The position numbers and the translations under genes were made by a program. DNA of 64,000 nt, from the NCBI RefSeq assembly GCF_017349355.1, contig NZ_JAFMPM010000006.1, positions 186,001-250,000 on the forward strand, in the 5' to 3' direction. The notes below the pieces were generated by a model, which ran no database searches, was not told where the DNA came from, and saw only the letters and a list, made by a program, of their open reading frames with translations. The DNA is from Thiothrix fructosivorans (GTDB lineage: Bacteria > Pseudomonadota > Gammaproteobacteria > Thiotrichales > Thiotrichaceae). Shown here one piece after another: positions 1-64,000 of the stretch (position 1 is its first letter; every line of letters starts with the position of its first letter).

Positions 1-312
1 CTGACACTCGCCCGCAATAAACCCCTGCACCTTGGGGTCAGCACACGCTTTACAATCGTTAGCATAGCTGTTGCGTAGTTGCGATGGACACGGCGCATTC
101 ACGCAACGGATCAGCGGATCTGTCAGCGTCGCGCAGACTGGCGCAAACACTTCGTAACAAATCGCAGGGCGTGGCTCTTGGCATAATTGATACGCTGTTC
201 TATTCGACGTTACTCGATCTTCCGCTGCGTCGGAACGGCTACACCCCGTTAACGCTGCTGCCGACATCGCTAACAGCAGCCCCCCGTACAGCAGCATTCC
301 TAACCTTTTCAT
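1..312 (-). CDS. Kazal-like lipoprotein, 3' end beyond window
   Basis: The minus strand is open from an ATG at 312 to base 1 (104 codons, no stop inside the window). The N-terminus is a lipoprotein signal peptide: MKR, a hydrophobic stretch, then the lipobox LTGC (Cys at about residue 24), so the mature protein should be lipid-anchored. The rest is Cys-rich, with a Y-x3-C-x2-C-x12-C pattern near the visible end and an upstream APVC, which resembles a Kazal-type serine protease inhibitor fold. Bacterial Kazal-like lipoproteins are known as a family; the target is not. It is divergent from the methyltransferase gene at 412, with about 100 bp between them. The assignment as lipoprotein is firm; the Kazal label is by eye. 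Confidence 0.7.
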   Translation of the reverse strand, partial: MKRLGMLLYGGLLLAMSAAALTGCSRSDAAEDRVTSNRTAYQLCQEPRPAICYEVFAPVCATLTDPLIRCVNAPCPSQLRNSYANDCKACADPKVQGFIAGECQ

Positions 313-411
313 AAAAAACCTCGCACTAGATTGTTTTGGGGAGTACTCAATCACTTGCGACAAGTCGCCGTAATCCGTACTCTTATCCCATTCTTTGTCT
401 GGAGCACTCAC

Positions 412-1074
412 ATGAATCTGGAACACGCCCGCTTTAACATGATCGAACAGCAGATACGCCCGTGGGACGTTCTGAATCAGACCATTTTGGACACGTTTGG
501 TTGCATTCAGCGTGAGCTGTTTGTACCCAAGGTTCACAAGGCACTCGCCTTTGCCGATGTTGAAATTCCGCTAGGACACGGTGAACACATGATGTTCCCG
601 CGCATGGAAGCCCGATTGTTGCAGGCGTTAGCCATTACGCCTGCCGACACTTGCTTAGAAATTGGCACAGGTAGTGGGTTTGTCACTGCCTGTTTGTGCC
701 ATCTTAGCAAACACGTCGACAGCGTGGACATTCACGAGGACTTTACCCGACAAACGGAAGAACGTTTGTATGCCAGCAAGCTGCGCAACCATACGCTGCA
801 CACGGGCGATGCGCTGCGGGATACGGCGCATCACAGCAAGCAATACGATGTCATTGCTATCACTGGCTCGATGCCGACGTACCTGCCATTGTTTGAAGCG
901 CAACTCACGCCGGGTGGACGTTTGTTTGTGGTAGTGGGGCGCGGGGCTGCCATGCAGGCCATGCTGATCAAGCACGAAGAAGACGGTGAATTTACCCGCA
1001 CTGTATTGTTTGAAACACACTTACAAGCACTGGTAGGCGCTGACAGCGATGCTGGGCAAACGTTTGTGTTCTAA
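412..1074 (+). CDS. protein-L-isoaspartate O-methyltransferase family protein
   Basis: A 220-residue class I SAM-dependent methyltransferase of the PCMT family. The SAM-binding glycine motif LEIGTGSGF lies at residues 82-90, and the N-terminus (MNLEHARFNMIEQQIRPW) is typical of PCMT-like proteins encoded next to rhodanese and tolC genes in gammaproteobacteria. The ATG at 412 is preferred over the upstream start at 331 because GGAG sits at 401-404 and the family N-terminus begins here. True PCMT repairs isoaspartyl residues; members of this tolC-linked subgroup may have another substrate. The stop overlaps the start of the rhodanese gene by one base, so the two are translationally coupled. Confidence 0.85.
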   Translation: MNLEHARFNMIEQQIRPWDVLNQTILDTFGCIQRELFVPKVHKALAFADVEIPLGHGEHMMFPRMEARLLQALAITPADTCLEIGTGSGFVTACLCHLSKHVDSVDIHEDFTRQTEERLYASKLRNHTLHTGDALRDTAHHSKQYDVIAITGSMPTYLPLFEAQLTPGGRLFVVVGRGAAMQAMLIKHEEDGEFTRTVLFETHLQALVGADSDAGQTFVF

Positions 1075-1391
1075 TGATACGTCACTGGACACCGAGTGAA
1101 TGTGCCGCGTATTTGAAAACACCGCAAGCACCCCGCATATTGGATGTTCGCGAAGCGTGGGAATATGATATTGCCCACCTCGAAGGTTCTACCTTGATTC
1201 CACTGGGGCAATTAGCGGCACGGTTAGCGCAACTGGATAAAACGCACGAGTGGCTGGTCGTGTGCCATCATGGTATTCGCAGCGCTCATGCGTGTTATTA
1301 TCTGGAACGAAATGGCTTTCAAGTGATCAATCTAACAGGCGGTATCAACCGCTGGGCACAAGAGATTGACCACGATATGTCTCTCTACTAA
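1074..1391 (+). CDS. rhodanese-domain protein
   Basis: A single-domain rhodanese of 105 residues, the usual length for GlpE/PspE-like sulfurtransferases. The active-site loop is CHHGIRS with the catalytic cysteine at residue 64; the family also shows ILDVRE near residue 23. Such proteins carry a persulfide on the cysteine and move sulfane sulfur between donors and acceptors in the cytoplasm. The start overlaps the methyltransferase stop (TAATG). It is followed 80 bp later by the tolC-like gene. The physiological sulfur acceptor cannot be read from the sequence. Confidence 0.88.
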   Translation: MIRHWTPSECAAYLKTPQAPRILDVREAWEYDIAHLEGSTLIPLGQLAARLAQLDKTHEWLVVCHHGIRSAHACYYLERNGFQVINLTGGINRWAQEIDHDMSLY

Positions 1392-1404
1392 CCCGAATTA
1401 GGGC

Positions 1405-1410
1405 TATAAT
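1405..1410 (+). promoter_or_regulatory. possible -10 box upstream of tolC
   Basis: A perfect TATAAT hexamer lies 62 bp upstream of the tolC-like start, in the 80-bp gap after the rhodanese gene. No convincing -35 hexamer is seen at the expected distance, so this is only a candidate promoter. Confidence 0.35.
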
Positions 1411-1471
1411 TCGCGTTTGAATAAACATGCTCCTGCATGTGGCTAACTACAAATTTTGGAACCGTTTTTTT

Positions 1472-3025
1472 ATGAAACAACAGACACTGGCATTCTTGAT
1501 TGCAGCTTCCCTGACACTCGCAACCCAACAAGTGCAGGCGGAAAACCTGCTTCAGGTTTACCAACAGGCGAAGGGCTATGACGCGCAATTCAAAGCGCTC
1601 GAAAGTGACCATCTGGCTATTCTAGAACGCAAACCCCAAGCACTGGCAGCCCTCAAACCCCAAGTCGGTATTTCTGGCTCACTGACCGAAAGTACCCAGC
1701 GTTCTTATGACGCTTCATTCGCCGACTCCAGTGATACAACCACCGGTAGCAGCGCCAATTACAGCCTCAGCTTGAGCAAATCGCTGTATAACCAAGCCTT
1801 GAATGGTCAGGTCAAACAAGCCGATTCCATCATTGCTCAAGCCACGGCGGGGTTAGAAGCCGAACGTGAAGCACTCATCTTACGCGTAGCGGAAGCCTAC
1901 TTTAATTTCCTGCTAACCCAAGACAATCTGGAATTTGCCCGTACCGAGAAAGGCGCAATCAGTCGCCAACTGGAACAAACCCGTGCATATTTTGATGCAG
2001 GGCGCTCCGCGATTACCGATGTTAAAGAAGCGGAATCCCGGTACGACCTCGCCACTGCTCAGGAAATCAATGCAGTCAATCAACTGGATCTGGCACGCGA
2101 ACAACTGCGGGTACTGACTGGCGGCTTTTATCAAACCCTCAATGCACCTGCTGCGAATTTACCCCTGACCGTACCCACGCCAGCAGACATTGAGCACTGG
2201 GTAAAAACAGCGAAAGCCAATAATAAACAGTTAATAGCTAGCCAACATGCCATCCAATCAGCGCAAACTGCCGTTGATATTCAGCGGGCAGGCAAAAAGC
2301 CCGTCGTTGATCTGGTCGCAAAACAAACAGGCAGCGACACCCAAAGCAACGCCGCTCTTGATCCGCGTAACTACGGGGCTAGCGTGGGCGTACAAGTTAG
2401 TATGCCGCTATATACTGGCGGTGGCACGGACTCCAAAATCCGCGAAGCTCAACATAACTTTCGCCAAGCACAACAACAGTACGATTTCCAAAACCGTACC
2501 ACCGAGCAACAAGCACGCAATGCTTTCCTGACGGTGCAATCCAGCATCAGCCAAGTGAAAGCCAACCAACGCGCCCTTGCTTCGGCAGAAACGGCGGCTG
2601 AAGCCACCCAAGCAGGCTTTGAAGTCGGCACACGGACGGCAGTTGACGTATTGACCGCATTACGTAACGTATTCAGTGCGCGGCGTGACTATTCCCAAAC
2701 CCGTTACACTTATTTGCTGAATACGCTAAAGCTGCGTCAAGCGGCAGGTATTTTGAGCGATCAAGACATCGCAGCAATGAACACCTTCATGACCTCCACA
2801 CCTAAGCAACTCGCGGCTGCCATGCAAGACAATGCACCACCAGCAGACTTAGAAGACAACGGCAGTTTCGAGAAATACAGCGCCACGCCTGCTGACGTAA
2901 CTGAAGCTAAAACCGATGCCAAGGCAAGTGTCAAACAAGCACCCATCAAAGCAAACGACAAGGCAGCAGCAGAAGCTGACAAAGCGCCCGCTTTCCAAGA
3001 ACCCGGCGAGCCTGCGAAAAAGTAA
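1472..3025 (+). CDS. tolC: TolC-family outer membrane efflux protein
   Basis: A 517-residue outer membrane factor of the TolC family. The start at 1472 gives a signal peptide (MKQQTLAFLIAASLTLA...VQA, cleavage near residue 24); the upstream in-frame start at 1427 would bury it. Two repeated alpha-helical/beta-strand halves are visible, each with a VAEAYFNFL / ARNAFLTVQ-type helix and a SLSKSLYN / SMPLYTGG-type strand. TolC trimers form the outer-membrane channel of tripartite efflux pumps and type I secretion systems. The last ~90 residues are an Ala/Lys/Asp-rich tail without recognisable domain, making it slightly longer than E. coli TolC. No inner-membrane partner is encoded next to it. It converges on the small unknown gene at 3029. 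Confidence 0.9.
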   Translation: MKQQTLAFLIAASLTLATQQVQAENLLQVYQQAKGYDAQFKALESDHLAILERKPQALAALKPQVGISGSLTESTQRSYDASFADSSDTTTGSSANYSLSLSKSLYNQALNGQVKQADSIIAQATAGLEAEREALILRVAEAYFNFLLTQDNLEFARTEKGAISRQLEQTRAYFDAGRSAITDVKEAESRYDLATAQEINAVNQLDLAREQLRVLTGGFYQTLNAPAANLPLTVPTPADIEHWVKTAKANNKQLIASQHAIQSAQTAVDIQRAGKKPVVDLVAKQTGSDTQSNAALDPRNYGASVGVQVSMPLYTGGGTDSKIREAQHNFRQAQQQYDFQNRTTEQQARNAFLTVQSSISQVKANQRALASAETAAEATQAGFEVGTRTAVDVLTALRNVFSARRDYSQTRYTYLLNTLKLRQAAGILSDQDIAAMNTFMTSTPKQLAAAMQDNAPPADLEDNGSFEKYSATPADVTEAKTDAKASVKQAPIKANDKAAAEADKAPAFQEPGEPAKK

Positions 3026-3028
3026 GCC

Positions 3029-3436
3029 TCAACGCCGGTAAGCGTATTTCCAGCGACACCCCGATGCAGCCTCCAGCGCACTCAGCAAGGCAGCATCGGG
3101 AACCGCTTCCGCCTCGTGAATATTGCCAATAATCACCCAAGTTGCCACACTCAGCGGGGGCTTGCGGATACAATTAAAATCCACTACTGTTTCACCCTGC
3201 GGCAATTGCAGGTAACAAAAAGGTTTGTCTGCGTGCGGCACTAATTCAATATCCGGCGAACATCCCAGAAAACACAGCAAGCTCAGAAACGCCTCCCCCA
3301 CTGCATACCGCCCCTCACCTAACGTCTCCCCCAACAAATCCAAGCCACGCAAACAACGTTCTAGCTGCATTGCAGCAATCGGCACACCTGCCGTTTGCAC
3401 AGGAAATAACACCAGTTGGTGATCGGAATACTGCAT
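3029..3436 (-). CDS. hypothetical protein
   Basis: A 135-residue protein I do not recognise. The ATG at 3436 is preferred to the one at 3472 because GAGAGG lies just upstream. There is no signal peptide and no membrane segment; a hydrophobic-acidic N-terminal half contains ...GLDLLGETLGEGRY..., and the C-terminal half carries a basic tail (CRWKYAYRR). Three to four cysteines are scattered without a metal-binding spacing. It is convergent with tolC (3 bp between stops) and divergent from the DAB operon, so it stands alone. Coding is supported by the Shine-Dalgarno site and codon use like its neighbours. Confidence 0.6.
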   Translation of the reverse strand: MQYSDHQLVLFPVQTAGVPIAAMQLERCLRGLDLLGETLGEGRYAVGEAFLSLLCFLGCSPDIELVPHADKPFCYLQLPQGETVVDFNCIRKPPLSVATWVIIGNIHEAEAVPDAALLSALEAASGCRWKYAYRR

Positions 3437-3476
3437 GAACTTGCCTCTCGCGCCGCAAAAGTGGATAACCAAACCC

Positions 3477-3482
3477 TATAAT
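3477..3482 (+). promoter_or_regulatory. possible -10 box of the DAB operon
   Basis: TATAAT at 3477-3482, in the 125-bp gap between the divergent small gene and the first DAB-operon gene. No good -35 is present, so an activator may be needed; no regulator gene of LysR type is adjacent. Confidence 0.35.
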
Positions 3483-3561
3483 ACCTACCCCTAAATGACA
3501 AATTTATGTAGTATCATTTGCCTACATTCCCCGACCAAACCTGAAGGCGAAATTGGATCTC

Positions 3562-5040
3562 ATGGACAACCTCCTCATCCTATTGTTAATGCTGCCCGCT
3601 GTGGGTGCGGGTGTCTTGGCATTCTTGCCGAGTGAACACCCGACATTAATCCGCAATACTGCAATTGCGGTGGCACTTTTAACACTGGTCTATGCGTTTG
3701 GCTTGACCAGCCAGATGGATTTTGCCAATCCCGCCATCCAATTACAGACTAGCGTGGTATGGAATGCGCAATTAGGCACATCCTTTAGCATCGGTGTAGA
3801 TGGGCTATCATATCCACTGATTTTACTGACCACCGTATTGGTACTAATGGCGTTGCTCGCCTCGCACATGATTACCCACCACGTTAAAGGCTATTACTTG
3901 CTCATGCTCTTGCTGGAAGCCGCCACGATGGGGGTATTCATGGCGCAAGACTGGGGCTTGTTTTACGTCTTCTGGGAACTGGTGCTGATTCCGCTGTTCT
4001 TCCTGATTGATCGCTGGGGTGGTAAGAACCGCCAAACCGCCGCGCTGAATTTCGTGTTGTATACGATGGGCGGCTCAGTGTTCATGCTGTTAGCATTGCT
4101 AGTGTTGTTTGATGCCACACCCCAGCATTCGTTTACCTTTGCCGCGATGGCAGAAGGCGCAGCAACCCTCAGTTCAGCCGAACAGGTAATGATTTTTGCG
4201 GGGCTGCTGATTGGTTTTGGGGTAAAAATGCCGCTGTTCCCGCTGCACGGCTGGCTGCCGTTGGCACACGTCGAAGCGCCCAGCCCTGTGAGTATTTTGC
4301 TCTCCGGCATTCTCTTGAAAATGGGGTCGTATGGTTTGCTACGCGCCATTGACGGTTTACCGTTGGCAGCGCAAGCGATGCAGGGTTTGCTGTTTACCTT
4401 AGGCGTGGTCGGCTTGCTGTACGGCGGCTTGCTGGCATGGCGGCAAAGCGATATGAAAAAAATGATCGCATATTCTTCCGTCAGTCACATGGGCGTGGTG
4501 CTCATTGGCATTTCCACCTTGAATGTGCACGGCATGACCGGCGCGGTGTATCAGATGGTGGCACATGGCTTGGTGGCAGGTGCAACCTTCATGCTGATCG
4601 GCTTGCTGTATGAACGTACCCATACCCGCGACATTAACGATTACGGCTCACTCATCAAAGTCACCCCGCGCTTTGCCTTTCTGATTATCCTTGCGTTTGT
4701 GGGTGGAGTAGGTTTGCCGAGTACTGCCGGATTTGTGGCGGAACTGCATGTGCTGATTGGCGGTTTCGAGCGTTGGGGCTGGTCTATCGTGCTGTTATCA
4801 CTGGGTGTATTAATCACCGCAACGTACAGCATCCGTACCATCAAGCAACTGTATACCGGCCCGGTGCGGCTGGATATGCAGCAAGTGGAAGACATGCGCC
4901 CACTGGAAATGGTGGCAGCGGGTAGCCTGATTTTCGGCACATTGTTGCTAGGCTTTTACCCCACCCCGTTGCTGGACATGATGGCTATGTCGGTGCAACA
5001 ACTCATCAGCCACGTAGCCTCAGGAGGATTGATGCCGTGA
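3562..5040 (+). CDS. NuoM-like proton-translocating antiporter subunit in DAB operon
   Basis: A 492-residue polytopic membrane protein of the proton-conducting transporter family (NuoL/M/N, MrpA/D). It keeps the hallmark charges: glutamate in the FWELVLIP motif of TM5, lysine 222 in the GVKMPLFPLH segment of TM7 and a second lysine in LLKMGSYG of TM8. These are the residues through which complex I antiporter subunits move protons. There is no complex I operon here; instead it heads a run of dabA/dabB genes, so it probably serves the inorganic-carbon pump. The start is uncertain: ATG 3562 is used, but an in-frame TTG at 3553 has a better placed AAGG. The stop overlaps the next start by 4 bases. 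Confidence 0.88.
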   Translation: MDNLLILLLMLPAVGAGVLAFLPSEHPTLIRNTAIAVALLTLVYAFGLTSQMDFANPAIQLQTSVVWNAQLGTSFSIGVDGLSYPLILLTTVLVLMALLASHMITHHVKGYYLLMLLLEAATMGVFMAQDWGLFYVFWELVLIPLFFLIDRWGGKNRQTAALNFVLYTMGGSVFMLLALLVLFDATPQHSFTFAAMAEGAATLSSAEQVMIFAGLLIGFGVKMPLFPLHGWLPLAHVEAPSPVSILLSGILLKMGSYGLLRAIDGLPLAAQAMQGLLFTLGVVGLLYGGLLAWRQSDMKKMIAYSSVSHMGVVLIGISTLNVHGMTGAVYQMVAHGLVAGATFMLIGLLYERTHTRDINDYGSLIKVTPRFAFLIILAFVGGVGLPSTAGFVAELHVLIGGFERWGWSIVLLSLGVLITATYSIRTIKQLYTGPVRLDMQQVEDMRPLEMVAAGSLIFGTLLLGFYPTPLLDMMAMSVQQLISHVASGGLMP

Positions 5041-8000
5041 CAGCAGGGGCATTCCAGCATTTGTTGGAACACTTGGCGCATGTGTTGCCCGGTCAAGCCC
5101 CGTTACGTGATTTTGTGCATCACAATACCCTGCACGGCTTACAACACCTGCCGTTTCCTGAGGCACTGCGTGCGGCGCATGACATCACGGGAGCTTACGG
5201 CTACTTACCTGCCGAGACATTTCGCGACCTGTTCCAACGCGGGCGCATCAACAGCGCCGACATCCATGCCGTCTTAACCGCGACACCACACCTACACAGT
5301 GCTGAAGAGCTGTTTCATCATGCCGCGAGTGCAACACCCATTACCCGTGGGGATGTGTATCGCACTGCCATGACTCACCCAATAACGGCGATCAGCCCCA
5401 CGCAATTCGTTTGGCAAGTGGAAGAACAGCAAATATTGGAACACCGTGGGGATACTTGGCTAGCCTGCCTGAGTGCCTTGCAACTCGGTCACCACCTACA
5501 GCATTCCGAAGACTTAGCACACGCCATTACCACTGAGACGCTCCTACCCCAACTTGCCCAACACGCCCAACAACACCTGCTGGAATTAACCGAGCATGTC
5601 GGCACGACCCTGACCTTGCGCGGTTTATTATTGGCAGTGACGGGCGAAGACATCCTCCACGACGTGCGCCCCTTGCTGCTGCGTCAAGCCGCGTCGTGGC
5701 TGGATCAAGGCATGGCGGCATGGCACAACGGCACAGCAGGTGACAGCTTTTTCGAGGCATGGCGCAATGCCAGTGCCGACGACCTCACCAGCACACTAGA
5801 AGATTTGCCAGACTGGAACGAACACCTACGCTCCCTGCCCGATACTGCCGAAGCCGCCATCATTGCCGAATTGCAACGCATCGGCATCCCCAAAGAACAC
5901 TGGGACAGCTATCTAGAACGACTCGCGCTGGAACTCCCTGGCTGGTCAGGCATGTTCCTATGGCGACACGAGCACCCCGATTACGCAGGCACAGCCACGC
6001 CCCCCGCCAATATGCTCGATTACCTCGCAGTACGCTTGAGCATGGAACACCTGTTTGCACGGCGTTTGTGCCGCCAAATCTGGCTGATGGAGGCGAACCT
6101 TGGCAATATTCGTGGACGCTTTCGCCACCACCCCAGCGAATTCTTCGTGCGCTATTACACCTTCAACCGCCGTCTGCCGGAATACTTGCTCACCACCGCG
6201 CAACAACTCATCCGCCACAGCCGCCCGCGTGTTTACGAAGAACAGCAATGGGAACAGCTTGCCCAACAGATTTGGATGTGGATGCAAAAAGCAGGCGAAG
6301 GCACGGGGTATTCGGCTTACGATCACGGCTGGCGCTTATTCCAACTCGCGCAACACTTAAAGCTGAGTACGGATACTCTGCGCAGTTTAACGCCTGAACA
6401 ACTTGCCACGATTTTTACCTGCCTCGACGCACTCGATGCTGAGCAAAGCGGCTTCCTCTGGCTGCAAGCGTATGAACGCCATTACCGCGAACAAATTTTC
6501 AACGCAATTGCCCTCAACCACGGACGCGGTACCTGGCGGCAGCGTGAGCAACGCCCACAAGCGCAAGTCGTGTTCTGTATGGACGAGCGTGAAGAAGGCA
6601 TTCGCCGCCACTTGGAAGAAGGCAATCCGCAGATTGAAACGCTGGGCGCTGCCGCCTTCTTCAATCTGCCGATGAACTGGCAAGGGCTGGACGATAAAAC
6701 GGTTACCAAACTGTGCCCTGTCCCCGTCACACCCGAACATCTGGTGCGCGAAGTGCCGGACTTGCCCGCCGACGATGCACCGCTGCTTCAGCACCAGCGC
6801 CGCGTCACGTGGCGCAAACGTTTATTTGCCGACCTTCAACACGTTACCCGCCACAACTTGCTGCTGGGAACACTCAGCCAGATGGTGCTTGCACCTGCCT
6901 CGTTGGGGATTATGTTGGGCAAATCTTACCTGCCACTCGGTTTTGGGCAATGGGTGAAAAGCCTGCGCCGTAGCGTGGATGTGCCGATTCCCACCAAGCT
7001 CGAATTTAGCGCTTTGCACGCGGATAACCGCCGTTCCAGCCAGCAAAACCAGATGGGTTTCACGGATACTGAACAAGCGGATAAAGTCGGCGGCTTCTTG
7101 CGCATGATCGGTTTGACCGACGGCTTTGCACCGCTGGTGGTGATCATGGGGCATGGCTCGACCAGCCAGAATAACCCTCATGCTGCCGCTTACGAATGCG
7201 GCGCGTGCAGCGGACGGCACAGCGGCCCGAATGCCCGCGTGTTTGCCGCTATGGCCAATCGCCCCGAAGTGCGCACCCTGTTAGCGGCGCAAGGTATCCA
7301 CGTTCCGGCGGATACGTGGTTTGTCGGGGCAGAACATGATACCTGTGACGAACACATTCCGTGGTTTGATACGCACAAAGTCCCTGCCGCTCGGCACGCC
7401 GATTTGCAGGCATTGCAAGCTGCCCTCATCACCGCCGCGCAGCATTCCGCACACGAACGTTGCCGCAAACTCGCCTCCGCACCGCGCAACCCCACGCTGC
7501 GCCAAGCCAGCCAGCACATTGCCGGACGTGCCGTCGATTACAGCCAAGCTCGCCCTGAATTGGGTCATGCCACCAATGCCTGTGCGCTGATTGGGCGACG
7601 TGCCGTGACGCGTGGCAGTTTTTTGGATCGGCGCTGCTTCCTGATTTCCTACGACTGCACCCGCGATGCCGATGGCAAGATTCTGGAAAATATTCTGTTG
7701 AATGCGGGGCCAGTGGGCGCGGGTATCAATCTGGAATACTATTTTTCCACCGTGAACAACGAGCGTTACGGCGCAGGCACAAAAGTCACCCACAACCTGA
7801 CGGGCTTGTTTGGGGTGATGGAGGGTGTGTTTAGCGATTTACGCACGGGCTTGCCTGCGCAGATGATCGAAATCCACGAAGCGATGCGCTTGCTGGTCAT
7901 TGTCGAAGCAAAAACGGCCACGGTTGGCGAGATTTATGCGCGGCAAGCGCCCTTGCAGGAATTGATCGGCGGCGGCTGGCTGATTGTGGCGGTGAAAGAC

Positions 8001-8174
8001 CCCGATTCGCGTGCCATTGAGCTGTTTGTGCCGGAACAAGGCTTTGTGCGTTGGGAGGGGGATATGCGGGAATTGCCTATCGTCAAACGGTCGGTGGATT
8101 GGTATGCGGGGGATTATGGGCATCTTGAACCGGCATTAGTGACCGCCAATGCACGCGAGGCACATCATGCCTGA
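5037..8174 (+). CDS. dabA: DabA-type inorganic carbon transporter subunit (UPF0753/DUF2309), first copy
   Basis: A 1045-residue cytoplasmic/peripheral protein of the DUF2309 family. DabA is the beta-carbonic-anhydrase-like half of the DAB bicarbonate-accumulating complex; with a DabB proton channel it drives CO2 hydration and dissolved inorganic carbon uptake using the proton gradient. The predicted zinc site is intact: Cys514 and Asp516 in FCMDERE, His706 in MGHGS and Cys721 in YECGACSG. The His-Cys spacing of 15 matches that of the characterised Halothiobacillus protein (H524, C539). GTG start at 5037 with AGGAGG at 5022-5027. It overlaps its dabB by 8 bases, as expected for a translationally coupled complex. 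It is longer than the ~830-residue DabA proteins I recall. Confidence 0.93.
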   Translation: MTAGAFQHLLEHLAHVLPGQAPLRDFVHHNTLHGLQHLPFPEALRAAHDITGAYGYLPAETFRDLFQRGRINSADIHAVLTATPHLHSAEELFHHAASATPITRGDVYRTAMTHPITAISPTQFVWQVEEQQILEHRGDTWLACLSALQLGHHLQHSEDLAHAITTETLLPQLAQHAQQHLLELTEHVGTTLTLRGLLLAVTGEDILHDVRPLLLRQAASWLDQGMAAWHNGTAGDSFFEAWRNASADDLTSTLEDLPDWNEHLRSLPDTAEAAIIAELQRIGIPKEHWDSYLERLALELPGWSGMFLWRHEHPDYAGTATPPANMLDYLAVRLSMEHLFARRLCRQIWLMEANLGNIRGRFRHHPSEFFVRYYTFNRRLPEYLLTTAQQLIRHSRPRVYEEQQWEQLAQQIWMWMQKAGEGTGYSAYDHGWRLFQLAQHLKLSTDTLRSLTPEQLATIFTCLDALDAEQSGFLWLQAYERHYREQIFNAIALNHGRGTWRQREQRPQAQVVFCMDEREEGIRRHLEEGNPQIETLGAAAFFNLPMNWQGLDDKTVTKLCPVPVTPEHLVREVPDLPADDAPLLQHQRRVTWRKRLFADLQHVTRHNLLLGTLSQMVLAPASLGIMLGKSYLPLGFGQWVKSLRRSVDVPIPTKLEFSALHADNRRSSQQNQMGFTDTEQADKVGGFLRMIGLTDGFAPLVVIMGHGSTSQNNPHAAAYECGACSGRHSGPNARVFAAMANRPEVRTLLAAQGIHVPADTWFVGAEHDTCDEHIPWFDTHKVPAARHADLQALQAALITAAQHSAHERCRKLASAPRNPTLRQASQHIAGRAVDYSQARPELGHATNACALIGRRAVTRGSFLDRRCFLISYDCTRDADGKILENILLNAGPVGAGINLEYYFSTVNNERYGAGTKVTHNLTGLFGVMEGVFSDLRTGLPAQMIEIHEAMRLLVIVEAKTATVGEIYARQAPLQELIGGGWLIVAVKDPDSRAIELFVPEQGFVRWEGDMRELPIVKRSVDWYAGDYGHLEPALVTANAREAHHA

Positions 8175-9672
8175 TTTCCCCAATAGCTTGCTCCTCCTCA
8201 TCCCCGGACTCCCCTTCCTAGCCGCCCTGTGGATCATCCTCGGTGTGATGTTCGGCTGGAATCGCGGCGAATCCGGCGAACGCGAAACCGCTCGCGTCGC
8301 CGTCACCGCCAACACGCTCAGCTTGCTCATGATGCTGGGGCTGGCGATTTACGATGTCACCCACGGCGCACCCGGTCACGTCATGCTGTTTTCGTGGTTA
8401 CGCAGCGGCGATTATCACGCCTCGGTGAGCCTGATACTCGATACCCTGAGCCTCACCTTCGGCGTGGTCATGGCAACCATTATCTTGGTGGTAACGCGCT
8501 TTTCGGTGAATTACCTGCATCGCGAAGCCGGATTTCAACGCTTTTTCATCGTCATCTCGCTATTTTCCTGCGCAATGTTGCTGATTGTGCTCTCCGGCAG
8601 TGCCTTGCTCGGCTTTATTGGCTGGGAAATGGCGGGAATCAGCTCCTACATGCTGATTGCCTACGCATGGCAGCGCGAAACCGCCGTCGAAGGGGCAACC
8701 CGTGCGTTTGTCACCAACCGTTTTGGCGATACCGGCTATTTGTTCGGCATGTTCATGGGGTTTAGCTGGCTAGGTAATGTGGAATGGAATGCGCTGTTTG
8801 CCGACAAACCGCAGATGTCTGGCATGGCGGTCGGCATTATGACGATGGGCTTCATGCTGGCAGCGCTGGTAAAATCGGCGCAATTTCCGTTCAGTGCGTG
8901 GATTACACGGGCGCTCGAAGGACCCACACCCTCCAGCGCGGTGTTTTATGGCTCAATCATGGTACACGCGGGCATTTACCTGTTGCTGCGCCTTGAACCT
9001 TTACTCAATGAAACACCGTTACTCAGCAATGTGCTGATCATAATTGGCACACTCACCGTCTTGTACGGTTGGCTGGGTGTGCAAGTGCAAACCGACATTA
9101 AAAGCTCGCTGATTTTTTCCACCCAACAGCAAACCGGGCTGATGTTGGTGGAAATCGGGCTGGGGTTTTATACCTTCGCGGCTATTCACATGGGGCTGCA
9201 CGCCATTTGGCGGGCGTACCAGTTTTTGCATTCGCCCTCCTTCCTGCAACAGACCGAGTGGCAACCCGCTAACCCCGCTCCGGCATGGCTACGGCAGCAC
9301 AAGTGGCTGTATACTGCTGCGCTCCAACGGTTCTGGCTCGTACCGCTGGAAAATTGGTTATTAGTTCGCCCCACGCAAGCGCTAGCGCATGAAGTGCAAA
9401 CCCTTGACTCGCGGGTGATTGACCGCCTTGCAGGCACAGCATCACGGGAAAATGGTTTAGGCACAGGCTCTGGCGTACTCGGTCATCTCATGCAGTGGGT
9501 AGCAGAACACTTTGAATGGCTGGAAGACCGTCTGCTATTGCAGAAAGGCGGCGGCAAGCTGGGTAAACGCTTGCAGCAACTCGGCGAATATTTGGATCTG
9601 GTAGAAGAACTCCTAGCACAGCCTCGCTACCTGATATTGTTAATAGCGGCTACCCTCGCCGTTATTTTGTAG
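8167..9672 (+). CDS. dabB: DabB-type proton-channel subunit, first copy
   Basis: A 501-residue NuoL-like membrane protein. The ATG at 8167 is preferred to 8149 because GAGG lies 6 bases upstream and the N-terminus (MPDFPNSLLLLIP) then matches the second copy (MPNVMLLLIP). Key proton-path residues are present: Glu154 in IGWEMAG, Lys236 in ALVKSAQFPFSAW, and the histidine of MVHAGIYLL. The last ~100 residues form the DabB-type tail, with an amphipathic segment (HLMQWVAEHFEWLEDRLLLQ) before a final membrane helix. DabB lets protons in and energises the DabA carbonic-anhydrase-like partner. It overlaps dabA by 8 bases and is followed after 12 bases by a second dabA. Confidence 0.92.
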   Translation: MPDFPNSLLLLIPGLPFLAALWIILGVMFGWNRGESGERETARVAVTANTLSLLMMLGLAIYDVTHGAPGHVMLFSWLRSGDYHASVSLILDTLSLTFGVVMATIILVVTRFSVNYLHREAGFQRFFIVISLFSCAMLLIVLSGSALLGFIGWEMAGISSYMLIAYAWQRETAVEGATRAFVTNRFGDTGYLFGMFMGFSWLGNVEWNALFADKPQMSGMAVGIMTMGFMLAALVKSAQFPFSAWITRALEGPTPSSAVFYGSIMVHAGIYLLLRLEPLLNETPLLSNVLIIIGTLTVLYGWLGVQVQTDIKSSLIFSTQQQTGLMLVEIGLGFYTFAAIHMGLHAIWRAYQFLHSPSFLQQTEWQPANPAPAWLRQHKWLYTAALQRFWLVPLENWLLVRPTQALAHEVQTLDSRVIDRLAGTASRENGLGTGSGVLGHLMQWVAEHFEWLEDRLLLQKGGGKLGKRLQQLGEYLDLVEELLAQPRYLILLIAATLAVIL

Positions 9673-9684
9673 GAAAACGATGAC

Positions 9685-12600
9685 ATGACCGACCACAGTC
9701 AGGCACATAACGAACAACGCGCGTATTTGCAGGAAGCCATCGCGGGCTTGGATGCGGTCTTACCGATCCAAGCCCCGTTGCAGGATTTCGTGCATTTTAA
9801 CCCGCTGATGCATTACGAACACCTACCGTTTGCGGAAGCCTTACGCGCTGCCCACGCCCATAGTGGCTCATTGGGCTATTTACCCAACAGCGATTATCGA
9901 CGCTTTTTTCGGGAAGGGCGCATTAATCGCCACGATATTTTCAGCATACTCGCCAGCGATGCCGAGCAAGCCGCCGACCGTGAGATTTACCTCACCGCGC
10001 TTGCCAACAACATCAAAGCGATTACCTTTCAGCAAATGCGCTGGCAAGTAGAAGAAAACGCCGCATTGGAACGCTTTCAAGCCGATGTTGCCTACGAACA
10101 ACGCGATAAATTGCTCGAAGCTGCCGGACAAAACGAAGCCACTGCCATCCGCGCCTTGTGGGAAACGTGTTTGCAAAAGCTGGAACTGCACTACGATTTA
10201 CCGCACCCCGAAGCCTTGCTGAACTTGCGCCTCACCGACATTAACGGCATCTGGGATCAAATCAAGCAACAAGGGCAAATCGGCGCGAGCATTCCCGATG
10301 CGGAAAGTTATATTCACGCCGAAAGCCGCGAATTGCTACACACCTTGCTGGATCAAGTCGGCGACACCCTGACCTTACGCAGCCTGTTGCTCAAACTGGT
10401 CAATGTGGATGTGATGGAACAACTCCTGCCGCTGCTCAATCGCCATCTGGCAAGCTGGCTGGATCAAGGCATCGCCTCCCTCCGTTCCCTGAGCGCAGTC
10501 GAAGGGAACACACAAGGCTTCTACACCTACTGGAAGTCAGCCACCCTGCAAGACTTGACCCTCACGCTCGAAGGCATGGATGATTGGGACGATTACCTCG
10601 AATCCCTGCATGACGACCCGCTGGAAACCATTCTGCAAGAATTGATGCGTAGCGGGATCGACAAAGACCGCTGGGGTGGTTACTTGCGCGTCTTAGCACT
10701 GGAGTTACCGGGCTGGTCGGGCATGTTCAACTGGCGCTCGAAAAACCCTGATTATTACGGCATCAACACCCCCGTCAGCATGGTCGATTACCTCGCGGTC
10801 AGGTTGGTCTTGGAACACTTGTATTGCCGCCAATACACCAGCGAACATTGGAAAATCAATGCCAGCGTTAGTAACCTACGTGGCTATTTCCACCAGAATC
10901 AGGATGAATTTTTTGTCCGTTACCACGCTTACAACACCACCTTGCCGGAATTCCTGCAACAGCTTGCTCAACAATTCTTAAGCAGTGAAGAAGACATCCT
11001 ACCGCAAGACTGGCATCAACTTGCCCACCAAATCCTAACGTGGAATCTTGCCCCCGAAACGGTCATCCCCGTTGGCACCGACATTTACCGCAAAGCATGG
11101 CGTTTATTCCACCTCGCACAACATCTGGCAATGGATGCCGCCGCATTTGCGCAACTCTCACCGGAACGCATCCAGCGCCTGCTGGCCATTCTGGAAGAAC
11201 TCGACGACCCCAATACCAGCGGCTATATCTGGTTACAAGCGTATGAACACCATTATCAGGAAGAAATCTTCAGCGCAGTGCTGAACAAGCATAAAGAAAC
11301 CCCGCTTTCCACCCCGCCCACGGCGCAACTGATTTTCTGCATGGATGACCGCGAAGAAAGCGTGCGTCGCCATCTGGAAGAAATCGCCCCCGATGTGGAA
11401 ACCTTCGGCGCGGCGGGCGTGTTTGGGCTACCCAATAACTGGCGCGGACTGGATACACCCCGCCCCCTCAAACTGGCACAACCCGTGGTCACGGCAGTCC
11501 ACGAACTCCGCGAAATAGCGGATACCGCAGCGCAAGCCCGCTTGCCAGCCCACCAACGCCACCAGCGTTTCCTCAACGGCTTGAGCAAGCTGAAAAACCA
11601 CCGGATGCGCCACAGCGTATTCGGCACAACACTGGCGTTACCGTTGCTCGCGCCGTTTGCGTTGCTGGAACTGTTAGGGCGCGGCTTGCTACCTGCCACT
11701 TACCAGCGTTTCATGAACAAGGTACAACGCCGCGCCAGCTTGCCACTCAAAACCCGTGTTGCCTACACCGCCAGCGAGGTGTTGGAATGCCCCAGCAAAG
11801 AACACAACCAGATGGGCTTGAGTGCGGCAGAAAAAGTTGCCAAAGTGGCTGCGTTCCTGAAACTCACCGGCTTCACCAGCGGCTTTGCACCGTTGGTGGT
11901 GTTAATGGCGCACCGTTCGCGCCACTTGAATAACCCGCATATCCTCGGCTACGGCTGTGGCGCGTGCAGTGGACGTTTCGGAGGGCCGAATGCCCGCGCT
12001 TTTGTGGGCATGTGCAATGAAGCGGAAGTGCGTACCCAGCTTGCCACCCAACACGGCATTCACATTCCTGACGGCACGTGGTTTATTGCCAGCGAACACG
12101 ACACCACCAGCGATGACATCGACTGGTTTGATACCGATTTAATCCCTGCCAGCCATCAGGCAATCGTCAAGCGCGTGCAACAAGCTACCGAACAAGCCGC
12201 ACGTCAATCGTCATTGGAGCGTTGCCGCAAATTTGCGTCTGCCAGCCCGCACCTCACCCCGCGCAGTGCCAAGCGCCATGTAGAAGGACGGGCTGCTTCT
12301 CCCGATCAAGTCCGCGCAGAATTGGGGCATCAAGGCTGCGCCGTCGCTTTCATCGGGCGACGCAATCTGAGTAAAGGCGTTTTCTGGGATCGGCGTTCCT
12401 TCCTGATTTCCTACGACCCACACAACGACCCCGATGGCAAGCTGCTGGAAGCGCAATTGAACGGCAATGGCGTGGTCGGCGTGGGCATTCAGATGGATTA
12501 CTACTTTTCGCGAATGCAAAGCGGCTACTTCGGTTCAGGCAGCAAAGCCACCCACAACCTCACGGGTTTATTCGGAGTAATGGAAGGCGGCGCGAGCGAT

Positions 12601-12939
12601 TTGCGCACCGGGCTTGCCCAGCAAATGGTGGAATTGCACGAACCCATGCGCTTGCTGGCGATTGCCGAAGCGGACATTGACACGCTGGTAGCGATTTACC
12701 AACGCCATGAGTATTTGCGGCGCTTACTGGATAACGGCTGGGTGTTACTGGCAGCGAAACCACCGGATCGCAATGAAATCCACGTTTTCCAACCCGGTAA
12801 GGGCTTTGTGCAATGGCGCGGTTCGGTACATCAATTGCCGCAAGTGCAGCATTCCCGCGACTGGTACGCGGGGCATCATGGGCATTTACCGCCTGCGGCA
12901 GTGCGGGGTTCTTCGGCGCTGGAGGTGAACCATGCCTAA
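9685..12939 (+). CDS. dabA: DabA-type inorganic carbon transporter subunit, second copy
   Basis: A 1084-residue DUF2309 protein, clearly paralogous to the one at 5037 but well diverged. The zinc-site residues are Cys552 and Asp554 (FCMDDREE), His743 (MAHRS) and Cys758 (GYGCGACSG), with the same 15-residue His-Cys spacing. Shared blocks include LTLRSLL, LPGWSGMF, DRRSFLISYD and THNLTGLFGVMEG. The copy differs around the histidine (MAHRSRHL versus MGHGSTSQ), which could tune activity or substrate. The start has AGGA 11 bases upstream. It overlaps the second dabB by 8 bases exactly as in the first pair, so the two dabAB pairs arose by duplication or by joining of two complete cassettes. Confidence 0.93.
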   Translation: MTDHSQAHNEQRAYLQEAIAGLDAVLPIQAPLQDFVHFNPLMHYEHLPFAEALRAAHAHSGSLGYLPNSDYRRFFREGRINRHDIFSILASDAEQAADREIYLTALANNIKAITFQQMRWQVEENAALERFQADVAYEQRDKLLEAAGQNEATAIRALWETCLQKLELHYDLPHPEALLNLRLTDINGIWDQIKQQGQIGASIPDAESYIHAESRELLHTLLDQVGDTLTLRSLLLKLVNVDVMEQLLPLLNRHLASWLDQGIASLRSLSAVEGNTQGFYTYWKSATLQDLTLTLEGMDDWDDYLESLHDDPLETILQELMRSGIDKDRWGGYLRVLALELPGWSGMFNWRSKNPDYYGINTPVSMVDYLAVRLVLEHLYCRQYTSEHWKINASVSNLRGYFHQNQDEFFVRYHAYNTTLPEFLQQLAQQFLSSEEDILPQDWHQLAHQILTWNLAPETVIPVGTDIYRKAWRLFHLAQHLAMDAAAFAQLSPERIQRLLAILEELDDPNTSGYIWLQAYEHHYQEEIFSAVLNKHKETPLSTPPTAQLIFCMDDREESVRRHLEEIAPDVETFGAAGVFGLPNNWRGLDTPRPLKLAQPVVTAVHELREIADTAAQARLPAHQRHQRFLNGLSKLKNHRMRHSVFGTTLALPLLAPFALLELLGRGLLPATYQRFMNKVQRRASLPLKTRVAYTASEVLECPSKEHNQMGLSAAEKVAKVAAFLKLTGFTSGFAPLVVLMAHRSRHLNNPHILGYGCGACSGRFGGPNARAFVGMCNEAEVRTQLATQHGIHIPDGTWFIASEHDTTSDDIDWFDTDLIPASHQAIVKRVQQATEQAARQSSLERCRKFASASPHLTPRSAKRHVEGRAASPDQVRAELGHQGCAVAFIGRRNLSKGVFWDRRSFLISYDPHNDPDGKLLEAQLNGNGVVGVGIQMDYYFSRMQSGYFGSGSKATHNLTGLFGVMEGGASDLRTGLAQQMVELHEPMRLLAIAEADIDTLVAIYQRHEYLRRLLDNGWVLLAAKPPDRNEIHVFQPGKGFVQWRGSVHQLPQVQHSRDWYAGHHGHLPPAAVRGSSALEVNHA

Positions 12940-14491
12940 TGTCATGCTGTTATTGATTCCTGCCCTGCCCTTGCTGGCAGCTTTATTGCTGGCAATGGAT
13001 CGGCTGTTTCGCTGGAGTCGCGGGGATGATGGCGAACGTTTTGCCGCTGGTTTATTGCAAGTCGCCAGCCTGTTAAGCCTGTTACTGGTGCTGTGGGCGG
13101 ATGTGCATTACTGGCTAAACGGTAGCCGTGACGTGGTGGTGTTGCCGTGGTTGCACAGCGGTATCTACAACGCCAGCATTAGCTTTACACTGGATCATCT
13201 GAGCTTGAGCATGGCAACGCTGGTGGGGGTGATCACGTTGTTAGTGACACGCTTTTCGGTAAATTATTTGCATCGGGAAGCAGGCTTCCAACGCTTTTTT
13301 ATGGTAATGGGCATTTTCACTGCTGCCATGTATTTGATTGCGCTGTCCGGCAGTGCCTTGCTGGCGTTTGTGGGCTGGGAATTGGCGGGGGCAAGTTCGT
13401 ATTTGCTGATCGGCTATAACTGGCAAAGCCGCACCGCCACCACGAATGCAACGCGTGCGTTTGTCACCAATCGGATGGGTGATGCAGGGTTTATGCTCGG
13501 TATGTTCATGGCGTTTTCGCTGTTTCGTACCACGGAATGGGCGGTGGTGCTGACGACACCCGCTGACAAATCCAGCTTGCTGGTCGGCGTGGCGGCACTC
13601 GGCTTTATGACCGCTGCCTTGGTGAAATCGGCGCAATTCCCGTTTTCGGCGTGGATTACCCGTGCATTAGAAGGCCCCACACCGTCCAGCACCGTGTTTT
13701 ACGGCTCGCTGATGGTACACGCGGGCATCTTCTTATTACTGCGTATTCATCCGCTGCTGGAGCAAGCCCCCGTCTTGCAAGCCTTATTGCTGAGTGTGGG
13801 TATTCTCACCGTGCTCTATGGCTGGTTGGGAGGCTTGGCGCAAACCGACATTAAAACCTCGCTGATGTTTTCAACCTTGGCGCAAACGGGTTTGATGTTG
13901 GTCGAAATTGCGCTCGGTTGGTACACGCTGGCGTTGCTGCATTTGCTGTGGCACGCGGTGTGGCGAGCGTATCAGTTTTTGCATTCGCCTTCCTTCGCGC
14001 TGCATACGCAATGGCAAGCTGCCCCGCCTGCGCCGCTGTGGTTGCGCAAACAGCGTTGGTTGCACAATGCAGCCTTGCAACGCTTCTGGCTTGACCCGTT
14101 GGCGGATTGGTTGCTAATCAAACCAACCTTGGCGATTTCACAGGAAACCCAAGTGTTCGATGGGCAGATTCTCGATAAACTCAGTGGCACACCCAGCCCG
14201 CACAGCAGCATGGCAACGCTTGCCGATATGCAGGCGATGCAGCAAGGGCGAATGCGGGTGGAAAGCAGCATCGGTGTCGGTTCGGGTTTCTTGGGCAAGC
14301 TGATGCAATGGGTGGCGGAACACTTGGAATGGTTTGAACACCGTTTGCTCTTGCAAAGTGGCGGCGGCAAAGCCAAAACCACCTTGGACACATTGGGGCG
14401 GTACTTGGATAGGATCGAGCGCCTGCTGACCCAACCACGTTATCTGGTGTTGCTGATTTTTGCAACGCTGGTTGTCATTTTCCGGGGGTAG
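12932..14491 (+). CDS. dabB: DabB-type proton-channel subunit, second copy
   Basis: A 519-residue NuoL-like protein, paralogue of the gene at 8167. GGAGG at about 12921 supports the ATG at 12932. It keeps the TM5 glutamate (VGWELAGASSY), Lys232 in ALVKSAQFPFSAW and the MVHAGIFLLLR histidine. The C-terminal tail again has an amphipathic helix (LMQWVAEHLEWFEHRLLLQ) and a last hydrophobic segment; a short Met/Gln-rich insert (LADMQAMQQGRM) distinguishes it from the first copy. Its partner is most likely the DabA encoded just upstream, but cross-pairing with the first DabA is possible. Confidence 0.92.
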   Translation: MPNVMLLLIPALPLLAALLLAMDRLFRWSRGDDGERFAAGLLQVASLLSLLLVLWADVHYWLNGSRDVVVLPWLHSGIYNASISFTLDHLSLSMATLVGVITLLVTRFSVNYLHREAGFQRFFMVMGIFTAAMYLIALSGSALLAFVGWELAGASSYLLIGYNWQSRTATTNATRAFVTNRMGDAGFMLGMFMAFSLFRTTEWAVVLTTPADKSSLLVGVAALGFMTAALVKSAQFPFSAWITRALEGPTPSSTVFYGSLMVHAGIFLLLRIHPLLEQAPVLQALLLSVGILTVLYGWLGGLAQTDIKTSLMFSTLAQTGLMLVEIALGWYTLALLHLLWHAVWRAYQFLHSPSFALHTQWQAAPPAPLWLRKQRWLHNAALQRFWLDPLADWLLIKPTLAISQETQVFDGQILDKLSGTPSPHSSMATLADMQAMQQGRMRVESSIGVGSGFLGKLMQWVAEHLEWFEHRLLLQSGGGKAKTTLDTLGRYLDRIERLLTQPRYLVLLIFATLVVIFRG

Positions 14492-14498
14492 TCTACAC

Positions 14499-16034
14499 AT
14501 GATTTTTTCTGAATTAATGGCAACCAAGCCCTTGCTGACCATGTTGCAATTGCTGCCGCTTGTAACGGGATTGGTGCTGATCAAAGTGCGCGGTCATGCC
14601 GCGATTGCGCTAGCGGGCATTATGTCGCTGGCGCAAATGTTTCTGGCGATGGGTTTGTATCAGCAATTCGATATTCACCAACCCGCTGGGGTGATGCAGT
14701 TTGCGGAAAATGTGCCGTTGTGGGGTGCATTCCACTACCACGCGGCGGTGGATGGTATCGGGGTCATGTTTGTCTTGCTCACTAGCTTGATCAGCTTGCT
14801 GAGTGTGGCGTTTGTGCTGGTGCGGCGCTTACACGAAAGCTCAATTCTGGCGGTGATGATGATGATTCAAGCGGTCGTCACCAGCCAATTCGTGACGGTG
14901 GATCTATTATGGTTTACCACCATGTCGTTTCTGGAAGTGGTCTTGGTGGGCTATTTGACGAAGCGCTGGTCGACCTTCCACGACATTCAACCGACACTCG
15001 CCCGTTACCTGCAATTCATGGTGGTGGGCTTGCTGCTGATGGTGTTTGGAACGCTGGTACTGGGCTGGAATTACGCCGATGCGAACGCAGGGCGCTGGAG
15101 CTTTAGCCTGTACGAGTTATCGCAACTGGGTTTCGGTAAGCATGACATGGTAGGCACGCTGGTGTTCTTCGCGCTGTTCTACGCGTTGGCGATACGGATT
15201 CCGATATTCCCGTTTCACGGCTGGCTGCCTGCGTTTATGTTGCATGGCAATGTGGCAGTTGCACCGATTTATTTGCTGGGCTTGAAAGTGGGGGTGTACG
15301 GCTTGCTGCGTTTTGTGTTCCCCATCGTACCTCATGCGGTGTGGGAATGGCATTGGGTGGCAACAGTGTTTGCATCCACCGGGGTATTTTATGCAGCCTT
15401 TTTGGCAATGCGCCAACGCACGTTGCGGGAATTGCTGGCGTTTGCGGTGATCAGCCACACAGGGATTTTGACGATTGGTTTGTTCAGTTTGCACCGTATG
15501 GCGTTTGAAGGCGCGGTCTTACTGGCGTTGAACTTTGGCTTGGCGATTACGGGCTTGCTTCTAATGACGGGCATGGTGTGGCAACGCACGCGCACCACGC
15601 GGCTGCACAAATTGGGCGGCATGTTGGACTACATCCCCATTGTCGGCTTGGCGTTTTTGGTGGCAGGTCTGGCGGTCGTGGGAATGCCGGGAACACCGGG
15701 GTTTGATGCGGTGCATTTCGTGTTGGAAGGTTCGATCAAAAGCTTTGGTGCAGTCGTCACGGTGGCGGCGGCATTGGGTAACTTAGTCGCTGCGGGTTTC
15801 TTATTACGCGCTTTCCAACAAGCCTTTTTAGCAACACCGGGGATGGATACCAGCCGCTGGGATACCAGCCCGACCTATCCGGCAGAAACCTTGATGGCGG
15901 GTATTGTGATTGTGGTGACAGTGGTGGCAGGCTTTTATTCCGCCCCGTGGATTGCGTTAATTGGCGAGCCAATTAGCGGATTGGCGGCATTGTTTGCTGA
16001 ATATACCGGCGCAGTACACGGAGGGGGTCACTGA
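14499..16034 (+). CDS. divergent NuoM/NuoN-like membrane subunit in DAB operon
   Basis: A 511-residue proton-translocating-transporter-family protein. ATG 14499 is preferred to 14460 because GGGGG at 14484-14488 precedes it and the upstream extension lies inside dabB. The family TM7 motif is present (AIRIPIFPFHGWLP), but the normally invariant lysine is arginine (Arg233). In TM5 the usual FWE is replaced by MSFLE, so the acidic residue is displaced by a few positions. The TM8 lysine (LLGLKVGVYGLLRF) is kept. These changes suggest altered or weakened proton conduction, or a structural role. It lies 7 bases after dabB and overlaps the next antiporter-like gene by one base. Confidence 0.85.
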   Translation: MIFSELMATKPLLTMLQLLPLVTGLVLIKVRGHAAIALAGIMSLAQMFLAMGLYQQFDIHQPAGVMQFAENVPLWGAFHYHAAVDGIGVMFVLLTSLISLLSVAFVLVRRLHESSILAVMMMIQAVVTSQFVTVDLLWFTTMSFLEVVLVGYLTKRWSTFHDIQPTLARYLQFMVVGLLLMVFGTLVLGWNYADANAGRWSFSLYELSQLGFGKHDMVGTLVFFALFYALAIRIPIFPFHGWLPAFMLHGNVAVAPIYLLGLKVGVYGLLRFVFPIVPHAVWEWHWVATVFASTGVFYAAFLAMRQRTLRELLAFAVISHTGILTIGLFSLHRMAFEGAVLLALNFGLAITGLLLMTGMVWQRTRTTRLHKLGGMLDYIPIVGLAFLVAGLAVVGMPGTPGFDAVHFVLEGSIKSFGAVVTVAAALGNLVAAGFLLRAFQQAFLATPGMDTSRWDTSPTYPAETLMAGIVIVVTVVAGFYSAPWIALIGEPISGLAALFAEYTGAVHGGGH

Positions 16035-17512
16035 TGGATGGTTTAACGAGTATGAATTTTCCGTGGTTAAGCTTGCTGATTTTGATGTTGCCGTTGGGCG
16101 CAATTTTAACCGCCCTAATGCCGGGTAAAGAAGCACGCTTGGCGGCATTAACCACAGCGGTGCTAACGCTGGGCGTGACGCTGGTGATTGTGGCAGGCTT
16201 TGACCCACAACAAACCGGCTTCCAATTTGTGGAAAAAACACCGTGGATGCCGAGTTTGGGTATCCACTATTTCATGGGCGTGGATGGCTTGTCGGTGCTG
16301 TTTTTACCGTTTACCGCGCTGCTATTTATTGGGGTGATTTTGGCATCGTGGAACGCGATTCGCACCATGCGCCAGTTTTATTTTGCGCTGCTATTAATGC
16401 TGGAATGCACCATCATGGGCATTTTCACGTCGCTGGATACGATTTTGTTTTTCCTGTTCTGGGAAATGACCTTGCTGCCGCTGTTCTTCCTGCTCAGTTT
16501 GTGGGGCAGCGGAGCTAATCGCCGCTATGCAGGGGTGAAATACAGCTTGTTTATGCTGGCGGGGGGCTTGCCGATTTTGGTCGGTTTTGTGGTGTTGGCG
16601 CTGAATAATTCCACGGAGCTGAGTTTTTCCTACACGGATTTGCTGGCAGGTAGCCACAGTAAAGACGTTCAAATCGTGGTGTTCTTCCTGTTATTGGTCG
16701 GGTTTGGGATCAAAGTGCCGTTGTTTCCGCTGCATACGTGGTTACCCGTGGTGGCGCAAGAAGGGCCTGCGACCACGGTAGCGTTACTGACGGGCTTGAA
16801 AGTGGGCGCGTATGGTTTATTACGCTTTGGCTTGCCACTCGTGCCGGAAGCGGCACTGGAATTCCGCTGGATTTTGGTGGGTTTGGGGATGATTGGCGTG
16901 CTGTATGGCGCAGTCGCCGCGTTAAGCCAAACCAGTTTGCGGCGCATGTTGGCGTTTTCCTCGTTAAGCCACGTCGGCTTGGTGGTGCTGGGCATTGCTT
17001 CGTTTAGCCCGCAGGGAATGCAGGGCGCGATCTTCCAATTGCTGAACTTCACCCTGATTGCGGGTGGGTTGTTCCTGATCACGGGATTCTTGCATCAGCG
17101 CACGGGTTCGACGGAATTATTGAGTTTGGGCGGGGTGGCGAAGTCGATGCCGTTGCTAGCATCGCTGTTCTTTTTCCTCGGCTTGGCGGGGATCGGGATG
17201 CCTGCCACCAGCGGTTTTCCGGCGGAATTTTTGCTGATCGTGAGCATTTTGGAAGTGCATACCGGCGCAGGGTTGGTAGTATTGTTTGTGGTCATATTGG
17301 GCGCGGCGTATTTCCTGAATTTCTACCGCAAGGCATTTTTGGGTGAAGCGCGTCACGCTATTATCCGTGATGCACCTGATTTGAAGCGGCGCGAACTCGG
17401 TGTCCTGCTGCTGATCGTGATACTGGTGCTGGTCTTCGGCTTCTACCCACAGGGGATTTTGGATATAACCGAAACCAGCAGCCAGTATTGGGTGAGCTTG
17501 CTGCTGCCTTAA
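16034..17512 (+). CDS. NuoM-like proton-translocating antiporter subunit, last gene of DAB operon
   Basis: A 492-residue NuoM-like protein with canonical charges: the TM5 glutamate in LFWEMTLLP, Lys227 in FGIKVPLFPLHTW and the TM8 lysine in GLKVGAYGLL. The start overlaps the previous stop (TGATGG) and has GAGGGGG upstream. It closes a seven-gene run in which no intergenic gap exceeds 12 bases. As with the other antiporter-like subunits here, the missing complex I peripheral arm and the dab context suggest it belongs to the carbon-uptake machine or to an Mrp-like partner complex. A 28-bp stretch of its 3' coding region recurs downstream at 18867. Confidence 0.88.
   Translation: MDGLTSMNFPWLSLLILMLPLGAILTALMPGKEARLAALTTAVLTLGVTLVIVAGFDPQQTGFQFVEKTPWMPSLGIHYFMGVDGLSVLFLPFTALLFIGVILASWNAIRTMRQFYFALLLMLECTIMGIFTSLDTILFFLFWEMTLLPLFFLLSLWGSGANRRYAGVKYSLFMLAGGLPILVGFVVLALNNSTELSFSYTDLLAGSHSKDVQIVVFFLLLVGFGIKVPLFPLHTWLPVVAQEGPATTVALLTGLKVGAYGLLRFGLPLVPEAALEFRWILVGLGMIGVLYGAVAALSQTSLRRMLAFSSLSHVGLVVLGIASFSPQGMQGAIFQLLNFTLIAGGLFLITGFLHQRTGSTELLSLGGVAKSMPLLASLFFFLGLAGIGMPATSGFPAEFLLIVSILEVHTGAGLVVLFVVILGAAYFLNFYRKAFLGEARHAIIRDAPDLKRRELGVLLLIVILVLVFGFYPQGILDITETSSQYWVSLLLP
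17427..17454 (+). repeat. 28-bp direct repeat, copy 1 (inside antiporter gene)
   Basis: TGCTGGTCTTCGGC followed by TTCTACCCACAGGG; identical to 18867-18894 except for one base. It encodes the VFGFYPQG segment near the C-terminus of the antiporter-like protein. Confidence 0.8.
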
Positions 17513-17542
17513 GCCAAATATCAGGCAACGTTTATTGGCGTG

Positions 17543-18786
17543 TCAGGGTGTTGCCACTGTGGGCAACGCTTGGGCATAAAGCGTCAGGCACAGCTCCAGA
17601 TCGCTGACCGATTCGTACTGGGGAAGTTTGCCTGACAGTTTTTCGCTTTCACGCAGGATCATTTCCACGCCAAAACCGCGCCTGTCCATCAGGTAACTTT
17701 TGCCTAAGTCAACCTCATCCACTGGATAGTAACGGGAAAATAAGCTGGCGAGGATTTCGTTGCGTGGCACGGACAAACGACTCATGGATTCCAACGACAA
17801 GGTGTTGGGTAATGCGCCCGGTGAATGGATTTCCAGCCGATCGGCAAACATAAACAAGCGGATACGTTGCGCGTGCAAGGAATAATCCCGATGCGCCACT
17901 GCATTCACAAGCGCTTCAAACACCGCTCCCAAATGGTATTGGGGATAATCAACCCTGCCTAACGGTTTGCGAGCGGCAGTAGTCATATTACGGCGCACAA
18001 ATGAAAAGCATCCAAGATTTGCCGATCCAGTGGGCCACGGATTTCCTGCGCATCGATCTGTTCGTTAGGGTCATTGCGCACCCCAGTATGGGCGACAACC
18101 AGAATTTCGGCGTTGCGTAACCATTTTGCAGGGTCTAGCGTACAGAGTAACACCCCAGCTATGGTGGGCAGGGCTTCACCATCACGGTTATCAATCAGGT
18201 GTAGCCGTGCCAGTTGCGTGATGATGTCGCCTTGATCGGGCTTGATGAAACGGCGTAACAACAACGCATCGAGGTCGTCAAAATGAGCCTTGGGAACAAC
18301 CTGCTCTTCAAAGCGCACAATCCGCGCCTGACTACGCTGTTGAAACAAGCGTGCCAGCATATCCGGCTGCATTTCGCGTTTGGCGTGCCCAATGCGTTTG
18401 AAATAGCCATTAGCACTTTGGTGAACCCACAAACTACGCGGCACTTCTGCAACAATCACGGCTTGTAATTGTCCACTTGCATCCAGTAATTCGAGGTGAT
18501 GAGTGACAACTTCCAGTGGTGGTTTAATACGGTCGGTGCAAATCGCCGTCAGCCATGTTTCCACCCGATCCAGATGTTCAGCGGGAATCCCCGTGACGGT
18601 GCGCGTTTTATCATCGACCCCAAAGACCATCAAGCCACCGCTGGCGTTACCCATAGCTGCCAATTCATCGGATAAACCATCAGGATGCGGTTCGAGGTTC
18701 TTACCGTCTCTGAGGGTAATCTGTTTGAGTTCCAACGTGGAGTCTTCGCCCAAACGAATGCGTTGCATGAGGTGCGTGAGGTTCAT
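17543..18786 (-). pseudogene. AlbA/Schlafen-type ATP-binding transcriptional regulator, frameshifted
   Basis: Two overlapping minus-strand frames make one gene: 18786-17983 encodes an N-terminal AlbA_2/Schlafen-like nucleic-acid-binding domain (EDSTLELKQ, MGNASGGLMVFGVDD), and 17998-17543 encodes the C-terminal GHKL-ATPase-like part (FEALVNAVAHRDYS). The break lies near 17990-18003: DAF-HL in one frame must continue as FVRRNMTTAARKPLG in the other, and a single missing base next to a TTTT run explains it. Whole length would be about 413 residues, normal for these putative DNA-binding helicase-like regulators. It could be a true pseudogene or an assembly error. It stands alone, convergent with the DAB operon. 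Confidence 0.8.
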
Positions 18787-18866
18787 GAATCATCTCCAAA
18801 CAGGCTGCTTTGCCCGATTGTAGCATCCTCTCGTGGGTCGGGTTTGTTAGTGTTAGATATACCAGT

Positions 18867-18894
18867 TGCTGGTCTTCGGCCTCTACCCACAGGG
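18867..18894 (+). repeat. 28-bp direct repeat, copy 2 (relic)
   Basis: Matches 17427-17454 with one mismatch (C for T at the fifteenth base). In the same reading frame it spells LVFGLYPQG, so it looks like a relic of the 3' end of an antiporter-type gene, now in noncoding DNA between the AlbA-type gene and tnpB. Sequence on either side does not match. Confidence 0.75.
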
Positions 18895-18923
18895 TTTGAA
18901 GCAGCTACCACAAAACCCACCCA

Positions 18924-18956
18924 AACTTCTCCAATCTTTGTCATTTTGGAGAAGTT
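18924..18956. repeat. perfect 11-bp inverted repeat (hairpin)
   Basis: AACTTCTCCAA and TTGGAGAAGTT enclose an 11-base loop. It sits 91 bp before the tnpB start, where the left-end subterminal hairpin of an IS200/IS605-type element would be expected. No T-run follows, so it is a poor intrinsic terminator. Confidence 0.7.
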
Positions 18957-19047
18957 GTAAGGCACAGACTACCGTTCATCTGTCGATAGCAACATCAAAA
19001 ACACCCACCCCTAGACACAAAATCTGCTGTATTGCATCCTATCCCTC

Positions 19048-20280
19048 ATGATTATCAGCCACAAAATCCGCCTAGACCCCAACAATAAACAAGCCACGTA
19101 CTTGGCGAAAGCCGCAGGTACAGCGCGGTTTGCCTACAACTGGGCATTGGCGGAATGGCAAATCCAATACGCGGCGTGGAAGGAAGACAACAGCCAGCCA
19201 AAGCCCAACCAGATGTTGCTACGTCGCCAACTCAACAGCATCAAGCGCGAACAATTCCCGTGGATGCTGGAAGTCACCAAAAATGCCCCGCAAATGGCAA
19301 TTATCCAACTCGGCGCAGCCTTCAAAAACTTCTTTGCAGGACGTGCCAAGTACCCGCAATTCAAAAAGAAAGGCAAAAGCCGCGACAGTTTCACTCTTAC
19401 CAATGACCAGTTTGCCATCGACGGTTGCCGCATCCGCATTCCCAACCTTGGGTTAGTACGGATGCGGGAAACGTTACGCTTTTCCGGTAAAATCCTCTCT
19501 GCCACGGTTTCCCGCACCGCTGACCAGTGGTTCGCCAGCATCACCGTGGATACGGATCAAAACCACCTCCCGCCTGCCGAAAACCAAGGCACGGTGGGGG
19601 TGGATTTGGGCGTATCCGCACTGGCAACGTTATCAACGGGGGAAAAAGTTACAGGAGCAAAGCCGCATAAAGCCTTGCTTTCACGCCTAAAACGGCTATC
19701 CCGCAGCCTGTCGCGCAAGGTCAAAGGCAGTGCCAACCGCCACAAAGCCAAGGCAAAACTGGCAAGGCTTCACGCCAAGATAGCCAACATCCGCCAAGAC
19801 AGTTTGCACCAACTCACTACGGATTTAACCCGCCGTTTCCACACCATCGGCATTGAAGACTTGAACGTATCGGGCATGGTGAAAAATCGCCATTTATCCC
19901 GTGCCATCAGTGATATGGGGTTTTTCGAGTTTCGCCGTCAACTGGAATACAAGGCGGGAATGCGGGGCAGTGTGGTGGTGGTGGCTGATCGGTTTTTTGC
20001 CTCCAGCAAGACTTGTTCTGCCCCCGGCTGTGGGCATAAAGTGGACAAATTACCACTATCGATACGTGAATGGACTTGCCCCGTTTGCGGTGCAGTCCAT
20101 GACCGTGACGTAAACGCTGCCAAGAATTTGCAAGAGTATGCTTCGGCTACGCTCAGCAACCACGCCGTGAGTTCCACGGTGTCGGCCTGTGGAGGGGAAG
20201 GCGCTGGTCTTGGGCGCAAGCCGAAGACGAAACCAGCCCCAATGAAGCAGGAATTTAACCGCAAACTTGACCTTGGTTAA
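19048..20280 (+). CDS. tnpB: TnpB, RNA-guided endonuclease of an IS200/IS605-type element
   Basis: A 410-residue TnpB (OrfB, IS1341-type). Domains: an N-terminal helix-turn-helix-like part (GTARFAYNWAL), then a RuvC nuclease split by a zinc ribbon. Catalytic residues are Asp186 (GVDLGVSA), Glu270 (GIEDLNV) and Asp354 (HDRDVNAAKN), closely matching the positions in ISDra2 TnpB; the zinc ribbon cysteines are in CSAPGCG and CPVCG. Family members cut DNA guided by an RNA made from the element's right end and help retain it; they are the ancestors of Cas12. No tnpA is present, so the element is non-autonomous. All catalytic residues are intact. The guide RNA would overlap the 3' end of the gene and the bases just after it. 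Confidence 0.92.
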   Translation: MIISHKIRLDPNNKQATYLAKAAGTARFAYNWALAEWQIQYAAWKEDNSQPKPNQMLLRRQLNSIKREQFPWMLEVTKNAPQMAIIQLGAAFKNFFAGRAKYPQFKKKGKSRDSFTLTNDQFAIDGCRIRIPNLGLVRMRETLRFSGKILSATVSRTADQWFASITVDTDQNHLPPAENQGTVGVDLGVSALATLSTGEKVTGAKPHKALLSRLKRLSRSLSRKVKGSANRHKAKAKLARLHAKIANIRQDSLHQLTTDLTRRFHTIGIEDLNVSGMVKNRHLSRAISDMGFFEFRRQLEYKAGMRGSVVVVADRFFASSKTCSAPGCGHKVDKLPLSIREWTCPVCGAVHDRDVNAAKNLQEYASATLSNHAVSSTVSACGGEGAGLGRKPKTKPAPMKQEFNRKLDLG

Positions 20281-20304
20281 GTTTGTATAAGTTTAAAGGA
20301 ACGG

Positions 20305-20787
20305 TTAGCGATTGCGCACCAAGCGAACATACATACCCGCGCCCTTGAAGTTTTCATAGGCTTTGCCCTTGGAAAAATCCAGACTCCAAGCGCGTGGGTC
20401 AGATTGGTCACTCGACCATACGCCCACCGCACGCATGTGTGGGAAAATCTCCAAATTGACCGCCGGAGCAGTGCAACGGTGCTCGACCAGACCGCGTAAC
20501 TCCGCCAAGGTCGGCAAACGCCATCCCGCTTGCGCCGTATCCGCTGCTTTGTCCCATGACATACGCCGAGGGCTGCCGCTACACTCGCGCCCGTCTTGCC
20601 CTTCTAAACACTTTTTCCACGTCAGACCGCTACGGGAATCCGTTACCGTGCCATTGCCGTGATCATTAAAACGCTGCGTAGGCGTAGACGCTGGCAGATG
20701 AGTGTTACAACGCTGTTCTGCCATGACCAATGTTGCACTAGCAAGCAGCACACAGCCGCCCAACGTGAGGGTGAACCTTTTCATCAT
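20305..20787 (-). CDS. secreted DUF1566-domain protein
   Basis: A 160-residue exported protein. The start MMKRFTLTLGGCVLLASATLVMA is a clear signal peptide; an ATG 15 bases further upstream is less likely because it adds polar residues in front. The mature part carries the DUF1566 (Lcl C-terminal) pattern: a DxxxGLTWKKC motif, GWRLPTLAELRGLV, VWSSD and a terminal YVRLVRN. Such domains occur in periplasmic or surface proteins of unknown function. It is convergent with tnpB and its promoter region is the AT-rich spacer 20803-21242. Confidence 0.82.
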   Translation of the reverse strand: MMKRFTLTLGGCVLLASATLVMAEQRCNTHLPASTPTQRFNDHGNGTVTDSRSGLTWKKCLEGQDGRECSGSPRRMSWDKAADTAQAGWRLPTLAELRGLVEHRCTAPAVNLEIFPHMRAVGVWSSDQSDPRAWSLDFSKGKAYENFKGAGMYVRLVRNR

Positions 20788-20802
20788 ATTATTATTTACC
20801 AA

Positions 20803-21242
20803 GCAAGCTATTATTTATTAAATTTATTGAATATCATCAAAATAGTTTAATAATCAAACTATAAGACGTATATTTAATCAAAATGGTTCAAGCTAATAAG
20901 ATAAATCTATCATTAAGTGTGCAGCAGGGTAAGTATCATTTGTGCAGACCGCAGTACAACTACCTAGCATCAGCCCTGAGCAATGACGCTAACACTGGTA
21001 TCGCTCACTTTGTAAACATTCATTTAGGAGGTAAAACCCTGCTCCAACACGACAGGGTATCATCACAAATGATACGTTATAGTTACGGTTATGCCGCGTC
21101 ACTGCGGAGAAACGCACGATTATCAACCAAAGGTTAAAAGTTATTTCATCAAAATGACTTGATTTTCAAGTACAAAGCTTCACATGATAGGTGTTCATAA
21201 AAAATACGTAAAACACCACCACAGGAAATCAAAGGTAATGGC
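20803..21242. other. AT-rich intergenic region with inverted motif
   Basis: About 440 bp without a convincing gene, noticeably richer in A+T than its surroundings. A plus-strand 84-codon frame at 20883-21137 lacks a Shine-Dalgarno site and recognisable features. The motif GTATCATTTGTG occurs at 20933-20944 and inverted at 21064-21075, and the latter is part of a 7-5-7 palindrome at 21057-21075. The region holds the promoters of the divergent DUF1566 gene and bioD. Confidence 0.55.
21057..21075. promoter_or_regulatory. operator-like palindrome GTATCAT-5-ATGATAC
   Basis: A perfect 7-bp inverted repeat with 5-base spacer (CACAA), upstream of bioD by about 170 bp. Half of it recurs, inverted, at 20933. 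The size fits a dimeric repressor site; the binding protein is unknown. Confidence 0.4.
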
Positions 21243-21902
21243 ATGGGTATGATTGTTCCCTCTCTGGCTCACTGGCTGGAAGCATCGGAACTACTGAACG
21301 GCAAGGGCATGTTCATGACTGGCACAGACACCAACGTCGGCAAAACGTGGGTAGGCAAACAATTGATTCACACCTTGCGTGTATTGGGACGTGAGGTTAT
21401 CCCGCGCAAACCCGTCGAATCTGGTTGGAATGCCGACATTCAGCAAACCGATGCGTGGCAACTCGCGAATGCGGCGGGGTTGGAACTCGATAACAGTATT
21501 TGCCCGTATCGCTTCAGCGCCGCGATCTCGCCCCCACGGGCAGCGCACTTAGTCGGCAAACACTTAACCTTGCAAACCCTGGCCGCCACCTGCCCGACAC
21601 GCTGGGATAAGCGCCAATTTTTATATGTCGAAGGGGCGGGCGGTTTCTATTCACCGATTGCCGATGACGGCTTAAACGCGGATCTGGCGCAGATTTTGGG
21701 CTTACCGGTGGTACTGGTGGCAGAGAACAAACTGGGCTGCATTAATCACGTATTGCTCGCTGCCGAAGCCATCCAGCAACGCCGCGTACCGTTTGCGGGT
21801 GTCATCCTCAACAACCGCCAGTCGTTGCCGGAGAGCATGGATAACCTGAACGATTTACGCGCTTACTTGACTGTACCTGTGGTGACATTTCCGGCGACTT
21901 AA
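21243..21902 (+). CDS. bioD: ATP-dependent dethiobiotin synthetase
   Basis: A 219-residue BioD. It closes the ureido ring of dethiobiotin from 7,8-diaminopelargonate, CO2 and ATP in biotin synthesis. The P-loop GTDTNVGKT spans residues 27-35; further family motifs are KPVESGW, YRFSAAISPPRAA and VEGAGGFYSPI. AGG at 21233 supports the ATG at 21243. The N-terminus is about 20 residues longer than usual before the P-loop. No other biotin genes are adjacent. The 3' end overlaps the convergent pilU-like gene by four bases. Confidence 0.92.
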   Translation: MGMIVPSLAHWLEASELLNGKGMFMTGTDTNVGKTWVGKQLIHTLRVLGREVIPRKPVESGWNADIQQTDAWQLANAAGLELDNSICPYRFSAAISPPRAAHLVGKHLTLQTLAATCPTRWDKRQFLYVEGAGGFYSPIADDGLNADLAQILGLPVVLVAENKLGCINHVLLAAEAIQQRRVPFAGVILNNRQSLPESMDNLNDLRAYLTVPVVTFPAT

Positions 21903-23047
21903 ACCATTTCTGGCAAGCCATGATTAAAATCAGCCTCATCCGGCACGCCCCCCTTGAGCTGTTCTTGTGCGCCGAAATTGATTTGCCATTCCAAATCATT
22001 GCGTGAACCCGCGTACTCCAGTGCCGTTACCTTGCTAATGTGCTTATCGCTGTAGAGTTGGTACAGTGCTTGATCGAAGGTTTGCATTCCATCCACCGTG
22101 CCTTTGGCAATAATGCTTTTCAGCTCGCCAAACTGCCCAGTACGGATCAATTCCGCCACATACGGCGTATTCACCAGCACTTCCGCCGCCAAATGCAGCC
22201 CGTCTTTGTCATCGGGAATCAAGCGTTGCGCCACAATACCGCGCAGGTTTAAGGATAAATCCATCAACACGCGCCCTTTGTTTTCGCTAGGGAATAAATA
22301 CAGCATCCGTTCCAACGCTTGAATCACATTGGTCGCGTGCAAGGTCGACAACACCAAATGCCCCGTATCGGCAAAACCCAACACCGCATCCATCGTTTCG
22401 GTATCACGCACCTCCCCGACCATAATCATATCGGGTGCTTCGCGCATCGCCTCACGCATGGCATTCGCGTAACTTAAGGTATCAAAACCCACTTCGCGCT
22501 GCCCAATAATGGATTTACCGTGGCGGAAGGTGTATTCAATCGGGTCTTCAATCGTCAGAATGTGTCCAAAGTGATTTTCGTTGCGAAATTGAATCAACGA
22601 TGCCATCGAGGTCGATTTACCCGAACCGGTCGACCCCACAAACAGCAACATACCCTCTTTTTGCAACACCAATTTTTTCAGCACCTCCGGCAATTTTAAA
22701 TCTTCAGGTGTACGAATATCGGAACGAATATGCCGAATCACCATCGACACTTCGCCGCGCTGAAAATAGAAATTCATGCGAAAGCGCCCAATGCCTTTCA
22801 GCGAAAAACCTTTATTTAATTCACGATCGGTAAAGAAAGATTCAATTTCGGTGGCAGTAAGAATTTCTTCTGCCAACTGGCGAATCGTGCCCGGCTTCAT
22901 CGGGTCACGGCTAATCCGCCGCAATTGTCCGCGTACTTTGAGCGTGGCGTGCGCCCCGGTGGTCAAATACAAATCGGAGGCACTTTGCTTCACCATCATG
23001 TTTAACAATGGGGTAATGCGTAAATCGGCTTCGGTCATGACGGTCAT
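21899..23047 (-). CDS. pilU: PilT/PilU-family retraction ATPase, second PilU-like paralogue
   Basis: A 382-residue secretion-type ATPase of the PilT/PilU family. Walker A is GSTGSGKST (residues 138-146), followed by an Asp box (TIEDPIEY), Walker B region (PDMIMVGEVRD) and His box (GHLVLSTLHATN). These ATPases power depolymerisation of type IV pili, giving twitching and DNA uptake. It overlaps the start of the upstream pilU by one base. The C-terminal tail (about 35 residues, acidic, VPDEADFNHGLPEMV) is longer than in PilT, as in PilU proteins. It is one of three tandem paralogues; which of the two PilU-like genes is orthologous to classical pilU needs a tree. Confidence 0.87.
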   Translation of the reverse strand: MTVMTEADLRITPLLNMMVKQSASDLYLTTGAHATLKVRGQLRRISRDPMKPGTIRQLAEEILTATEIESFFTDRELNKGFSLKGIGRFRMNFYFQRGEVSMVIRHIRSDIRTPEDLKLPEVLKKLVLQKEGMLLFVGSTGSGKSTSMASLIQFRNENHFGHILTIEDPIEYTFRHGKSIIGQREVGFDTLSYANAMREAMREAPDMIMVGEVRDTETMDAVLGFADTGHLVLSTLHATNVIQALERMLYLFPSENKGRVLMDLSLNLRGIVAQRLIPDDKDGLHLAAEVLVNTPYVAELIRTGQFGELKSIIAKGTVDGMQTFDQALYQLYSDKHISKVTALEYAGSRNDLEWQINFGAQEQLKGGVPDEADFNHGLPEMV

Positions 23048-24201
23048 TAGCGGGCGTTCTCCATGGGTTCAATCGCCAAATCATCTAACCCCTTGAAGAA
23101 GTCGTTTTCTTTGCTGAAACGGCTTTCCAGTTTGAGGCGCAAGCGTAAATCGTTTTGTGAATCGGCATGGCGCAAGGCTTCCTGCACGGTGATTTGCCGC
23201 GCTTCGATCAAATCAAACAAGGCTTGGTCGAAGGTACGCATCCCGTGTTCACGCGATTTCGAGGTCAGCGTTTTCATCCCCGGCACATCGCCTTTGAGGA
23301 TTAAATCCGCCATCAGCGGGGTATTGATCACCACTTCCACCGCCGCCAAGCGCCCTTCCCCTTTGGCTTTGCGTACCAAGCGTTGCGACACCACCGCTTT
23401 CAAGTTCAGCGATAAATCCATCAATAACTGGCTACGCCGCTCTTCAGGGAAAAAGTTAATAATGCGGTCAATCGCTTGGTTGGAACTGTTCGCGTGCAAA
23501 GTCGTTAAACACAAATGCCCTGTTTCGGCGTAAGCAATCGCGTAATCCATCGACTCGCGGTCACGAATTTCCCCAAGCAAAATCACGTCAGGTGCTTGCC
23601 GCAATGTATTTTTCATCGCGATTTCGTAATTGGCGGTATCCACGCCGATTTCACGCTGAGTAATCAAGCATCCCTTATGCTGGTGCACGAATTCGATCGG
23701 ATCTTCAATGGTGATGATATGCCCTTTGGAATTAGTATTGCGAAAATCGACCATCGATGCGAGGGTCGTCGATTTCCCCGAACCCGTCGCCCCCACCATG
23801 ATCACCAAACCGCGTTTGGTCATGGCAATGTCACGTAACACGGGGGGCAAACCCAAATCCTTCAAACCCGGAATGTGGCTCGGAATATGCCGCAATACCA
23901 TGCCCGCACACCCGCGCTGCGTGAAGGCATTCACACGAAACCGCGCCTTGCCGGGCAAGCTGATGGAAAAGTTACACTCCATCTCTTCCTCAAACTGCTT
24001 GAGCTGGCGGTCATTCATAATGGCACGCACCAACATGCGGGCATTTTGCTCGTTCAATGCCTGCGTCGTCAGCGGCACCATTTCGCTGGAAATTTTGGCG
24101 GAAGGTGCAGCATCTGCCGTGATATACAAGTCAGAAGCACTTTTTTCCAACATCGTAGCCAGCAATTTATGCACGTAACTAACGGCGGCATCGCGATCCA
24201 T
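23047..24201 (-). CDS. pilU: PilU-type twitching motility ATPase
   Basis: A 384-residue PilT-like ATPase with Walker A GATGSGKST (137-145), Asp box (TIEDPIEF), Walker B (PDVILLGEIRD) and His box (GHLCLTTLHANS). PilU acts with PilT as an accessory retraction motor at the inner-membrane base of type IV pili. The position 12 bp behind pilT and the long C-terminal tail (NDFFKGLDDLAIEPMENA) match PilU. Cotranscribed with pilT and the third ATPase. Confidence 0.9.
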   Translation of the reverse strand: MDRDAAVSYVHKLLATMLEKSASDLYITADAAPSAKISSEMVPLTTQALNEQNARMLVRAIMNDRQLKQFEEEMECNFSISLPGKARFRVNAFTQRGCAGMVLRHIPSHIPGLKDLGLPPVLRDIAMTKRGLVIMVGATGSGKSTTLASMVDFRNTNSKGHIITIEDPIEFVHQHKGCLITQREIGVDTANYEIAMKNTLRQAPDVILLGEIRDRESMDYAIAYAETGHLCLTTLHANSSNQAIDRIINFFPEERRSQLLMDLSLNLKAVVSQRLVRKAKGEGRLAAVEVVINTPLMADLILKGDVPGMKTLTSKSREHGMRTFDQALFDLIEARQITVQEALRHADSQNDLRLRLKLESRFSKENDFFKGLDDLAIEPMENAR

Positions 24202-24213
24202 ACATTACCTCTA

Positions 24214-25248
24214 TTAAATACTGTCCGGGTTTTCGGCTTTGCGACGAGCGGTTTCACGATCCACCAACCCTTTCATCACCAGATTTTTCAGCGACTGGTC
24301 GAGTGTTTGCATCCCTTCATTTTGTCCGGTTTGCATCGCGGAACGCATTTGTGCAATCTTGTTTTCGCGGATCAAGTTACGTACCGCCCGCGTACCGATA
24401 AGGATTTCGTGTGCTGCCACGCGCCCACCGCCTTTTTTCTTCAGCAAGGTTTGCGAGATCACCGCTTGCAAGGATTCGGAGAGCATCGAACGCACCATTT
24501 CTTTTTCTGCCGCTGGAAACACATCCACAATACGGTCAATGGTTTTGGGAGCGGACGTGGTATGTAACGTACCAAACACCAAATGCCCCGTTTCAGCGGC
24601 GGTCAGTGCCAAACGAATGGTTTCCAAGTCACGCATTTCCCCCACCAGAATGGTATCCGGGTCTTCACGTAACGCGGAACGTAACGCCGCTTCAAACCCA
24701 CGGGTATCACGGTGCACTTCACGTTGGTTGACTAAGCTTTTTTTGCTTTCGTGCACAAATTCAATCGGGTCTTCGATGGTGAGAATATGCCCGTAATCGG
24801 TGTCGTTTTTGTAATCGACCATTGCCGCCAAGGTGGTGGATTTGCCCGAACCCGTTGGGCCTGTAACCAGCACCAAACCACGCGGATTTTCGGAAATCTT
24901 GCGGAAAATATTGGGTGCACCCAGTTGATCCAAAGTCAACACTTTGCTGGGGATGGTACGAAAGACCGCGCCCGCACCACGATTTTGGTTAAACGCATTC
25001 ACACGAAAACGTGCCACACCGGGGATCTCAAACGAGAAGTCGCATTCCCAATGTTCCTCATAGTTTTTGCGCTGGTAATCGTTCATGATGTCGTAGACCA
25101 GTGCGTGAACTTGTTTGTGGTCGAGGACAGGCAAGTTAATCTTGCGCATTTCGCCATCGACACGGATCATCGGTGGCATCCCACCCGACAAGTGCAAGTC
25201 GGACGCATTGTTTTTGACGCTGAACGCCAGCAGTTGGGTAATATCCAT
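24214..25248 (-). CDS. pilT: PilT twitching motility ATPase
   Basis: A 344-residue PilT, the standard length. Walker A is GPTGSGKST (130-138); Asp box TIEDPIEF, Walker B PDTILVGEMRD, His box GHLVFGTLHTTSAPKTIDR and the C-terminal AIRNLIRE-like motif (AVRNLIREN) that PilT needs for retraction are all present. The N-terminus MDITQLLAFSVKNNASDLHLS is a classic PilT start. It is the first gene of a three-ATPase operon and is divergent from yggS, the gammaproteobacterial arrangement. Confidence 0.95.
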   Translation of the reverse strand: MDITQLLAFSVKNNASDLHLSGGMPPMIRVDGEMRKINLPVLDHKQVHALVYDIMNDYQRKNYEEHWECDFSFEIPGVARFRVNAFNQNRGAGAVFRTIPSKVLTLDQLGAPNIFRKISENPRGLVLVTGPTGSGKSTTLAAMVDYKNDTDYGHILTIEDPIEFVHESKKSLVNQREVHRDTRGFEAALRSALREDPDTILVGEMRDLETIRLALTAAETGHLVFGTLHTTSAPKTIDRIVDVFPAAEKEMVRSMLSESLQAVISQTLLKKKGGGRVAAHEILIGTRAVRNLIRENKIAQMRSAMQTGQNEGMQTLDQSLKNLVMKGLVDRETARRKAENPDSI

Positions 25249-25309
25249 TATTGTTATAATTCACATTGTGGGTTTAGTTCAGTGATTAATAAGGAAAGTA
25301 ACACATACC

Positions 25310-25990
25310 ATGACAATCCGTGACAATATCCAGACAATCGGCGAACGCATCCGTGCTGCCGAACAGCATTTCGGTCGAGAAGCAGGCAGCGTAGAGTTGC
25401 TAGCCGTCAGTAAAAAACATCCCGCCGCCAGCATCCGCGAAGCTATTGCCACGGGGCAAACCCAGTTTGGCGAGAATTATGTGCAAGAAATGGTGGAAAA
25501 AGCGGCTGAATTAGCCGGGCGTGGCATCGAATGGCATTTCATTGGCCCGATTCAGTCCAATAAAACGCGCTTGATTGCAGCCACGGCGCGTTGGGTACAT
25601 TCGGTGGATAGTGTCAAGATTGCACAACGCTTAAGCGAACAAAAACCAGCGGATGCACCGGACATTAATATCTGCTTACAGGTGAATATCAGCGATGAAG
25701 CCAGCAAATCAGGCGTAGCACCCGCAGCTTTGCCGGAACTGGCAGCGCAAGTGGCAGGCTTACCGGGGATTTGCTTGCGGGGTTTGATGGCGATTCCCGC
25801 CCCCGAACCGGATGTTGAACGGCAACGCGCCGTGTTCGCGCAAGTACGCCATTTGCAGGAAAGTCTGATTGCACAAGGCTTTGCGCTAGATACGCTCTCA
25901 ATGGGCATGACCGACGACATGGAAGCAGCGATTGCCGAAGGCGCGACCATCGTGCGCATTGGTACGGCGATTTTCGGGGTGCGTCACTAA
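25310..25990 (+). CDS. yggS: YggS/PLPBP family pyridoxal-phosphate homeostasis protein
   Basis: A 226-residue alanine-racemase-fold protein that binds PLP and buffers the vitamin B6 pool. Lys35 in LLAVSKKHP is the Schiff-base lysine; other motifs are FGENYVQE, WHFIGPIQSNK and the phosphate-binding SMGMTDDMEAAI...VRIGTAIFG. AAGGAAAG precedes the ATG. Divergent from pilT across a 61-bp gap containing TATAAT-like promoter sequence, an arrangement shared by many gammaproteobacteria, where proC and yggT often follow; they do not follow here. Confidence 0.93.
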   Translation: MTIRDNIQTIGERIRAAEQHFGREAGSVELLAVSKKHPAASIREAIATGQTQFGENYVQEMVEKAAELAGRGIEWHFIGPIQSNKTRLIAATARWVHSVDSVKIAQRLSEQKPADAPDINICLQVNISDEASKSGVAPAALPELAAQVAGLPGICLRGLMAIPAPEPDVERQRAVFAQVRHLQESLIAQGFALDTLSMGMTDDMEAAIAEGATIVRIGTAIFGVRH

Positions 25991-26005
25991 GCCGACGCGA
26001 GGTGC

Positions 26006-26554
26006 TTATTGCCCTTGCAGCGCCGAGAAGCGCAATACGCTGAATTTAACGGGTTCGGTATTCTGAATAATATTGCCGCCTGCGTCGTTCAATACCGCAA
26101 ACACGCTGTGTTCGCCGCGCTCGACGTCGGTCAGGTTGAACGACAGGGATGCACCCGTGGCGACCTGTTTCGCGTCCAGATACAACGTCACCCCATCACC
26201 CGCTTTCAATTGCGGTTTCAAGGAAATACTGACCGCTAGCGTCCCTTCATTGGCGCGGATCGCTTCTTCTGCCGTGGGTGAAGTGATTTTGAAATCCGAA
26301 TAGGCTTCCGCCTCATCTCCGGCTTTTTTGCCTGCGGTTTGTGCGGCATCGGGATTAGCTTGGACGGGTTTGGGAGCGGGGCTGTCTGCCACGGTCAGCA
26401 ACGGCAAATTCACGGGTTTGGCAGCACCTTTTTCGGGCGGGTTATCACCGTAGACTGTCTTACCGTCAGCATCCACCCAGCGGTAAATTTCCGCCTGCAC
26501 CGACACATTCGCAAGACCGAGCATTAACAACAGCGATAGTAATCTGACACGCAT
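26006..26554 (-). CDS. secreted DUF4124-domain protein
   Basis: A 182-residue exported protein: signal peptide MRVRLLSLLLMLGLANVSVQA, then the DUF4124 signature EIYRWVDADGKTVYGDNPP directly at the mature N-terminus, a Pro/Ala-rich linker, and a C-terminal beta-rich domain (ISLKPQLKAGDGVTLYLD ... GEHSVFAVLNDAGG) resembling an Ig/fibronectin-like fold. DUF4124 proteins are periplasmic and common in proteobacteria; the function is unknown. It converges on yggS with 15 bp between stops. Confidence 0.85.
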   Translation of the reverse strand: MRVRLLSLLLMLGLANVSVQAEIYRWVDADGKTVYGDNPPEKGAAKPVNLPLLTVADSPAPKPVQANPDAAQTAGKKAGDEAEAYSDFKITSPTAEEAIRANEGTLAVSISLKPQLKAGDGVTLYLDAKQVATGASLSFNLTDVERGEHSVFAVLNDAGGNIIQNTEPVKFSVLRFSALQGQ

Positions 26555-26748
26555 ACATAGCCACGCAGGTTGGTTGATATACCGATGATTCTACGCAAAT
26601 AAACCAGCAGGGCAGCAAGTGGGAGGATAAACGGTGGCGATTCGCGGCGGAGGGATTATAGGCCCTATAGCAGTACACCTATCTCCCCCCTATCCATTTT
26701 AGCTAGCACATCCTATCTCTTTTGTCTTGTGCAATGCAGGGTAAAACA

Positions 26749-26797
26749 TTGATCTAGATCATTATTGCGACGCACAATTTTGGGTAATTTAAATAGC
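26749..26797 (+). promoter_or_regulatory. FNR/ANR-type operator and promoter of the rnf-PFOR operon
   Basis: TTGATCTAGATCAT at 26749-26762 matches the FNR consensus TTGAT-N4-ATCAA at 9 of 10 positions. Its centre (26755.5) lies 41.5 bases before a start point predicted at 26797 from the -10-like TAATTT at 26785-26790. This is the classical spacing of a class II FNR-activated promoter. It suggests induction of rnfB and the PFOR under low oxygen. A 6-1-6 palindrome (TATAGG/CCTATA) is also seen at 26657-26669 further upstream. Confidence 0.6.
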
Positions 26798-26824
26798 GTA
26801 TTTCCCTAAAATAGGACATTTATC

Positions 26825-27718
26825 GTGATTGACTCCAGCTTGTTCTCCACCGACACCTTGGTTGCCCTTGGTTACATGCTGGCATTGGGCGTTTCACTCG
26901 CCGTTCTGCTGGCAATCGCGAACCGTTTCCTGTTTGTGTACGAAGATCCGCGCATCGACGAGGTGGATTCTGCCCTGCCGCACGCCAATTGTGGTGCATG
27001 TGGTCAAGCCGGTTGCCGCGTCTTTGCCGAAAAGCTGATTACCGGCGAAGTCCAACCGGGACAATGCACCGTTAATGCGCCTGCTAACAACGTCGCCATT
27101 GCCGAATTTCTCGGTGTTTCACTCGGCGATCAAGAAAAGCGCATTGCCCGCCTCGCCTGTGCAGGCGGTACACACGTTGCTTACACCCGCGCCCAATACG
27201 AGGGTATCCATTCCTGCCGCGCTGCCGCGCTGATTGGCGGCGGTGGCAAAGGCTGTACGTGGGGCTGCCTCGGCATGGCGGATTGCGCCGATGTCTGCGA
27301 TTTCGACGCGATTACGATGGATAAACACGGTCTGCCCGTGGTCGATGCTGCTAAATGCACCGCCTGTGGCGATTGCGTGGATATTTGCCCCAAACACCTG
27401 TTTGAACTACACCCCATCAGTCATCAACTGTGGGTAGCCTGCAAGAATTTACACTTCGCGGACGCGGCAGAAGCCGAATGCGAAGTCGCTTGCACCGCTT
27501 GCGAGCGTTGCGCCACCGATTCCCCAGAGGGATTAATAACGATCAGGGATAACCTGGCAGTGATTGATTACAGTAAGAATTCCCTAGCCTCCAAGGTCAG
27601 CATCCAGCGTTGCCCCACCGGTGCCATCGTATGGCTGGATGACAAAGGGAACATCGAAAAAGGCTTGAAAGCAAAACCTGTCATCAGAAAACAGGCATTG
27701 CCCATCGGTCAAGCATAA
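26825..27718 (+). CDS. rnfB: RnfB, ferredoxin-accepting subunit of the Rnf complex
   Basis: A 297-residue iron-sulfur protein with one N-terminal membrane helix. It has the Fe4S domain (NCGACGQAGC), then a ferredoxin-like domain (CADVC; CTACGDCVDIC) and additional cysteines beyond the usual gammaproteobacterial RnfB (ACKNL, CEVACTACERC, CPTGAI). It is thus intermediate between the ~190-residue gammaproteobacterial and ~330-residue clostridial forms. RnfB passes electrons from reduced ferredoxin into the Rnf complex. GTG start at 26825 with AGGA upstream. It is separated from the other rnf genes by the PFOR gene, so the order is B-PFOR-CDGEA. Confidence 0.9.
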   Translation: MIDSSLFSTDTLVALGYMLALGVSLAVLLAIANRFLFVYEDPRIDEVDSALPHANCGACGQAGCRVFAEKLITGEVQPGQCTVNAPANNVAIAEFLGVSLGDQEKRIARLACAGGTHVAYTRAQYEGIHSCRAAALIGGGGKGCTWGCLGMADCADVCDFDAITMDKHGLPVVDAAKCTACGDCVDICPKHLFELHPISHQLWVACKNLHFADAAEAECEVACTACERCATDSPEGLITIRDNLAVIDYSKNSLASKVSIQRCPTGAIVWLDDKGNIEKGLKAKPVIRKQALPIGQA

Positions 27719-27753
27719 CCCTTTAAAATTTCTCACTCTGAGAGGCAGTCAAC

Positions 27754-30700
27754 ATGTTCGGAAGCAAAAAACCTACACCTCCTACCGTCAAGTACCCCGG
27801 TACACGCATGGCAATGGACGGCAACGCCGCCGTCATCATGTGCGAACGCGAGGCATCCGACGCGGCAGGTGCATACCCGATTACCCCTTCCACCCAGATG
27901 GGCGAATACTGGGCGGAAGAAGTCGCGAAAGGTCACATCAATAACGCCGGTCAGCCGTTGATTTTCGTTGAACCGGAATCCGAACACGCGGCAGCAGCCG
28001 TCACGGCAGGTATGTCGATGACGGGCTTGCGGGCAACCAACTTTTCATCGGCACAAGGCGTGGCATTCATGCACGAATCCTTATATGCCGCCGTCGGTAA
28101 ACGTCTGCCTTACGTGTTGAATATCGGTTGCCGCGCCATTACCAAAGCCAGCCTCAACGTACACTGCGGGCATGATGACTACCACTGCATCGACGACACC
28201 GGTTTCTTCCAGATTTTTGCCAAGAACGCGCAAGAAGCGGCGGATCTCAACCTGATCGGGCGCAAGATTGCCGAACTCTCCCTGACACCGGCTGCGGTGG
28301 CGCAAGACGGCTTCCTCACCACTCATTTGATCGAACCGCTACAAGTGCCGGAACGCGAACTGATTGCAGAATTCCTCGGCAACCCCGCTGACATGATCGA
28401 CTGCCCGACTCCGGCGCAGGAAATGATTTACGGCCCGAAACGCCGCCGCGTCCCCGAAGTGTGGACAGTGGATAACCCAATGGTGGCGGGTACGGTACAA
28501 AACCAAGATGCCTATATGCAGGCAACGGCGGCACAACGCCCGTACTTCTTCGACCACATCCGCGACCTGTCCGAAAACGTGATGGCGGAATACGCCAGCC
28601 TCACCGGACGCTACTACGGGCGCATTGCCGAATACCGCTGTGATGACGCTGACTACGTGATTCTGGGGCAAGGCAGCATGATCGTGCAGGCGGAAGCGGT
28701 TGCTGATTACCTGCGTGAAACCCGCAAGCTCAAAGTGGGCGTGATCAACCTCACCATGTACCGCCCGTTCCCCGGTGATTTGATCAGCAAAGCCTTGCAA
28801 GGCAAAAAAGGCTGCGTGGTGCTGGAACGTACCGACCAACCACTGGCAGAAGATTTGCCGGTGATGCGTGAAGTCCGCGCTGCCCTCACCAAAAGCATGG
28901 AAAACGGTTTCGCGGCGCGGGGCGAACTGCCTTACCCGCTGTATGCTAACTACAAAAACGGCGACGCACCCGCCCTCTATTCCGGCTGCTACGGGCTAGG
29001 AAGCCGCGACTTGCAACCGGATGGCATTATCGGCGCTATCGAAAACATGCTGCCCAACGGCAAACACAAGCGTTTCTTCTATCTGGGTATCGACTTCTAC
29101 CGCACCGCCGCGACTCCACGCCAAGAAGTGTATTTCAATGACCTGCTGAGCCGTTACCCGCAAATCAAAGATTTGTCGGTGTATGGCAGCGAAAACCCCA
29201 ACCTGATGCCAAAAGGCTCAATCACCGTGCGGATGCACTCCGTCGGCGGCTGGGGCGCAATCACCACCGGTAAAAACTTGGCGATGACCTTGTACGACCT
29301 GCTCGGTTTCGACATCAAAGCCAACCCCAAATACGGTTCGGAAAAGAAAGGTCAGCCGACCACGTACTACCTCTCTGCTGCTCCTGAACCGATCCGTTTG
29401 AGCTGCGAATACCACTACGTTGACGTGGTGTTGTCGCCCGACCCGAACGTATTCCTACACTCCAACCCGCTGCATGGGCTGGACAAAGGCGGCGTATTCA
29501 TTATTCAAAGCAGTCTGGAAACAGCGGCTGAAGTCTGGGCGCAAATTCCGCGTCAGGCACAGAAATACATCGTGGAACATGACATCCGCATCTTCTACCT
29601 CGACGGATTCAAGATTGCGCGGGAAGAAGCCTCCAACGCCGAACTGCAATTCCGTATGCAGGGTAACGCTTTCCAAGGCGCATTCTTCGCCGCATCGCCG
29701 TTGATGGCGCGTAACAATATGACCCGCGACACGCTGTTCTCTGCTATCGAAAAGCAGTTGCTGGACAAGTTCGGCAAAAAAGGCGCACGGGTCGTGGAAG
29801 ACAACCTCAAAGTGGTACGCCGTGGCTTCGATGAAATCGTCGAAATCACTGACAAGCCAGTCGGCTTGACACCGGAAGCGGTGCGCAAACAAGCCAGCTC
29901 CTTGCCGCTCATGCTCAAGCAATTGCCAGAAGGCGACGGGCGCATTTCCGACATCCACCGTTTCTGGGAACAGACCGGCAACTTCTACATCGAGGGCAAA
30001 GGCAACGGCAACCTTGCTGACCCGTACATGGCGTTGAGCTTGATGCCGGTGGCGACGGGTGTCTATCGCGACATGACCCAAATCCGCTTCGAGTATCCTG
30101 AATACAAGCCGGAAAACTGCACCGCTTGCGGTAACTGCTACAGCGTGTGCCCGGATAGCGCGATTCCGGGGCTGGTGAATTCTGTCAGCGATGTATTCAA
30201 CTCCGCCATTATGACCATCGAACGCGGCGGCAACCCGACCCGTTTCTTGCGCCGTGAAGTGCGTACCGTCGAAAAGAAACTGCGTGACTTGATTGACCAA
30301 AACGGCGAAGCCGCCAACGTCAGCCAATTGATCGACCACGCAGTACTGGAAACGCTGGCAGAATCCCCGCTGGAAGGCAAAGAGAAAGAGAGTCTGGAGC
30401 GCGAATTCAGCCGCTTGCTCGCCACTATCGGTGATTTCCGCTTTGCTATTACCAAGCCTTACTACTCTACCCGTGAGAAAAAGGCGAAAGGCAGTGGTGG
30501 CTTGTTCTCCGTGACCCTCAACCCCAACACCTGTAAAGGCTGTATGGAATGCGTCAAGGTCTGTGAAGACGGTGCATTGGTAGCCGCCCCGCAAACCGAA
30601 ACCAGCGTGGAGCGGATGCGCAAAGAATGGAAATTCTGGGTCGACCTGCCTACGACCAGCCCAGAATTCAGCCGCATTGACAGTCTGGATGAAAAAGTCG

Positions 30701-32676
30701 GCGCACTCGAAACCCTGTTGCTCGACAAGCATAACTACCAAGGCATGGTGGCGGGTGATGGCGCGTGCTTGGGTTGCGGCGAAAAAACCAGTATCCACCT
30801 GTTCACCAGTACCGTGACCGCACTGATGCAACCACGGGTACAACAGCATTTAGCCAAGCTCGATGACCTGATCAGCAAGCTGGAAACCAAGGTACGCATG
30901 ATGCTCGCCAGCAACATCGACCTCGGTAACACCAGTGCCTTGCGCAGTGCCATTGACAGCAATCAGGAAAACGACCTGACGCTGGGTGTGCTGTCGCATT
31001 CACTGGAAGCTAACAGCAAAACCAACCCGCTGGATCAGCAATGGCTGAAAGATGTCACCAAGCTGCTGGATGCTTTGCGTGACCTGAAGTGGAAATACAC
31101 CGACGGTCAAACCAAGCAAGGGCGTGCCTCAATGGGGATTATCAACTCCACTGGCTGTACGTCGGTGTGGGGCGCAACCTTCCCGTTCAGCCCGTACCCA
31201 TTCCCGTGGGCCAACCATTTGTTCCAAGACTCCCCGTCAATGGCGATGGGTATTTTTGAAGGTCACATGGCGAAAATGGCGGATGGTTTCCGCACCATCC
31301 GCAAAGCCGAACTGATCCTCAGCGACAGCTACAACCCGGCAACGCATGACAGTTTCTTCACCTACTTCGACTGGAAACAGTTCAACGATGAAGAATGGCA
31401 TCTGTGCCCGCCCGTCGTAGCCGTCGGTGGTGACGGCGCGATGTATGACATCGGCTTCCAAAACCTGTCGCGGGCGTTAATGTCCGGCGTGCCGGTCAAA
31501 GTGCTGGTGCTGGATACGCAAGTGTATTCCAACACCGGTGGTCAGGCGTGTACTTCCGGCTTTATCGGGCAGGTGTCCGACATGGCGCCTTACGGCAAGT
31601 CACGCAAAGGTAAGTCAGAAATCCGCAAGGAAATGAGCCTGATTGGCATGGCGCACCGCACCTCGTTTGTGCTGCAAAGCTCCATTTCCAATATGACGCA
31701 TTTGATCGAAGGCTTCATCGACGGTCTGAACAGCCGCCGCCCTGCCTTGTTCAACATCTACGCGGTATGCCAACCCGAACACGGCGTGGCAGATGACGCA
31801 TCCGAACTGCAAAGCAAGCTGGCGGTGGAATCCCGTGCTTACCCGCTGTTCCGCTTCGACCCCGACGCAGGCGAAACCTTGCAAGATTGCACGACCCTCG
31901 AAGGCAATCCGTCCATCGACACCGACTGGCCGACTTACACGCTGGAATACACCGACGAAAAAGGCAAAACCGCCAGCATGAAAGTGCCGATGACCTTTGC
32001 TGACTTCGCCCTGACCGAAGGCCGTTTCCGCAAGAGCTTCCGCAAAGCCCCGCCGGAAACCTGGAACGACAATATGGTGCAATTGCACGAGTTCCTCGAC
32101 ATGGATGCGGATGCACGCGAAGGCATGTTCCCGTACATCTGGGCAGTCGACAGCAAAAACCGCCTGATGCGCGTCTTGGTAGCGGAAGAGCTGGTGAAAT
32201 CCACCGAAGAACGCCGCCGTTTCTGGCATCAACTCAAGTCCCTGACGGGCGTGGATCAAGTCGTCGATCTGGATGCCATCAAGCTGCAAGCCAAAGCCGA
32301 AGTTGCACAGCAATTGACAGCTACCCTGATGGGCATGGCAGTGGGTAGTGTACCGGCGGGCTTGCTGGCAAGTGGTGGCAATGGTGCGCTGCCAGCGGCG
32401 GGTGGAGCGGTGGCTAACGCGGGCAGTTACGAACCAGTGTGGGTCGATACCCCGGAATGTACCGCTTGTGACGAGTGCATCAATATCAATGCAGGCATTT
32501 TCGGCTACAACGATGCCAAGAAGGTGATTGTCCTCAATCCAGCGGGCGGCCCTTTCAAAGACATCGTGAAGGCAGCGGAAAAATGCACGGCAGGTTGCAT
32601 CCACCCCGGTACGCCGTCCAACCCGAACGAAGCGGGCGTGGACAAACTGGTAGCGCGGGCTGCGAAATACCAATAA
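27754..32676 (+). CDS. oversize pyruvate:ferredoxin/flavodoxin oxidoreductase
   Basis: A 1640-residue single-chain 2-oxoacid:acceptor oxidoreductase; common PFOR/NifJ enzymes have about 1170-1230. Order: alpha-like domain with AYPITPSTQM (from residue ~40), domain II, gamma domain (MHSVGGWGAITTGK), a two-cluster ferredoxin domain (CTACGNCYSVC from Cys789; CKGCMECVKVC from Cys927), then the TPP-binding beta domain (GDGACLGCGEK from Gly1001; GGDGAMYDIGFQNL). The two clusters are about 80 residues further apart than in standard PFOR, and the beta domain has an insert rich in helix-forming residues. A C-terminal extension carries another cysteine set: CTACDEC at 1569-1575 and CTAGC near 1611. It interconverts pyruvate + CoA with acetyl-CoA + CO2 + reduced ferredoxin. 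GAGAGG precedes the start. Sandwiched between rnfB and rnfC, it likely feeds or draws on Rnf. Confidence 0.9.
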   Translation: MFGSKKPTPPTVKYPGTRMAMDGNAAVIMCEREASDAAGAYPITPSTQMGEYWAEEVAKGHINNAGQPLIFVEPESEHAAAAVTAGMSMTGLRATNFSSAQGVAFMHESLYAAVGKRLPYVLNIGCRAITKASLNVHCGHDDYHCIDDTGFFQIFAKNAQEAADLNLIGRKIAELSLTPAAVAQDGFLTTHLIEPLQVPERELIAEFLGNPADMIDCPTPAQEMIYGPKRRRVPEVWTVDNPMVAGTVQNQDAYMQATAAQRPYFFDHIRDLSENVMAEYASLTGRYYGRIAEYRCDDADYVILGQGSMIVQAEAVADYLRETRKLKVGVINLTMYRPFPGDLISKALQGKKGCVVLERTDQPLAEDLPVMREVRAALTKSMENGFAARGELPYPLYANYKNGDAPALYSGCYGLGSRDLQPDGIIGAIENMLPNGKHKRFFYLGIDFYRTAATPRQEVYFNDLLSRYPQIKDLSVYGSENPNLMPKGSITVRMHSVGGWGAITTGKNLAMTLYDLLGFDIKANPKYGSEKKGQPTTYYLSAAPEPIRLSCEYHYVDVVLSPDPNVFLHSNPLHGLDKGGVFIIQSSLETAAEVWAQIPRQAQKYIVEHDIRIFYLDGFKIAREEASNAELQFRMQGNAFQGAFFAASPLMARNNMTRDTLFSAIEKQLLDKFGKKGARVVEDNLKVVRRGFDEIVEITDKPVGLTPEAVRKQASSLPLMLKQLPEGDGRISDIHRFWEQTGNFYIEGKGNGNLADPYMALSLMPVATGVYRDMTQIRFEYPEYKPENCTACGNCYSVCPDSAIPGLVNSVSDVFNSAIMTIERGGNPTRFLRREVRTVEKKLRDLIDQNGEAANVSQLIDHAVLETLAESPLEGKEKESLEREFSRLLATIGDFRFAITKPYYSTREKKAKGSGGLFSVTLNPNTCKGCMECVKVCEDGALVAAPQTETSVERMRKEWKFWVDLPTTSPEFSRIDSLDEKVGALETLLLDKHNYQGMVAGDGACLGCGEKTSIHLFTSTVTALMQPRVQQHLAKLDDLISKLETKVRMMLASNIDLGNTSALRSAIDSNQENDLTLGVLSHSLEANSKTNPLDQQWLKDVTKLLDALRDLKWKYTDGQTKQGRASMGIINSTGCTSVWGATFPFSPYPFPWANHLFQDSPSMAMGIFEGHMAKMADGFRTIRKAELILSDSYNPATHDSFFTYFDWKQFNDEEWHLCPPVVAVGGDGAMYDIGFQNLSRALMSGVPVKVLVLDTQVYSNTGGQACTSGFIGQVSDMAPYGKSRKGKSEIRKEMSLIGMAHRTSFVLQSSISNMTHLIEGFIDGLNSRRPALFNIYAVCQPEHGVADDASELQSKLAVESRAYPLFRFDPDAGETLQDCTTLEGNPSIDTDWPTYTLEYTDEKGKTASMKVPMTFADFALTEGRFRKSFRKAPPETWNDNMVQLHEFLDMDADAREGMFPYIWAVDSKNRLMRVLVAEELVKSTEERRRFWHQLKSLTGVDQVVDLDAIKLQAKAEVAQQLTATLMGMAVGSVPAGLLASGGNGALPAAGGAVANAGSYEPVWVDTPECTACDECININAGIFGYNDAKKVIVLNPAGGPFKDIVKAAEKCTAGCIHPGTPSNPNEAGVDKLVARAAKYQ

Positions 32677-32694
32677 TGTGATGTCGTGGTCATA

Positions 32695-32759
32695 TGTAGG
32701 GGCAGACCCCCGTGTCTGCCCTCTTCCAAGAAGGGCAATCACGGGGGATTGCCCCTACA
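32695..32759. repeat. 65-bp palindromic repeat with two internal hairpins
   Basis: Ends are TGTAGGGGCA and TGCCCCTACA, perfect 10-bp inverted repeats. Inside are two more stems, GGGCAGAC/GTCTGCCC and GGGCAATC/GATTGCCC, so the transcript could fold as a cloverleaf. It lies between the PFOR and rnfC genes within the operon. It looks like a nonautonomous mobile or REP/MITE-type element; it might also act as an RNA processing or stability site between two genes of different expression level. Confidence 0.75.
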
Positions 32760-32790
32760 TCGGCCTACCGTAACGTAACAGGTGACAACC

Positions 32791-34152
32791 ATGCTTGCTC
32801 TGTTTGATAAATTCCGCAAAGGTCACTTTGCACACGGGGTGCATCCGCACTACCACAAGGAAACGACGCAAGGGAAAGCCATCAAGCGGCTGCCTTTCGC
32901 GCCGCGCCTGATCGTGCCGGTGTCGCAGCACATCGGCGCACCCGCCAAACCCGTGGTCAAGGTGGGTGAGGAAGTGCTGCGCGGGCAAGTGATTGCCGAG
33001 GCAAACGGGTTTATGTCCGTCCCCGTCCACGCGCCAGCCACGGGTGTGGTCAGTGATATTGGGCTAATGCCGAGCGCGGCAGGCCCTAAAACGCTTGCCA
33101 TCGTGATTGATGTGTACAAGGGTGATTCGCAGCAAGTGCACTACAGCGATCCGGTAACGCTGGAAAGGCTGTCACGGGATGAACTGCTCCAGCGCGTCCA
33201 AGCCACTGGCATGGTCGGGCTGGGCGGTGCGGCTTTCCCCTCGCACGTCAAACTGCGCGTTCCCGAAGGCAAAGCCGCGCACACGCTGGTGATCAATGGC
33301 TGCGAATGCGAGCCTTACCTCACCTGCGACCATCGGGTAATGCTGGAAGACCCGGAAGCCTTGCTGCAAGGTATCCGTTACGTCCTCAACATTTTGGGCG
33401 CAAGCAAAGCCATTGTCGGCATCGAAGACAATAAAGCCGATGCTGCTGAAGCAATCAAAGCCAAGCTCAAGCCCGATGACCCGATCACGGTGGAACTGGT
33501 GGAAACCAAGTACCCCCAAGGGGCGGAAAAGATGCTGCTGAAATCGCTGTTGGGCATCGAAGTTCCTGCTGGCGGCTTGCCCATCGACCTCGGCATTGTG
33601 GTCAACAATGTCGGCACGGTGGCGCAACTCGGCAAACTGCTGCCGCAAGGCGAAGGCTTGATTGAGCGCGTCGTTACCGTCACCGGTTCTAATATCGAGA
33701 AGGCGGGGAATTACCTCATCCCAATTGGCACACCCGTGCGCTTCATCCTCGAACAGCTCGGCATTACGGCGGGGCATGACGAGATTATCCTCGGCGGCCC
33801 CATGATGGGCATGGCGCTGGCATCGCTGGATGTACCGATTACCAAAGGCACGTCCGGTTTGCTGATCTTTAAGGAACGCACCTTCATTGATAAGCAGGGC
33901 GAACAGAGCGGCACGGTATTCCCTTGCATCAAATGCGGGCGCTGCGTGGATGCTTGCCCGATGTACCTCAATCCGGCGCAAATGGGTTGGCTGGCGGGCA
34001 GCCGCGAATACGGGCAGATGGAAAGCGATTTCCACCTCAACAGTTGTTTTGAATGCGGCTGTTGTAGCTTTGTGTGCCCGTCGAATATCCCGCTGGTGCA
34101 ATATTTCCGCATTGCCAAGAGCGTCAACCGTGAAATGAAGGGGAAAGCATGA
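32791..34152 (+). CDS. rnfC: RnfC, NADH-binding subunit of the Rnf complex
   Basis: A 453-residue RnfC lacking the long Ala-rich tail of E. coli RsxC. It has the N-terminal barrel-sandwich domain (HPHYHKETTQGKAI), the flavin/NADH-binding GMVGLGGAAFPSHVK region and two 4Fe-4S motifs (CIKCGRCVDACP; CFECGCCSFVCP) near the end. It transfers electrons between NADH and the membrane part of Rnf. ATG 32791 is chosen over GTG 32782 because AGG lies 8 bases upstream. Overlaps rnfD by 4 bases. Confidence 0.93.
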   Translation: MLALFDKFRKGHFAHGVHPHYHKETTQGKAIKRLPFAPRLIVPVSQHIGAPAKPVVKVGEEVLRGQVIAEANGFMSVPVHAPATGVVSDIGLMPSAAGPKTLAIVIDVYKGDSQQVHYSDPVTLERLSRDELLQRVQATGMVGLGGAAFPSHVKLRVPEGKAAHTLVINGCECEPYLTCDHRVMLEDPEALLQGIRYVLNILGASKAIVGIEDNKADAAEAIKAKLKPDDPITVELVETKYPQGAEKMLLKSLLGIEVPAGGLPIDLGIVVNNVGTVAQLGKLLPQGEGLIERVVTVTGSNIEKAGNYLIPIGTPVRFILEQLGITAGHDEIILGGPMMGMALASLDVPITKGTSGLLIFKERTFIDKQGEQSGTVFPCIKCGRCVDACPMYLNPAQMGWLAGSREYGQMESDFHLNSCFECGCCSFVCPSNIPLVQYFRIAKSVNREMKGKA

Positions 34153-35201
34153 GCCAGAAACCTATTGTTCTGCACACCGCGCCGCATGTAAAAAAGCCGC
34201 AGGATGTGCCGATGATCATGCGCAACGTGGTGTATGCACTGCTGCCGATCGTGGCGTTTGCGGTGTACCAGTTCGGTATCAGCGTGTTGCTGCTGACCAT
34301 TGTGGTAGTACTCAGTTGCCTTGGGACGGAACGCTTTTTCAACTGGATGAGCGACAAGCCCAGCAGTTTGAATGACTGGTCGTCCACCATTACCGGCTTA
34401 TTGCTGGCATTGACCCTGCCACCCGGCTTCCCGCTGTGGATGGGGGCGGTGGCGGCGTTCGCGGGTGTTGCCATTGCCAAGGTGGTGTTCGGCGGGATTG
34501 GTTACAACGTGTTCAATCCGGCATTGGCGGGACGGGCATTTGTGCAAGCGGCGTTTCCGGTAGCGATTACGACGTGGACACCTGCGTTTTTCAGCGGACG
34601 TTTTACCGAGTTTGTGCCTTCCACCTTGACCTCGCCCCTGATGATGCCGCCCGAAACGGCGGAATGGGTGAAACAAGTTGCCGTGGATGGTTTCAGCGGG
34701 GCGACCCCGTTGGGTATGATGAAATTCCAGTCTATTTCAACCCCGACAGCGGATTTATTGTTGGGGACGGTAGCGGGTTCGGCGGGGGAAACGTCAGCGC
34801 TGCTGATCTTGCTGTGTGGGGCGTATCTGATTGCCCGCAAGATGATGAATTGGCAGATTCCTGCGTGGATTTTCGTCGGAGTCATTATCACCTCTGGGGT
34901 GTTGTACCTGATTAACCCAGACAAATATGCCGACCCGATGTTCATGCTGTTCTCCGGTGGCTTGATGCTGGGGGCAATGTTCATGGCTTCCGACATGGTG
35001 GGTTCGCCACTGACACCCAAGGGCGTGATGATCTACGGCTTGCTGATCGGTTTCCTCACCGTGCTGATCCGCCAGTTCGGGAGTTTGTCGGAAGGCATTA
35101 TGTACGCCATTTTGCTGGGCAATGCGATGACACCGCTGATTGATACGTGGACACAACCACGCCTGTTTGGTGCACAACCGAAAAAGGGGAAATCCGCATG
35201 A
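34149..35201 (+). CDS. rnfD: RnfD membrane subunit
   Basis: A 350-residue polytopic membrane protein of the RnfD/NqrB family. The sequence DGFSGATPLGMM holds the SGAT motif whose threonine receives FMN covalently from ApbE. About nine to ten hydrophobic segments are visible. Part of the ion-pumping electron path of Rnf. Overlaps both rnfC and rnfG by ATGA. Confidence 0.93.
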   Translation: MSQKPIVLHTAPHVKKPQDVPMIMRNVVYALLPIVAFAVYQFGISVLLLTIVVVLSCLGTERFFNWMSDKPSSLNDWSSTITGLLLALTLPPGFPLWMGAVAAFAGVAIAKVVFGGIGYNVFNPALAGRAFVQAAFPVAITTWTPAFFSGRFTEFVPSTLTSPLMMPPETAEWVKQVAVDGFSGATPLGMMKFQSISTPTADLLLGTVAGSAGETSALLILLCGAYLIARKMMNWQIPAWIFVGVIITSGVLYLINPDKYADPMFMLFSGGLMLGAMFMASDMVGSPLTPKGVMIYGLLIGFLTVLIRQFGSLSEGIMYAILLGNAMTPLIDTWTQPRLFGAQPKKGKSA

Positions 35202-35857
35202 GTGGGAATACCAGTACGTCAATGATTGTCACCTTGGGGTTTGTCACTGCGCTGTCCGGTTTCCTGATCGTGACGGCGTATCAAACCACCAAACCGGCGA
35301 TTGAGGAAAACAAACGCTTGCGCATCCAGCAAACGGTGCTGGAAGTCATCAAGGGCGCGACCGCTTATAAGCCTTTCGTGATCACCGCCAACGGTGACTT
35401 GCTGGAGGCTACCCCTGACCTGAAAGGCACGAATGTGTACGCTGGTTACGACGCACAAGGCAAACTGATGGGTTTGGCGGCGGAAGGTCGGGCGCAGGGT
35501 TATTCCGGTTCGGTAGAAACCATTTACGCTTATTCGCCCGCCTGTGAGTGCATCACCGGCGTCAAGGTCATTAAGCAGACCGAAACACCGGGGCTGGGCG
35601 ACAAGGTGATTACCAACAAGGATTTCGTCGCCAACTTTGAAAAGCTGGATGCCAAACTGGATGCAGCAGGCAAAGCCTTAGCCAACGCCATTGTCACGGT
35701 CAAACACGGTTCTAAAAAGAACCCATGGGAAGTGGACGCGATCAGTGGTGCAACCATTTCTTCCCGCGCCATTGCCAAAGGGCTGAACGGCAGCGCCCAA
35801 GAAGTGCTGCCCAAAGTTGTGCCACTGCTGTCGACCATTGAAGGAGCGAAGCCATGA
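35198..35857 (+). CDS. rnfG: RnfG, FMN-binding subunit
   Basis: A 219-residue protein with one N-terminal membrane helix and a periplasmic FMN-binding domain; the flavinylation motif is DAISGATISSRA near residue 180. The ATG at 35198, overlapping the rnfD stop and preceded by AAGGGG, is preferred to the GTG at 35147. Works with RnfD in moving electrons across the membrane. Confidence 0.92.
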   Translation: MSGNTSTSMIVTLGFVTALSGFLIVTAYQTTKPAIEENKRLRIQQTVLEVIKGATAYKPFVITANGDLLEATPDLKGTNVYAGYDAQGKLMGLAAEGRAQGYSGSVETIYAYSPACECITGVKVIKQTETPGLGDKVITNKDFVANFEKLDAKLDAAGKALANAIVTVKHGSKKNPWEVDAISGATISSRAIAKGLNGSAQEVLPKVVPLLSTIEGAKP

Positions 35858-36510
35858 GCCTGATCAAGCAGGATGACACCATTACCGTCGACACCTTCAT
35901 GGAAGGCATCTGGCGCGAAAATCCGGTGTTCGTGATGATGTTGGGGATGTGCCCAACCCTCGCCGTTACCACCTCCGCCATCAACGCGCTGGGTATGGGG
36001 GCTGCCACCACCTTCGTGCTGATTGCCTCCAGCCTGCTGGTATCGCTGTTCCGCAACCTGATTCCGGCGGGAGTGCGAATTGCCACCTACATCGTGATTA
36101 TTGCCACCTTCGTGACGTTGGTGGATTACATCATGCAGGCGTACAGCCAAGCGTTGTATGCGGCAATGGGCGCGTTCATCCAGCTCATCGTGGTCAACTG
36201 CATCATTCTGGGACGGGCAGAAGCCTGTGCCTCACGCAACAAACCGCTCAAATCAATGGTGAATGCAGCGGGCATGGGGCTGGGTTTCACCCTCGCGCTG
36301 CTGTGTCTGGGTGGGGTGCGCGAAATCCTCGGCAACGGTTCGCTGTTTGGTTTGCCGCTGTTCGGGGAACATTTCCAGCCGTGGGTCATTATGGTGCTGC
36401 CAGCCGGTGGTTTTCTGGTATTGGCGGGCTGGCTGATCCTGTTTGAGTGGCTGAAACTGCGCAAGCAAGGGCGATCACAGCAAGTCGGAGGAGCCGTGCA
36501 TGAACACTGA
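35854..36510 (+). CDS. rnfE: RnfE membrane subunit
   Basis: A 218-residue protein of the RnfE/NqrD family with six membrane segments (MEGIWRENPVFVMMLGMCPTL at the start is the family hallmark). With RnfA it forms the membrane core that holds an intramembrane 2Fe-2S cluster, coordinated by cysteines such as the one in MCPTL and in NCIILGRAEA. Overlaps rnfG by 4 and rnfA by 11 bases. Confidence 0.93.
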   Translation: MSLIKQDDTITVDTFMEGIWRENPVFVMMLGMCPTLAVTTSAINALGMGAATTFVLIASSLLVSLFRNLIPAGVRIATYIVIIATFVTLVDYIMQAYSQALYAAMGAFIQLIVVNCIILGRAEACASRNKPLKSMVNAAGMGLGFTLALLCLGGVREILGNGSLFGLPLFGEHFQPWVIMVLPAGGFLVLAGWLILFEWLKLRKQGRSQQVGGAVHEH

Positions 36511-37084
36511 TAGCGTTACCTTTATTTTTTTCAACTCGGTGCTGGCGAACAACTTCGTGCTGGCGATGTTCCTCGGTCTGTGCCCGTTCCTTGGAGTATC
36601 CGGCAAGCTGAATACTGCCGTGCCGATGGGTTTGGCAACCACCTTCGTTATGCTGGTGAGTTCGATCTGCGCCTATTTCCTCAATGAATTGCTGGTCGCG
36701 TTTAATATCGAATACCTGCGCCTGATCAGCTACATCGTGGTCATTGCATCCTCCGTGCAATTGGTGGAAATGGCGATGAAGAAACTCAGCCCGGCACTGT
36801 TCCGCGCACTGGGGATTTTCTTGCCATTGATTACCACTAACTGCGCGGTGCTGGGTGTGGCGTTGTTCCAGACTTCGCGTGAATACGACTTTGTGCAATC
36901 GGTGGCGTTTGCCGGGGGCGCGGGTACGGGGTTCATCCTCGCACTGGTGCTGATGGCAGGCTTGCGGGAGCGGCTGGCACTGGCGAAAGTGCCGAGCGTG
37001 ACACAAGGGGCTGCCTTGAGCCTGATGATCGGGGCATTGCTGTCAATGGCATTCATGGGATTTGCAGGCTTGGGAGCAGAATGA
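36500..37084 (+). CDS. rnfA: RnfA membrane subunit
   Basis: A 194-residue six-helix protein of the RnfA/NqrE family; motifs NNFVLAMFLGLCPFLGVS and TNCAVLGVALF contain the cluster-ligand cysteines. It pairs with RnfE. GGAGGAG at about 36487 supports the start. The stop overlaps a short gene for a Cys/His-rich membrane protein. Confidence 0.93.
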   Translation: MNTDSVTFIFFNSVLANNFVLAMFLGLCPFLGVSGKLNTAVPMGLATTFVMLVSSICAYFLNELLVAFNIEYLRLISYIVVIASSVQLVEMAMKKLSPALFRALGIFLPLITTNCAVLGVALFQTSREYDFVQSVAFAGGAGTGFILALVLMAGLRERLALAKVPSVTQGAALSLMIGALLSMAFMGFAGLGAE

Positions 37085-37290
37085 TGCGGGATTATTTGAT
37101 TGCAATGCTGGTGATTCCGGCGTTATTCGGCGCGTGGATTGTGGTGCAACGCATCGTGCGTGAGTTTGCTTTGCGCCACCCCGAATTGGGGCCACCACGG
37201 GAGGAAGGGGGCGGCTGCGGGTCGTCGTGTGGGTGCAGCGGCAAAAAGGCGTGCAAGAACCGCGACAACCATGACCACCACCATCATTAA
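37081..37290 (+). CDS. small Cys/His-rich single-helix membrane protein following rnfA
   Basis: A 69-residue protein with one N-terminal hydrophobic helix (residues 5-23), a short linker and a tail CGSSCGCSGKKACK (Cys46, 50, 52, 58) ending in HDHHHH. The reading frame overlaps rnfA by four bases (ATGATG start), and the flavoprotein gene starts 15 bases after its end, so it is a true operon member. The layout (one helix plus a four-cysteine tail) recalls NqrM, which delivers iron to the NqrD/NqrE cluster of the related Na+-NQR, although the sequences are not obviously alike. I infer a role in building the RnfA/RnfE iron-sulfur centre or in metal binding; neither is proven. FeoB-associated Cys-rich proteins are an alternative relation. 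Confidence 0.72.
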   Translation: MMRDYLIAMLVIPALFGAWIVVQRIVREFALRHPELGPPREEGGGCGSSCGCSGKKACKNRDNHDHHHH

Positions 37291-37304
37291 TGAGAGAGGA
37301 TTTT

Positions 37305-38159
37305 ATGACTGATACCAACGAACAAACTTACAGCAATACCTGTGATGCCATTATTCGCTCCAGCAAACGCATTACCGATACCAAAACGGATGAGGTGCGT
37401 GAGCTGGTGTTGACCATCCATGACCCAGCGTTCCGGGCAATGCCGGGGCAGAACATTGGCGTGCTGGTGGAAGGCAAGCACCCGTTTGGCAACCGCTTCC
37501 ATCACCGCTATTACAGCGTGTTATCGGTACAGCCGCATGGCGAAGGCGCTGACATTGAAATTCTGGTGCGGCGTTGTTCTTATATCGACGAGGTGTCGGG
37601 CGAAGAATACCCGGGCATTGCCTCTAACTATTTGTGCGATGCTGCACCGGGCAAGCAGATTACCCTGACCGGGCCTTACAAGGCGGCGTTCAAAGTGCCA
37701 GCGGATAACACCAGCAACTTGTTGATGATTGGGACAGGGACTGGGATTGCGCCCTTCCGCACCTTGATCAAGTCGATTTACGCGCAACATCAGGGCTGGA
37801 AAGGGCAAGTGCGGCTGTTTTACGGCGCGAACAGTGGCTTGGATGCGCTGTACATGAACGACCAGAACAACGATTTGACCAACTATTACGATCAGGCTAC
37901 TTTTGAGGCGTATCAGGCGATTGACCCGCAATCGTGGCGCGATGCGTCTGGCAATCTGGGCAAGAGTCTGGCGGAAAACGGCGCGAAAACGTGGGTAATG
38001 ATGCAGATGCCGAACACCTACGTTTACCTCGCCGGGTTGAAGAAACAGGTGGCGGTGCTGGATAAGGTGATGGGCGAACTGGCGGGTTCGGCGGCGAACT
38101 GGCAGGCGTTGAAGAACCGGCTGGTGGCAGATGGGCGTTGGGCGGAGTTGGTGTATTAA
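37305..38159 (+). CDS. ferredoxin-NADP+ reductase-like flavoprotein
   Basis: A 284-residue FAD/NAD(P)-binding protein. The FAD motif RYYSVLS (about residue 66) and the nucleotide-binding GTGTGIAPFRTLIKS fit the ferredoxin-NADP reductase superfamily; the ending WAELVY resembles the C-terminal aromatic that stacks on FAD in plant-type FNRs. ATG 37305 has GAGAGGA upstream and is preferred to 37290. As the last gene of the rnf-PFOR operon it likely exchanges electrons between ferredoxin/flavodoxin and NADP(H), complementing the NAD-linked Rnf. Confidence 0.85.
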   Translation: MTDTNEQTYSNTCDAIIRSSKRITDTKTDEVRELVLTIHDPAFRAMPGQNIGVLVEGKHPFGNRFHHRYYSVLSVQPHGEGADIEILVRRCSYIDEVSGEEYPGIASNYLCDAAPGKQITLTGPYKAAFKVPADNTSNLLMIGTGTGIAPFRTLIKSIYAQHQGWKGQVRLFYGANSGLDALYMNDQNNDLTNYYDQATFEAYQAIDPQSWRDASGNLGKSLAENGAKTWVMMQMPNTYVYLAGLKKQVAVLDKVMGELAGSAANWQALKNRLVADGRWAELVY

Positions 38160-38170
38160 CTCGACGGATT

Positions 38171-38228
38171 AGCTCCCTTCACCCCTTGCGGGGGAAGGGC
38201 TGGGGATGGGGGGTTAGGTTCGGAGTGA
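38171..38228 (+). repeat. C-rich dispersed repeat, copy A
   Basis: AG-CCCTTCACCCCTTGCGGGGG-AAGGG...GGGGATGGGG...TTCGGAGTGA. Same unit as 42497-42554, and inverted at 38341-38384 (partial) and 42241-42303. It overlaps the 3' end of the SEFIR gene and supplies its last codons and stop. Confidence 0.85.
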
Positions 38229-40922
38229 TAACCCCTGCAATTCCTCCAGCTCTTTATCGCGGCGGTGATAACCCGTTTCTTTAATGAGTTTGGCGGCGGC
38301 GGCAATGTGGTACGCAGGGTCAGCCGCTGCGCGGCTATTCCCCCCTTCCCCAACCCTTCCCCCGCAAGGGGGGCAGGGAGCAAGAGACTCCGCCACCAAC
38401 AACCGCGCCATCTCCAAATGATAATCCGTCAAATGCAGCCGCATCCCGCTGCCGTCGGCGATGTCGAACACTTCCTGCAAATCCTGTCGGGCACTGGCGA
38501 AGTTGTGGGTGTGGCGGTGCAGCGCAGCGCGGGCGAGCAGACCGCGTGATAAGTCAGTTCTCCTTTCTAAAGTTCGTGAAGCTGCAATAGCTTGATCTAT
38601 ATTATCAATAGCCGAAAGAAATTTTCCATGCTTCAGAAATTTACGACCATTTGCAAGTTTATTCAGTGAAGCGTCTATTAATAATTCTTCGGCTTGATTT
38701 ATAGGCAAGATCACTGTTCTTTCATCATTTAGAAGATCATCAAATTTAGAAAAAACTCCACGAGATAAGAACACATTACCCCTAGTCGTAACTGTTCCCC
38801 AGTTTTTTTGAGAAAATGGGATATTTTGATTAGATACAGTATATTTTTCTAAAAAATTCTTACTCTCAAAAATACTTTTTTTTGCTGTCAACTCATTTCC
38901 AAGTAAAAACTGAAGCTCACCAATATCGCTGGCTAAAATCGCAGCGTCCACCCAATTCTTCTCATTTGAATAAATTAATAGTGCTTTCTTTGAAACCTTT
39001 AAGGCTTCTTCTAATCGACCTAATGCATACAAATTCATGCTAAGCCACCTTAATAGTTTCCCCTGCCAATAAAAGCTTATTTTATTAGTTAATAACTGCC
39101 ACTGCTCATCAAATAAATGAGCTAAAACACTTAGATTATCACTGAATGCTCCTAACTTAATGGTAATGTATGCATTACTTTTCCGATGAATACGTATCCA
39201 ATAAACCTCCTCCAACGCCTGCTGATGCAACCCCGCCGCACACCCATGCGCCACCGCACTGAACAGCGGCTGCATTTCCTCCAGCGTATCGGGAAGCTCT
39301 TTCTCCGGCAGGGCTTTGTAGTATTCGTACAGCCATTCATGCGCTTGCTGCCACGCTTGCGGCTGCTGGGTTTGCAATTGCCCGCCGAAGTATTCGCGGA
39401 TCAGCGGGTGGCAGTCGAGGTCGCCGCCGCCGTCATGCTGCGACAACAGGTGGTGTTCTTCGCGCAAACTGGCGATGGCTTCCAACCATTCGTCTTCATC
39501 AATGCCTGCGGTCAGGTGCGGAATTTGCGCATCCCACAGCATGTGCAGCACCTCTTGCCCGATGGGGTGGTCGAACAGCCCCAACAAGTGCAGCAATGCC
39601 AGTTCCGGCTCGCCCGCCAACCATTCCGCGTAAGCCTGCATCACCTTGAAGGCGTGGCGGCTGTCGCGGTTGCCCGTGGGTTTGACCAAAGCCTTGAGCG
39701 TGTCGCGCTTGCGTACATCGCCCTGATGCCGCAGCCGCAACACATTCCCCAGCAAACTCAACGCCAGCGCATGACCGCCGTATTCGCGCACCGCCTTGCC
39801 CAGTTCCGCCGCACTGCCCATGACCCCCAGCGATTGCAGCAACTGGATGCCATCCGCCGCCGTCAGGTTTTGCAAATCGTGGCGGATGACGGTAGGCGCG
39901 TCGCGGTCACTGAGTTCATGCAGCGCAATCCGCGTGGTGATAATGCACAAACCGCACGGATGGCGGGCAAGCTGGCGCAGCAACTGGCGGATGGCTTTGT
40001 CCTTGAGTTCGCCGCGCATTGCCGCACCACCGTGTTGCAGCGGCTCCAGACCGTCCAATACCAGCACGTAGCGTTTGCCGTGCAGCAACTCTGCAAGGTG
40101 ATCGCCCTTGTCCTCCTCCGACGCAAACCGTTCGCGGGTCGAACCCAGCTTGGCAAACGCATGGCTGAAAAACGGCGTGGCGGAAGTCTGCTTGTCTTCG
40201 CTTGACCCTTGCGAATAGAACGACCACGCGATTAGCACCGGAATGTCGGTGGTGTGGTCGAGCCAGTGGCGCAGGAGTTTGGTTTTGCCTGTGCCGCCGG
40301 GGGCGATGAATTGGATGATGCGGGTGGTGGTGTTTGCCCATGCGTTGGTGAGGAGTTGCAGTTCGGCGGAGCGTCCGAAGAAGCCGCCTTTGACGGTGGG
40401 GAGGCGGTCGGAGTGGATGACAGTTGGCGTGTGTCCGTTCGCGGCAGGTAAGGAACGGATTTCCCCCAACGGCGGCGCAATGTATTCAGCTTGCCCCGTC
40501 AGCACACGGTACAACTTGTCGTAATCACTGGGCAGGCAATACGTCGAATAAGGTTTCAGTGTTAGCGGCACATGCTCCAAACTGCCATGCGTCGGAATTA
40601 GCGGGATGAACTTGGTGTTGCGGTAATAGTGATCGTACAACGTTTGCGAAATCACCACACCTTCAAATGTCACACCACGCCCGCCCTCAGTTTCCTGCCC
40701 ACGGTAACGCCGCAAATAAGTTTCGGTGCAAACCAGCAACACAAAATCAGCCGCTTCGATTTGGTTTTCCATCCAACGTTGCCAGCCTTCGGGCGGAAAG
40801 CCGTTGATGTATTGGTCTATCAGGCACTCCAGCCCATCTGTGCGCAAACGGTCAGACACACCCCGAACAAAATCCCGATGCGCGTCCGAATCGTGGCTGT
40901 AACTGATGAAAACCCTGGTCAT
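38214..40922 (-). CDS. SEFIR-STAND NTPase-TPR protein, probable defence or signalling
   Basis: A 902-residue multidomain protein. Residues 1-150 form a SEFIR (TIR-like) domain (TRVFISYSHDSDAHRDFV). A GR-x-x-EL motif (FFGRSAELQLL, ~182) starts a STAND ATPase module with Walker A APGGTGKT (207-214) and Walker B RYVLVLDG (284-291). The C-terminal third is TPR-like helical repeats. TIR/SEFIR-STAND proteins are known in antiphage defence: the repeats sense, the NTPase oligomerises, the SEFIR domain acts, often on NAD+. Two oddities: codons ~577-787 (38560-39190) are strikingly AT-rich versus the rest, suggesting exchange of the sensor segment; and the end carries an in-frame C-rich repeat (APCPPCGGRVGEGG), with the stop also from a repeat. 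Not operonic. Confidence 0.85.
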   Translation of the reverse strand: MTRVFISYSHDSDAHRDFVRGVSDRLRTDGLECLIDQYINGFPPEGWQRWMENQIEAADFVLLVCTETYLRRYRGQETEGGRGVTFEGVVISQTLYDHYYRNTKFIPLIPTHGSLEHVPLTLKPYSTYCLPSDYDKLYRVLTGQAEYIAPPLGEIRSLPAANGHTPTVIHSDRLPTVKGGFFGRSAELQLLTNAWANTTTRIIQFIAPGGTGKTKLLRHWLDHTTDIPVLIAWSFYSQGSSEDKQTSATPFFSHAFAKLGSTRERFASEEDKGDHLAELLHGKRYVLVLDGLEPLQHGGAAMRGELKDKAIRQLLRQLARHPCGLCIITTRIALHELSDRDAPTVIRHDLQNLTAADGIQLLQSLGVMGSAAELGKAVREYGGHALALSLLGNVLRLRHQGDVRKRDTLKALVKPTGNRDSRHAFKVMQAYAEWLAGEPELALLHLLGLFDHPIGQEVLHMLWDAQIPHLTAGIDEDEWLEAIASLREEHHLLSQHDGGGDLDCHPLIREYFGGQLQTQQPQAWQQAHEWLYEYYKALPEKELPDTLEEMQPLFSAVAHGCAAGLHQQALEEVYWIRIHRKSNAYITIKLGAFSDNLSVLAHLFDEQWQLLTNKISFYWQGKLLRWLSMNLYALGRLEEALKVSKKALLIYSNEKNWVDAAILASDIGELQFLLGNELTAKKSIFESKNFLEKYTVSNQNIPFSQKNWGTVTTRGNVFLSRGVFSKFDDLLNDERTVILPINQAEELLIDASLNKLANGRKFLKHGKFLSAIDNIDQAIAASRTLERRTDLSRGLLARAALHRHTHNFASARQDLQEVFDIADGSGMRLHLTDYHLEMARLLVAESLAPCPPCGGRVGEGGNSRAAADPAYHIAAAAKLIKETGYHRRDKELEELQGLSLRT
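38341..38384 (-). repeat. C-rich dispersed repeat, copy B (inside coding sequence)
   Basis: Partial inverted copy of the C-rich unit, lacking the TCACTCCGAAC end. It lies in frame within the C-terminus of the SEFIR-STAND gene and is translated as roughly SLAPCPPCGGRVGEGG. Confidence 0.8.
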
Positions 40923-41002
40923 GTGAGCAAGCCCTGTTCACTTTACAATGGGCTTGATAATACCGTTTATCGGCGATTTTGTCTGGTTTATCGACAAAAA
41001 TC

Positions 41003-42216
41003 CCAGGGCGAGCGCATATAAACTTTCCCAAAAACAAGGAAGTTAGCGACACTATCCACTTTGCCCTGAAAGGAAAGCGGATGAGTGCCAGTTTGTTAGA
41101 CCACTTTGCCTCTCTCGCCGATCCACGGATAGAACGCAATAAACGCCATGAGCTATTGGACATACTGGTATTGGTCATCAGCGCGGTTTGTAGCAATGCC
41201 AAAGGTTGGGAGACGATAGAAGAATTCGGTCATACCAAACTGGAGTGGTTACGTCAGTTTGTCCCCTTAGCCAATGGAGTGCCGTCGCATGACTGTATCC
41301 AATACGTGATGTGCCGCCTGTCTCCCGTCCAGTTTCGCGAATGCTTTATCAACTGGACACAGGCAGTTAAGCAAACAGTCGGTGATGAAATCATTGCGCT
41401 TGACGGCAAAACGGCGCGTGGTTCACGCGACCGCGCAAATGCCTTGAATCCTCTCCACATGGTGACGGCGTGGGCATGTGAAAGCCGTTTGGTACTGGCA
41501 CAAGAAGCGACTGACGAGAAGTCCAATGAAATCACCGCCATCCCCAAATTGCTGGCCTTGCTGGAGCTAAAAGGCTGCATCGTCACGGTGGATGCGATGG
41601 GCTGCCAACGCACCATTGCTGAGCAAATTGTGGCACAAAAAGGCGATTACGTGATGGGACTAAAAGGCAACCAAAGCAACCTACACGAAGCGGTTGACGA
41701 TTACTTTACTACCGCACAACAGTTTGATTTCAAAGCTGTTCCCCATGACTATACCGAAGAAGTCGACAAAGACCACGGCAGGCTGGAAATTCGCCGTTAC
41801 TGGATCACAGAAGACCTTTCCACCTTGCCAAACCCCGATGGGTGGGCGGGTTTGCGCAGCATCGGCATGGTGGAACGCGAATGCATCCAAGGGGGCAACA
41901 CTATACGGGAACGGCGTTTTTTCATTGCCTCCATTCCCGCCGATGCTAAACGCTTCGCCAAAGCCGTCCGGGGGCATTGGGGAATTGAGAATACCCTGCA
42001 CTGGCGACTGGATGTCACACTTTCAGAAGATGCCAGCCGTATCCGCAAGGGTAACAGCCCCGCGATGATGACCAGCATCCGCCATTTGAGCATCAACCTC
42101 TTTGAGCGCGAAGGCTCCAAGCTCAGTTTGCCCAAGAAGCTGAACAAAGCTGCATGGGATGATGCCTATCGCGCTAAGGTCTTATTCGCTTAAGAATTTA
42201 TATGCGCTCGCCCTGG
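41003..42216 (+). mobile_element. ISAs1-family insertion sequence, complete
   Basis: A 1214-bp element with perfect 20-bp terminal inverted repeats (CCAGGGCGAGCGCATATAAA at 41003-41022 and its complement at 42197-42216), flanked by 8-bp direct target duplications CAAAAATC at 40995-41002 and 42217-42224. It contains one transposase gene. Intact ends, duplication and gene suggest a recent insertion, between the SEFIR gene promoter region and a C-rich repeat. Confidence 0.93.
41081..42193 (+). CDS. ISAs1-family (DDE) transposase
   Basis: A 370-residue transposase of the ISAs1/H-repeat type. The DDE catalytic blocks are visible: IALDGKTARGS, TVDAMGCQ and HWGIENTLHWRLDV. The N-terminal SLLDHFASLADPRIERNKRH is typical of the family. 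ATG 41081 with AGGAAAG upstream is preferred to 40979, which lies outside the element's inverted repeat. The stop is three bases before the right inverted repeat. Confidence 0.93.
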   Translation: MSASLLDHFASLADPRIERNKRHELLDILVLVISAVCSNAKGWETIEEFGHTKLEWLRQFVPLANGVPSHDCIQYVMCRLSPVQFRECFINWTQAVKQTVGDEIIALDGKTARGSRDRANALNPLHMVTAWACESRLVLAQEATDEKSNEITAIPKLLALLELKGCIVTVDAMGCQRTIAEQIVAQKGDYVMGLKGNQSNLHEAVDDYFTTAQQFDFKAVPHDYTEEVDKDHGRLEIRRYWITEDLSTLPNPDGWAGLRSIGMVERECIQGGNTIRERRFFIASIPADAKRFAKAVRGHWGIENTLHWRLDVTLSEDASRIRKGNSPAMMTSIRHLSINLFEREGSKLSLPKKLNKAAWDDAYRAKVLFA

Positions 42217-42240
42217 CAAAAATCCCCTCTGTCTCCCCGT

Positions 42241-42303
42241 TCACTCCGAACTTCCCCCCCCCATCCCCAACCCCTTCCCCCGCAAGGGGTGAAGGGGCTA
42301 AGA
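42241..42303 (-). repeat. C-rich dispersed repeat, copy C
   Basis: Inverted copy, complete: TCACTCCGAAC, a run of C, ATCCCCAACCCC, TTCCCCCGCAAGGGG, TGAAGGGGCTAAGAG. It lies 25 bp after the ISAs1 element and overlaps the end of the DUF559 remnant, providing its stop codon. Confidence 0.85.
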
Positions 42304-42480
42304 GGCGTGGTGACTGCGTTGTAAGGCTTGGCGGATTTGTTGTAAAACGGCTTCTTGGTGATTCAGTATTTCGTGATTCCAAAAGCGCAGTACTTGAAAC
42401 TGTTGTTGCTGCATCCAGTTATTGTTTTCTTTTTGCATTTTATCAGTGTCAGTAACTTTATCTGACCATGCAATTCACGC
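42298..42480 (-). pseudogene. DUF559 endonuclease remnant (C-terminal part)
   Basis: Minus-strand sequence encodes DKMQKENNNWMQQQQ then FQVLRFWNHEILNHQEAVL, ending at a stop at 42298. VLRFWN followed by a terminal helix is the signature of DUF559 (Vsr/MTES_1575-like) endonuclease domains. An upstream ELHGQ fragment lies in another frame, so there is also a frameshift, and the N-terminal half is missing, replaced by C-rich repeat D. About one third of a normal gene remains. Confidence 0.78.
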
Positions 42481-42496
42481 TGACAAAATATACTTC

Positions 42497-42554
42497 TTAG
42501 CCCCTTCACCCCTTGCGGGGGAAGGGGGTGGGGATGGGGGGAAGTTCGGAGTGA
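42497..42554 (+). repeat. C-rich dispersed repeat, copy D
   Basis: Complete direct-orientation copy, beginning TTAGCCCCTTCACC and ending GTTCGGAGTGA. With copy C it brackets the DUF559 remnant in inverted orientation and truncates an antitoxin-like gene on its other side. Confidence 0.85.
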
Positions 42555-42629
42555 CACAGCACAGCACATCACCAAACTTGTGACCCGTTGGTGGGTGTCT
42601 TCTGGCAATCTGACGGTGATTACGCCCAT
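42555..42629 (-). pseudogene. truncated ribbon-helix-helix antitoxin start
   Basis: An ATG at 42629 with a strong GGAGG upstream opens MGVITVRLPEDTHQRVTSL, which is the beginning of a ribbon-helix-helix antitoxin (beta strand VITVRLPE then helix). After about 20 codons the frame runs into C-rich repeat D and then out-of-frame DUF559 sequence. The original antitoxin body and any toxin are gone. Confidence 0.6.
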
Positions 42630-42757
42630 AACGCCTCCTTGATATGACCTGCTTACAAGATTAGTACATATTAGCTTGTGAATGATAACTTCTGCTTTAT
42701 GTTCTAAACTACACTTTAGACAAAAGCCACTTTTCACTTAAACAGGTTTCACAGACG

Positions 42758-43948
42758 ATGATTCCCCCCATCCTCCGTCAGACATCCGCCTTAATCCTTG
42801 CCCGACGGCAACCCGAATACCGCCGTTTCCTGCACACTCGCATCGACTTCGGCGAACAACTGATCGGCATCAAAGGCGCACGCGGTTGTGGCAAGACCAC
42901 CGTGCTGCTGCAACACGCACAAAGCTGCGGCTTGGAAGCCTCCCGCATCCTGTACATTGCGTGTGACCACCCGGCGATGGTGGATGTGGATTTGTATGCC
43001 TTGGCGCAAACCTTTTACCAAGAAGGCGGGCAACTGCTGCTGATTGACGAAATCCACAAGCGCAAGGGCTTTGCCGTTCATCTCAAGGCGATCCGCGATA
43101 CCTTTGATTTGCAGGTGATCTTTTCCGGCTCGTCGGCGTTGCGGTTGGAACACGAACTGGCGGATTTGTCGCGGCGTGCAGTAGTACATGAATTGCCCGT
43201 ACTGTCATTGCGTGAATTCATGGAAATCGAAACCGGGCAACGTTTCGCGGCTTATGCCCTGCCCGACATCCTCGCCAATCACGCCAACCTTGCGGCAAAC
43301 GTCATGCAAACGCTGCGCCCGATTGAACAGTTCAAGAAATACCTGCGTTACGGTGCTTACCCGTTCTACCGCGAATCGCTGGATAATTACACCAGCAAGC
43401 TGCTGGAAGTCATCAACCTGACGATTGATTCCGACCTTGCCAGCCTCTACAGCATCGCCTCCGACAAACTGGATAAGCTGAAAAAGCTGCTGTACATGCT
43501 GTGCAGCACTGACCCGGTGGAATTGAACATTTCCAAACTGAGCACGGGGGTGGGTACATCCTGGCCGACGCTTTCACGCTATCTCGACAGCATGAGCGCG
43601 GGCAGTCTGGTGCATATCGTGCGCGGTGGCAGCGGGATGCGCACCGTCAATAAGCCCGACAAGTTGTTGCTGGACAACACCAACCTGTTTTACGCGCTGT
43701 GTGCCAGCCCCAATGTCGGCTCGCTGCGCGAAAGTTTTTTTGTCTCGCAACTGGGTTATCAGCATCAGGTGCATTACCACGACAAGGGCGATTTTGTGGT
43801 GGATGAGCGTTGGGTATTTGAAATCGGTGGTGCGGGCAAAACCCTCAAACAGCTTGCCAATCACCCGGATGGTTATGCGGTGGTTGATGATGTGGTCATC
43901 GGCGATGGCAGGCGGATTCCGTTGTGGTTGTTTGGGATGTTGTATTGA
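42758..43948 (+). CDS. AAA-family ATPase (AAA_14/DUF4143-like)
   Basis: A 396-residue P-loop ATPase of the type with an AAA_14 N-terminal module and a C-terminal nuclease-fold-like DUF4143 region. Walker A is GARGCGKT (40-47), Walker B LLLIDEIHK (around Asp98-Glu99), sensor FSGSSALRLE; the C-terminal part has FVVDERWVFEIGG, resembling the degenerate PD-(D/E)XK end of this family. Such ATPases are widespread, often in accessory islands, and have no settled role. It stands alone between repeat D and glnE (convergent with the latter). Confidence 0.85.
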   Translation: MIPPILRQTSALILARRQPEYRRFLHTRIDFGEQLIGIKGARGCGKTTVLLQHAQSCGLEASRILYIACDHPAMVDVDLYALAQTFYQEGGQLLLIDEIHKRKGFAVHLKAIRDTFDLQVIFSGSSALRLEHELADLSRRAVVHELPVLSLREFMEIETGQRFAAYALPDILANHANLAANVMQTLRPIEQFKKYLRYGAYPFYRESLDNYTSKLLEVINLTIDSDLASLYSIASDKLDKLKKLLYMLCSTDPVELNISKLSTGVGTSWPTLSRYLDSMSAGSLVHIVRGGSGMRTVNKPDKLLLDNTNLFYALCASPNVGSLRESFFVSQLGYQHQVHYHDKGDFVVDERWVFEIGGAGKTLKQLANHPDGYAVVDDVVIGDGRRIPLWLFGMLY

Positions 43949-43967
43949 GCACGGCAAGGCAAGCTGT

Positions 43968-46625
43968 TCAAGCCTCCACCAACCCCACCCAAACCGCTCG
44001 CACCGCCTCCCGCTCACGCACAAACTGCCCCGCGTCCACCACCGCTTCCTGCTCCTGCAACGACAGTGCGTGGATACGATCACGCAAGGTGCGGTAAGCA
44101 TCCGCCAACATCTCCGCCGTTTCCACTGGTAGAATCCCCGCCTGTTGCAGAGAATCCAGTTGGCGGATATTGTCGCTCCAATGCACCAGCTCCGGGTGTT
44201 CGTGCGCATGGGCGAGGATCAGGAATTGCACGATGAATTCAATGTCGGTAATCCCGCCGGGGTCTTTTTTCAGATTAAATATGCTGGCATTTTTGCTACC
44301 CATACTTTCCCACATCTTCTGGCGCATGGCGATGACTTCCTTGCGCAACTCCACCCGGTCACGCGCTCGGCACAGGATGTCATGACGCACTTGCTCAAAC
44401 TGCGCCCGCAAGCTCTCTGAACCCGTGATCACCCGCGCCCGTAGCAAGGCTTGATGTTCCCACACCCACGCCTTGTCCTGCTGGTAAGTGCGAAACGCAT
44501 TCAAACTACTGACCAACAAACCCGAAGCCCCGCTAGGGCGCAAGCGCGTATCGGTTTCATACAAGCGTCCCGCAGGGGTAAACGTCGTCAGCGTGTGAAT
44601 AATTTTCTGTGCAAATCGCGCATAAAACACCGCATTTTCCAGCGTCTTTTTGCCGTTGGTCTGCTGCGCCGTACCGTGACTGTCGTGCAGAAAAATAATA
44701 TCGAGATCCGACCCGTAACCGAGTTCCAGCCCGCCGAGTTTGCCGTAAGCAATAATCGCAAAACCGGCTTGCTGCGTTTCCCCAACCTCATCCTTGTAAC
44801 ACGGCACGCCCGTTTGCGCCGTCATCGTCGCCCACACATGCCGCTGGGTTTCTTCCAGCACCGCCTCCGCAATCCAGGTCAACTGATCCGACACTTTCAT
44901 CAGCGGCAATACGCCGGTAATGTCCGCCGCCGCCACCCGCAACACTTGCGCTTGCTTGAATTGGCGCAACCGTTCCATCACCTGTTCGGTGTCGCCCTGA
45001 TCAATACGCTCCAATTCCAAGCGCAATGCCGCACCCAGTTGCTCGCGATCCAACGGCGTATACAACTGGCGCGAATCCAGCAATTGATCCAGCAAAATCG
45101 GGTGATCCGTCAACTGGCTGGTAATCCACAAACTGTCACTGACCAGCTGCACGAATTGCTCTAACGCATTCGGGTGATCGGCAAGCATCGCAATATAACC
45201 GGAACGCGGCGCAATCTTTTGCACAATTCGCAAACACCGTTCCAGCGCCTGTTCGGGGTCAGCCAAGGCATTACACGCATCCAGCAACGCAGGCAGCAAA
45301 CGGTTCAAACGGCTGCGCCCCGTATCGGTCAAGGTGTTGTACAAACGGCTGTGCAACAGTGCTTGAATCGCGGGATGTTCCGGCATCGGCTGGCTTTCTT
45401 GGGTTTCAAGTGCAAACACGCGCTGGAAAATCTGCGCTACCGCCCGCTGATGACAATTCAGTTCCGCTTCAAAACTCGCCCAATCCGCAAAACCCATCGA
45501 GCTGGCAAGGCAGGCTTGACGTTCCGGCGTGGTTGGCAGCGAATGCGTTTGTTCGTCATTCCACATTTGCAGGCGATTTTCGGTACGGCGCAGGAAATGG
45601 TACGCCGGTTGCAACACCCCAAACTCTTCCGCCGTCAGCAGTTGTTGCGCCAGCAAGGCATCCAACGTCGGCAATAAACTACGCCCCCGCAATTCGGGAA
45701 TCCGCCCGCCGCGCATCAATTGAAACACTTGCGCAGTAAATTCGATTTCGCGGATACCGCCCGTGCCGAGTTTCACATCGAGGTATTTGCCACGGCGTTC
45801 GGCTTCGCGGTTGATCATCGCCTTCATGTCGCGTAATTGCTCAATCGCGCCGTAATCGAGGTAGCGGCGGAACACAAACGGGCGCAAGCGTGCCATCAAT
45901 TCCGCGCCGTTGGTTTTGTCGCCCGCCATCACCCGTGCTTTGATCAGGGCATAACGTTCCCATTCGCGCCCATGGGTTTCGTAGTAATGTTCCATTGCAT
46001 TAAACGACAACGCGAGTGCGCCGACTTCACCAAACGGGCGTAAACGCATATCGACGCGGTAAGCAATGCCCTCCGCCGTGGTTTGCCCCAATACCCCAAT
46101 CAGGCGTTGCCCGATGCGAGTGAAAAACGTTTGGTTATCGAGATCACGCTTGCCATCGGTTGCGCCTGCCTCAGGGAAAGCGAAAATCAGATCAATGTCG
46201 GAGGAAAAGTTGAGTTCCTGCCCACCGAGTTTGCCCATGCCGATAATCACCATCTGCTGGGGTTCACCGCTGCGGTTGCGTGGGATGCCGTGTTTGGCGG
46301 TGAGTTCGGCGTAACACCACTGATAAGCCGCCCCCACCAAACCGTCGGCGAGGTCGGAAGTGGTTTGCAAGGTTTCGGCGAGTTTCGCGATACCCATAAG
46401 GTCACGGTAAGCGATGCGCACCATTTCGCGGTTGCGGATGATGCGCACGGTGCGCAATACACTGTCGTAGTCGGGGAGTGCAACGATGGCAGCAACAATG
46501 GCTTGCACCAATTCACCCTCGGCATAGGGCTGGCTAGCGGCGCACGCGGCTAGCCACTCAGGGTGACGCGTAAACTGGTGTTGCAAGTAAGGACTGTTCT
46601 GAAAAATAGCATCAAGGCTTGGCAT
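43968..46625 (-). CDS. glnE: bifunctional glutamine synthetase adenylyltransferase/deadenylase
   Basis: An 885-residue GlnE. Two nucleotidyltransferase halves are visible: GMGKLGGQELNFSSDIDLIF (deadenylylating, N-terminal) and AYGKLGGLELGYGSDLDIIF (adenylylating, C-terminal), each with the catalytic GSD/SSD-I/L-D-I/L-IF signature, and regulatory helices between. GlnE switches glutamine synthetase off and on in answer to PII. ATG 46625 is chosen since 46658 adds an atypical leader; GAGAA is 8 bases upstream. About 60 residues shorter at the N-terminus than E. coli GlnE. Confidence 0.93.
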   Translation of the reverse strand: MPSLDAIFQNSPYLQHQFTRHPEWLAACAASQPYAEGELVQAIVAAIVALPDYDSVLRTVRIIRNREMVRIAYRDLMGIAKLAETLQTTSDLADGLVGAAYQWCYAELTAKHGIPRNRSGEPQQMVIIGMGKLGGQELNFSSDIDLIFAFPEAGATDGKRDLDNQTFFTRIGQRLIGVLGQTTAEGIAYRVDMRLRPFGEVGALALSFNAMEHYYETHGREWERYALIKARVMAGDKTNGAELMARLRPFVFRRYLDYGAIEQLRDMKAMINREAERRGKYLDVKLGTGGIREIEFTAQVFQLMRGGRIPELRGRSLLPTLDALLAQQLLTAEEFGVLQPAYHFLRRTENRLQMWNDEQTHSLPTTPERQACLASSMGFADWASFEAELNCHQRAVAQIFQRVFALETQESQPMPEHPAIQALLHSRLYNTLTDTGRSRLNRLLPALLDACNALADPEQALERCLRIVQKIAPRSGYIAMLADHPNALEQFVQLVSDSLWITSQLTDHPILLDQLLDSRQLYTPLDREQLGAALRLELERIDQGDTEQVMERLRQFKQAQVLRVAAADITGVLPLMKVSDQLTWIAEAVLEETQRHVWATMTAQTGVPCYKDEVGETQQAGFAIIAYGKLGGLELGYGSDLDIIFLHDSHGTAQQTNGKKTLENAVFYARFAQKIIHTLTTFTPAGRLYETDTRLRPSGASGLLVSSLNAFRTYQQDKAWVWEHQALLRARVITGSESLRAQFEQVRHDILCRARDRVELRKEVIAMRQKMWESMGSKNASIFNLKKDPGGITDIEFIVQFLILAHAHEHPELVHWSDNIRQLDSLQQAGILPVETAEMLADAYRTLRDRIHALSLQEQEAVVDAGQFVREREAVRAVWVGLVEA

Positions 46626-46670
46626 TATTATTCTCACGAAGCAAAACGTAATGCACATTATAGGTGCATT

Positions 46671-48356
46671 TTAGCCGCCGTGCCGCACTAACACATCCAG
46701 CAAATCCTGCGTATTAAACGGCTTGCTCAAGAAGTCATTCATGCCCGCTTGCAGGCATTTTTCGCGATCACTGCTCATCGCGTTCGCGGTCAACGCAATA
46801 ATCGGCGTAGGCGGCGCTAAATCCCCCGCCGCTTCGTGTTGGCGGATAAGCTGGGTGGCTTCCACGCCGTCCATCACCGGCATTTGCATGTCCATCAAAA
46901 TCAGATCGGGGCGCTCGGCGAGCCAACTATCCAGCGCTGCCCGCCCATTTTCCGCCACGATGACGTTATGCCCAACTTTGGTCAGCAAGCGTACCGCCAA
47001 CATGCGATTCACCGCATTATCTTCCGCCAGCAAAATCGTTAAGGCTTGTTTGGCTTGCGTCAACACGAGGCGTTTTCCCGGCGCAAGCGCAGCATCCTTG
47101 AGTGCCAAGCGAAACGGCACGCTGAAATGGAAAATGCTGCCATGACCGGAGTCACTTTCTACCTGCAAGCGCCCGCCCATCATGCCGATCAATTGCGAGG
47201 AAATGGTTAAGCCCAAGCCCGTGCCACCGTAACGGCGCGTAATCGAACTATCTGCTTGCTGGAATGGCTGGAAAATCGTTGCCTGCTTTTCCACCGGAAT
47301 GCCAATGCCGGTATCGCGTACCGCAAACAATAATGCTGCCTGTCCCGCTGCGGCGCCGCTTTGGCGCGTTACGGTGACACTGACTTCGCCCATTTCGGTG
47401 AATTTAATGGCATTTCCCACCAAATTGATCATGATTTGCCGCAAACGCCCTGCATCACCTTCCAACGCATCCGGCACATCGGCAGCAATATCCCACTGAA
47501 ACGCTAGGGATTTTTCGGTAGCCCGTACCGTGAGCGGTGTAAACGTGTCTTGCAACAATGCCCGCAATTGAAACGTGCCGTGGCTTAAGGTCAACGTACC
47601 CGCTTCAATGCGCGAAAAGTCGAGGATTTCATTGATAATATCGAGCAAAGCGGTGGAAGACGATTTGATCATGCCGAGGTATTCGCGCTGCGAATCCGAT
47701 ACATCGCTGTATAGCATCAAATCGGTCAAACCGATCACGCCATTCATCGGGGTGCGGATTTCGTGGCTGATCATCGCCAAAAATTCGCTTTTGGCTTTAC
47801 TCGCCTGCTCCGCCAATTCTTTGGCTTGCAAGGCTTCTTGGTGGGCGCGTTCTGCCGCTTCTTTGGCTTGCAAGGCTTCTCGGCGGGCATCTTCCAAATA
47901 CGCGTGTTGCATACAGGCTTGGCACGCCGTATCTAAACGCTTTAACACCAACCCCAGCGCCAGTAAATGCGGCTGCGGCAAGGGTGGATCACGCAATAAC
48001 ACCAGCAAACCCGTCGCCCCAATCGGCAGAAAATGGTAATACTGCCCGTGAAGTTCGATGATTTCGCCCGGTTTTTTCATCCGCCAACCGCTGGCAACAA
48101 TGCGTTGCAGATGCGCGGCGAGCAGCGGTTGCCCCTCCGGTAACGGGCTGCTTAATGACGGGTAGCTGTAGCAAGGTTGTGGCACAGCCACATCAGGCAT
48201 ATCCGCCTGCCGCAACCAGATATAACCGTTGCGGCAATTCAGCAGTTTCAGCGCAGGCGGCAAAAATTTGCGTAACATAATGCGCAAATCCAAGTCCTGC
48301 CCCACCAACAATGCCAAGGCATACTGAATGGAAACCAGTTCTAAGGTCGGGTTCAT
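46671..48356 (-). CDS. hybrid sensor histidine kinase/response regulator
   Basis: A 561-residue soluble hybrid kinase without membrane segment. Residues 1-150 form an unnamed, GAF-like input module ([17 protein letters not shown]...[12 protein letters not shown]); 150-190 is a coiled coil of EALQAKE repeats; then HisKA with His198 in [10 protein letters not shown], HATPase ([22 protein letters not shown]) and a C-terminal receiver with phosphoacceptor Asp in [13 protein letters not shown]. Its start overlaps the FIST gene stop by 4 bases, so FIST protein and kinase are coexpressed and probably interact. A paralogue at 50171-53471 shares the same input module but is IS-disrupted. Confidence 0.9.
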
Positions 48357-49507
48357 ACGCTTGCGTCCCTGCTCTCCGACAGAATACCGAGCACAATGGT
48401 TTTATTGAAAAACTCTAAACACGTATGCCCTGCATCCGCGATTTCCCCCAGCGACAACACGCCGATCAGCGGCACATTAGTGGGTAAATGCTGGCGAATA
48501 TTGCCAATTTCTTCGGCAAAACGGGCTTGTAAAAACAGCGTGCGACTGATGCAATCAAACAACAAACCCAACATCGGTGGCGTCTGTGCTCGCGTAGCAT
48601 GACGTGCACACGTGGTGGAAGCCGCCAACAAACTCGCCGCCTCACCTTTAAGAATATAGATAATGTGATTCGCCGGGACTTCGCCCACACACACCAGATT
48701 ATTGCCATCTCGCAACAGTGGGTCGCGCACTACCACTTCGCCTTTCAAACGATCCAAACCGAACGGATAAGCTTTGGCTAAATCAAAAAAGTTAGTGTCA
48801 TTGAAACGTTGCCCGCTGTCGGCTTCAACCACTTCTTGATACACCTCAAACGCAGGGCGATAGTCCAATGAGGTAATGATATTGTCGTATGCCCCTGTCA
48901 CAAAAAAGGGCCCCGCAAACTTATCCCAGCCGTGTTCAATGCCGATATGGATGGGTAAGTGGAGGGCGGTGACTTGAGCGCAATCCATTTTCAGCCCTTG
49001 ATTGCTAAACAGGCAGGGTTTTTGCGTAAAACTTAACGAACCCGCCCCACCACCAATATACTGGTTGCGTGTGCCTAAGGCTTCGTAGAGATTTTCCAAA
49101 AACGTCGAAATGCGCTTGCTCAAACCATCCACGAGGGTGACTAAGGTTGCTCCGGCGGGAATGCTGGCAATTAAGCCTTCAGCATACGGTAGGTAATCCT
49201 CATCCGGGTCGGAGAGGCGTTCGATGTGGTGCACACTCGCACTGACTGCCAGCCCACACACGATACTGCCCCGGCTCATTTCCTGCGCACCAGCAATGAT
49301 CTCTGGAAAAATACCCCCAAAGATGGGAATGGGTAGAGCACACAAACGCGCATCCAATTGCGCTGCTGTAAACGCATTGGCATCACAAGCGAGCACTAAC
49401 AGGCTGTTTGCTCCGGCTTGCACCGCTGCATCAATATGCTCGAACAAGGTTTCAGCAGAACCAAGCGGGTCAACCAAAATCAGTGGAAATGCAGCGGTGT
49501 CAATCAT
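48353..49507 (-). CDS. FIST-domain signal transduction protein
   Basis: A 384-residue protein with FIST_N ([36 protein letters not shown]) and FIST_C ([24 protein letters not shown]) domains. FIST proteins are intracellular sensors, thought to bind small ligands such as amino acids, often linked with kinases, cyclases or chemoreceptors. Start: MIDTAAFP at 49507 is used; 49567 and 49558 are in-frame alternatives, none with a strong Shine-Dalgarno site. It overlaps the downstream hybrid kinase gene by ATGA-type coupling. Confidence 0.88.
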
Positions 49508-49698
49508 ATTCAGTCTACCTGTCTTATCTTTCTTATGAATGGGAATACCCGCTAACATTCTACGCAAAAATAAATACTTCCCCTAGCAGCACACGACACA
49601 CGGCGACACGGTTGCATAAGACTTAACCGATGCTGTACCATTAATAAAACAGATGAATACCATAACAATCCACTAATAAGTTCATTGCGGGGGCAAAA

Positions 49699-50235
49699 AT
49701 GAATAAGCATAAAATCGCTTTGGTTGCACACGATAATCTAAAATCCACCCTCATAAGCTGGGCAAAAAAAAACCATCAGGTACTCGCTGACTGTGAGCTG
49801 TTTGCAACAGGCACAACCGGCTCGCTGCTTATCGAACAAACGGGGTTAGCGGTCACTTGCTTGCTTAGCGGCCCTTATGGTGGCGACCAGCAGATCGGGG
49901 CAAAAATCTCGGAAGGCACTATTGATATTCTGATTTTTTTCTGGGACCCGATGACACCTATGCCGCACGATGCCGATGTCAAAGCCCTATTACGCTTAGC
50001 CACGTTGTTGAATATTCCCGTCGCCAATAACCTCAGCACTGCCGATTGTGTGCTCAGCCTGCTTCAACCGCGCAGCGCAGAAACCCACCCGTGGGTGGTT
50101 AATTTCAACACTCAGGAGAAAGCACGGCATTTACCCACCACTACCTATAATAGCCCACGCAAACAGACCATTATTCCAAAATACAGTGTTGCACCAGCGT
50201 ATCCAGCAACACCGTCACCTCGCAAGGTTTACTGA
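49699..50235 (+). CDS. mgsA: methylglyoxal synthase
   Basis: A 178-residue MgsA, converting dihydroxyacetone phosphate to methylglyoxal and phosphate, a bypass of lower glycolysis under phosphate limitation or sugar-phosphate stress. All E. coli active-site residues are found with an offset of eight: His11, Asp63 (GGDQQ), Asp83 (FFWDPMT), His90 and Asp93 (PHDADV); the phosphate-binding GTTG is at 38-41. The last ~30 residues are a non-conserved extension, encoded opposite the 3' end of the disrupted kinase gene (65-bp convergent overlap). Confidence 0.92.
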
Positions 50236-51183
50236 GAAAATCCGTCATTCCCGCTTGCAGGCAACGCACGCGGTCGCTCGCCAAGGCGTTCGCGGTCAGC
50301 GCGATAATCGGGGTGGCGGCAAGTGCATGGCGGTGCTCGTGCTGGCGCAACAGCACCGTGGCTTGCAGCCCATCCATAATCGGCATTTGCATATCCATAA
50401 GGATAACGTCGGGGCGATATTCCAACCAATGCGCTAACGCCTCCTCGCCATTGACCGCTTCCACCACCTGATGCCCCGCTTGCTTCAGCAACAATGCCGT
50501 AAATAAACGGCTCATAGGATCGTCTTCCACCAACAATACCGTCAATGCGCGTGCTGCTTGCGCCAATACCTGTGGCGGGGCAGCGACGACAACAGGGCTA
50601 GCGCTCAGCTTGAATAGCACACTGAAATAAAAATGACTGCCTTCACCGGGGCGACTTTCTACCTGCAATTCCCCGCCCAGCATCGCCACCAAGGGTGCGG
50701 CAATCGCCAACCCCAAGCCCGTGCCGCCGTAACGGCGATTAATGAAACTATCGACTTGCTGGAACGGCTGAAAAATACTGACCTGTTTATCCAGCGGAAT
50801 GCCAATGCCGTTATCGCGCACACTGAAGGTTAAACGCGCATACCCGGCGGGCGCATCCGCCTCGACATGAATACGAATCGTCACCGCCCCACCGCTGTCG
50901 GTGAACTTGATCGCATTGCCCGCCAGATTGATCATGATTTGTCGCAAACGCCCCGCATCACCCTCTAATACCGCCGGACAATCCGCCGCAATCGTCCAAT
51001 TGAAGGTCAACCCTTTCTCATGCGCCTGCAATGCCAAGGGTACAAACGTTGGTTGCAAGACCTCGTGCAGTTGGAACGGCTGCTCATGCAGTTGCAGCTC
51101 CCCCGCTTCAATCCGTGAAAAATCCAGAATCTCGTTAATAATATCGAGCAACGCATTGGAGGAGGCTTTAATCATCTCCAAGT

Positions 51184-52823
51184 GTAACTGAACAGTCCCC
51201 CCTTACCCAAACGCACTAAATTTGCGACACTCCCCCGATGACCCAACAACTGAAAGACCACAGCCTCAAACAGCTTAACAGCCAGTACCTTGCCAAGCTC
51301 ACGCCGGAGGAACTGCTGCACCTGTCGACCAAGTTGTTGCATGACCTGAAAGAAGCGCGGGAACAGATCAACCAAAACTCCAACAACTCCTCCAAACCAC
51401 CCAGCAGCGGTTTCCCGTGGGAAACGTCACCCAAAACGGTGGCTTTGCCCGAAACAGAAGGGGTGGGTGCAGCCAGAGGAAAGCCAACCCCGGAACCAGA
51501 AGCTGTGGCGGGCACAAAGCCAGCCCAACCAGCCAAACGCAAAGCGGGTAAACAACCCGGCGCACCGGGTTATGGTCGGGTATGGCATCCGCCCATCAAT
51601 GCAGACGAACACCATTACCCCAGCCGATGTGAAGCCTGTGGCAGGTCCCTGGATGCGGCTGTCTCCCGTATTTATACCGCCTATGACAGTGTGGACATCC
51701 AGTTTGGCACGGATGGGAACCCCGGACTGACCGTCATCACCACCCGCCACCACCTTCACGATAGCGTATGCACCTGCGGTCATGTGAGCCGCCATATCCC
51801 GCATCGCCAAGCTCCCGACCCGTTATACCCGGAGGTTGATGTGGGCGAGTGGCGGCTGATTGGGGGCAATCTGGCGGCACTTATTGTCCACCTACGGCTG
51901 CGCTCACGCTTGTCACTGCGTGGCACACAAGAACTGTTGCGGGAGGTGTTGGGCATTCCCCTAAGTGTCGGGGTGTTGCAGCAATGTTTTGAGGAAGCAG
52001 CCGCGAGTGCTTCTCCATTGGAAGATGCCTTGGTGGAAGGGCTGTTGGCAGAAGCCACCGCTGACGGCGGGGTGCTGTATATTGATGAAACCTCTTGGAA
52101 AGAGCGTGGCGAAGCCCTGTGGCTATGGACATTCGTCACCACCCTCAGCGTTTGTTTCTACGTAGGGCAGCGCACCATTGAAATGCTCGACAACGTGATT
52201 AGCCCCCACTTTGGGGGCTGGCTGATGAGTGATGGCTATGCCGCTTACCGCCACCACCCCAAACGCTTGCGTTGCTGGGCGCACCTGATCCGCAAAGCCC
52301 GTGGGCTGGCAGAATCACTGGACAAAGACGGGCGGACGTTTGGCAACTTCACCCTCGCTTGGCTGAGGGTATTACAGGACGACATTTACGCTTGGCGGGC
52401 AGCAGGCGGCACGGTGGGGACGCAAACCGACGTGATCCGTCAACGCCATCAGGCAAAACTCCTGGAATTCAGGGCATTATGCTTGATCCATGCCGTATCT
52501 GCCCATGACAAGACGGCGGCACTGGCGAAAGAGTTCATCAATGATTGGGATGCCATTTTCCGAATCCTTGACCACCCGTGGCTTCCCTTGACCAATAATG
52601 AGGCTGAGCGGGCGTTGCGCCATTGGGTGATCCTGCGCAAAACCAACCATGGCACAAAGAGTGCTACGGGGAGCCGTGCGTTTGCCATGCTGGCCAGCAT
52701 CATCGGTACTTGCCGCAAACGTGGACAGTCTGCCTTGGCTTATCTTGCCAGTGTTATTACCGCTGCCCGCGCTGGCTTTGCCCTGCCCGCTTTACCGCAA
52801 GGGGTGGGGATGTGATCAATTAC
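51184..52823 (+). mobile_element. IS66-family insertion sequence (single-gene type)
   Basis: A 1640-bp element. Ends are GTAACTGAACA and the complement of a GTAATTGATCA end, imperfect inverted repeats starting with the IS66 hallmark GTAA. It is flanked by 8-bp target duplications CTCCAAGT at 51176-51183 and 52824-52831. It carries only the large transposase gene and lacks the tnpA/tnpB accessory genes, as in the ISBst12 subgroup. Confidence 0.9.
51238..52815 (+). CDS. IS66-family transposase (TnpC type)
   Basis: A 525-residue IS66 transposase: an N-terminal leucine-rich segment, a [10 protein letters not shown] linker typical of the family, a zinc-finger-like region (CEACGRS; CTCGH) and the DDE core with [18 protein letters not shown] and NNEAERALR. 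The frame is intact from 55 bp inside the left end to 8 bp before the right end. Confidence 0.93.
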
Positions 52824-53574
52824 CTCCAAGTAGTCACGCTGTACTGACGACACTTCGCTATACAGCATCAAATCGGTCAAACCCAACACACCATTCATCG
52901 GCGTGCGGATTTCGTGGCTGATCCGTGCCAGAAAATCGCTTTTCGCTTGATTCGCCTGTTCCGCGATGGCTTGAGCTTGCAAGGCATGTTGCCGCGCTTC
53001 TTCGAGAGCAGCATGTTGCAAACACGCCAAACACGCGGTTTCCAAACGCTTCAACACCGGTTCAAGCGCCAGTAATTGTTGGCTCGTCAGCGCCACATCA
53101 CGTTGCAACACCAGCAAACCGCTGCTACCAATCAGCAGGAAATGGTAATAACGCCCGTCGGCAGCCACTGCTTCGCTAGATGGCACAGCACGCCAATTAG
53201 TAGCGACCAAGGTTTGCACCTGTTGCGCCAACACAGCGGAATGCTCTGCCAGCCCCACATGCAGGCGGGGGTAACTGTAGCAAGGCTCAATACCATTGAT
53301 GTGCGGCGCAGCGGGTTCACACGTATGCAGCCACAAATAACCACTGTTGCAATTCAGTAATTTCAAGGCAGGCGGGAGGAATTTGCGCAACATCTGACGC
53401 AGGTTTAAATCCTGACCAATCAACAGAGCCAGAGCGTATTGGATGGAGACCAACGTAATCGGGGAATTCATGCGTTTGAATCTTGTGGCTTACCAAAAAC
53501 ACTGCCCGCATTTGGCGGGCAGGTTATTTTTCGATAGGTGGTTGGATTTTTATAGATTTATAGTGTACAGCCAA

Positions 53575-53700
53575 TTACAGCAGCTTCTCAATTTCACGCG
53601 GGATATTTTCACGGCGTGCGCCACGTTGCAAGCAACGGGTCGTATAACAAGCGGCGACAATAATAATGGCGAAGATCACCAAACCAAATATACTCATCAT
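53575..53700 (-). CDS. 41-residue single-pass membrane protein
   Basis: An ATG pair at 53700/53697 behind a strong GGAGGTG opens MMSIFGLVIFAIIIVAACYT, one hydrophobic helix, followed by a basic-acidic tail (TRCLQRGARRENIPREIEKL). Two cysteines flank the helix end. It is too short to be picked up by most gene finders. It lies about 100 bp upstream of the disrupted kinase, same strand, and 176 bp before the hslVU promoter on the other strand. The function is unknown; helix plus charged tail resembles small envelope-complex or stress-response peptides. Confidence 0.6.
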   Translation of the reverse strand: MMSIFGLVIFAIIIVAACYTTRCLQRGARRENIPREIEKLL

Positions 53701-53875
53701 GCACCTCCATAAGGCTCAAAGAGCAAAGGTTATTGTGGTAGCAAAACAACAAGACAACGAAAACAAGGCATTGAAGTTTAAGGAAAAAATACCACAATTC
53801 GCCGAGTATAGTACACGCATTTCGGTGTTTTCTTAAACAAGAACTTTTTTATACGTGCGTGGGTCTGCCCTAGCC

Positions 53876-53902
53876 CTTGAAATTTACCGCAAACACCCAC
53901 AC
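53876..53902 (+). promoter_or_regulatory. sigma-32-like heat-shock promoter of hslVU
   Basis: CTTGAAA at 53876-53882 is a perfect sigma-32 -35 element; after 13 bases CCCACAC at 53896-53902 resembles the -10 (CCCCATNT). The expected start point (~53910) lies before the GTG start of hslV, which rules out the longer in-frame start at 53877. Confidence 0.6.
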
Positions 53903-53936
53903 GCTATGCCCTACACACACATATCTGGAGTCGATT

Positions 53937-54470
53937 GTGGAACAATACCGAGGAACGACCATCCTAAGCGTGCGCCGCGACGGCAAAGTTGTGGTAGGCG
54001 GTGATGGTCAGGTAACGATGGGCAATACCGTCATGAAAGGCAATGCCCGCAAAGTCCGCCGCCTGTACAATGACAAAGTAATCGCAGGCTTCGCAGGCGG
54101 TACAGCCGATGCCTTCACCCTGTTTGAACGCTTTGAAAGCAAGTTGCAAGCGCACAACGGCAACCTCACCCGCGCAGCGGTAGAACTGGCGAAAGACTGG
54201 CGCACCGACCGCATGTTACGCAAATTAGAAGCCTTGCTGATCGTTGCAGACGCGACTGCTTCCCTACTCATCACTGGCAACGGCGACGTAGTAGAGCAAG
54301 AAAATGATTTAATCGCCATCGGCTCGGGCGGTGCATTTGCGCAATCCGCCGCCCGCGCCTTGCTGGAAAATACCGAGCTTTCCGCCCGCGAAATCGTCGA
54401 AAAAGGCTTGCACATTGCCGCCGACATTTGCATTTACAGCAATCACAACCTGACCATTGAGGAACTCTAA
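53937..54470 (+). CDS. hslV: HslV, ATP-dependent protease proteolytic subunit
   Basis: A 177-residue HslV (ClpQ). The GTG at 53937 with GGAG six bases upstream gives [14 protein letters not shown]; processing would expose the catalytic N-terminal threonine Thr7. Motifs [22 protein letters not shown] and the [11 protein letters not shown] segment are typical. It forms a dodecamer capped by HslU and degrades misfolded and regulatory proteins after heat shock. The stop overlaps the hslU start (TAATG). Confidence 0.95.
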
Positions 54471-55837
54471 TGAGCGTCGGCACGATGACCCCCCGCGAAA
54501 TTGTCCAGGAACTCGACAAACACGTTATTGGTCAGGATAAGGCCAAGCGTTCCGTCGCTATTGCCTTGCGTAACCGCTGGCGCAGACAGCAGCTTGATGA
54601 TGCGCTGCGACCCGAAGTGACCCCGAAAAACATCCTGATGATTGGCCCCACGGGTGTCGGTAAAACCGAAATTGCCCGCCGTTTAGCCAAACTCGCTAAT
54701 GCCCCCTTCATTAAGGTCGAAGCTACCAAATTCACCGAAGTCGGTTACGTGGGCAAGGAAGTCGATTCCATCATCCGTGATTTGGCGGACATGGCGATGA
54801 AAATGATGCGCGAACAGGAAGTGGAAAAGGTTAAATACCGCGCTGGAGAAGCGGCGGAAGAACGCATTCTCGACATCCTGTTACCTGCGCCGCGCAAAGA
54901 AACGCCGGTCAACGAATGGCTTTCCAGCGGTGATGACGAACCCGCTAAACCGGTGCGTGAAGATTCCGTCACTCGTCAAAAATTCCGCAAAAAATTGCGC
55001 GAAGGCGAACTCAACGACAAAGAAATCGAACTGGATGTCTCGGTCGGTGGCGCAAGTGTGGAAATCATGACCCCACCGGGCATGGAAGAAATGGCGAGCC
55101 AATTGCAAGGCATGTTCCAAAACCTCAACCAGAGCAAAAAGCGCAAACGTAAGATGAAAATCAAGGATGCGCTTAAAGTCCTGACCGAGGAAGAAGCGCA
55201 CAAAATGGTCAACGAGGAAGAACTCAAGCAACGCGCTTTGTTTGCAGTCGAGCAAACCGGCATCGTATTCCTCGATGAAATCGACAAAGTGGCACGTAGC
55301 GGACAAACCAGCGGCGCGGATGTTTCCCGCGAAGGCGTGCAACGCGATTTGCTGCCATTGATCGAAGGTTGCACCGTTAACACCAAATACGGCATGGTCA
55401 AAACCGACCATATTCTATTCATTGCCTCCGGCGCATTTCATGTCGCTAAACCCTCCGACTTAATACCGGAATTACAGGGTCGGCTGCCAATTCGTGTAGA
55501 AATGGATGCCTTGAGCGCGAATGACTTTGAACGCATCCTCACCGAACCGAACGCATCCCTCACCGAACAGTACGAAGGGCTGCTGGCAACCGAAGGTGTG
55601 AAGCTGACCTTTGCCCCCGATGCGATTCGCCGGATTGCGGAAATTGCGTTTGAAGTCAACGAACGCACCGAAAACATCGGCGCACGCCGCCTACACACCG
55701 TGGTCGAGCGTTTGCTGGAAAATGTGCTGTTTGAAGCGCCCGATTGCGATGACCAAATGACGGTTGATGCAGCATACGTCAACCAGATTTTGGGCGAATT
55801 GGTCAAAGATGAAGACCTTAGCCGTTATATTTTGTAA
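54470..55837 (+). CDS. hslU: HslU, AAA+ unfoldase of the HslUV protease
   Basis: A 455-residue HslU (ClpY). N-terminal [21 protein letters not shown], Walker [10 protein letters not shown] (~residues 61-69), Walker [12 protein letters not shown], the pore motif GYVGKEV and the C-terminal EDLSRYIL tail that docks into HslV are present. Length and I-domain are normal. Translationally coupled to hslV. Confidence 0.96.
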
Positions 55838-55849
55838 AGAGAACCAACG

Positions 55850-56215
55850 ATGACACCACTTGATATTACCCTGAACCAGAAAACCCGTGAATTGCTGATT
55901 ACCTGGCCGGGCGATGAAGTCCACGCGCTGAGTTGCGAATACTTGCGGGTGAATTCGCCGTCAGCCGAAGTGCGCGGGCATGGGCCTGGGCAGGAAAAGC
56001 TGCAAATCGGCAAGGAAAACGTCAATATCAAAGGCATTGAGCCAGTGGGACATTACGCTATTCAGTTAACCTTCGATGACAACCACGACAGCGGGATTTA
56101 CGACTGGAACTTGCTGTACGAGTTGGGCAAGAACATGGAGCAAAACTGGGTGGAGTATTTGGCGAAGCTGGATGCGGCAGGGTATACACGCAAGTTGCCG
56201 GGGCAGGTGATTTAA
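55850..56215 (+). CDS. DUF971 family protein
   Basis: A 121-residue DUF971 protein (the domain also found at the N-terminus of gamma-butyrobetaine hydroxylases): LLITWPGDEVHALSCEYLR, PVGHYAIQLTFDDNHDSGIYDW. In many gammaproteobacteria it follows hslU directly, as here (12-bp gap). DUF971 proteins have been linked to iron-sulfur or carbon metabolism, but its role here is unknown. The 3' end overlaps the convergent DUF2357 gene by 4 bases. Confidence 0.88.
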   Translation: MTPLDITLNQKTRELLITWPGDEVHALSCEYLRVNSPSAEVRGHGPGQEKLQIGKENVNIKGIEPVGHYAIQLTFDDNHDSGIYDWNLLYELGKNMEQNWVEYLAKLDAAGYTRKLPGQVI

Positions 56216-58554
56216 ACCGGTTGCGGGTCGTGTGCGAGGAACACATAACGATCCGGCAATGCCTGCCAGTTACCAGCAGTACTCAAATCATCCAGCCCTG
56301 TCAGGCGGAATTTAAAATCGCGCATTCCGGGAACAAGCACCCGTATTCCCAACCGTAGCGGTGCACCTAACGTAAACAGCCAATAAACCGCATCTGGGTC
56401 ACGTATTTTGCGTGAACCGGATTGCGCTTCCGTAATCGCGCTGCGCTTGACGCATTCCACCGCCAACACGGGATAAACAAAGCCAATTTCACGTTCGGCT
56501 GTGCCCAAAACAGGCACAGCCGGCGCACAATAACGCAACTCCTGCATCACAAAATGCGCCACCCGCCGCTGTTGCGGGGTTGTGACTGGCAGGTGATACC
56601 ATTGCGCCGCGCCTTCACGAAAAGCCGTCATATAGTCGGCGGAACGCCCGCCACCCAATCCCGCTACCAACGTCAAATCACGGTAACGCACGGTCTGCAT
56701 ACCGCTGTAACTGATCCGCCCTGCATCCTGCACAAAATAACGATCAGCATCCGCCTGCGGATACGCGGCTGTTTGTTGTGGGGTAATCTTGCCCAGTTGC
56801 TGTTCCAGAAATTGCTGTAACCACAGGCACGCCTGCCCCGGTAATAACGGGAATGAACCGATACCCACCGCATCAATCGCCGCCTGCGCCGGATTGGTCT
56901 GCGCGTGTTGTTCAAACCAGCCGGGAAACAGCACAAATGCCCCAAACACAGGACGGCTTTTGGTGTGTTGCATGGCATCGCGGCTATCGGCATAAATCAG
57001 CGCGTCACGGTAACGGTGCATCTGATTAATGGCATCATCCGGCGCGGTATCCTGCCCTGCTGCGCCTTCCTGAATCCGGTATTTGGCATCGAATATCCAG
57101 CACAGCCGCTGCCCGTCGGGTAAGGTAATATCCAGCAAAATGTCCGGCTTCTGAGTGGTTGTCCACGACACCAGCCCCTGCCGCAACCCCTTGGTTAAAC
57201 GCCCGATCACGGGTTCATGTGCCAGCCGCAGGCGCACACCATCGGCGCGTTCCAGCACAAACGCACTGCCGATACCGTCGTGGAGATGGCGTTCTAGCCG
57301 CCGCCGGTCTAATTGCGCTTTGGTACTGGTCTGCTCACTAAAGCCTAGCGTCTCCGTCAACACGCGACGGATTTCCAGAAAACACCAGACTTCGTACAAC
57401 TCAGCCACCGATTTCACCGACACTGCCGCGTGCCGCCCCAGCACCTCCAAATACATCCGCAACTGCAACCAAACGCGGTAAACAGCGGCATAACCGGCTT
57501 TTTGGTGCAACACCAACGATGTACCGTTCAAACCGGAAAATGCGCCGATGTCCCTGAAAAACGGCTGGTTCAATTGCTGTTGCAACGGGGTTTGCCAGTC
57601 TTGCAATGCCTGAAAGAAACTCGCTGACAAGCGGCTGTTTTCCGGTGCGGCATTTTCGGCGGTGGCGCGTTGGGCAAAACGGCTGAGTTCCCTGACGCAA
57701 TGTTGCAGCACCATTTTCACGAAACGGTTTTCCGGCGTATCAGCGGACAAATGCCGCTGCTGCTGGCGGTAACGCCGTTGGGTTAAGCCTTGTTGCTGAT
57801 CGGCGGTAATCGCCTCTTCCTGACGACGGGTTAGCCGTCCTTGCAAGCGATCTGCTCGGCAATAATCCGCCTGTGACAACAAACGGCTGTGCGGGGCATT
57901 CAAAATTTGCCGCACGCCTGCCTGCAATGCCTCGCGCAATCCGGCAAATTGTGCCAGCCATAACAGCGGAAAGCGTTCATGCGGCTGGCGCGAACGTTCC
58001 AGTTCCGTGTCAGTTTTATGGCTGAGGGCGAACCGCCACAGCGGGTACTGACGGTCAATCACTTGCTGGATTTGTACCAAATCGGTGTGCAAATCCATTT
58101 TCAGCGGCAGGACTTCAAACGCTATGCTTTGCTCAATCCGCTTCGTGGCGCGGGTGTAGGTCAATTTCAGCCGAAACCAGCCGACATCATTGGCAAAATT
58201 CAGGCTCCCGCGCAGAGAATCGGTATGGGCAGCGTAGTGAAACGCCTCCTCCACCGCTTGCAACCGATGCAACACCGCCGGACTTCCCGCATCGTAACGA
58301 CCACAGCGGAAACGGAATTCAAATTCGTACAGTTTATTTTCAAAAAACAGTGGGGTAGCCGCAACCTGATACTCACTCAGCACACAATCCTCATCCGTCA
58401 CCAGCAGGGCGGGGCTGAAAGACAATAGCGTGGGCGGTAACGGTTTATCGCGGTGTTGCAGAGTGTGTTGTAAACGTCTGATAGCGGTGTCGGTATCTTT
58501 TGTCCAGACCACCAGCATCCAGTCGGGGGTATCCAGTTGCAGGATTTCCGGCAT
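56212..58554 (-). CDS. DUF2357 nuclease subunit of McrBC-like restriction module
   Basis: A 780-residue protein of the DUF2357 group with an internal PD-(D/E)XK nuclease motif: Pro470-Asp471 in QKPDILLDI, then Asp489-Ala-Lys491 in IFDAKYR. The N-terminal 250 residues match the DUF2357 type of beta-rich domain. Such proteins replace McrC as the nuclease partner of McrB-like motors, as in LlaJI-type systems. It is 13 bp after the McrB-like gene, itself overlapping a cytosine-5 methyltransferase gene, so the three form one operon (methylase, motor, nuclease). Normal GC content, unlike the other two. Confidence 0.85.
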   Translation of the reverse strand: MPEILQLDTPDWMLVVWTKDTDTAIRRLQHTLQHRDKPLPPTLLSFSPALLVTDEDCVLSEYQVAATPLFFENKLYEFEFRFRCGRYDAGSPAVLHRLQAVEEAFHYAAHTDSLRGSLNFANDVGWFRLKLTYTRATKRIEQSIAFEVLPLKMDLHTDLVQIQQVIDRQYPLWRFALSHKTDTELERSRQPHERFPLLWLAQFAGLREALQAGVRQILNAPHSRLLSQADYCRADRLQGRLTRRQEEAITADQQQGLTQRRYRQQQRHLSADTPENRFVKMVLQHCVRELSRFAQRATAENAAPENSRLSASFFQALQDWQTPLQQQLNQPFFRDIGAFSGLNGTSLVLHQKAGYAAVYRVWLQLRMYLEVLGRHAAVSVKSVAELYEVWCFLEIRRVLTETLGFSEQTSTKAQLDRRRLERHLHDGIGSAFVLERADGVRLRLAHEPVIGRLTKGLRQGLVSWTTTQKPDILLDITLPDGQRLCWIFDAKYRIQEGAAGQDTAPDDAINQMHRYRDALIYADSRDAMQHTKSRPVFGAFVLFPGWFEQHAQTNPAQAAIDAVGIGSFPLLPGQACLWLQQFLEQQLGKITPQQTAAYPQADADRYFVQDAGRISYSGMQTVRYRDLTLVAGLGGGRSADYMTAFREGAAQWYHLPVTTPQQRRVAHFVMQELRYCAPAVPVLGTAEREIGFVYPVLAVECVKRSAITEAQSGSRKIRDPDAVYWLFTLGAPLRLGIRVLVPGMRDFKFRLTGLDDLSTAGNWQALPDRYVFLAHDPQPV

Positions 58555-58567
58555 GATTCAAGCTCCC

Positions 58568-60250
58568 TTATGGCCAGAATGCCGTGAAACCCTGCGCATC
58601 CAGACGCTGCTGCATCTGGCGTAATTTCGGCACACTGCGGCATTCGGTCATCATGTTTGCCTCCCCCGTCAGGCTGACGTTAAACCAGTCAGGGCGTGAT
58701 TTGCCAGCGCCGTTAATCGCGCTGAATGCCATTTCCAGCAGCAATGCCAGCCGTTCGGGTAGGGCTTTCCCGTCCGCATCCGTGCCTAATTTGTCGCTGT
58801 CACCTTCAATACGCGGCAAGACTTTTGCCATGAGAAAATCATCCCAGACGGCTTGCAACGCCACATCTGATTCAGGGTGGAAACAGACCACCGCCAGCAA
58901 CAACTCATTCAAAGCACGGTACGCCAATTCAAACGGGGTATTTTTTAACAGCGCGTTCACGGTTTTCAGGAAGGCAATGCTGCGGCTGCCGTCAGGGTCG
59001 GCGGTTACGGTTTGCAAATCCTCACGGCTGACTTGAGTCAACTCGGCATAAGTAAGAGTGCGGAAGGTGGTGGCGGGGGTGAAAAAACGGTCGTAATCGT
59101 TCGGGAAAAACACCCCGAAATCGAAGGTAAAGGCGCGGTCAATCACCTTGCGGGAAAAGCCGTGGGTGGTTTCATCCATATTCACCGTACCTGCCACCAT
59201 CAGATTGGGCGGAATCCCGATGCCTTGGGTGGTAAAGGCTTCCCACAAAAAGGTGTGCGCATCCGCTGCCAGCCCCAGATCATCCCGCAGTGTTTGCCGC
59301 CCTACCGCATCCAGTTGGCGGAGAATGTCCGGTTTGAGCAGCGGGTCACAGGTATAATCGCGGCCTTCCCATTGGCGCGTTTCCAGCACCGACAGAAAAT
59401 CGGCAAAATACTGTTCAACGGGGGCAAGGTTCATTTCATCCAAACACAGCCAGAACGGCACACCTGTGGTTTGCAGTGCAATATGCCCGTCAGCGTCAGC
59501 ACTTTCAGCAATATCCGCCCACGCCCGCACCATAAAGCGCAGCACATCCGTCACCACATAACGCGCCCCGTCTGCACCGATACGCGACACATAACCCAGC
59601 AAATCGGAAGGCTCATGCCAGTCGGGGCGCACTGCCACATGGCAATAATTGGCTCTGCCAGCCGCTGCCGCCTCCGCCTGCTTACGCACAAAGCGCGTTT
59701 TCCCCGTCCCCGAAATCCCCGCCAACAAAATAAACGGCTTCGGAAATGTGATCGCATTATATGGGGAAGACGCTGAATTAAATAATTTTTTTATTTTTAC
59801 TTCACGCGGCGTGAACTCAGCTAATAAAGATTCTAATTTTTCACGTGTTGTTATAAGGCTATTCTCATCCAAGATGATTTGCTTATCATTTATGTGCTCT
59901 TTGCCATTTGCCCATGAAATTGTTTTTGATAGCATAACAAAACTAGGCATCGTCTGAACAGCAATTATTGATTTCATAGGTAAGTCACTAAAAAACTTTT
60001 TACCTAATTCTCTCCAAACATCCTGAACAAAATCACATGCATTATCTTTATGAAAATCATCAAGATTGTTTAAAATATCTGTTATAGCCAGCTTAATAGA
60101 CTCAATAGAAATAGAAAATTCTTTAGTTTCGCTCCCTCTACCTGAGTTACTAAATGTAATGTAACTTCCAAACTTTATAACTCTGGCATCACAGTTACTA
60201 TGCGTTTTAGCTTCCGTTAGAAATTCTTGAAAATCTTTATGTAAAGACAT
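58568..60250 (-). CDS. McrB-like AAA+ GTPase/ATPase motor of restriction module
   Basis: A 560-residue protein. The N-terminal 150 residues are a poorly conserved, AT-rich-encoded region, likely the DNA-recognition part. The motor follows: Walker A GISGTGKT (178-185), Walker B LCLDEMN (268-274) and the McrB-type sensor GTVNMDETTHGFSRKVIDRA (NMD at 357-359). McrB proteins form hexamers that translocate DNA and activate a partner nuclease. It shares base 60250 with the methyltransferase gene stop/start junction and precedes the DUF2357 gene. Confidence 0.88.
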   Translation of the reverse strand: MSLHKDFQEFLTEAKTHSNCDARVIKFGSYITFSNSGRGSETKEFSISIESIKLAITDILNNLDDFHKDNACDFVQDVWRELGKKFFSDLPMKSIIAVQTMPSFVMLSKTISWANGKEHINDKQIILDENSLITTREKLESLLAEFTPREVKIKKLFNSASSPYNAITFPKPFILLAGISGTGKTRFVRKQAEAAAAGRANYCHVAVRPDWHEPSDLLGYVSRIGADGARYVVTDVLRFMVRAWADIAESADADGHIALQTTGVPFWLCLDEMNLAPVEQYFADFLSVLETRQWEGRDYTCDPLLKPDILRQLDAVGRQTLRDDLGLAADAHTFLWEAFTTQGIGIPPNLMVAGTVNMDETTHGFSRKVIDRAFTFDFGVFFPNDYDRFFTPATTFRTLTYAELTQVSREDLQTVTADPDGSRSIAFLKTVNALLKNTPFELAYRALNELLLAVVCFHPESDVALQAVWDDFLMAKVLPRIEGDSDKLGTDADGKALPERLALLLEMAFSAINGAGKSRPDWFNVSLTGEANMMTECRSVPKLRQMQQRLDAQGFTAFWP

Positions 60251-61488
60251 TACAACCTCAGTATTTGTTTAGCTATTTCTTCCACAACACGCTGAACAAC
60301 TGGAACAGTAACACTATTACCAAATTGTTTATATGCCTGAGAATCAGAAGGCGACACCATGAAACTATCAGGAAATCCCTGAAGCCGAGCCGCTTCTCGC
60401 GGTGTTACCTTGCGTGGATTCTTGTTTGGTTGAGCAATAAGAATTTCGCTGCCATCTTTATAGTATCGTGCAGAAATAGTACTCGTGTACGAACTATCAC
60501 GACTAACCAAACTATATCCAAAACCCTTTCCATTGATTTTGTTCATTTTTTTTCGGCGTTGATGCCCTTCCCAAAGACAGTTTGAAATGGTGTATTTAGG
60601 TAATGGGTTAGATTCCAGCATATCCCCCACCCGCGTTGGCATATTCATTTTTTCTGGATAAACAAAACTGTCACACAGCCCAGTCTTCCATAACACTATG
60701 TAGATTCTTTGCCTATTCTGAGGAATGCCGTAATCAACAGATTTCAGAATCATCTTTTTTGCTTCGATCTGAATGTCTTTGGGCGTACCATACAGTATCG
60801 TTTTACTGGGTATATTGCAGCTATAACCCATTTTTGTCAGCACTTTCAGAATAACCTGAAGTGTGTAACCCCCATCATGACTAACCAATCCCCTGACATT
60901 TTCCAGTAAAGCAACACGAGGTTGCTTTACTTTGAGAATATTCGCAATATTATGAAATAACGTGCCTCTGGTATCATCAATGCCGAGCTTTAAACCCGCA
61001 TGAGAAAATGGCTGACAAGGAAAACCCGCTATCAATAAATCATGTTCAGGAATACTTAATGGTTCAATCTTGGTAATATCACCAAAAGGTAATTCACCAT
61101 GATTCATTTTATAGGTTTGTTGTGCAAAACGATCAAATTCTGAGGAAAACACACATGCCCCCCCCACCTGTTGTGCCCCAACCCGCATTCCACCAATACC
61201 TGCAAACAGATCAATAAAGGTGAATTTAACATCACTGGCTGTTTTTATGGCAGAAATATTCCCAATTTCACTTTTTAGAATAGCCACATCAGGATTCACA
61301 TGGTTGAGCAATAATTGATGTGAAACTTTTTCAATCCCAGTATCACCTAATCCGAAGAAATTAAATCCATAAGCAAACGCATGTAACCATTGATTAACAA
61401 CTGCATGAGGAGAACTTCCGTCAGGCGTATACTGTTTAGCCAACGGTAATAGCGCATTTTCTGCTTTTTCCAGGTACAAACTCACCAT
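60250..61488 (-). CDS. dcm: DNA (cytosine-5-)-methyltransferase
   Basis: A 412-residue C5-methyltransferase. Motif I FIDLFAGIGG (91-100), motif IV GFPCQPFSHAG with catalytic Cys158, motif VI ENV (196-198), motif VIII QNRQRIYIV and motif X QFGNSVTVPVVQRV are in order; the target-recognition region lies between VIII and IX. An extra N-terminal ~85 residues precede motif I. It protects host DNA against the adjacent McrB-like/DUF2357 restriction proteins. The gene is AT-rich compared with the chromosome, a sign of transfer. Confidence 0.92.
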   Translation of the reverse strand: MVSLYLEKAENALLPLAKQYTPDGSSPHAVVNQWLHAFAYGFNFFGLGDTGIEKVSHQLLLNHVNPDVAILKSEIGNISAIKTASDVKFTFIDLFAGIGGMRVGAQQVGGACVFSSEFDRFAQQTYKMNHGELPFGDITKIEPLSIPEHDLLIAGFPCQPFSHAGLKLGIDDTRGTLFHNIANILKVKQPRVALLENVRGLVSHDGGYTLQVILKVLTKMGYSCNIPSKTILYGTPKDIQIEAKKMILKSVDYGIPQNRQRIYIVLWKTGLCDSFVYPEKMNMPTRVGDMLESNPLPKYTISNCLWEGHQRRKKMNKINGKGFGYSLVSRDSSYTSTISARYYKDGSEILIAQPNKNPRKVTPREAARLQGFPDSFMVSPSDSQAYKQFGNSVTVPVVQRVVEEIAKQILRL

Positions 61489-61581
61489 TTCTCTCTTTTT
61501 ATCTTTAAAAACAATAATTTAAAAACGAAGACACTCGAAATTATGCTTAATGTTACCTGAACTGCGCCTAAAATAGTATGG

Positions 61582-61995
61582 CTAAGTCTCCCAGAACACA
61601 TTGGTAAAATGGTTACGCGCATAGTCGCGGTAAACCGTAAAATCGCTGTCAACACTTGCCACCGTGCGGGTGTTGATACGCTCACACAAACCAATCAGGG
61701 AAGCATCGGCAAAGTCAGCAGGCAAATCAGCGTATTTCTTCAATAACGTCAGAATGCGTTCCCAATCGCCTACCGTGCTTGCGTCGATTTGCACGGCTTG
61801 ATTCACCCACAGCAGAAAATCCTGTTGTGCTTGCTGTGAAAAATCCAACATGTGGACAACTTCCGTAATGACCGGCAAATTGGTGTGCAATCTGCCTCGA
61901 ACGTGTTTAATGAAGTGCTTTGCCTGTGCATGATAACGGTCGCTACCATCAAATAAAGCAATGAATACCCCGCTATCAACGACGATGTTTAGCAT
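61582..61995 (-). CDS. PIN-domain toxin (VapC-like)
   Basis: A 137-residue PIN-domain protein. The acidic residues expected for a metal-dependent ribonuclease are visible: Asp7 (VVDSGVF), the Glu of ITEVVH, Asp in ADASLIGL and Asp in ASVDSDF. Such toxins cut tRNA or other RNA when released from their antitoxin. It overlaps the RHH antitoxin by 20 bases. No long tail. Confidence 0.87.
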   Translation of the reverse strand: MLNIVVDSGVFIALFDGSDRYHAQAKHFIKHVRGRLHTNLPVITEVVHMLDFSQQAQQDFLLWVNQAVQIDASTVGDWERILTLLKKYADLPADFADASLIGLCERINTRTVASVDSDFTVYRDYARNHFTNVFWET

Positions 61996-62227
61996 TCAGC
62001 TTCTCCCGTAACAAGGCTTTGCGATTAATGCTGAGATCGTCACGCCCACTGCTATAACGCCCGAACATAGGTTCACCCAGCTCATAGGGTGTCGGGCGGT
62101 TTTCGTAACGGGAAAGTTTCTCGCAGACAGCTTCACGGATAAAATTCGACAACGAAATACCTTCAAACTGCAAACGCTGCCGCAGGCTTTCCTCTACCGA
62201 TTTATCCAGACGAATCGAAATACTCAT
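61976..62227 (-). CDS. ribbon-helix-helix antitoxin
   Basis: An 83-residue protein with an N-terminal ribbon-helix-helix fold (SISIRLDKSVEESLRQRL ... SLSNFIREAV) and a C-terminal tail that would wrap the PIN toxin. It acts as antitoxin and autorepressor. A perfect palindrome, ACTACA-AG-TGTAGT, lies 27 bp upstream of its start. Confidence 0.85.
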   Translation of the reverse strand: MSISIRLDKSVEESLRQRLQFEGISLSNFIREAVCEKLSRYENRPTPYELGEPMFGRYSSGRDDLSINRKALLREKLNAKHRR

Positions 62228-62253
62228 GGTGATACCCCCTGTAATACAGATGT

Positions 62254-62267
62254 ACTACAAGTGTAGT
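62254..62267. promoter_or_regulatory. operator palindrome of the toxin-antitoxin pair
   Basis: ACTACAAGTGTAGT, a perfect 6-2-6 inverted repeat just upstream of the antitoxin gene. A second TGTA..TACA-like half lies at 62240-62247. It is the size of site bound by RHH dimers, so autoregulation is likely. Confidence 0.55.
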
Positions 62268-62322
62268 TCGCTGACATGCTGGCAATCAAGTAAAAATGAT
62301 CCAGCCCAGCGGCACAGGTAAA

Positions 62323-62991
62323 TTACGCGCCCATCATCCCCCGACACGCCTCATACCACCGCCCAAACGCCGGATTCGTCACAGCGGCTGTTTCCAAAAT
62401 CCCCATGCCTTGCGCGGAACGCAACACGCCAAACACGCTGGTATCCACCAAACCCGGTTGTTCACCCGCATAAAAGTCTTTGCCAGCTAACCCCTTATCA
62501 ACCCAATGCGCTAAAGCAGTTTGAAATTCGGCAGCAGGATTCTGAATAGTGTGTTTCAGCTTCATTTTATTGGCGACACGCGGCATCACCATTGCACCGA
62601 CCAGCCGCACGAAGAAACGCTTAACCGCGCCATCCTTACTCCCCGTCATCACCAAACCAAGGTTGTGAAACGACTTGCCAATGTTAGGGTGAATCAAGGG
62701 GGGCAAGTAATGCACCAAGGTGTTATCCACCCAAGCCTGCCATTCGTCATCCTGCGGAGCAGGCAATAAATGCGCGTAGTTGTCATTCAAGTAATGCACA
62801 ATCGCACTGGATTCGACCACAATTTCCGCGTCATCTTTCAGCACGGGGACTTTTTTATGGTCGGTGAAATCCAGCTCTTTCATCCCAAACGGGGTCACTT
62901 CCACCACGTCATACGGGATCTTGGTGTAGTTGAGGAAGGCTTTTACTTTCCAGCAAAACGGGCAGGAATTGAATTGGTACAGGGTTATCAT
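62323..62991 (-). CDS. glutathione S-transferase/glutaredoxin-fold protein
   Basis: A 222-residue protein with an N-terminal glutaredoxin-like domain (ITLYQFNSCPFCWK, CPFC at residues 10-13; KKVPVL cis-proline; ESSAIVHYL) and a C-terminal GST helical domain. It resembles the mPGES-2-like GSTs of proteobacteria, thiol-dependent enzymes of unknown substrate. Divergent from hisI. Confidence 0.85.
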   Translation of the reverse strand: MITLYQFNSCPFCWKVKAFLNYTKIPYDVVEVTPFGMKELDFTDHKKVPVLKDDAEIVVESSAIVHYLNDNYAHLLPAPQDDEWQAWVDNTLVHYLPPLIHPNIGKSFHNLGLVMTGSKDGAVKRFFVRLVGAMVMPRVANKMKLKHTIQNPAAEFQTALAHWVDKGLAGKDFYAGEQPGLVDTSVFGVLRSAQGMGILETAAVTNPAFGRWYEACRGMMGA

Positions 62992-63085
62992 GTGTCGTTT
63001 ATTTCATCATAGTCAGGGATGGGTCACATCCTACAACATGCTGGTATACTCGCACCACTAACTGACTGCCGAAACAGGAATTTCC

Positions 63086-63472
63086 ATGACATTGACCGAA
63101 ACCCTCGACGCCCTCAAATACAACAGCGATGGCTTGATCCCCGCGATTGCCCAGCAATTCGACACGCACGAAGTGCTAATGATGGCGTGGATGAATCGTG
63201 CCAGTATTGCGGAAACACTGGAAACGGGGCGGGTGTGCTATTGGTCACGTTCGCGCAATAAGTTCTGGCGCAAGGGCGAATCGTCGGGGCAGATGCAGGT
63301 GTTGAAGGAATTCCGCTTTGACTGTGATGCCGACACGCTGTTGCTGCTGGTCGATCAGACCGGGCCTGCTTGCCATACCGGACGGCGTTCGTGCTTCTAC
63401 AATAAGGTGGAAGGCGATCAAGTGATTATTGACCGCGATGTGTTGATTGACCCTAAAACGCTGTACGCTTGA
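63086..63472 (+). CDS. hisI: phosphoribosyl-AMP cyclohydrolase
   Basis: A 128-residue single-domain HisI (hydrolysis of the PR-AMP ring, third step of histidine biosynthesis). Signature YWSRSRNKFWRKGESSGQ, FDCDADTLLLLVDQ with metal-binding aspartates, and the zinc ligands in GPACHTGRRSCFYN are intact. It is not fused to HisE. The stop overlaps the start of the TauE gene by one base (TGATGG). Confidence 0.95.
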   Translation: MTLTETLDALKYNSDGLIPAIAQQFDTHEVLMMAWMNRASIAETLETGRVCYWSRSRNKFWRKGESSGQMQVLKEFRFDCDADTLLLLVDQTGPACHTGRRSCFYNKVEGDQVIIDRDVLIDPKTLYA

Positions 63473-64000
63473 TGGACGTTTGGCAGTATGCCGCTGCAAC
63501 GGCGATTGTGGTGCTGGCGTATTTTATTCGCGGCATTACGGGGTTTGGGTCGGGGTTAATTGCGGTGCCGTTGCTGGCGTTGTTTCTGCCGTTAACCTTC
63601 GTTGTGCCGCTGATTTTGCTGCTGGACTTCACCGCGTCGTTAGTCATGGGCGGGCTGGATTTGAAACGGGTGCAATGGCGTGAAGTGGGTATGTTGATTC
63701 CCTTCAGCTTGATCGGGGTGATTGTCGGCACGCAATTGCTGGTGAATTTGCCGCTTACACCGATGTTACTGATTTTGGCGGCGTTTATTGCCGTGTTTGC
63801 GGTGCGCAGTTTGTTGAATTTGAAGGGTGAAAAGCCGGTATCGGCGTGGTGGGCAATACCGGCTTCGTTCACGGGCGGTACGGTGGGCGGGCTGTTTGGC
63901 ACAGGTGGGCCGCCGTATGTGATTTATTTGAATCACCGGATTCAGGATAAAACATTGTTGCGTGCGACGTTTTCGGCACTGTTTTTTATTGAAGGTGCAG
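63472..64000 (+). CDS. TauE/SafE family sulfite/organosulfonate exporter, 5' part
   Basis: The gene starts at 63472, overlapping the hisI stop, and runs off the window after 176 codons. The visible part has four hydrophobic segments and the family motif FGSGLIAVPL (residues 25-34) and its repeat GGLFGTGGPPYVIYL. TauE/SafE permeases move sulfite, sulfoacetate or related anions across the inner membrane; the substrate cannot be called. Confidence 0.85.
   Translation, partial: MDVWQYAAATAIVVLAYFIRGITGFGSGLIAVPLLALFLPLTFVVPLILLLDFTASLVMGGLDLKRVQWREVGMLIPFSLIGVIVGTQLLVNLPLTPMLLILAAFIAVFAVRSLLNLKGEKPVSAWWAIPASFTGGTVGGLFGTGGPPYVIYLNHRIQDKTLLRATFSALFFIEGA

Follow-up and report, generated by a model that had tools for sequence, protein, structure and literature searches.

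A five-gene DabA-DabB unit with three NuoM-like subunits and its doubled form in Thiothrix

Introduction

DABs gather CO2 by a proton-driven route and have drawn interest for the engineering of CO2 concentration; the mechanism and stoichiometry by which they couple CO2 hydration to proton flow are an open question. In the cyanobacterial complexes NDH-1MS and NDH-1MS', a CO2-hydrating cap sits on a membrane chain of the NuoL/NuoM type. These complexes are driven by ferredoxin oxidation (PMC13144422). For DAB2 of Halothiobacillus neapolitanus, the same source reports that replacement of the finger residue Glu444 by Ala or Gln abolishes activity. Operons in which dabA (ybcC) precedes dabB (nuoL) feature in the COGNAT paper of 2017, which names NuoM (COG1008) and SulP genes as frequent neighbours, the function of ybcC-nuoL operons being unknown at that time (PMC5700660). 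Here we describe a locus of this dabA-first order in which the pump genes are doubled and flanked by three further antiporter-type genes.

Results

The window, a 64,000-nucleotide stretch of the Thiothrix fructosivorans genome, carries seven tandem genes on the + strand, M1-A1-B1-A2-B2-X-M2, with ORFs for DabA and DabB in two copies each and for three NuoM-like proteins. M1 (3553-5040), a NuoM-like antiporter-type subunit (PF00361, 249 bits), starts with TTG at 3553 and has an in-frame ATG 9 bases downstream at 3562. It is followed by A1, the first dabA copy, for a CO2-hydrase-like subunit (5037-8174; PF10070 DabA, 799 bits), the NuoL-like first dabB copy B1 (8149-9672; PF00361 and PF00662), the second dabA copy A2 (9685-12939; PF10070 DabA, 676 bits) and the second dabB copy B2 (12932-14491; PF00361 and PF00662), which shares the residue pattern of B1. 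The divergent NuoM-like subunit X (14460-16034; PF00361, 110 bits) and the NuoM-like M2 (16034-17512; PF00361, 203 bits) complete the run. An earlier note made from the sequence had described seven genes with no gap above 12 bp, and the ORFs bear this out: the sole intergenic gap, of 12 bp, separates B1 from A2, and every other pair of neighbours overlaps. The host is a sulfur-oxidising Thiothrix-like bacterium.

The five antiporter-type subunits (PF00361 in M1, B1, B2, X and M2) stand, as the note had also claimed, without a complex I peripheral arm, none being detected by Pfam in the flanking stretches 331-3025 and 17543-26554. With neither a NuoH core nor peripheral-arm genes in or beside it, the operon is not a complex I locus. 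NuoJ, NuoK and NuoA were not found in it either, and its ORFs and Pfam matches include no MrpC, E, F or G, so it does not encode the MrpA-G set. Elsewhere in the host genome, three PF00361 genes belong to a separate complex I cluster (C6:1737238-1741685), and two PF00361 domains lie within one frame (C6:1420314-1422437). No Rfam family matched anywhere in the window at gathering scores. A scan upstream of M1 returned no promoter or terminator, which carries little weight as the chance expectation was 0.5 and 1.1.

The M1-A2-B2-X-M2 set is kept in 16/16 Thiothrix genomes, and 10 of the 16 also have A1-B1; because of this conservation, the Thiothrix arrangement is not due to chance. In the other six genomes A1-B1 is absent from the locus. 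Outside Thiothrix, the order M1-dabA-dabB-X-M2 recurs among Gammaproteobacteria and in two other members of the Pseudomonadota. These five genes, M1-A-B-X-M2, are the basic unit, built around a single pump in related bacteria, and the doubling is a Thiothrix elaboration of it.

Among 129 DabA genes examined (DabA ORFs below 500 aa were excluded, as were a number of split or short DabA from the search of the taxonomic class), 38 of the 42 in which dabA is followed by dabB have all three extra gene kinds in the same gene run, versus 0/76 loci of the opposite, canonical order with any of M1, X or M2 nearby. The 42 rows comprise 23 Thiothrix genes and 19 other loci; the 76 are those left after one row with TM5 Glu (L025), a Thiothrix B1 at a stretch end that had been misplaced among them, was dropped from the canonical set. 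The four dabA-first exceptions are two loci truncated where a stretch or contig ends (L018, L108), a DabB-X fusion locus (L069) and an outlier (L093). From a phylum-wide DabA search three further loci outside the taxonomic class were read, two of which (L149, L150) carry the five-gene unit, the other (L151) being dabA alone. Solitary dabA genes of the dabA-first type, with no other unit gene in the stretch read, occur at L109, L110, L132, L134, L135 and L151, and L092 holds M1-A only; for L110, L132, L134 and L135 the membrane module lies elsewhere in the same genome. The module M1-B-X-M2 is also found without dabA. In G079 this was read from the locus itself, and for G422 and G403 it was taken from match coordinates, the accompanying dabA, of A2 type, lying on a different contig. 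RuBisCO is present in 18/24 genomes with a dabA-first-type DabA, 17/20 with canonical DabA and 6/18 without any DabA; the genomes of the latter two sets were taken in listing order.

M1, X and M2 each form a single clade (SH-aLRT 100, 100 and 97 on 26, 29 and 27 rows, respectively). The nearest solved chains to M1 are complex I NuoM, and the full NuoM proton-path set (E142, K225, K256, K302, H312, H338 and E397) is retained in it and in 35/35 rows of the M1 family. M2, which also has NuoM relatives in the PDB, keeps E144, K227, K256 and E398, the Lys and His positions being taken by R303 and F339. X, whose PDB relatives are likewise NuoM, lacks both the TM5 Glu and the TM12 Glu and has Arg for the TM7 Lys; in three other genomes, all of one family, its homologue is fused to DabB. 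All three proteins also match Mrp subunits.

The zinc-site residues reported in the note occupy exactly the positions given there, C514, D516, H706 and C721 in A1 and C552, D554, H743 and C758 in A2, and the dyad arginine is kept as R518 and R556. The zinc Cys2His site and the Asp-Arg dyad are found in 129/129 DabA rows, A1 and A2 included, and an adjacent NuoL-like DabB partner is present; by these sequence features both pairs fall in the broad DAB/DAC family. DabA2 (9rd0) was the only PDB sequence relative found for A1. The finger is a different matter: the column of Glu444 holds Glu in 76/76 canonical DabA versus 0/42 of the dabA-first class (Asp in 3), a contrast that, like those in DabB below, sets one clade against the rest and so amounts to roughly a single evolutionary event instead of 42. 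Neither Thiothrix protein has a DAB2-type finger glutamate, the column being occupied by Met in A1 and Pro in A2, and the 33-residue finger core of A1 contains no Asp or Glu. Three further alignment methods left these counts unchanged (0/42), and HMMER pairing of A1 with DabA2 placed a different, likewise non-acidic residue in the column. One small automatic alignment put Glu there in 5/5 A2-type DabA and 0/17 others of the class; we kept the reading of the first alignment and the three further methods over this one, which disagrees for A2-type rows. The finger is poorly conserved in sequence. In A2-type DabA an acidic residue does occur at a later finger position (20/20) and might substitute for Glu444. 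At E 0.001, PF10070 was the sole Pfam match of A1 and A2, so neither resembles a cyanobacterial CupA-type cap by this measure. The predicted structure of A1 was poor throughout (mean pLDDT 52.7, pTM 0.40) and was left unused because of these low scores.

Both DabB carry the TM5 Glu and TM7 Lys that had been ascribed to them (B1 E160 and K242; B2 E150 and K232). The TM5 Glu is not, as the note assumed, a normal DabB trait: it occurs in 42/42 DabB of the dabA-first class versus 0/76 canonical ones. The corresponding DAB2 residue is Ile151, and the I151E replacement is described as halving the growth yield (PMC13144422). A text pattern applied to 15 further DabB, outside all other counts, found the TM5 Glu in 12, and the other 3 did not fit the pattern. 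With numbering tied to DabB2 itself via a canonical DabB, Tyr replaces H260 and Arg replaces K347 in 42/42 dabA-first rows (Y267 and R355 in B1, Y257 and R345 in B2), which are therefore not of DAB2 type at these positions; S256, K310 and H343 are kept in all 42. By hydropathy only, one hydrophobic helix follows TM11 in 37/42 dabA-first DabB, versus four in 67/76 canonical ones. B1 and B2 likewise have one by this measure, and not the TM12-15 of DAB2; TM12-14 are probably missing from dabA-first DabB. The B1 model (mean pLDDT 70.9) is unreliable at 394-494 (pLDDT <50), and the best 50 of its 528 Foldseek matches are NuoL-type chains with TM ~0.6, 9rd0_B not being among those 50.

In the trees A1 and A2 separate before the genus, and A2-type DabA is present in 16/16 Thiothrix genomes and is retained by related genera as a gene of its own. 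The split of B1 from B2 lies on the Thiothrix stem. In three genomes (G006, G010, G011) A1 and B1 are separated by 0.7 to 4.8 kb. The earlier suggestion of shared membrane modules finds some support in sequence, as DabA variants may use one module in G400 and G406. In Thiothrix a single M1/X/M2 set probably serves both pairs, which would be alternative forms and not two separate pumps.

Discussion

With moderate confidence, and judging from sequence, we favour an expanded DAB whose proton path would now run through dedicated subunits, arranged as a complex-I-like chain that carries DabA. M1, DabB, X and M2 would form a membrane chain like that of complex I minus its electron-transfer parts, on which DabA, the beta-carbonic-anhydrase-like zinc subunit, would be seated through DabB and would convert CO2 to bicarbonate only during inward proton flow. 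DabB itself may lack a complete channel and act as a coupling piece, its TM5 Glu-TM7 Lys pair connecting DabA to M1 and M2 as the proton conductors; X would be a connector. More than one proton could thereby be spent per CO2, which would permit a steeper bicarbonate gradient or operation when the proton-motive force is lower. That the subunits would assemble as one complex, the larger assembly envisaged in the note, is suggested by the DabB-X fusion, the co-conservation of the genes and the membrane modules devoid of dabA. More tentatively, the unit may represent a distinct mechanistic class, with proton translocation outside DabA-DabB, more than one proton per CO2 and exchangeable DabA heads on one chain.

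M1, X and M2 could instead constitute an independent cation or proton antiporter beside ordinary DAB pumps, sharing their transcript for the sole reason that CO2 uptake perturbs pH or sodium. Canonical two-subunit DABs function alone (PMC13144422), and the NuoM-like proteins match Mrp subunits as well, yet we regard this as rather unlikely: three genomes carry a DabB-X fusion, dabA-first DabA and DabB lack features on which DAB2 depends, the M1, X and M2 kinds accompany none of the 76 canonical loci, and the operon leaves no room for further Mrp subunits. Quite improbable, in our estimate, is a sodium- or bicarbonate-coupled version whose chain moves Na+ or HCO3- instead of protons. MpsAB has been proposed as a Na+/HCO3- symporter (cited in PMC13144422) and the subunits are relatives of Mrp and complex I, but M1 retains the whole NuoM residue set checked and DabA its carbonic-anhydrase-like zinc site.

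In some hosts the system might run in reverse, bicarbonate dehydration and CO2 loss driving proton or sodium export, or the module might serve pH balance. Complex I relatives pump outward, and six of the 24 genomes with dabA-first-type DabA lack RuBisCO; we nevertheless regard this reading as very improbable, RuBisCO being present in the other 18. In DAB2, the reverse reaction is described as blocked (PMC13144422). As for the additional Thiothrix pair, the absence of A1-B1 from six of 16 loci and its interruption in three genomes would fit a redundant duplication in the course of being lost; this is unlikely, though it carries some weight, for the A1/A2 split is older than the genus, both proteins keep all zinc-site residues, and the A2 type survives on its own in related genera.

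In these loci the zinc head and the proton path are set apart by natural variation. This makes the coupling question testable, since one head family can be compared in forms that have or lack a finger acid of their own and that come with one antiporter-like subunit or with four. Among described systems, the unit resembles DAB2/DAC of H. neapolitanus (DabA2-DabB2, PDB 9rd0) in PF10070, the zinc Cys2His site, the Asp-Arg dyad and the NuoL-family DabB. It differs in its three extra subunits and dabA-first order, in lacking the finger Glu444, in having the TM5 Glu, Tyr for H260 and Arg for K347, and probably in the loss of TM12-14. The clade C ybcC-nuoL operons likewise place dabA ahead of a nuoL homologue and have NuoM genes nearby, so the note's view of the arrangement as undescribed is only partly right; the accessible part of that account, however, deals in gene families and does not describe subunit number, fusion, residue changes or doubling (PMC5700660). 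In the literature searched, whose coverage of earlier DAB gene layouts is incomplete, we found no account of the five-gene unit and its residue changes. With NDH-1MS and NDH-1MS' the unit would share a CO2-hydrating head on a NuoL/NuoM-type chain, although the Pfam matches of A1 and A2 are confined to PF10070 and the operon has no complex I core. In the respiratory complex I membrane arm, NuoM is the nearest relative for M1, M2 and X, and NuoL for DabB, but the operon is devoid of NuoH, J, K, A and a peripheral arm, and the host has its own complex I cluster elsewhere. Mrp Na+/H+ antiporters share the PF00361 subunits, but MrpC, E, F and G are absent from the operon and DabA is present instead. 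If the proposed chain is real, DABs would be linked in working principle with complex I as well as with the CO2-uptake complexes of cyanobacteria.

Operon structure and genomic surroundings

The earlier note's proposal of a seven-gene operon was borne out by ORF calling and Pfam: M1, A1, B1, A2, B2, X and M2 lie on the forward strand (3553-17512) with intergenic spacing of at most 12 bp. A1 and A2, the two DabA copies, match PF10070, and PF00361 is matched by the two DabB copies (B1 and B2) and the three NuoM-like subunits (M1, X and M2). By Pfam, the upstream genes (PCMT, rhodanese and TolC) and the downstream ones (an AlbA_2/HATPase pair on the opposite strand, then a TnpB-type gene) appear unrelated to it. 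The AlbA_2 and HATPase_c_4 domains fall in two overlapping reverse-strand ORFs (17543-18786), perhaps a single broken gene; the IS605 OrfB/TnpB-type gene directly after the operon (19048-20280) carries a Cas12f1-like TNB domain. The window also holds three tandem type II/IV secretion ATPases (21899-25248, reverse strand; PilT-like in our own reading) and two possible defence loci, namely, a SEFIR/TIR-domain protein (38214-40922) and a DUF2357/PD-(D/E)XK nuclease accompanied, two genes further, by a C5-cytosine methylase (56212-61488).

Elsewhere, the host genome encodes a complex I cluster with three PF00361 genes and an Mrp-type gene with two PF00361 domains. The start of the complex I NuoM gene (locus L111, 12871-13200; contig C6, ~1738870-1739200) is seemingly split over two frames in the assembly, through either sequencing error or damage. 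In locus L112 (1427-9447), an ORF of 1048 aa that matches PF00361 twice adjoins what by eye seem to be NuoD/NuoC-like and small Mrp-like genes; together these may encode a group 4 hydrogenase-like or Mbh-like complex.

Distribution of the five-gene unit

DabA is present in all 16 Thiothrix genomes and in 96 of the 370 genomes of a class-wide sample. The operon is a real, conserved expanded DAB, although the dabA-dabB-dabA-dabB order emphasized in the earlier note holds for only part of its range: neighbourhoods read in Thiothrix contain M1-A2-B2-X-M2 in 16/16 genomes, with A1-B1 inserted between M1 and A2 in ten (missing in G003, G004, G005, G007, G009 and G014), and a complete single unit occurs in 15 non-Thiothrix genomes of the class sample. 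The A1-B1 doubling is a secondary feature of Thiothrix. In G006 (locus L018, 7719-12555), two ORFs separate A1 from B1: one of 1339 aa, in which we read a P-loop and HEAT-like repeats by eye rather than by tool, and one resembling DUF559 nucleases; additional DNA lies at this position also in G010 (4.1 kb) and G011 (0.7 kb).

Gene order was classed for 129 DabA genes with a length of 500 aa or more, including those from the window, Thiothrix and locus L009, with most full-length class loci fetched. The dabA gene precedes dabB in 42 (23 of them from Thiothrix), with M1, X and M2 all in the same gene run in 38. The exceptions are L018 and L108, truncated where the stretch or contig stops, L069, with a B-X fusion, and L093, with a distant PF00361 gene and a SulP transporter upstream. 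In contrast, none of the 76 canonical, dabB-first loci (after removal of one misfiled row; ten further DabA were unclassed) contains M1, X or M2. At the family level, nine further loci carry the complete unit and one more, at a contig end, lacks only part of M2; among three loci read outside the class, L149 and L150 have the unit and L151 has dabA alone.

Of the genomes with dabA-first-type DabA, 18 of 24 encode RuBisCO, and so do the two Thiothrix genomes given; in sets taken in listing order rather than at random, it occurs in 17 of 20 genomes with canonical DabA and 6 of 18 without DabA (one a weak match). The six dabA-first-type genomes lacking it (G352, G380, G075, G193, G062 and G360) all branch away from the main group of 42 rows in the DabA tree, as does G134, which has RuBisCO. 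This distribution fits carbon uptake for autotrophy, though not universally.

Subunit linkage and phylogeny

DabB and X form one protein of 1037-1045 aa in three genomes of one family. An M1-B-X-M2 module without dabA is present in G079 (locus read) and in G422 and G403 (from match coordinates), all with an A2-type dabA on a different contig. G400 and G406, in each of which one dabA-first-class DabB was found, carry a complete five-gene unit plus an A2-type dabA, divergent and adjoining in the former and on a different contig in the latter.

A quick maximum-likelihood tree resolves each of M1, M2 and X as one clade, X grouping with M2 and M1 with complex I NuoM. The tree of both DabA copies suggested in the earlier note, a quick one with some long branches, places the A1/A2 split before the genus Thiothrix; the B1/B2 split maps to the Thiothrix stem. 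An unusual DabA with Asp in the finger (locus L038, genome G038), 2.4 kb upstream of NuoN-, NuoL- and NuoM-like genes, occupies the basal position in the dabA-first clade (support 84).

By NuoM position names, M1 keeps all seven positions checked in 35/35 sequences. In M2, TM5 Glu, TM7 Lys and TM8 Lys are present in 32/32 and TM12 Glu in 31/32 (the remaining row having a gap); two further checked positions carry Arg and Phe. In X, both TM5 Glu and TM12 Glu are missing and TM7 Lys is replaced by Arg in 35/35.

Comparison with known systems

The COGNAT paper reports dabA upstream of a nuoL homologue, often together with genes for SulP and NuoM, and put these forward as novel energy-converting complexes without a known function (PMC5700660). 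The arrangement called undescribed in the earlier note is therefore partly anticipated, although the literature searches, across listed titles and abstracts and selected passages of mainly open-access papers, yielded no account of a five-gene DAB. The passages covered from two DIC-uptake papers (PMC10880623, PMC12628692) do not mention the unit, and a term search of the Thiothrix genome paper, which reports RuBisCO types and complex I, gave nothing on the window operon (PMC8570282).

In the solved DAB2 pump, DabA2 has a zinc site (C351, H524, C539) with a D353-R355 dyad and a finger Glu444 at which Ala or Gln abolishes activity; in DabB2, S256, H260, K310, S316, H339, H343 and K347 matter, and Ile151 occupies the position of the NuoL TM5 Glu, where substituted Glu halves growth yield (PMC13144422). 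The same study describes the outer half-channel of standalone DabB2 as made from TM12-13 and the DabA finger, and the NuoL TM5 Glu-TM7 Lys as parts of ion pairs near the membrane-subunit interface (PMC13144422).

The zinc site and Asp-Arg dyad are kept in 129/129 DabA rows. The Glu444 column holds Glu in 76/76 canonical DabA and in 0/42 of the dabA-first class (Asp in three), and three slower alignment methods gave identical counts, A2-type rows included; one smaller alignment instead sets a Glu of A2-type DabA in this column. The finger core has an acidic residue in 20/20 A2-type rows and in 0/10 A1-type Thiothrix rows. In DabB (DabB2 numbering, set by aligning one canonical DabB to 9rd0_B, its I149, H259 and K346 pairing with I151, H260 and K347), TM5 Glu is present in 42/42 dabA-first and 0/76 canonical sequences, and H260 is Tyr and K347 Arg in all 42. 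After TM11, a single hydrophobic helix follows in 37/42 dabA-first DabB, four others having no helix there and one having two; canonical DabB has four such helices in 67/76. These contrasts set one clade against the rest and so represent about one evolutionary event.

Compared with DAB2, dabA-first DabA retains the zinc site and dyad, and DabA and DabB together seem to be without the finger Glu and the TM12-13 part of the outer half-channel. DabB nevertheless carries the TM5 Glu-TM7 Lys elements. Read most simply, it would now act as the coupling piece, with M1 and M2 conducting protons and X between, so that the sequences make a case for an altered proton path in dabA-first DAB.
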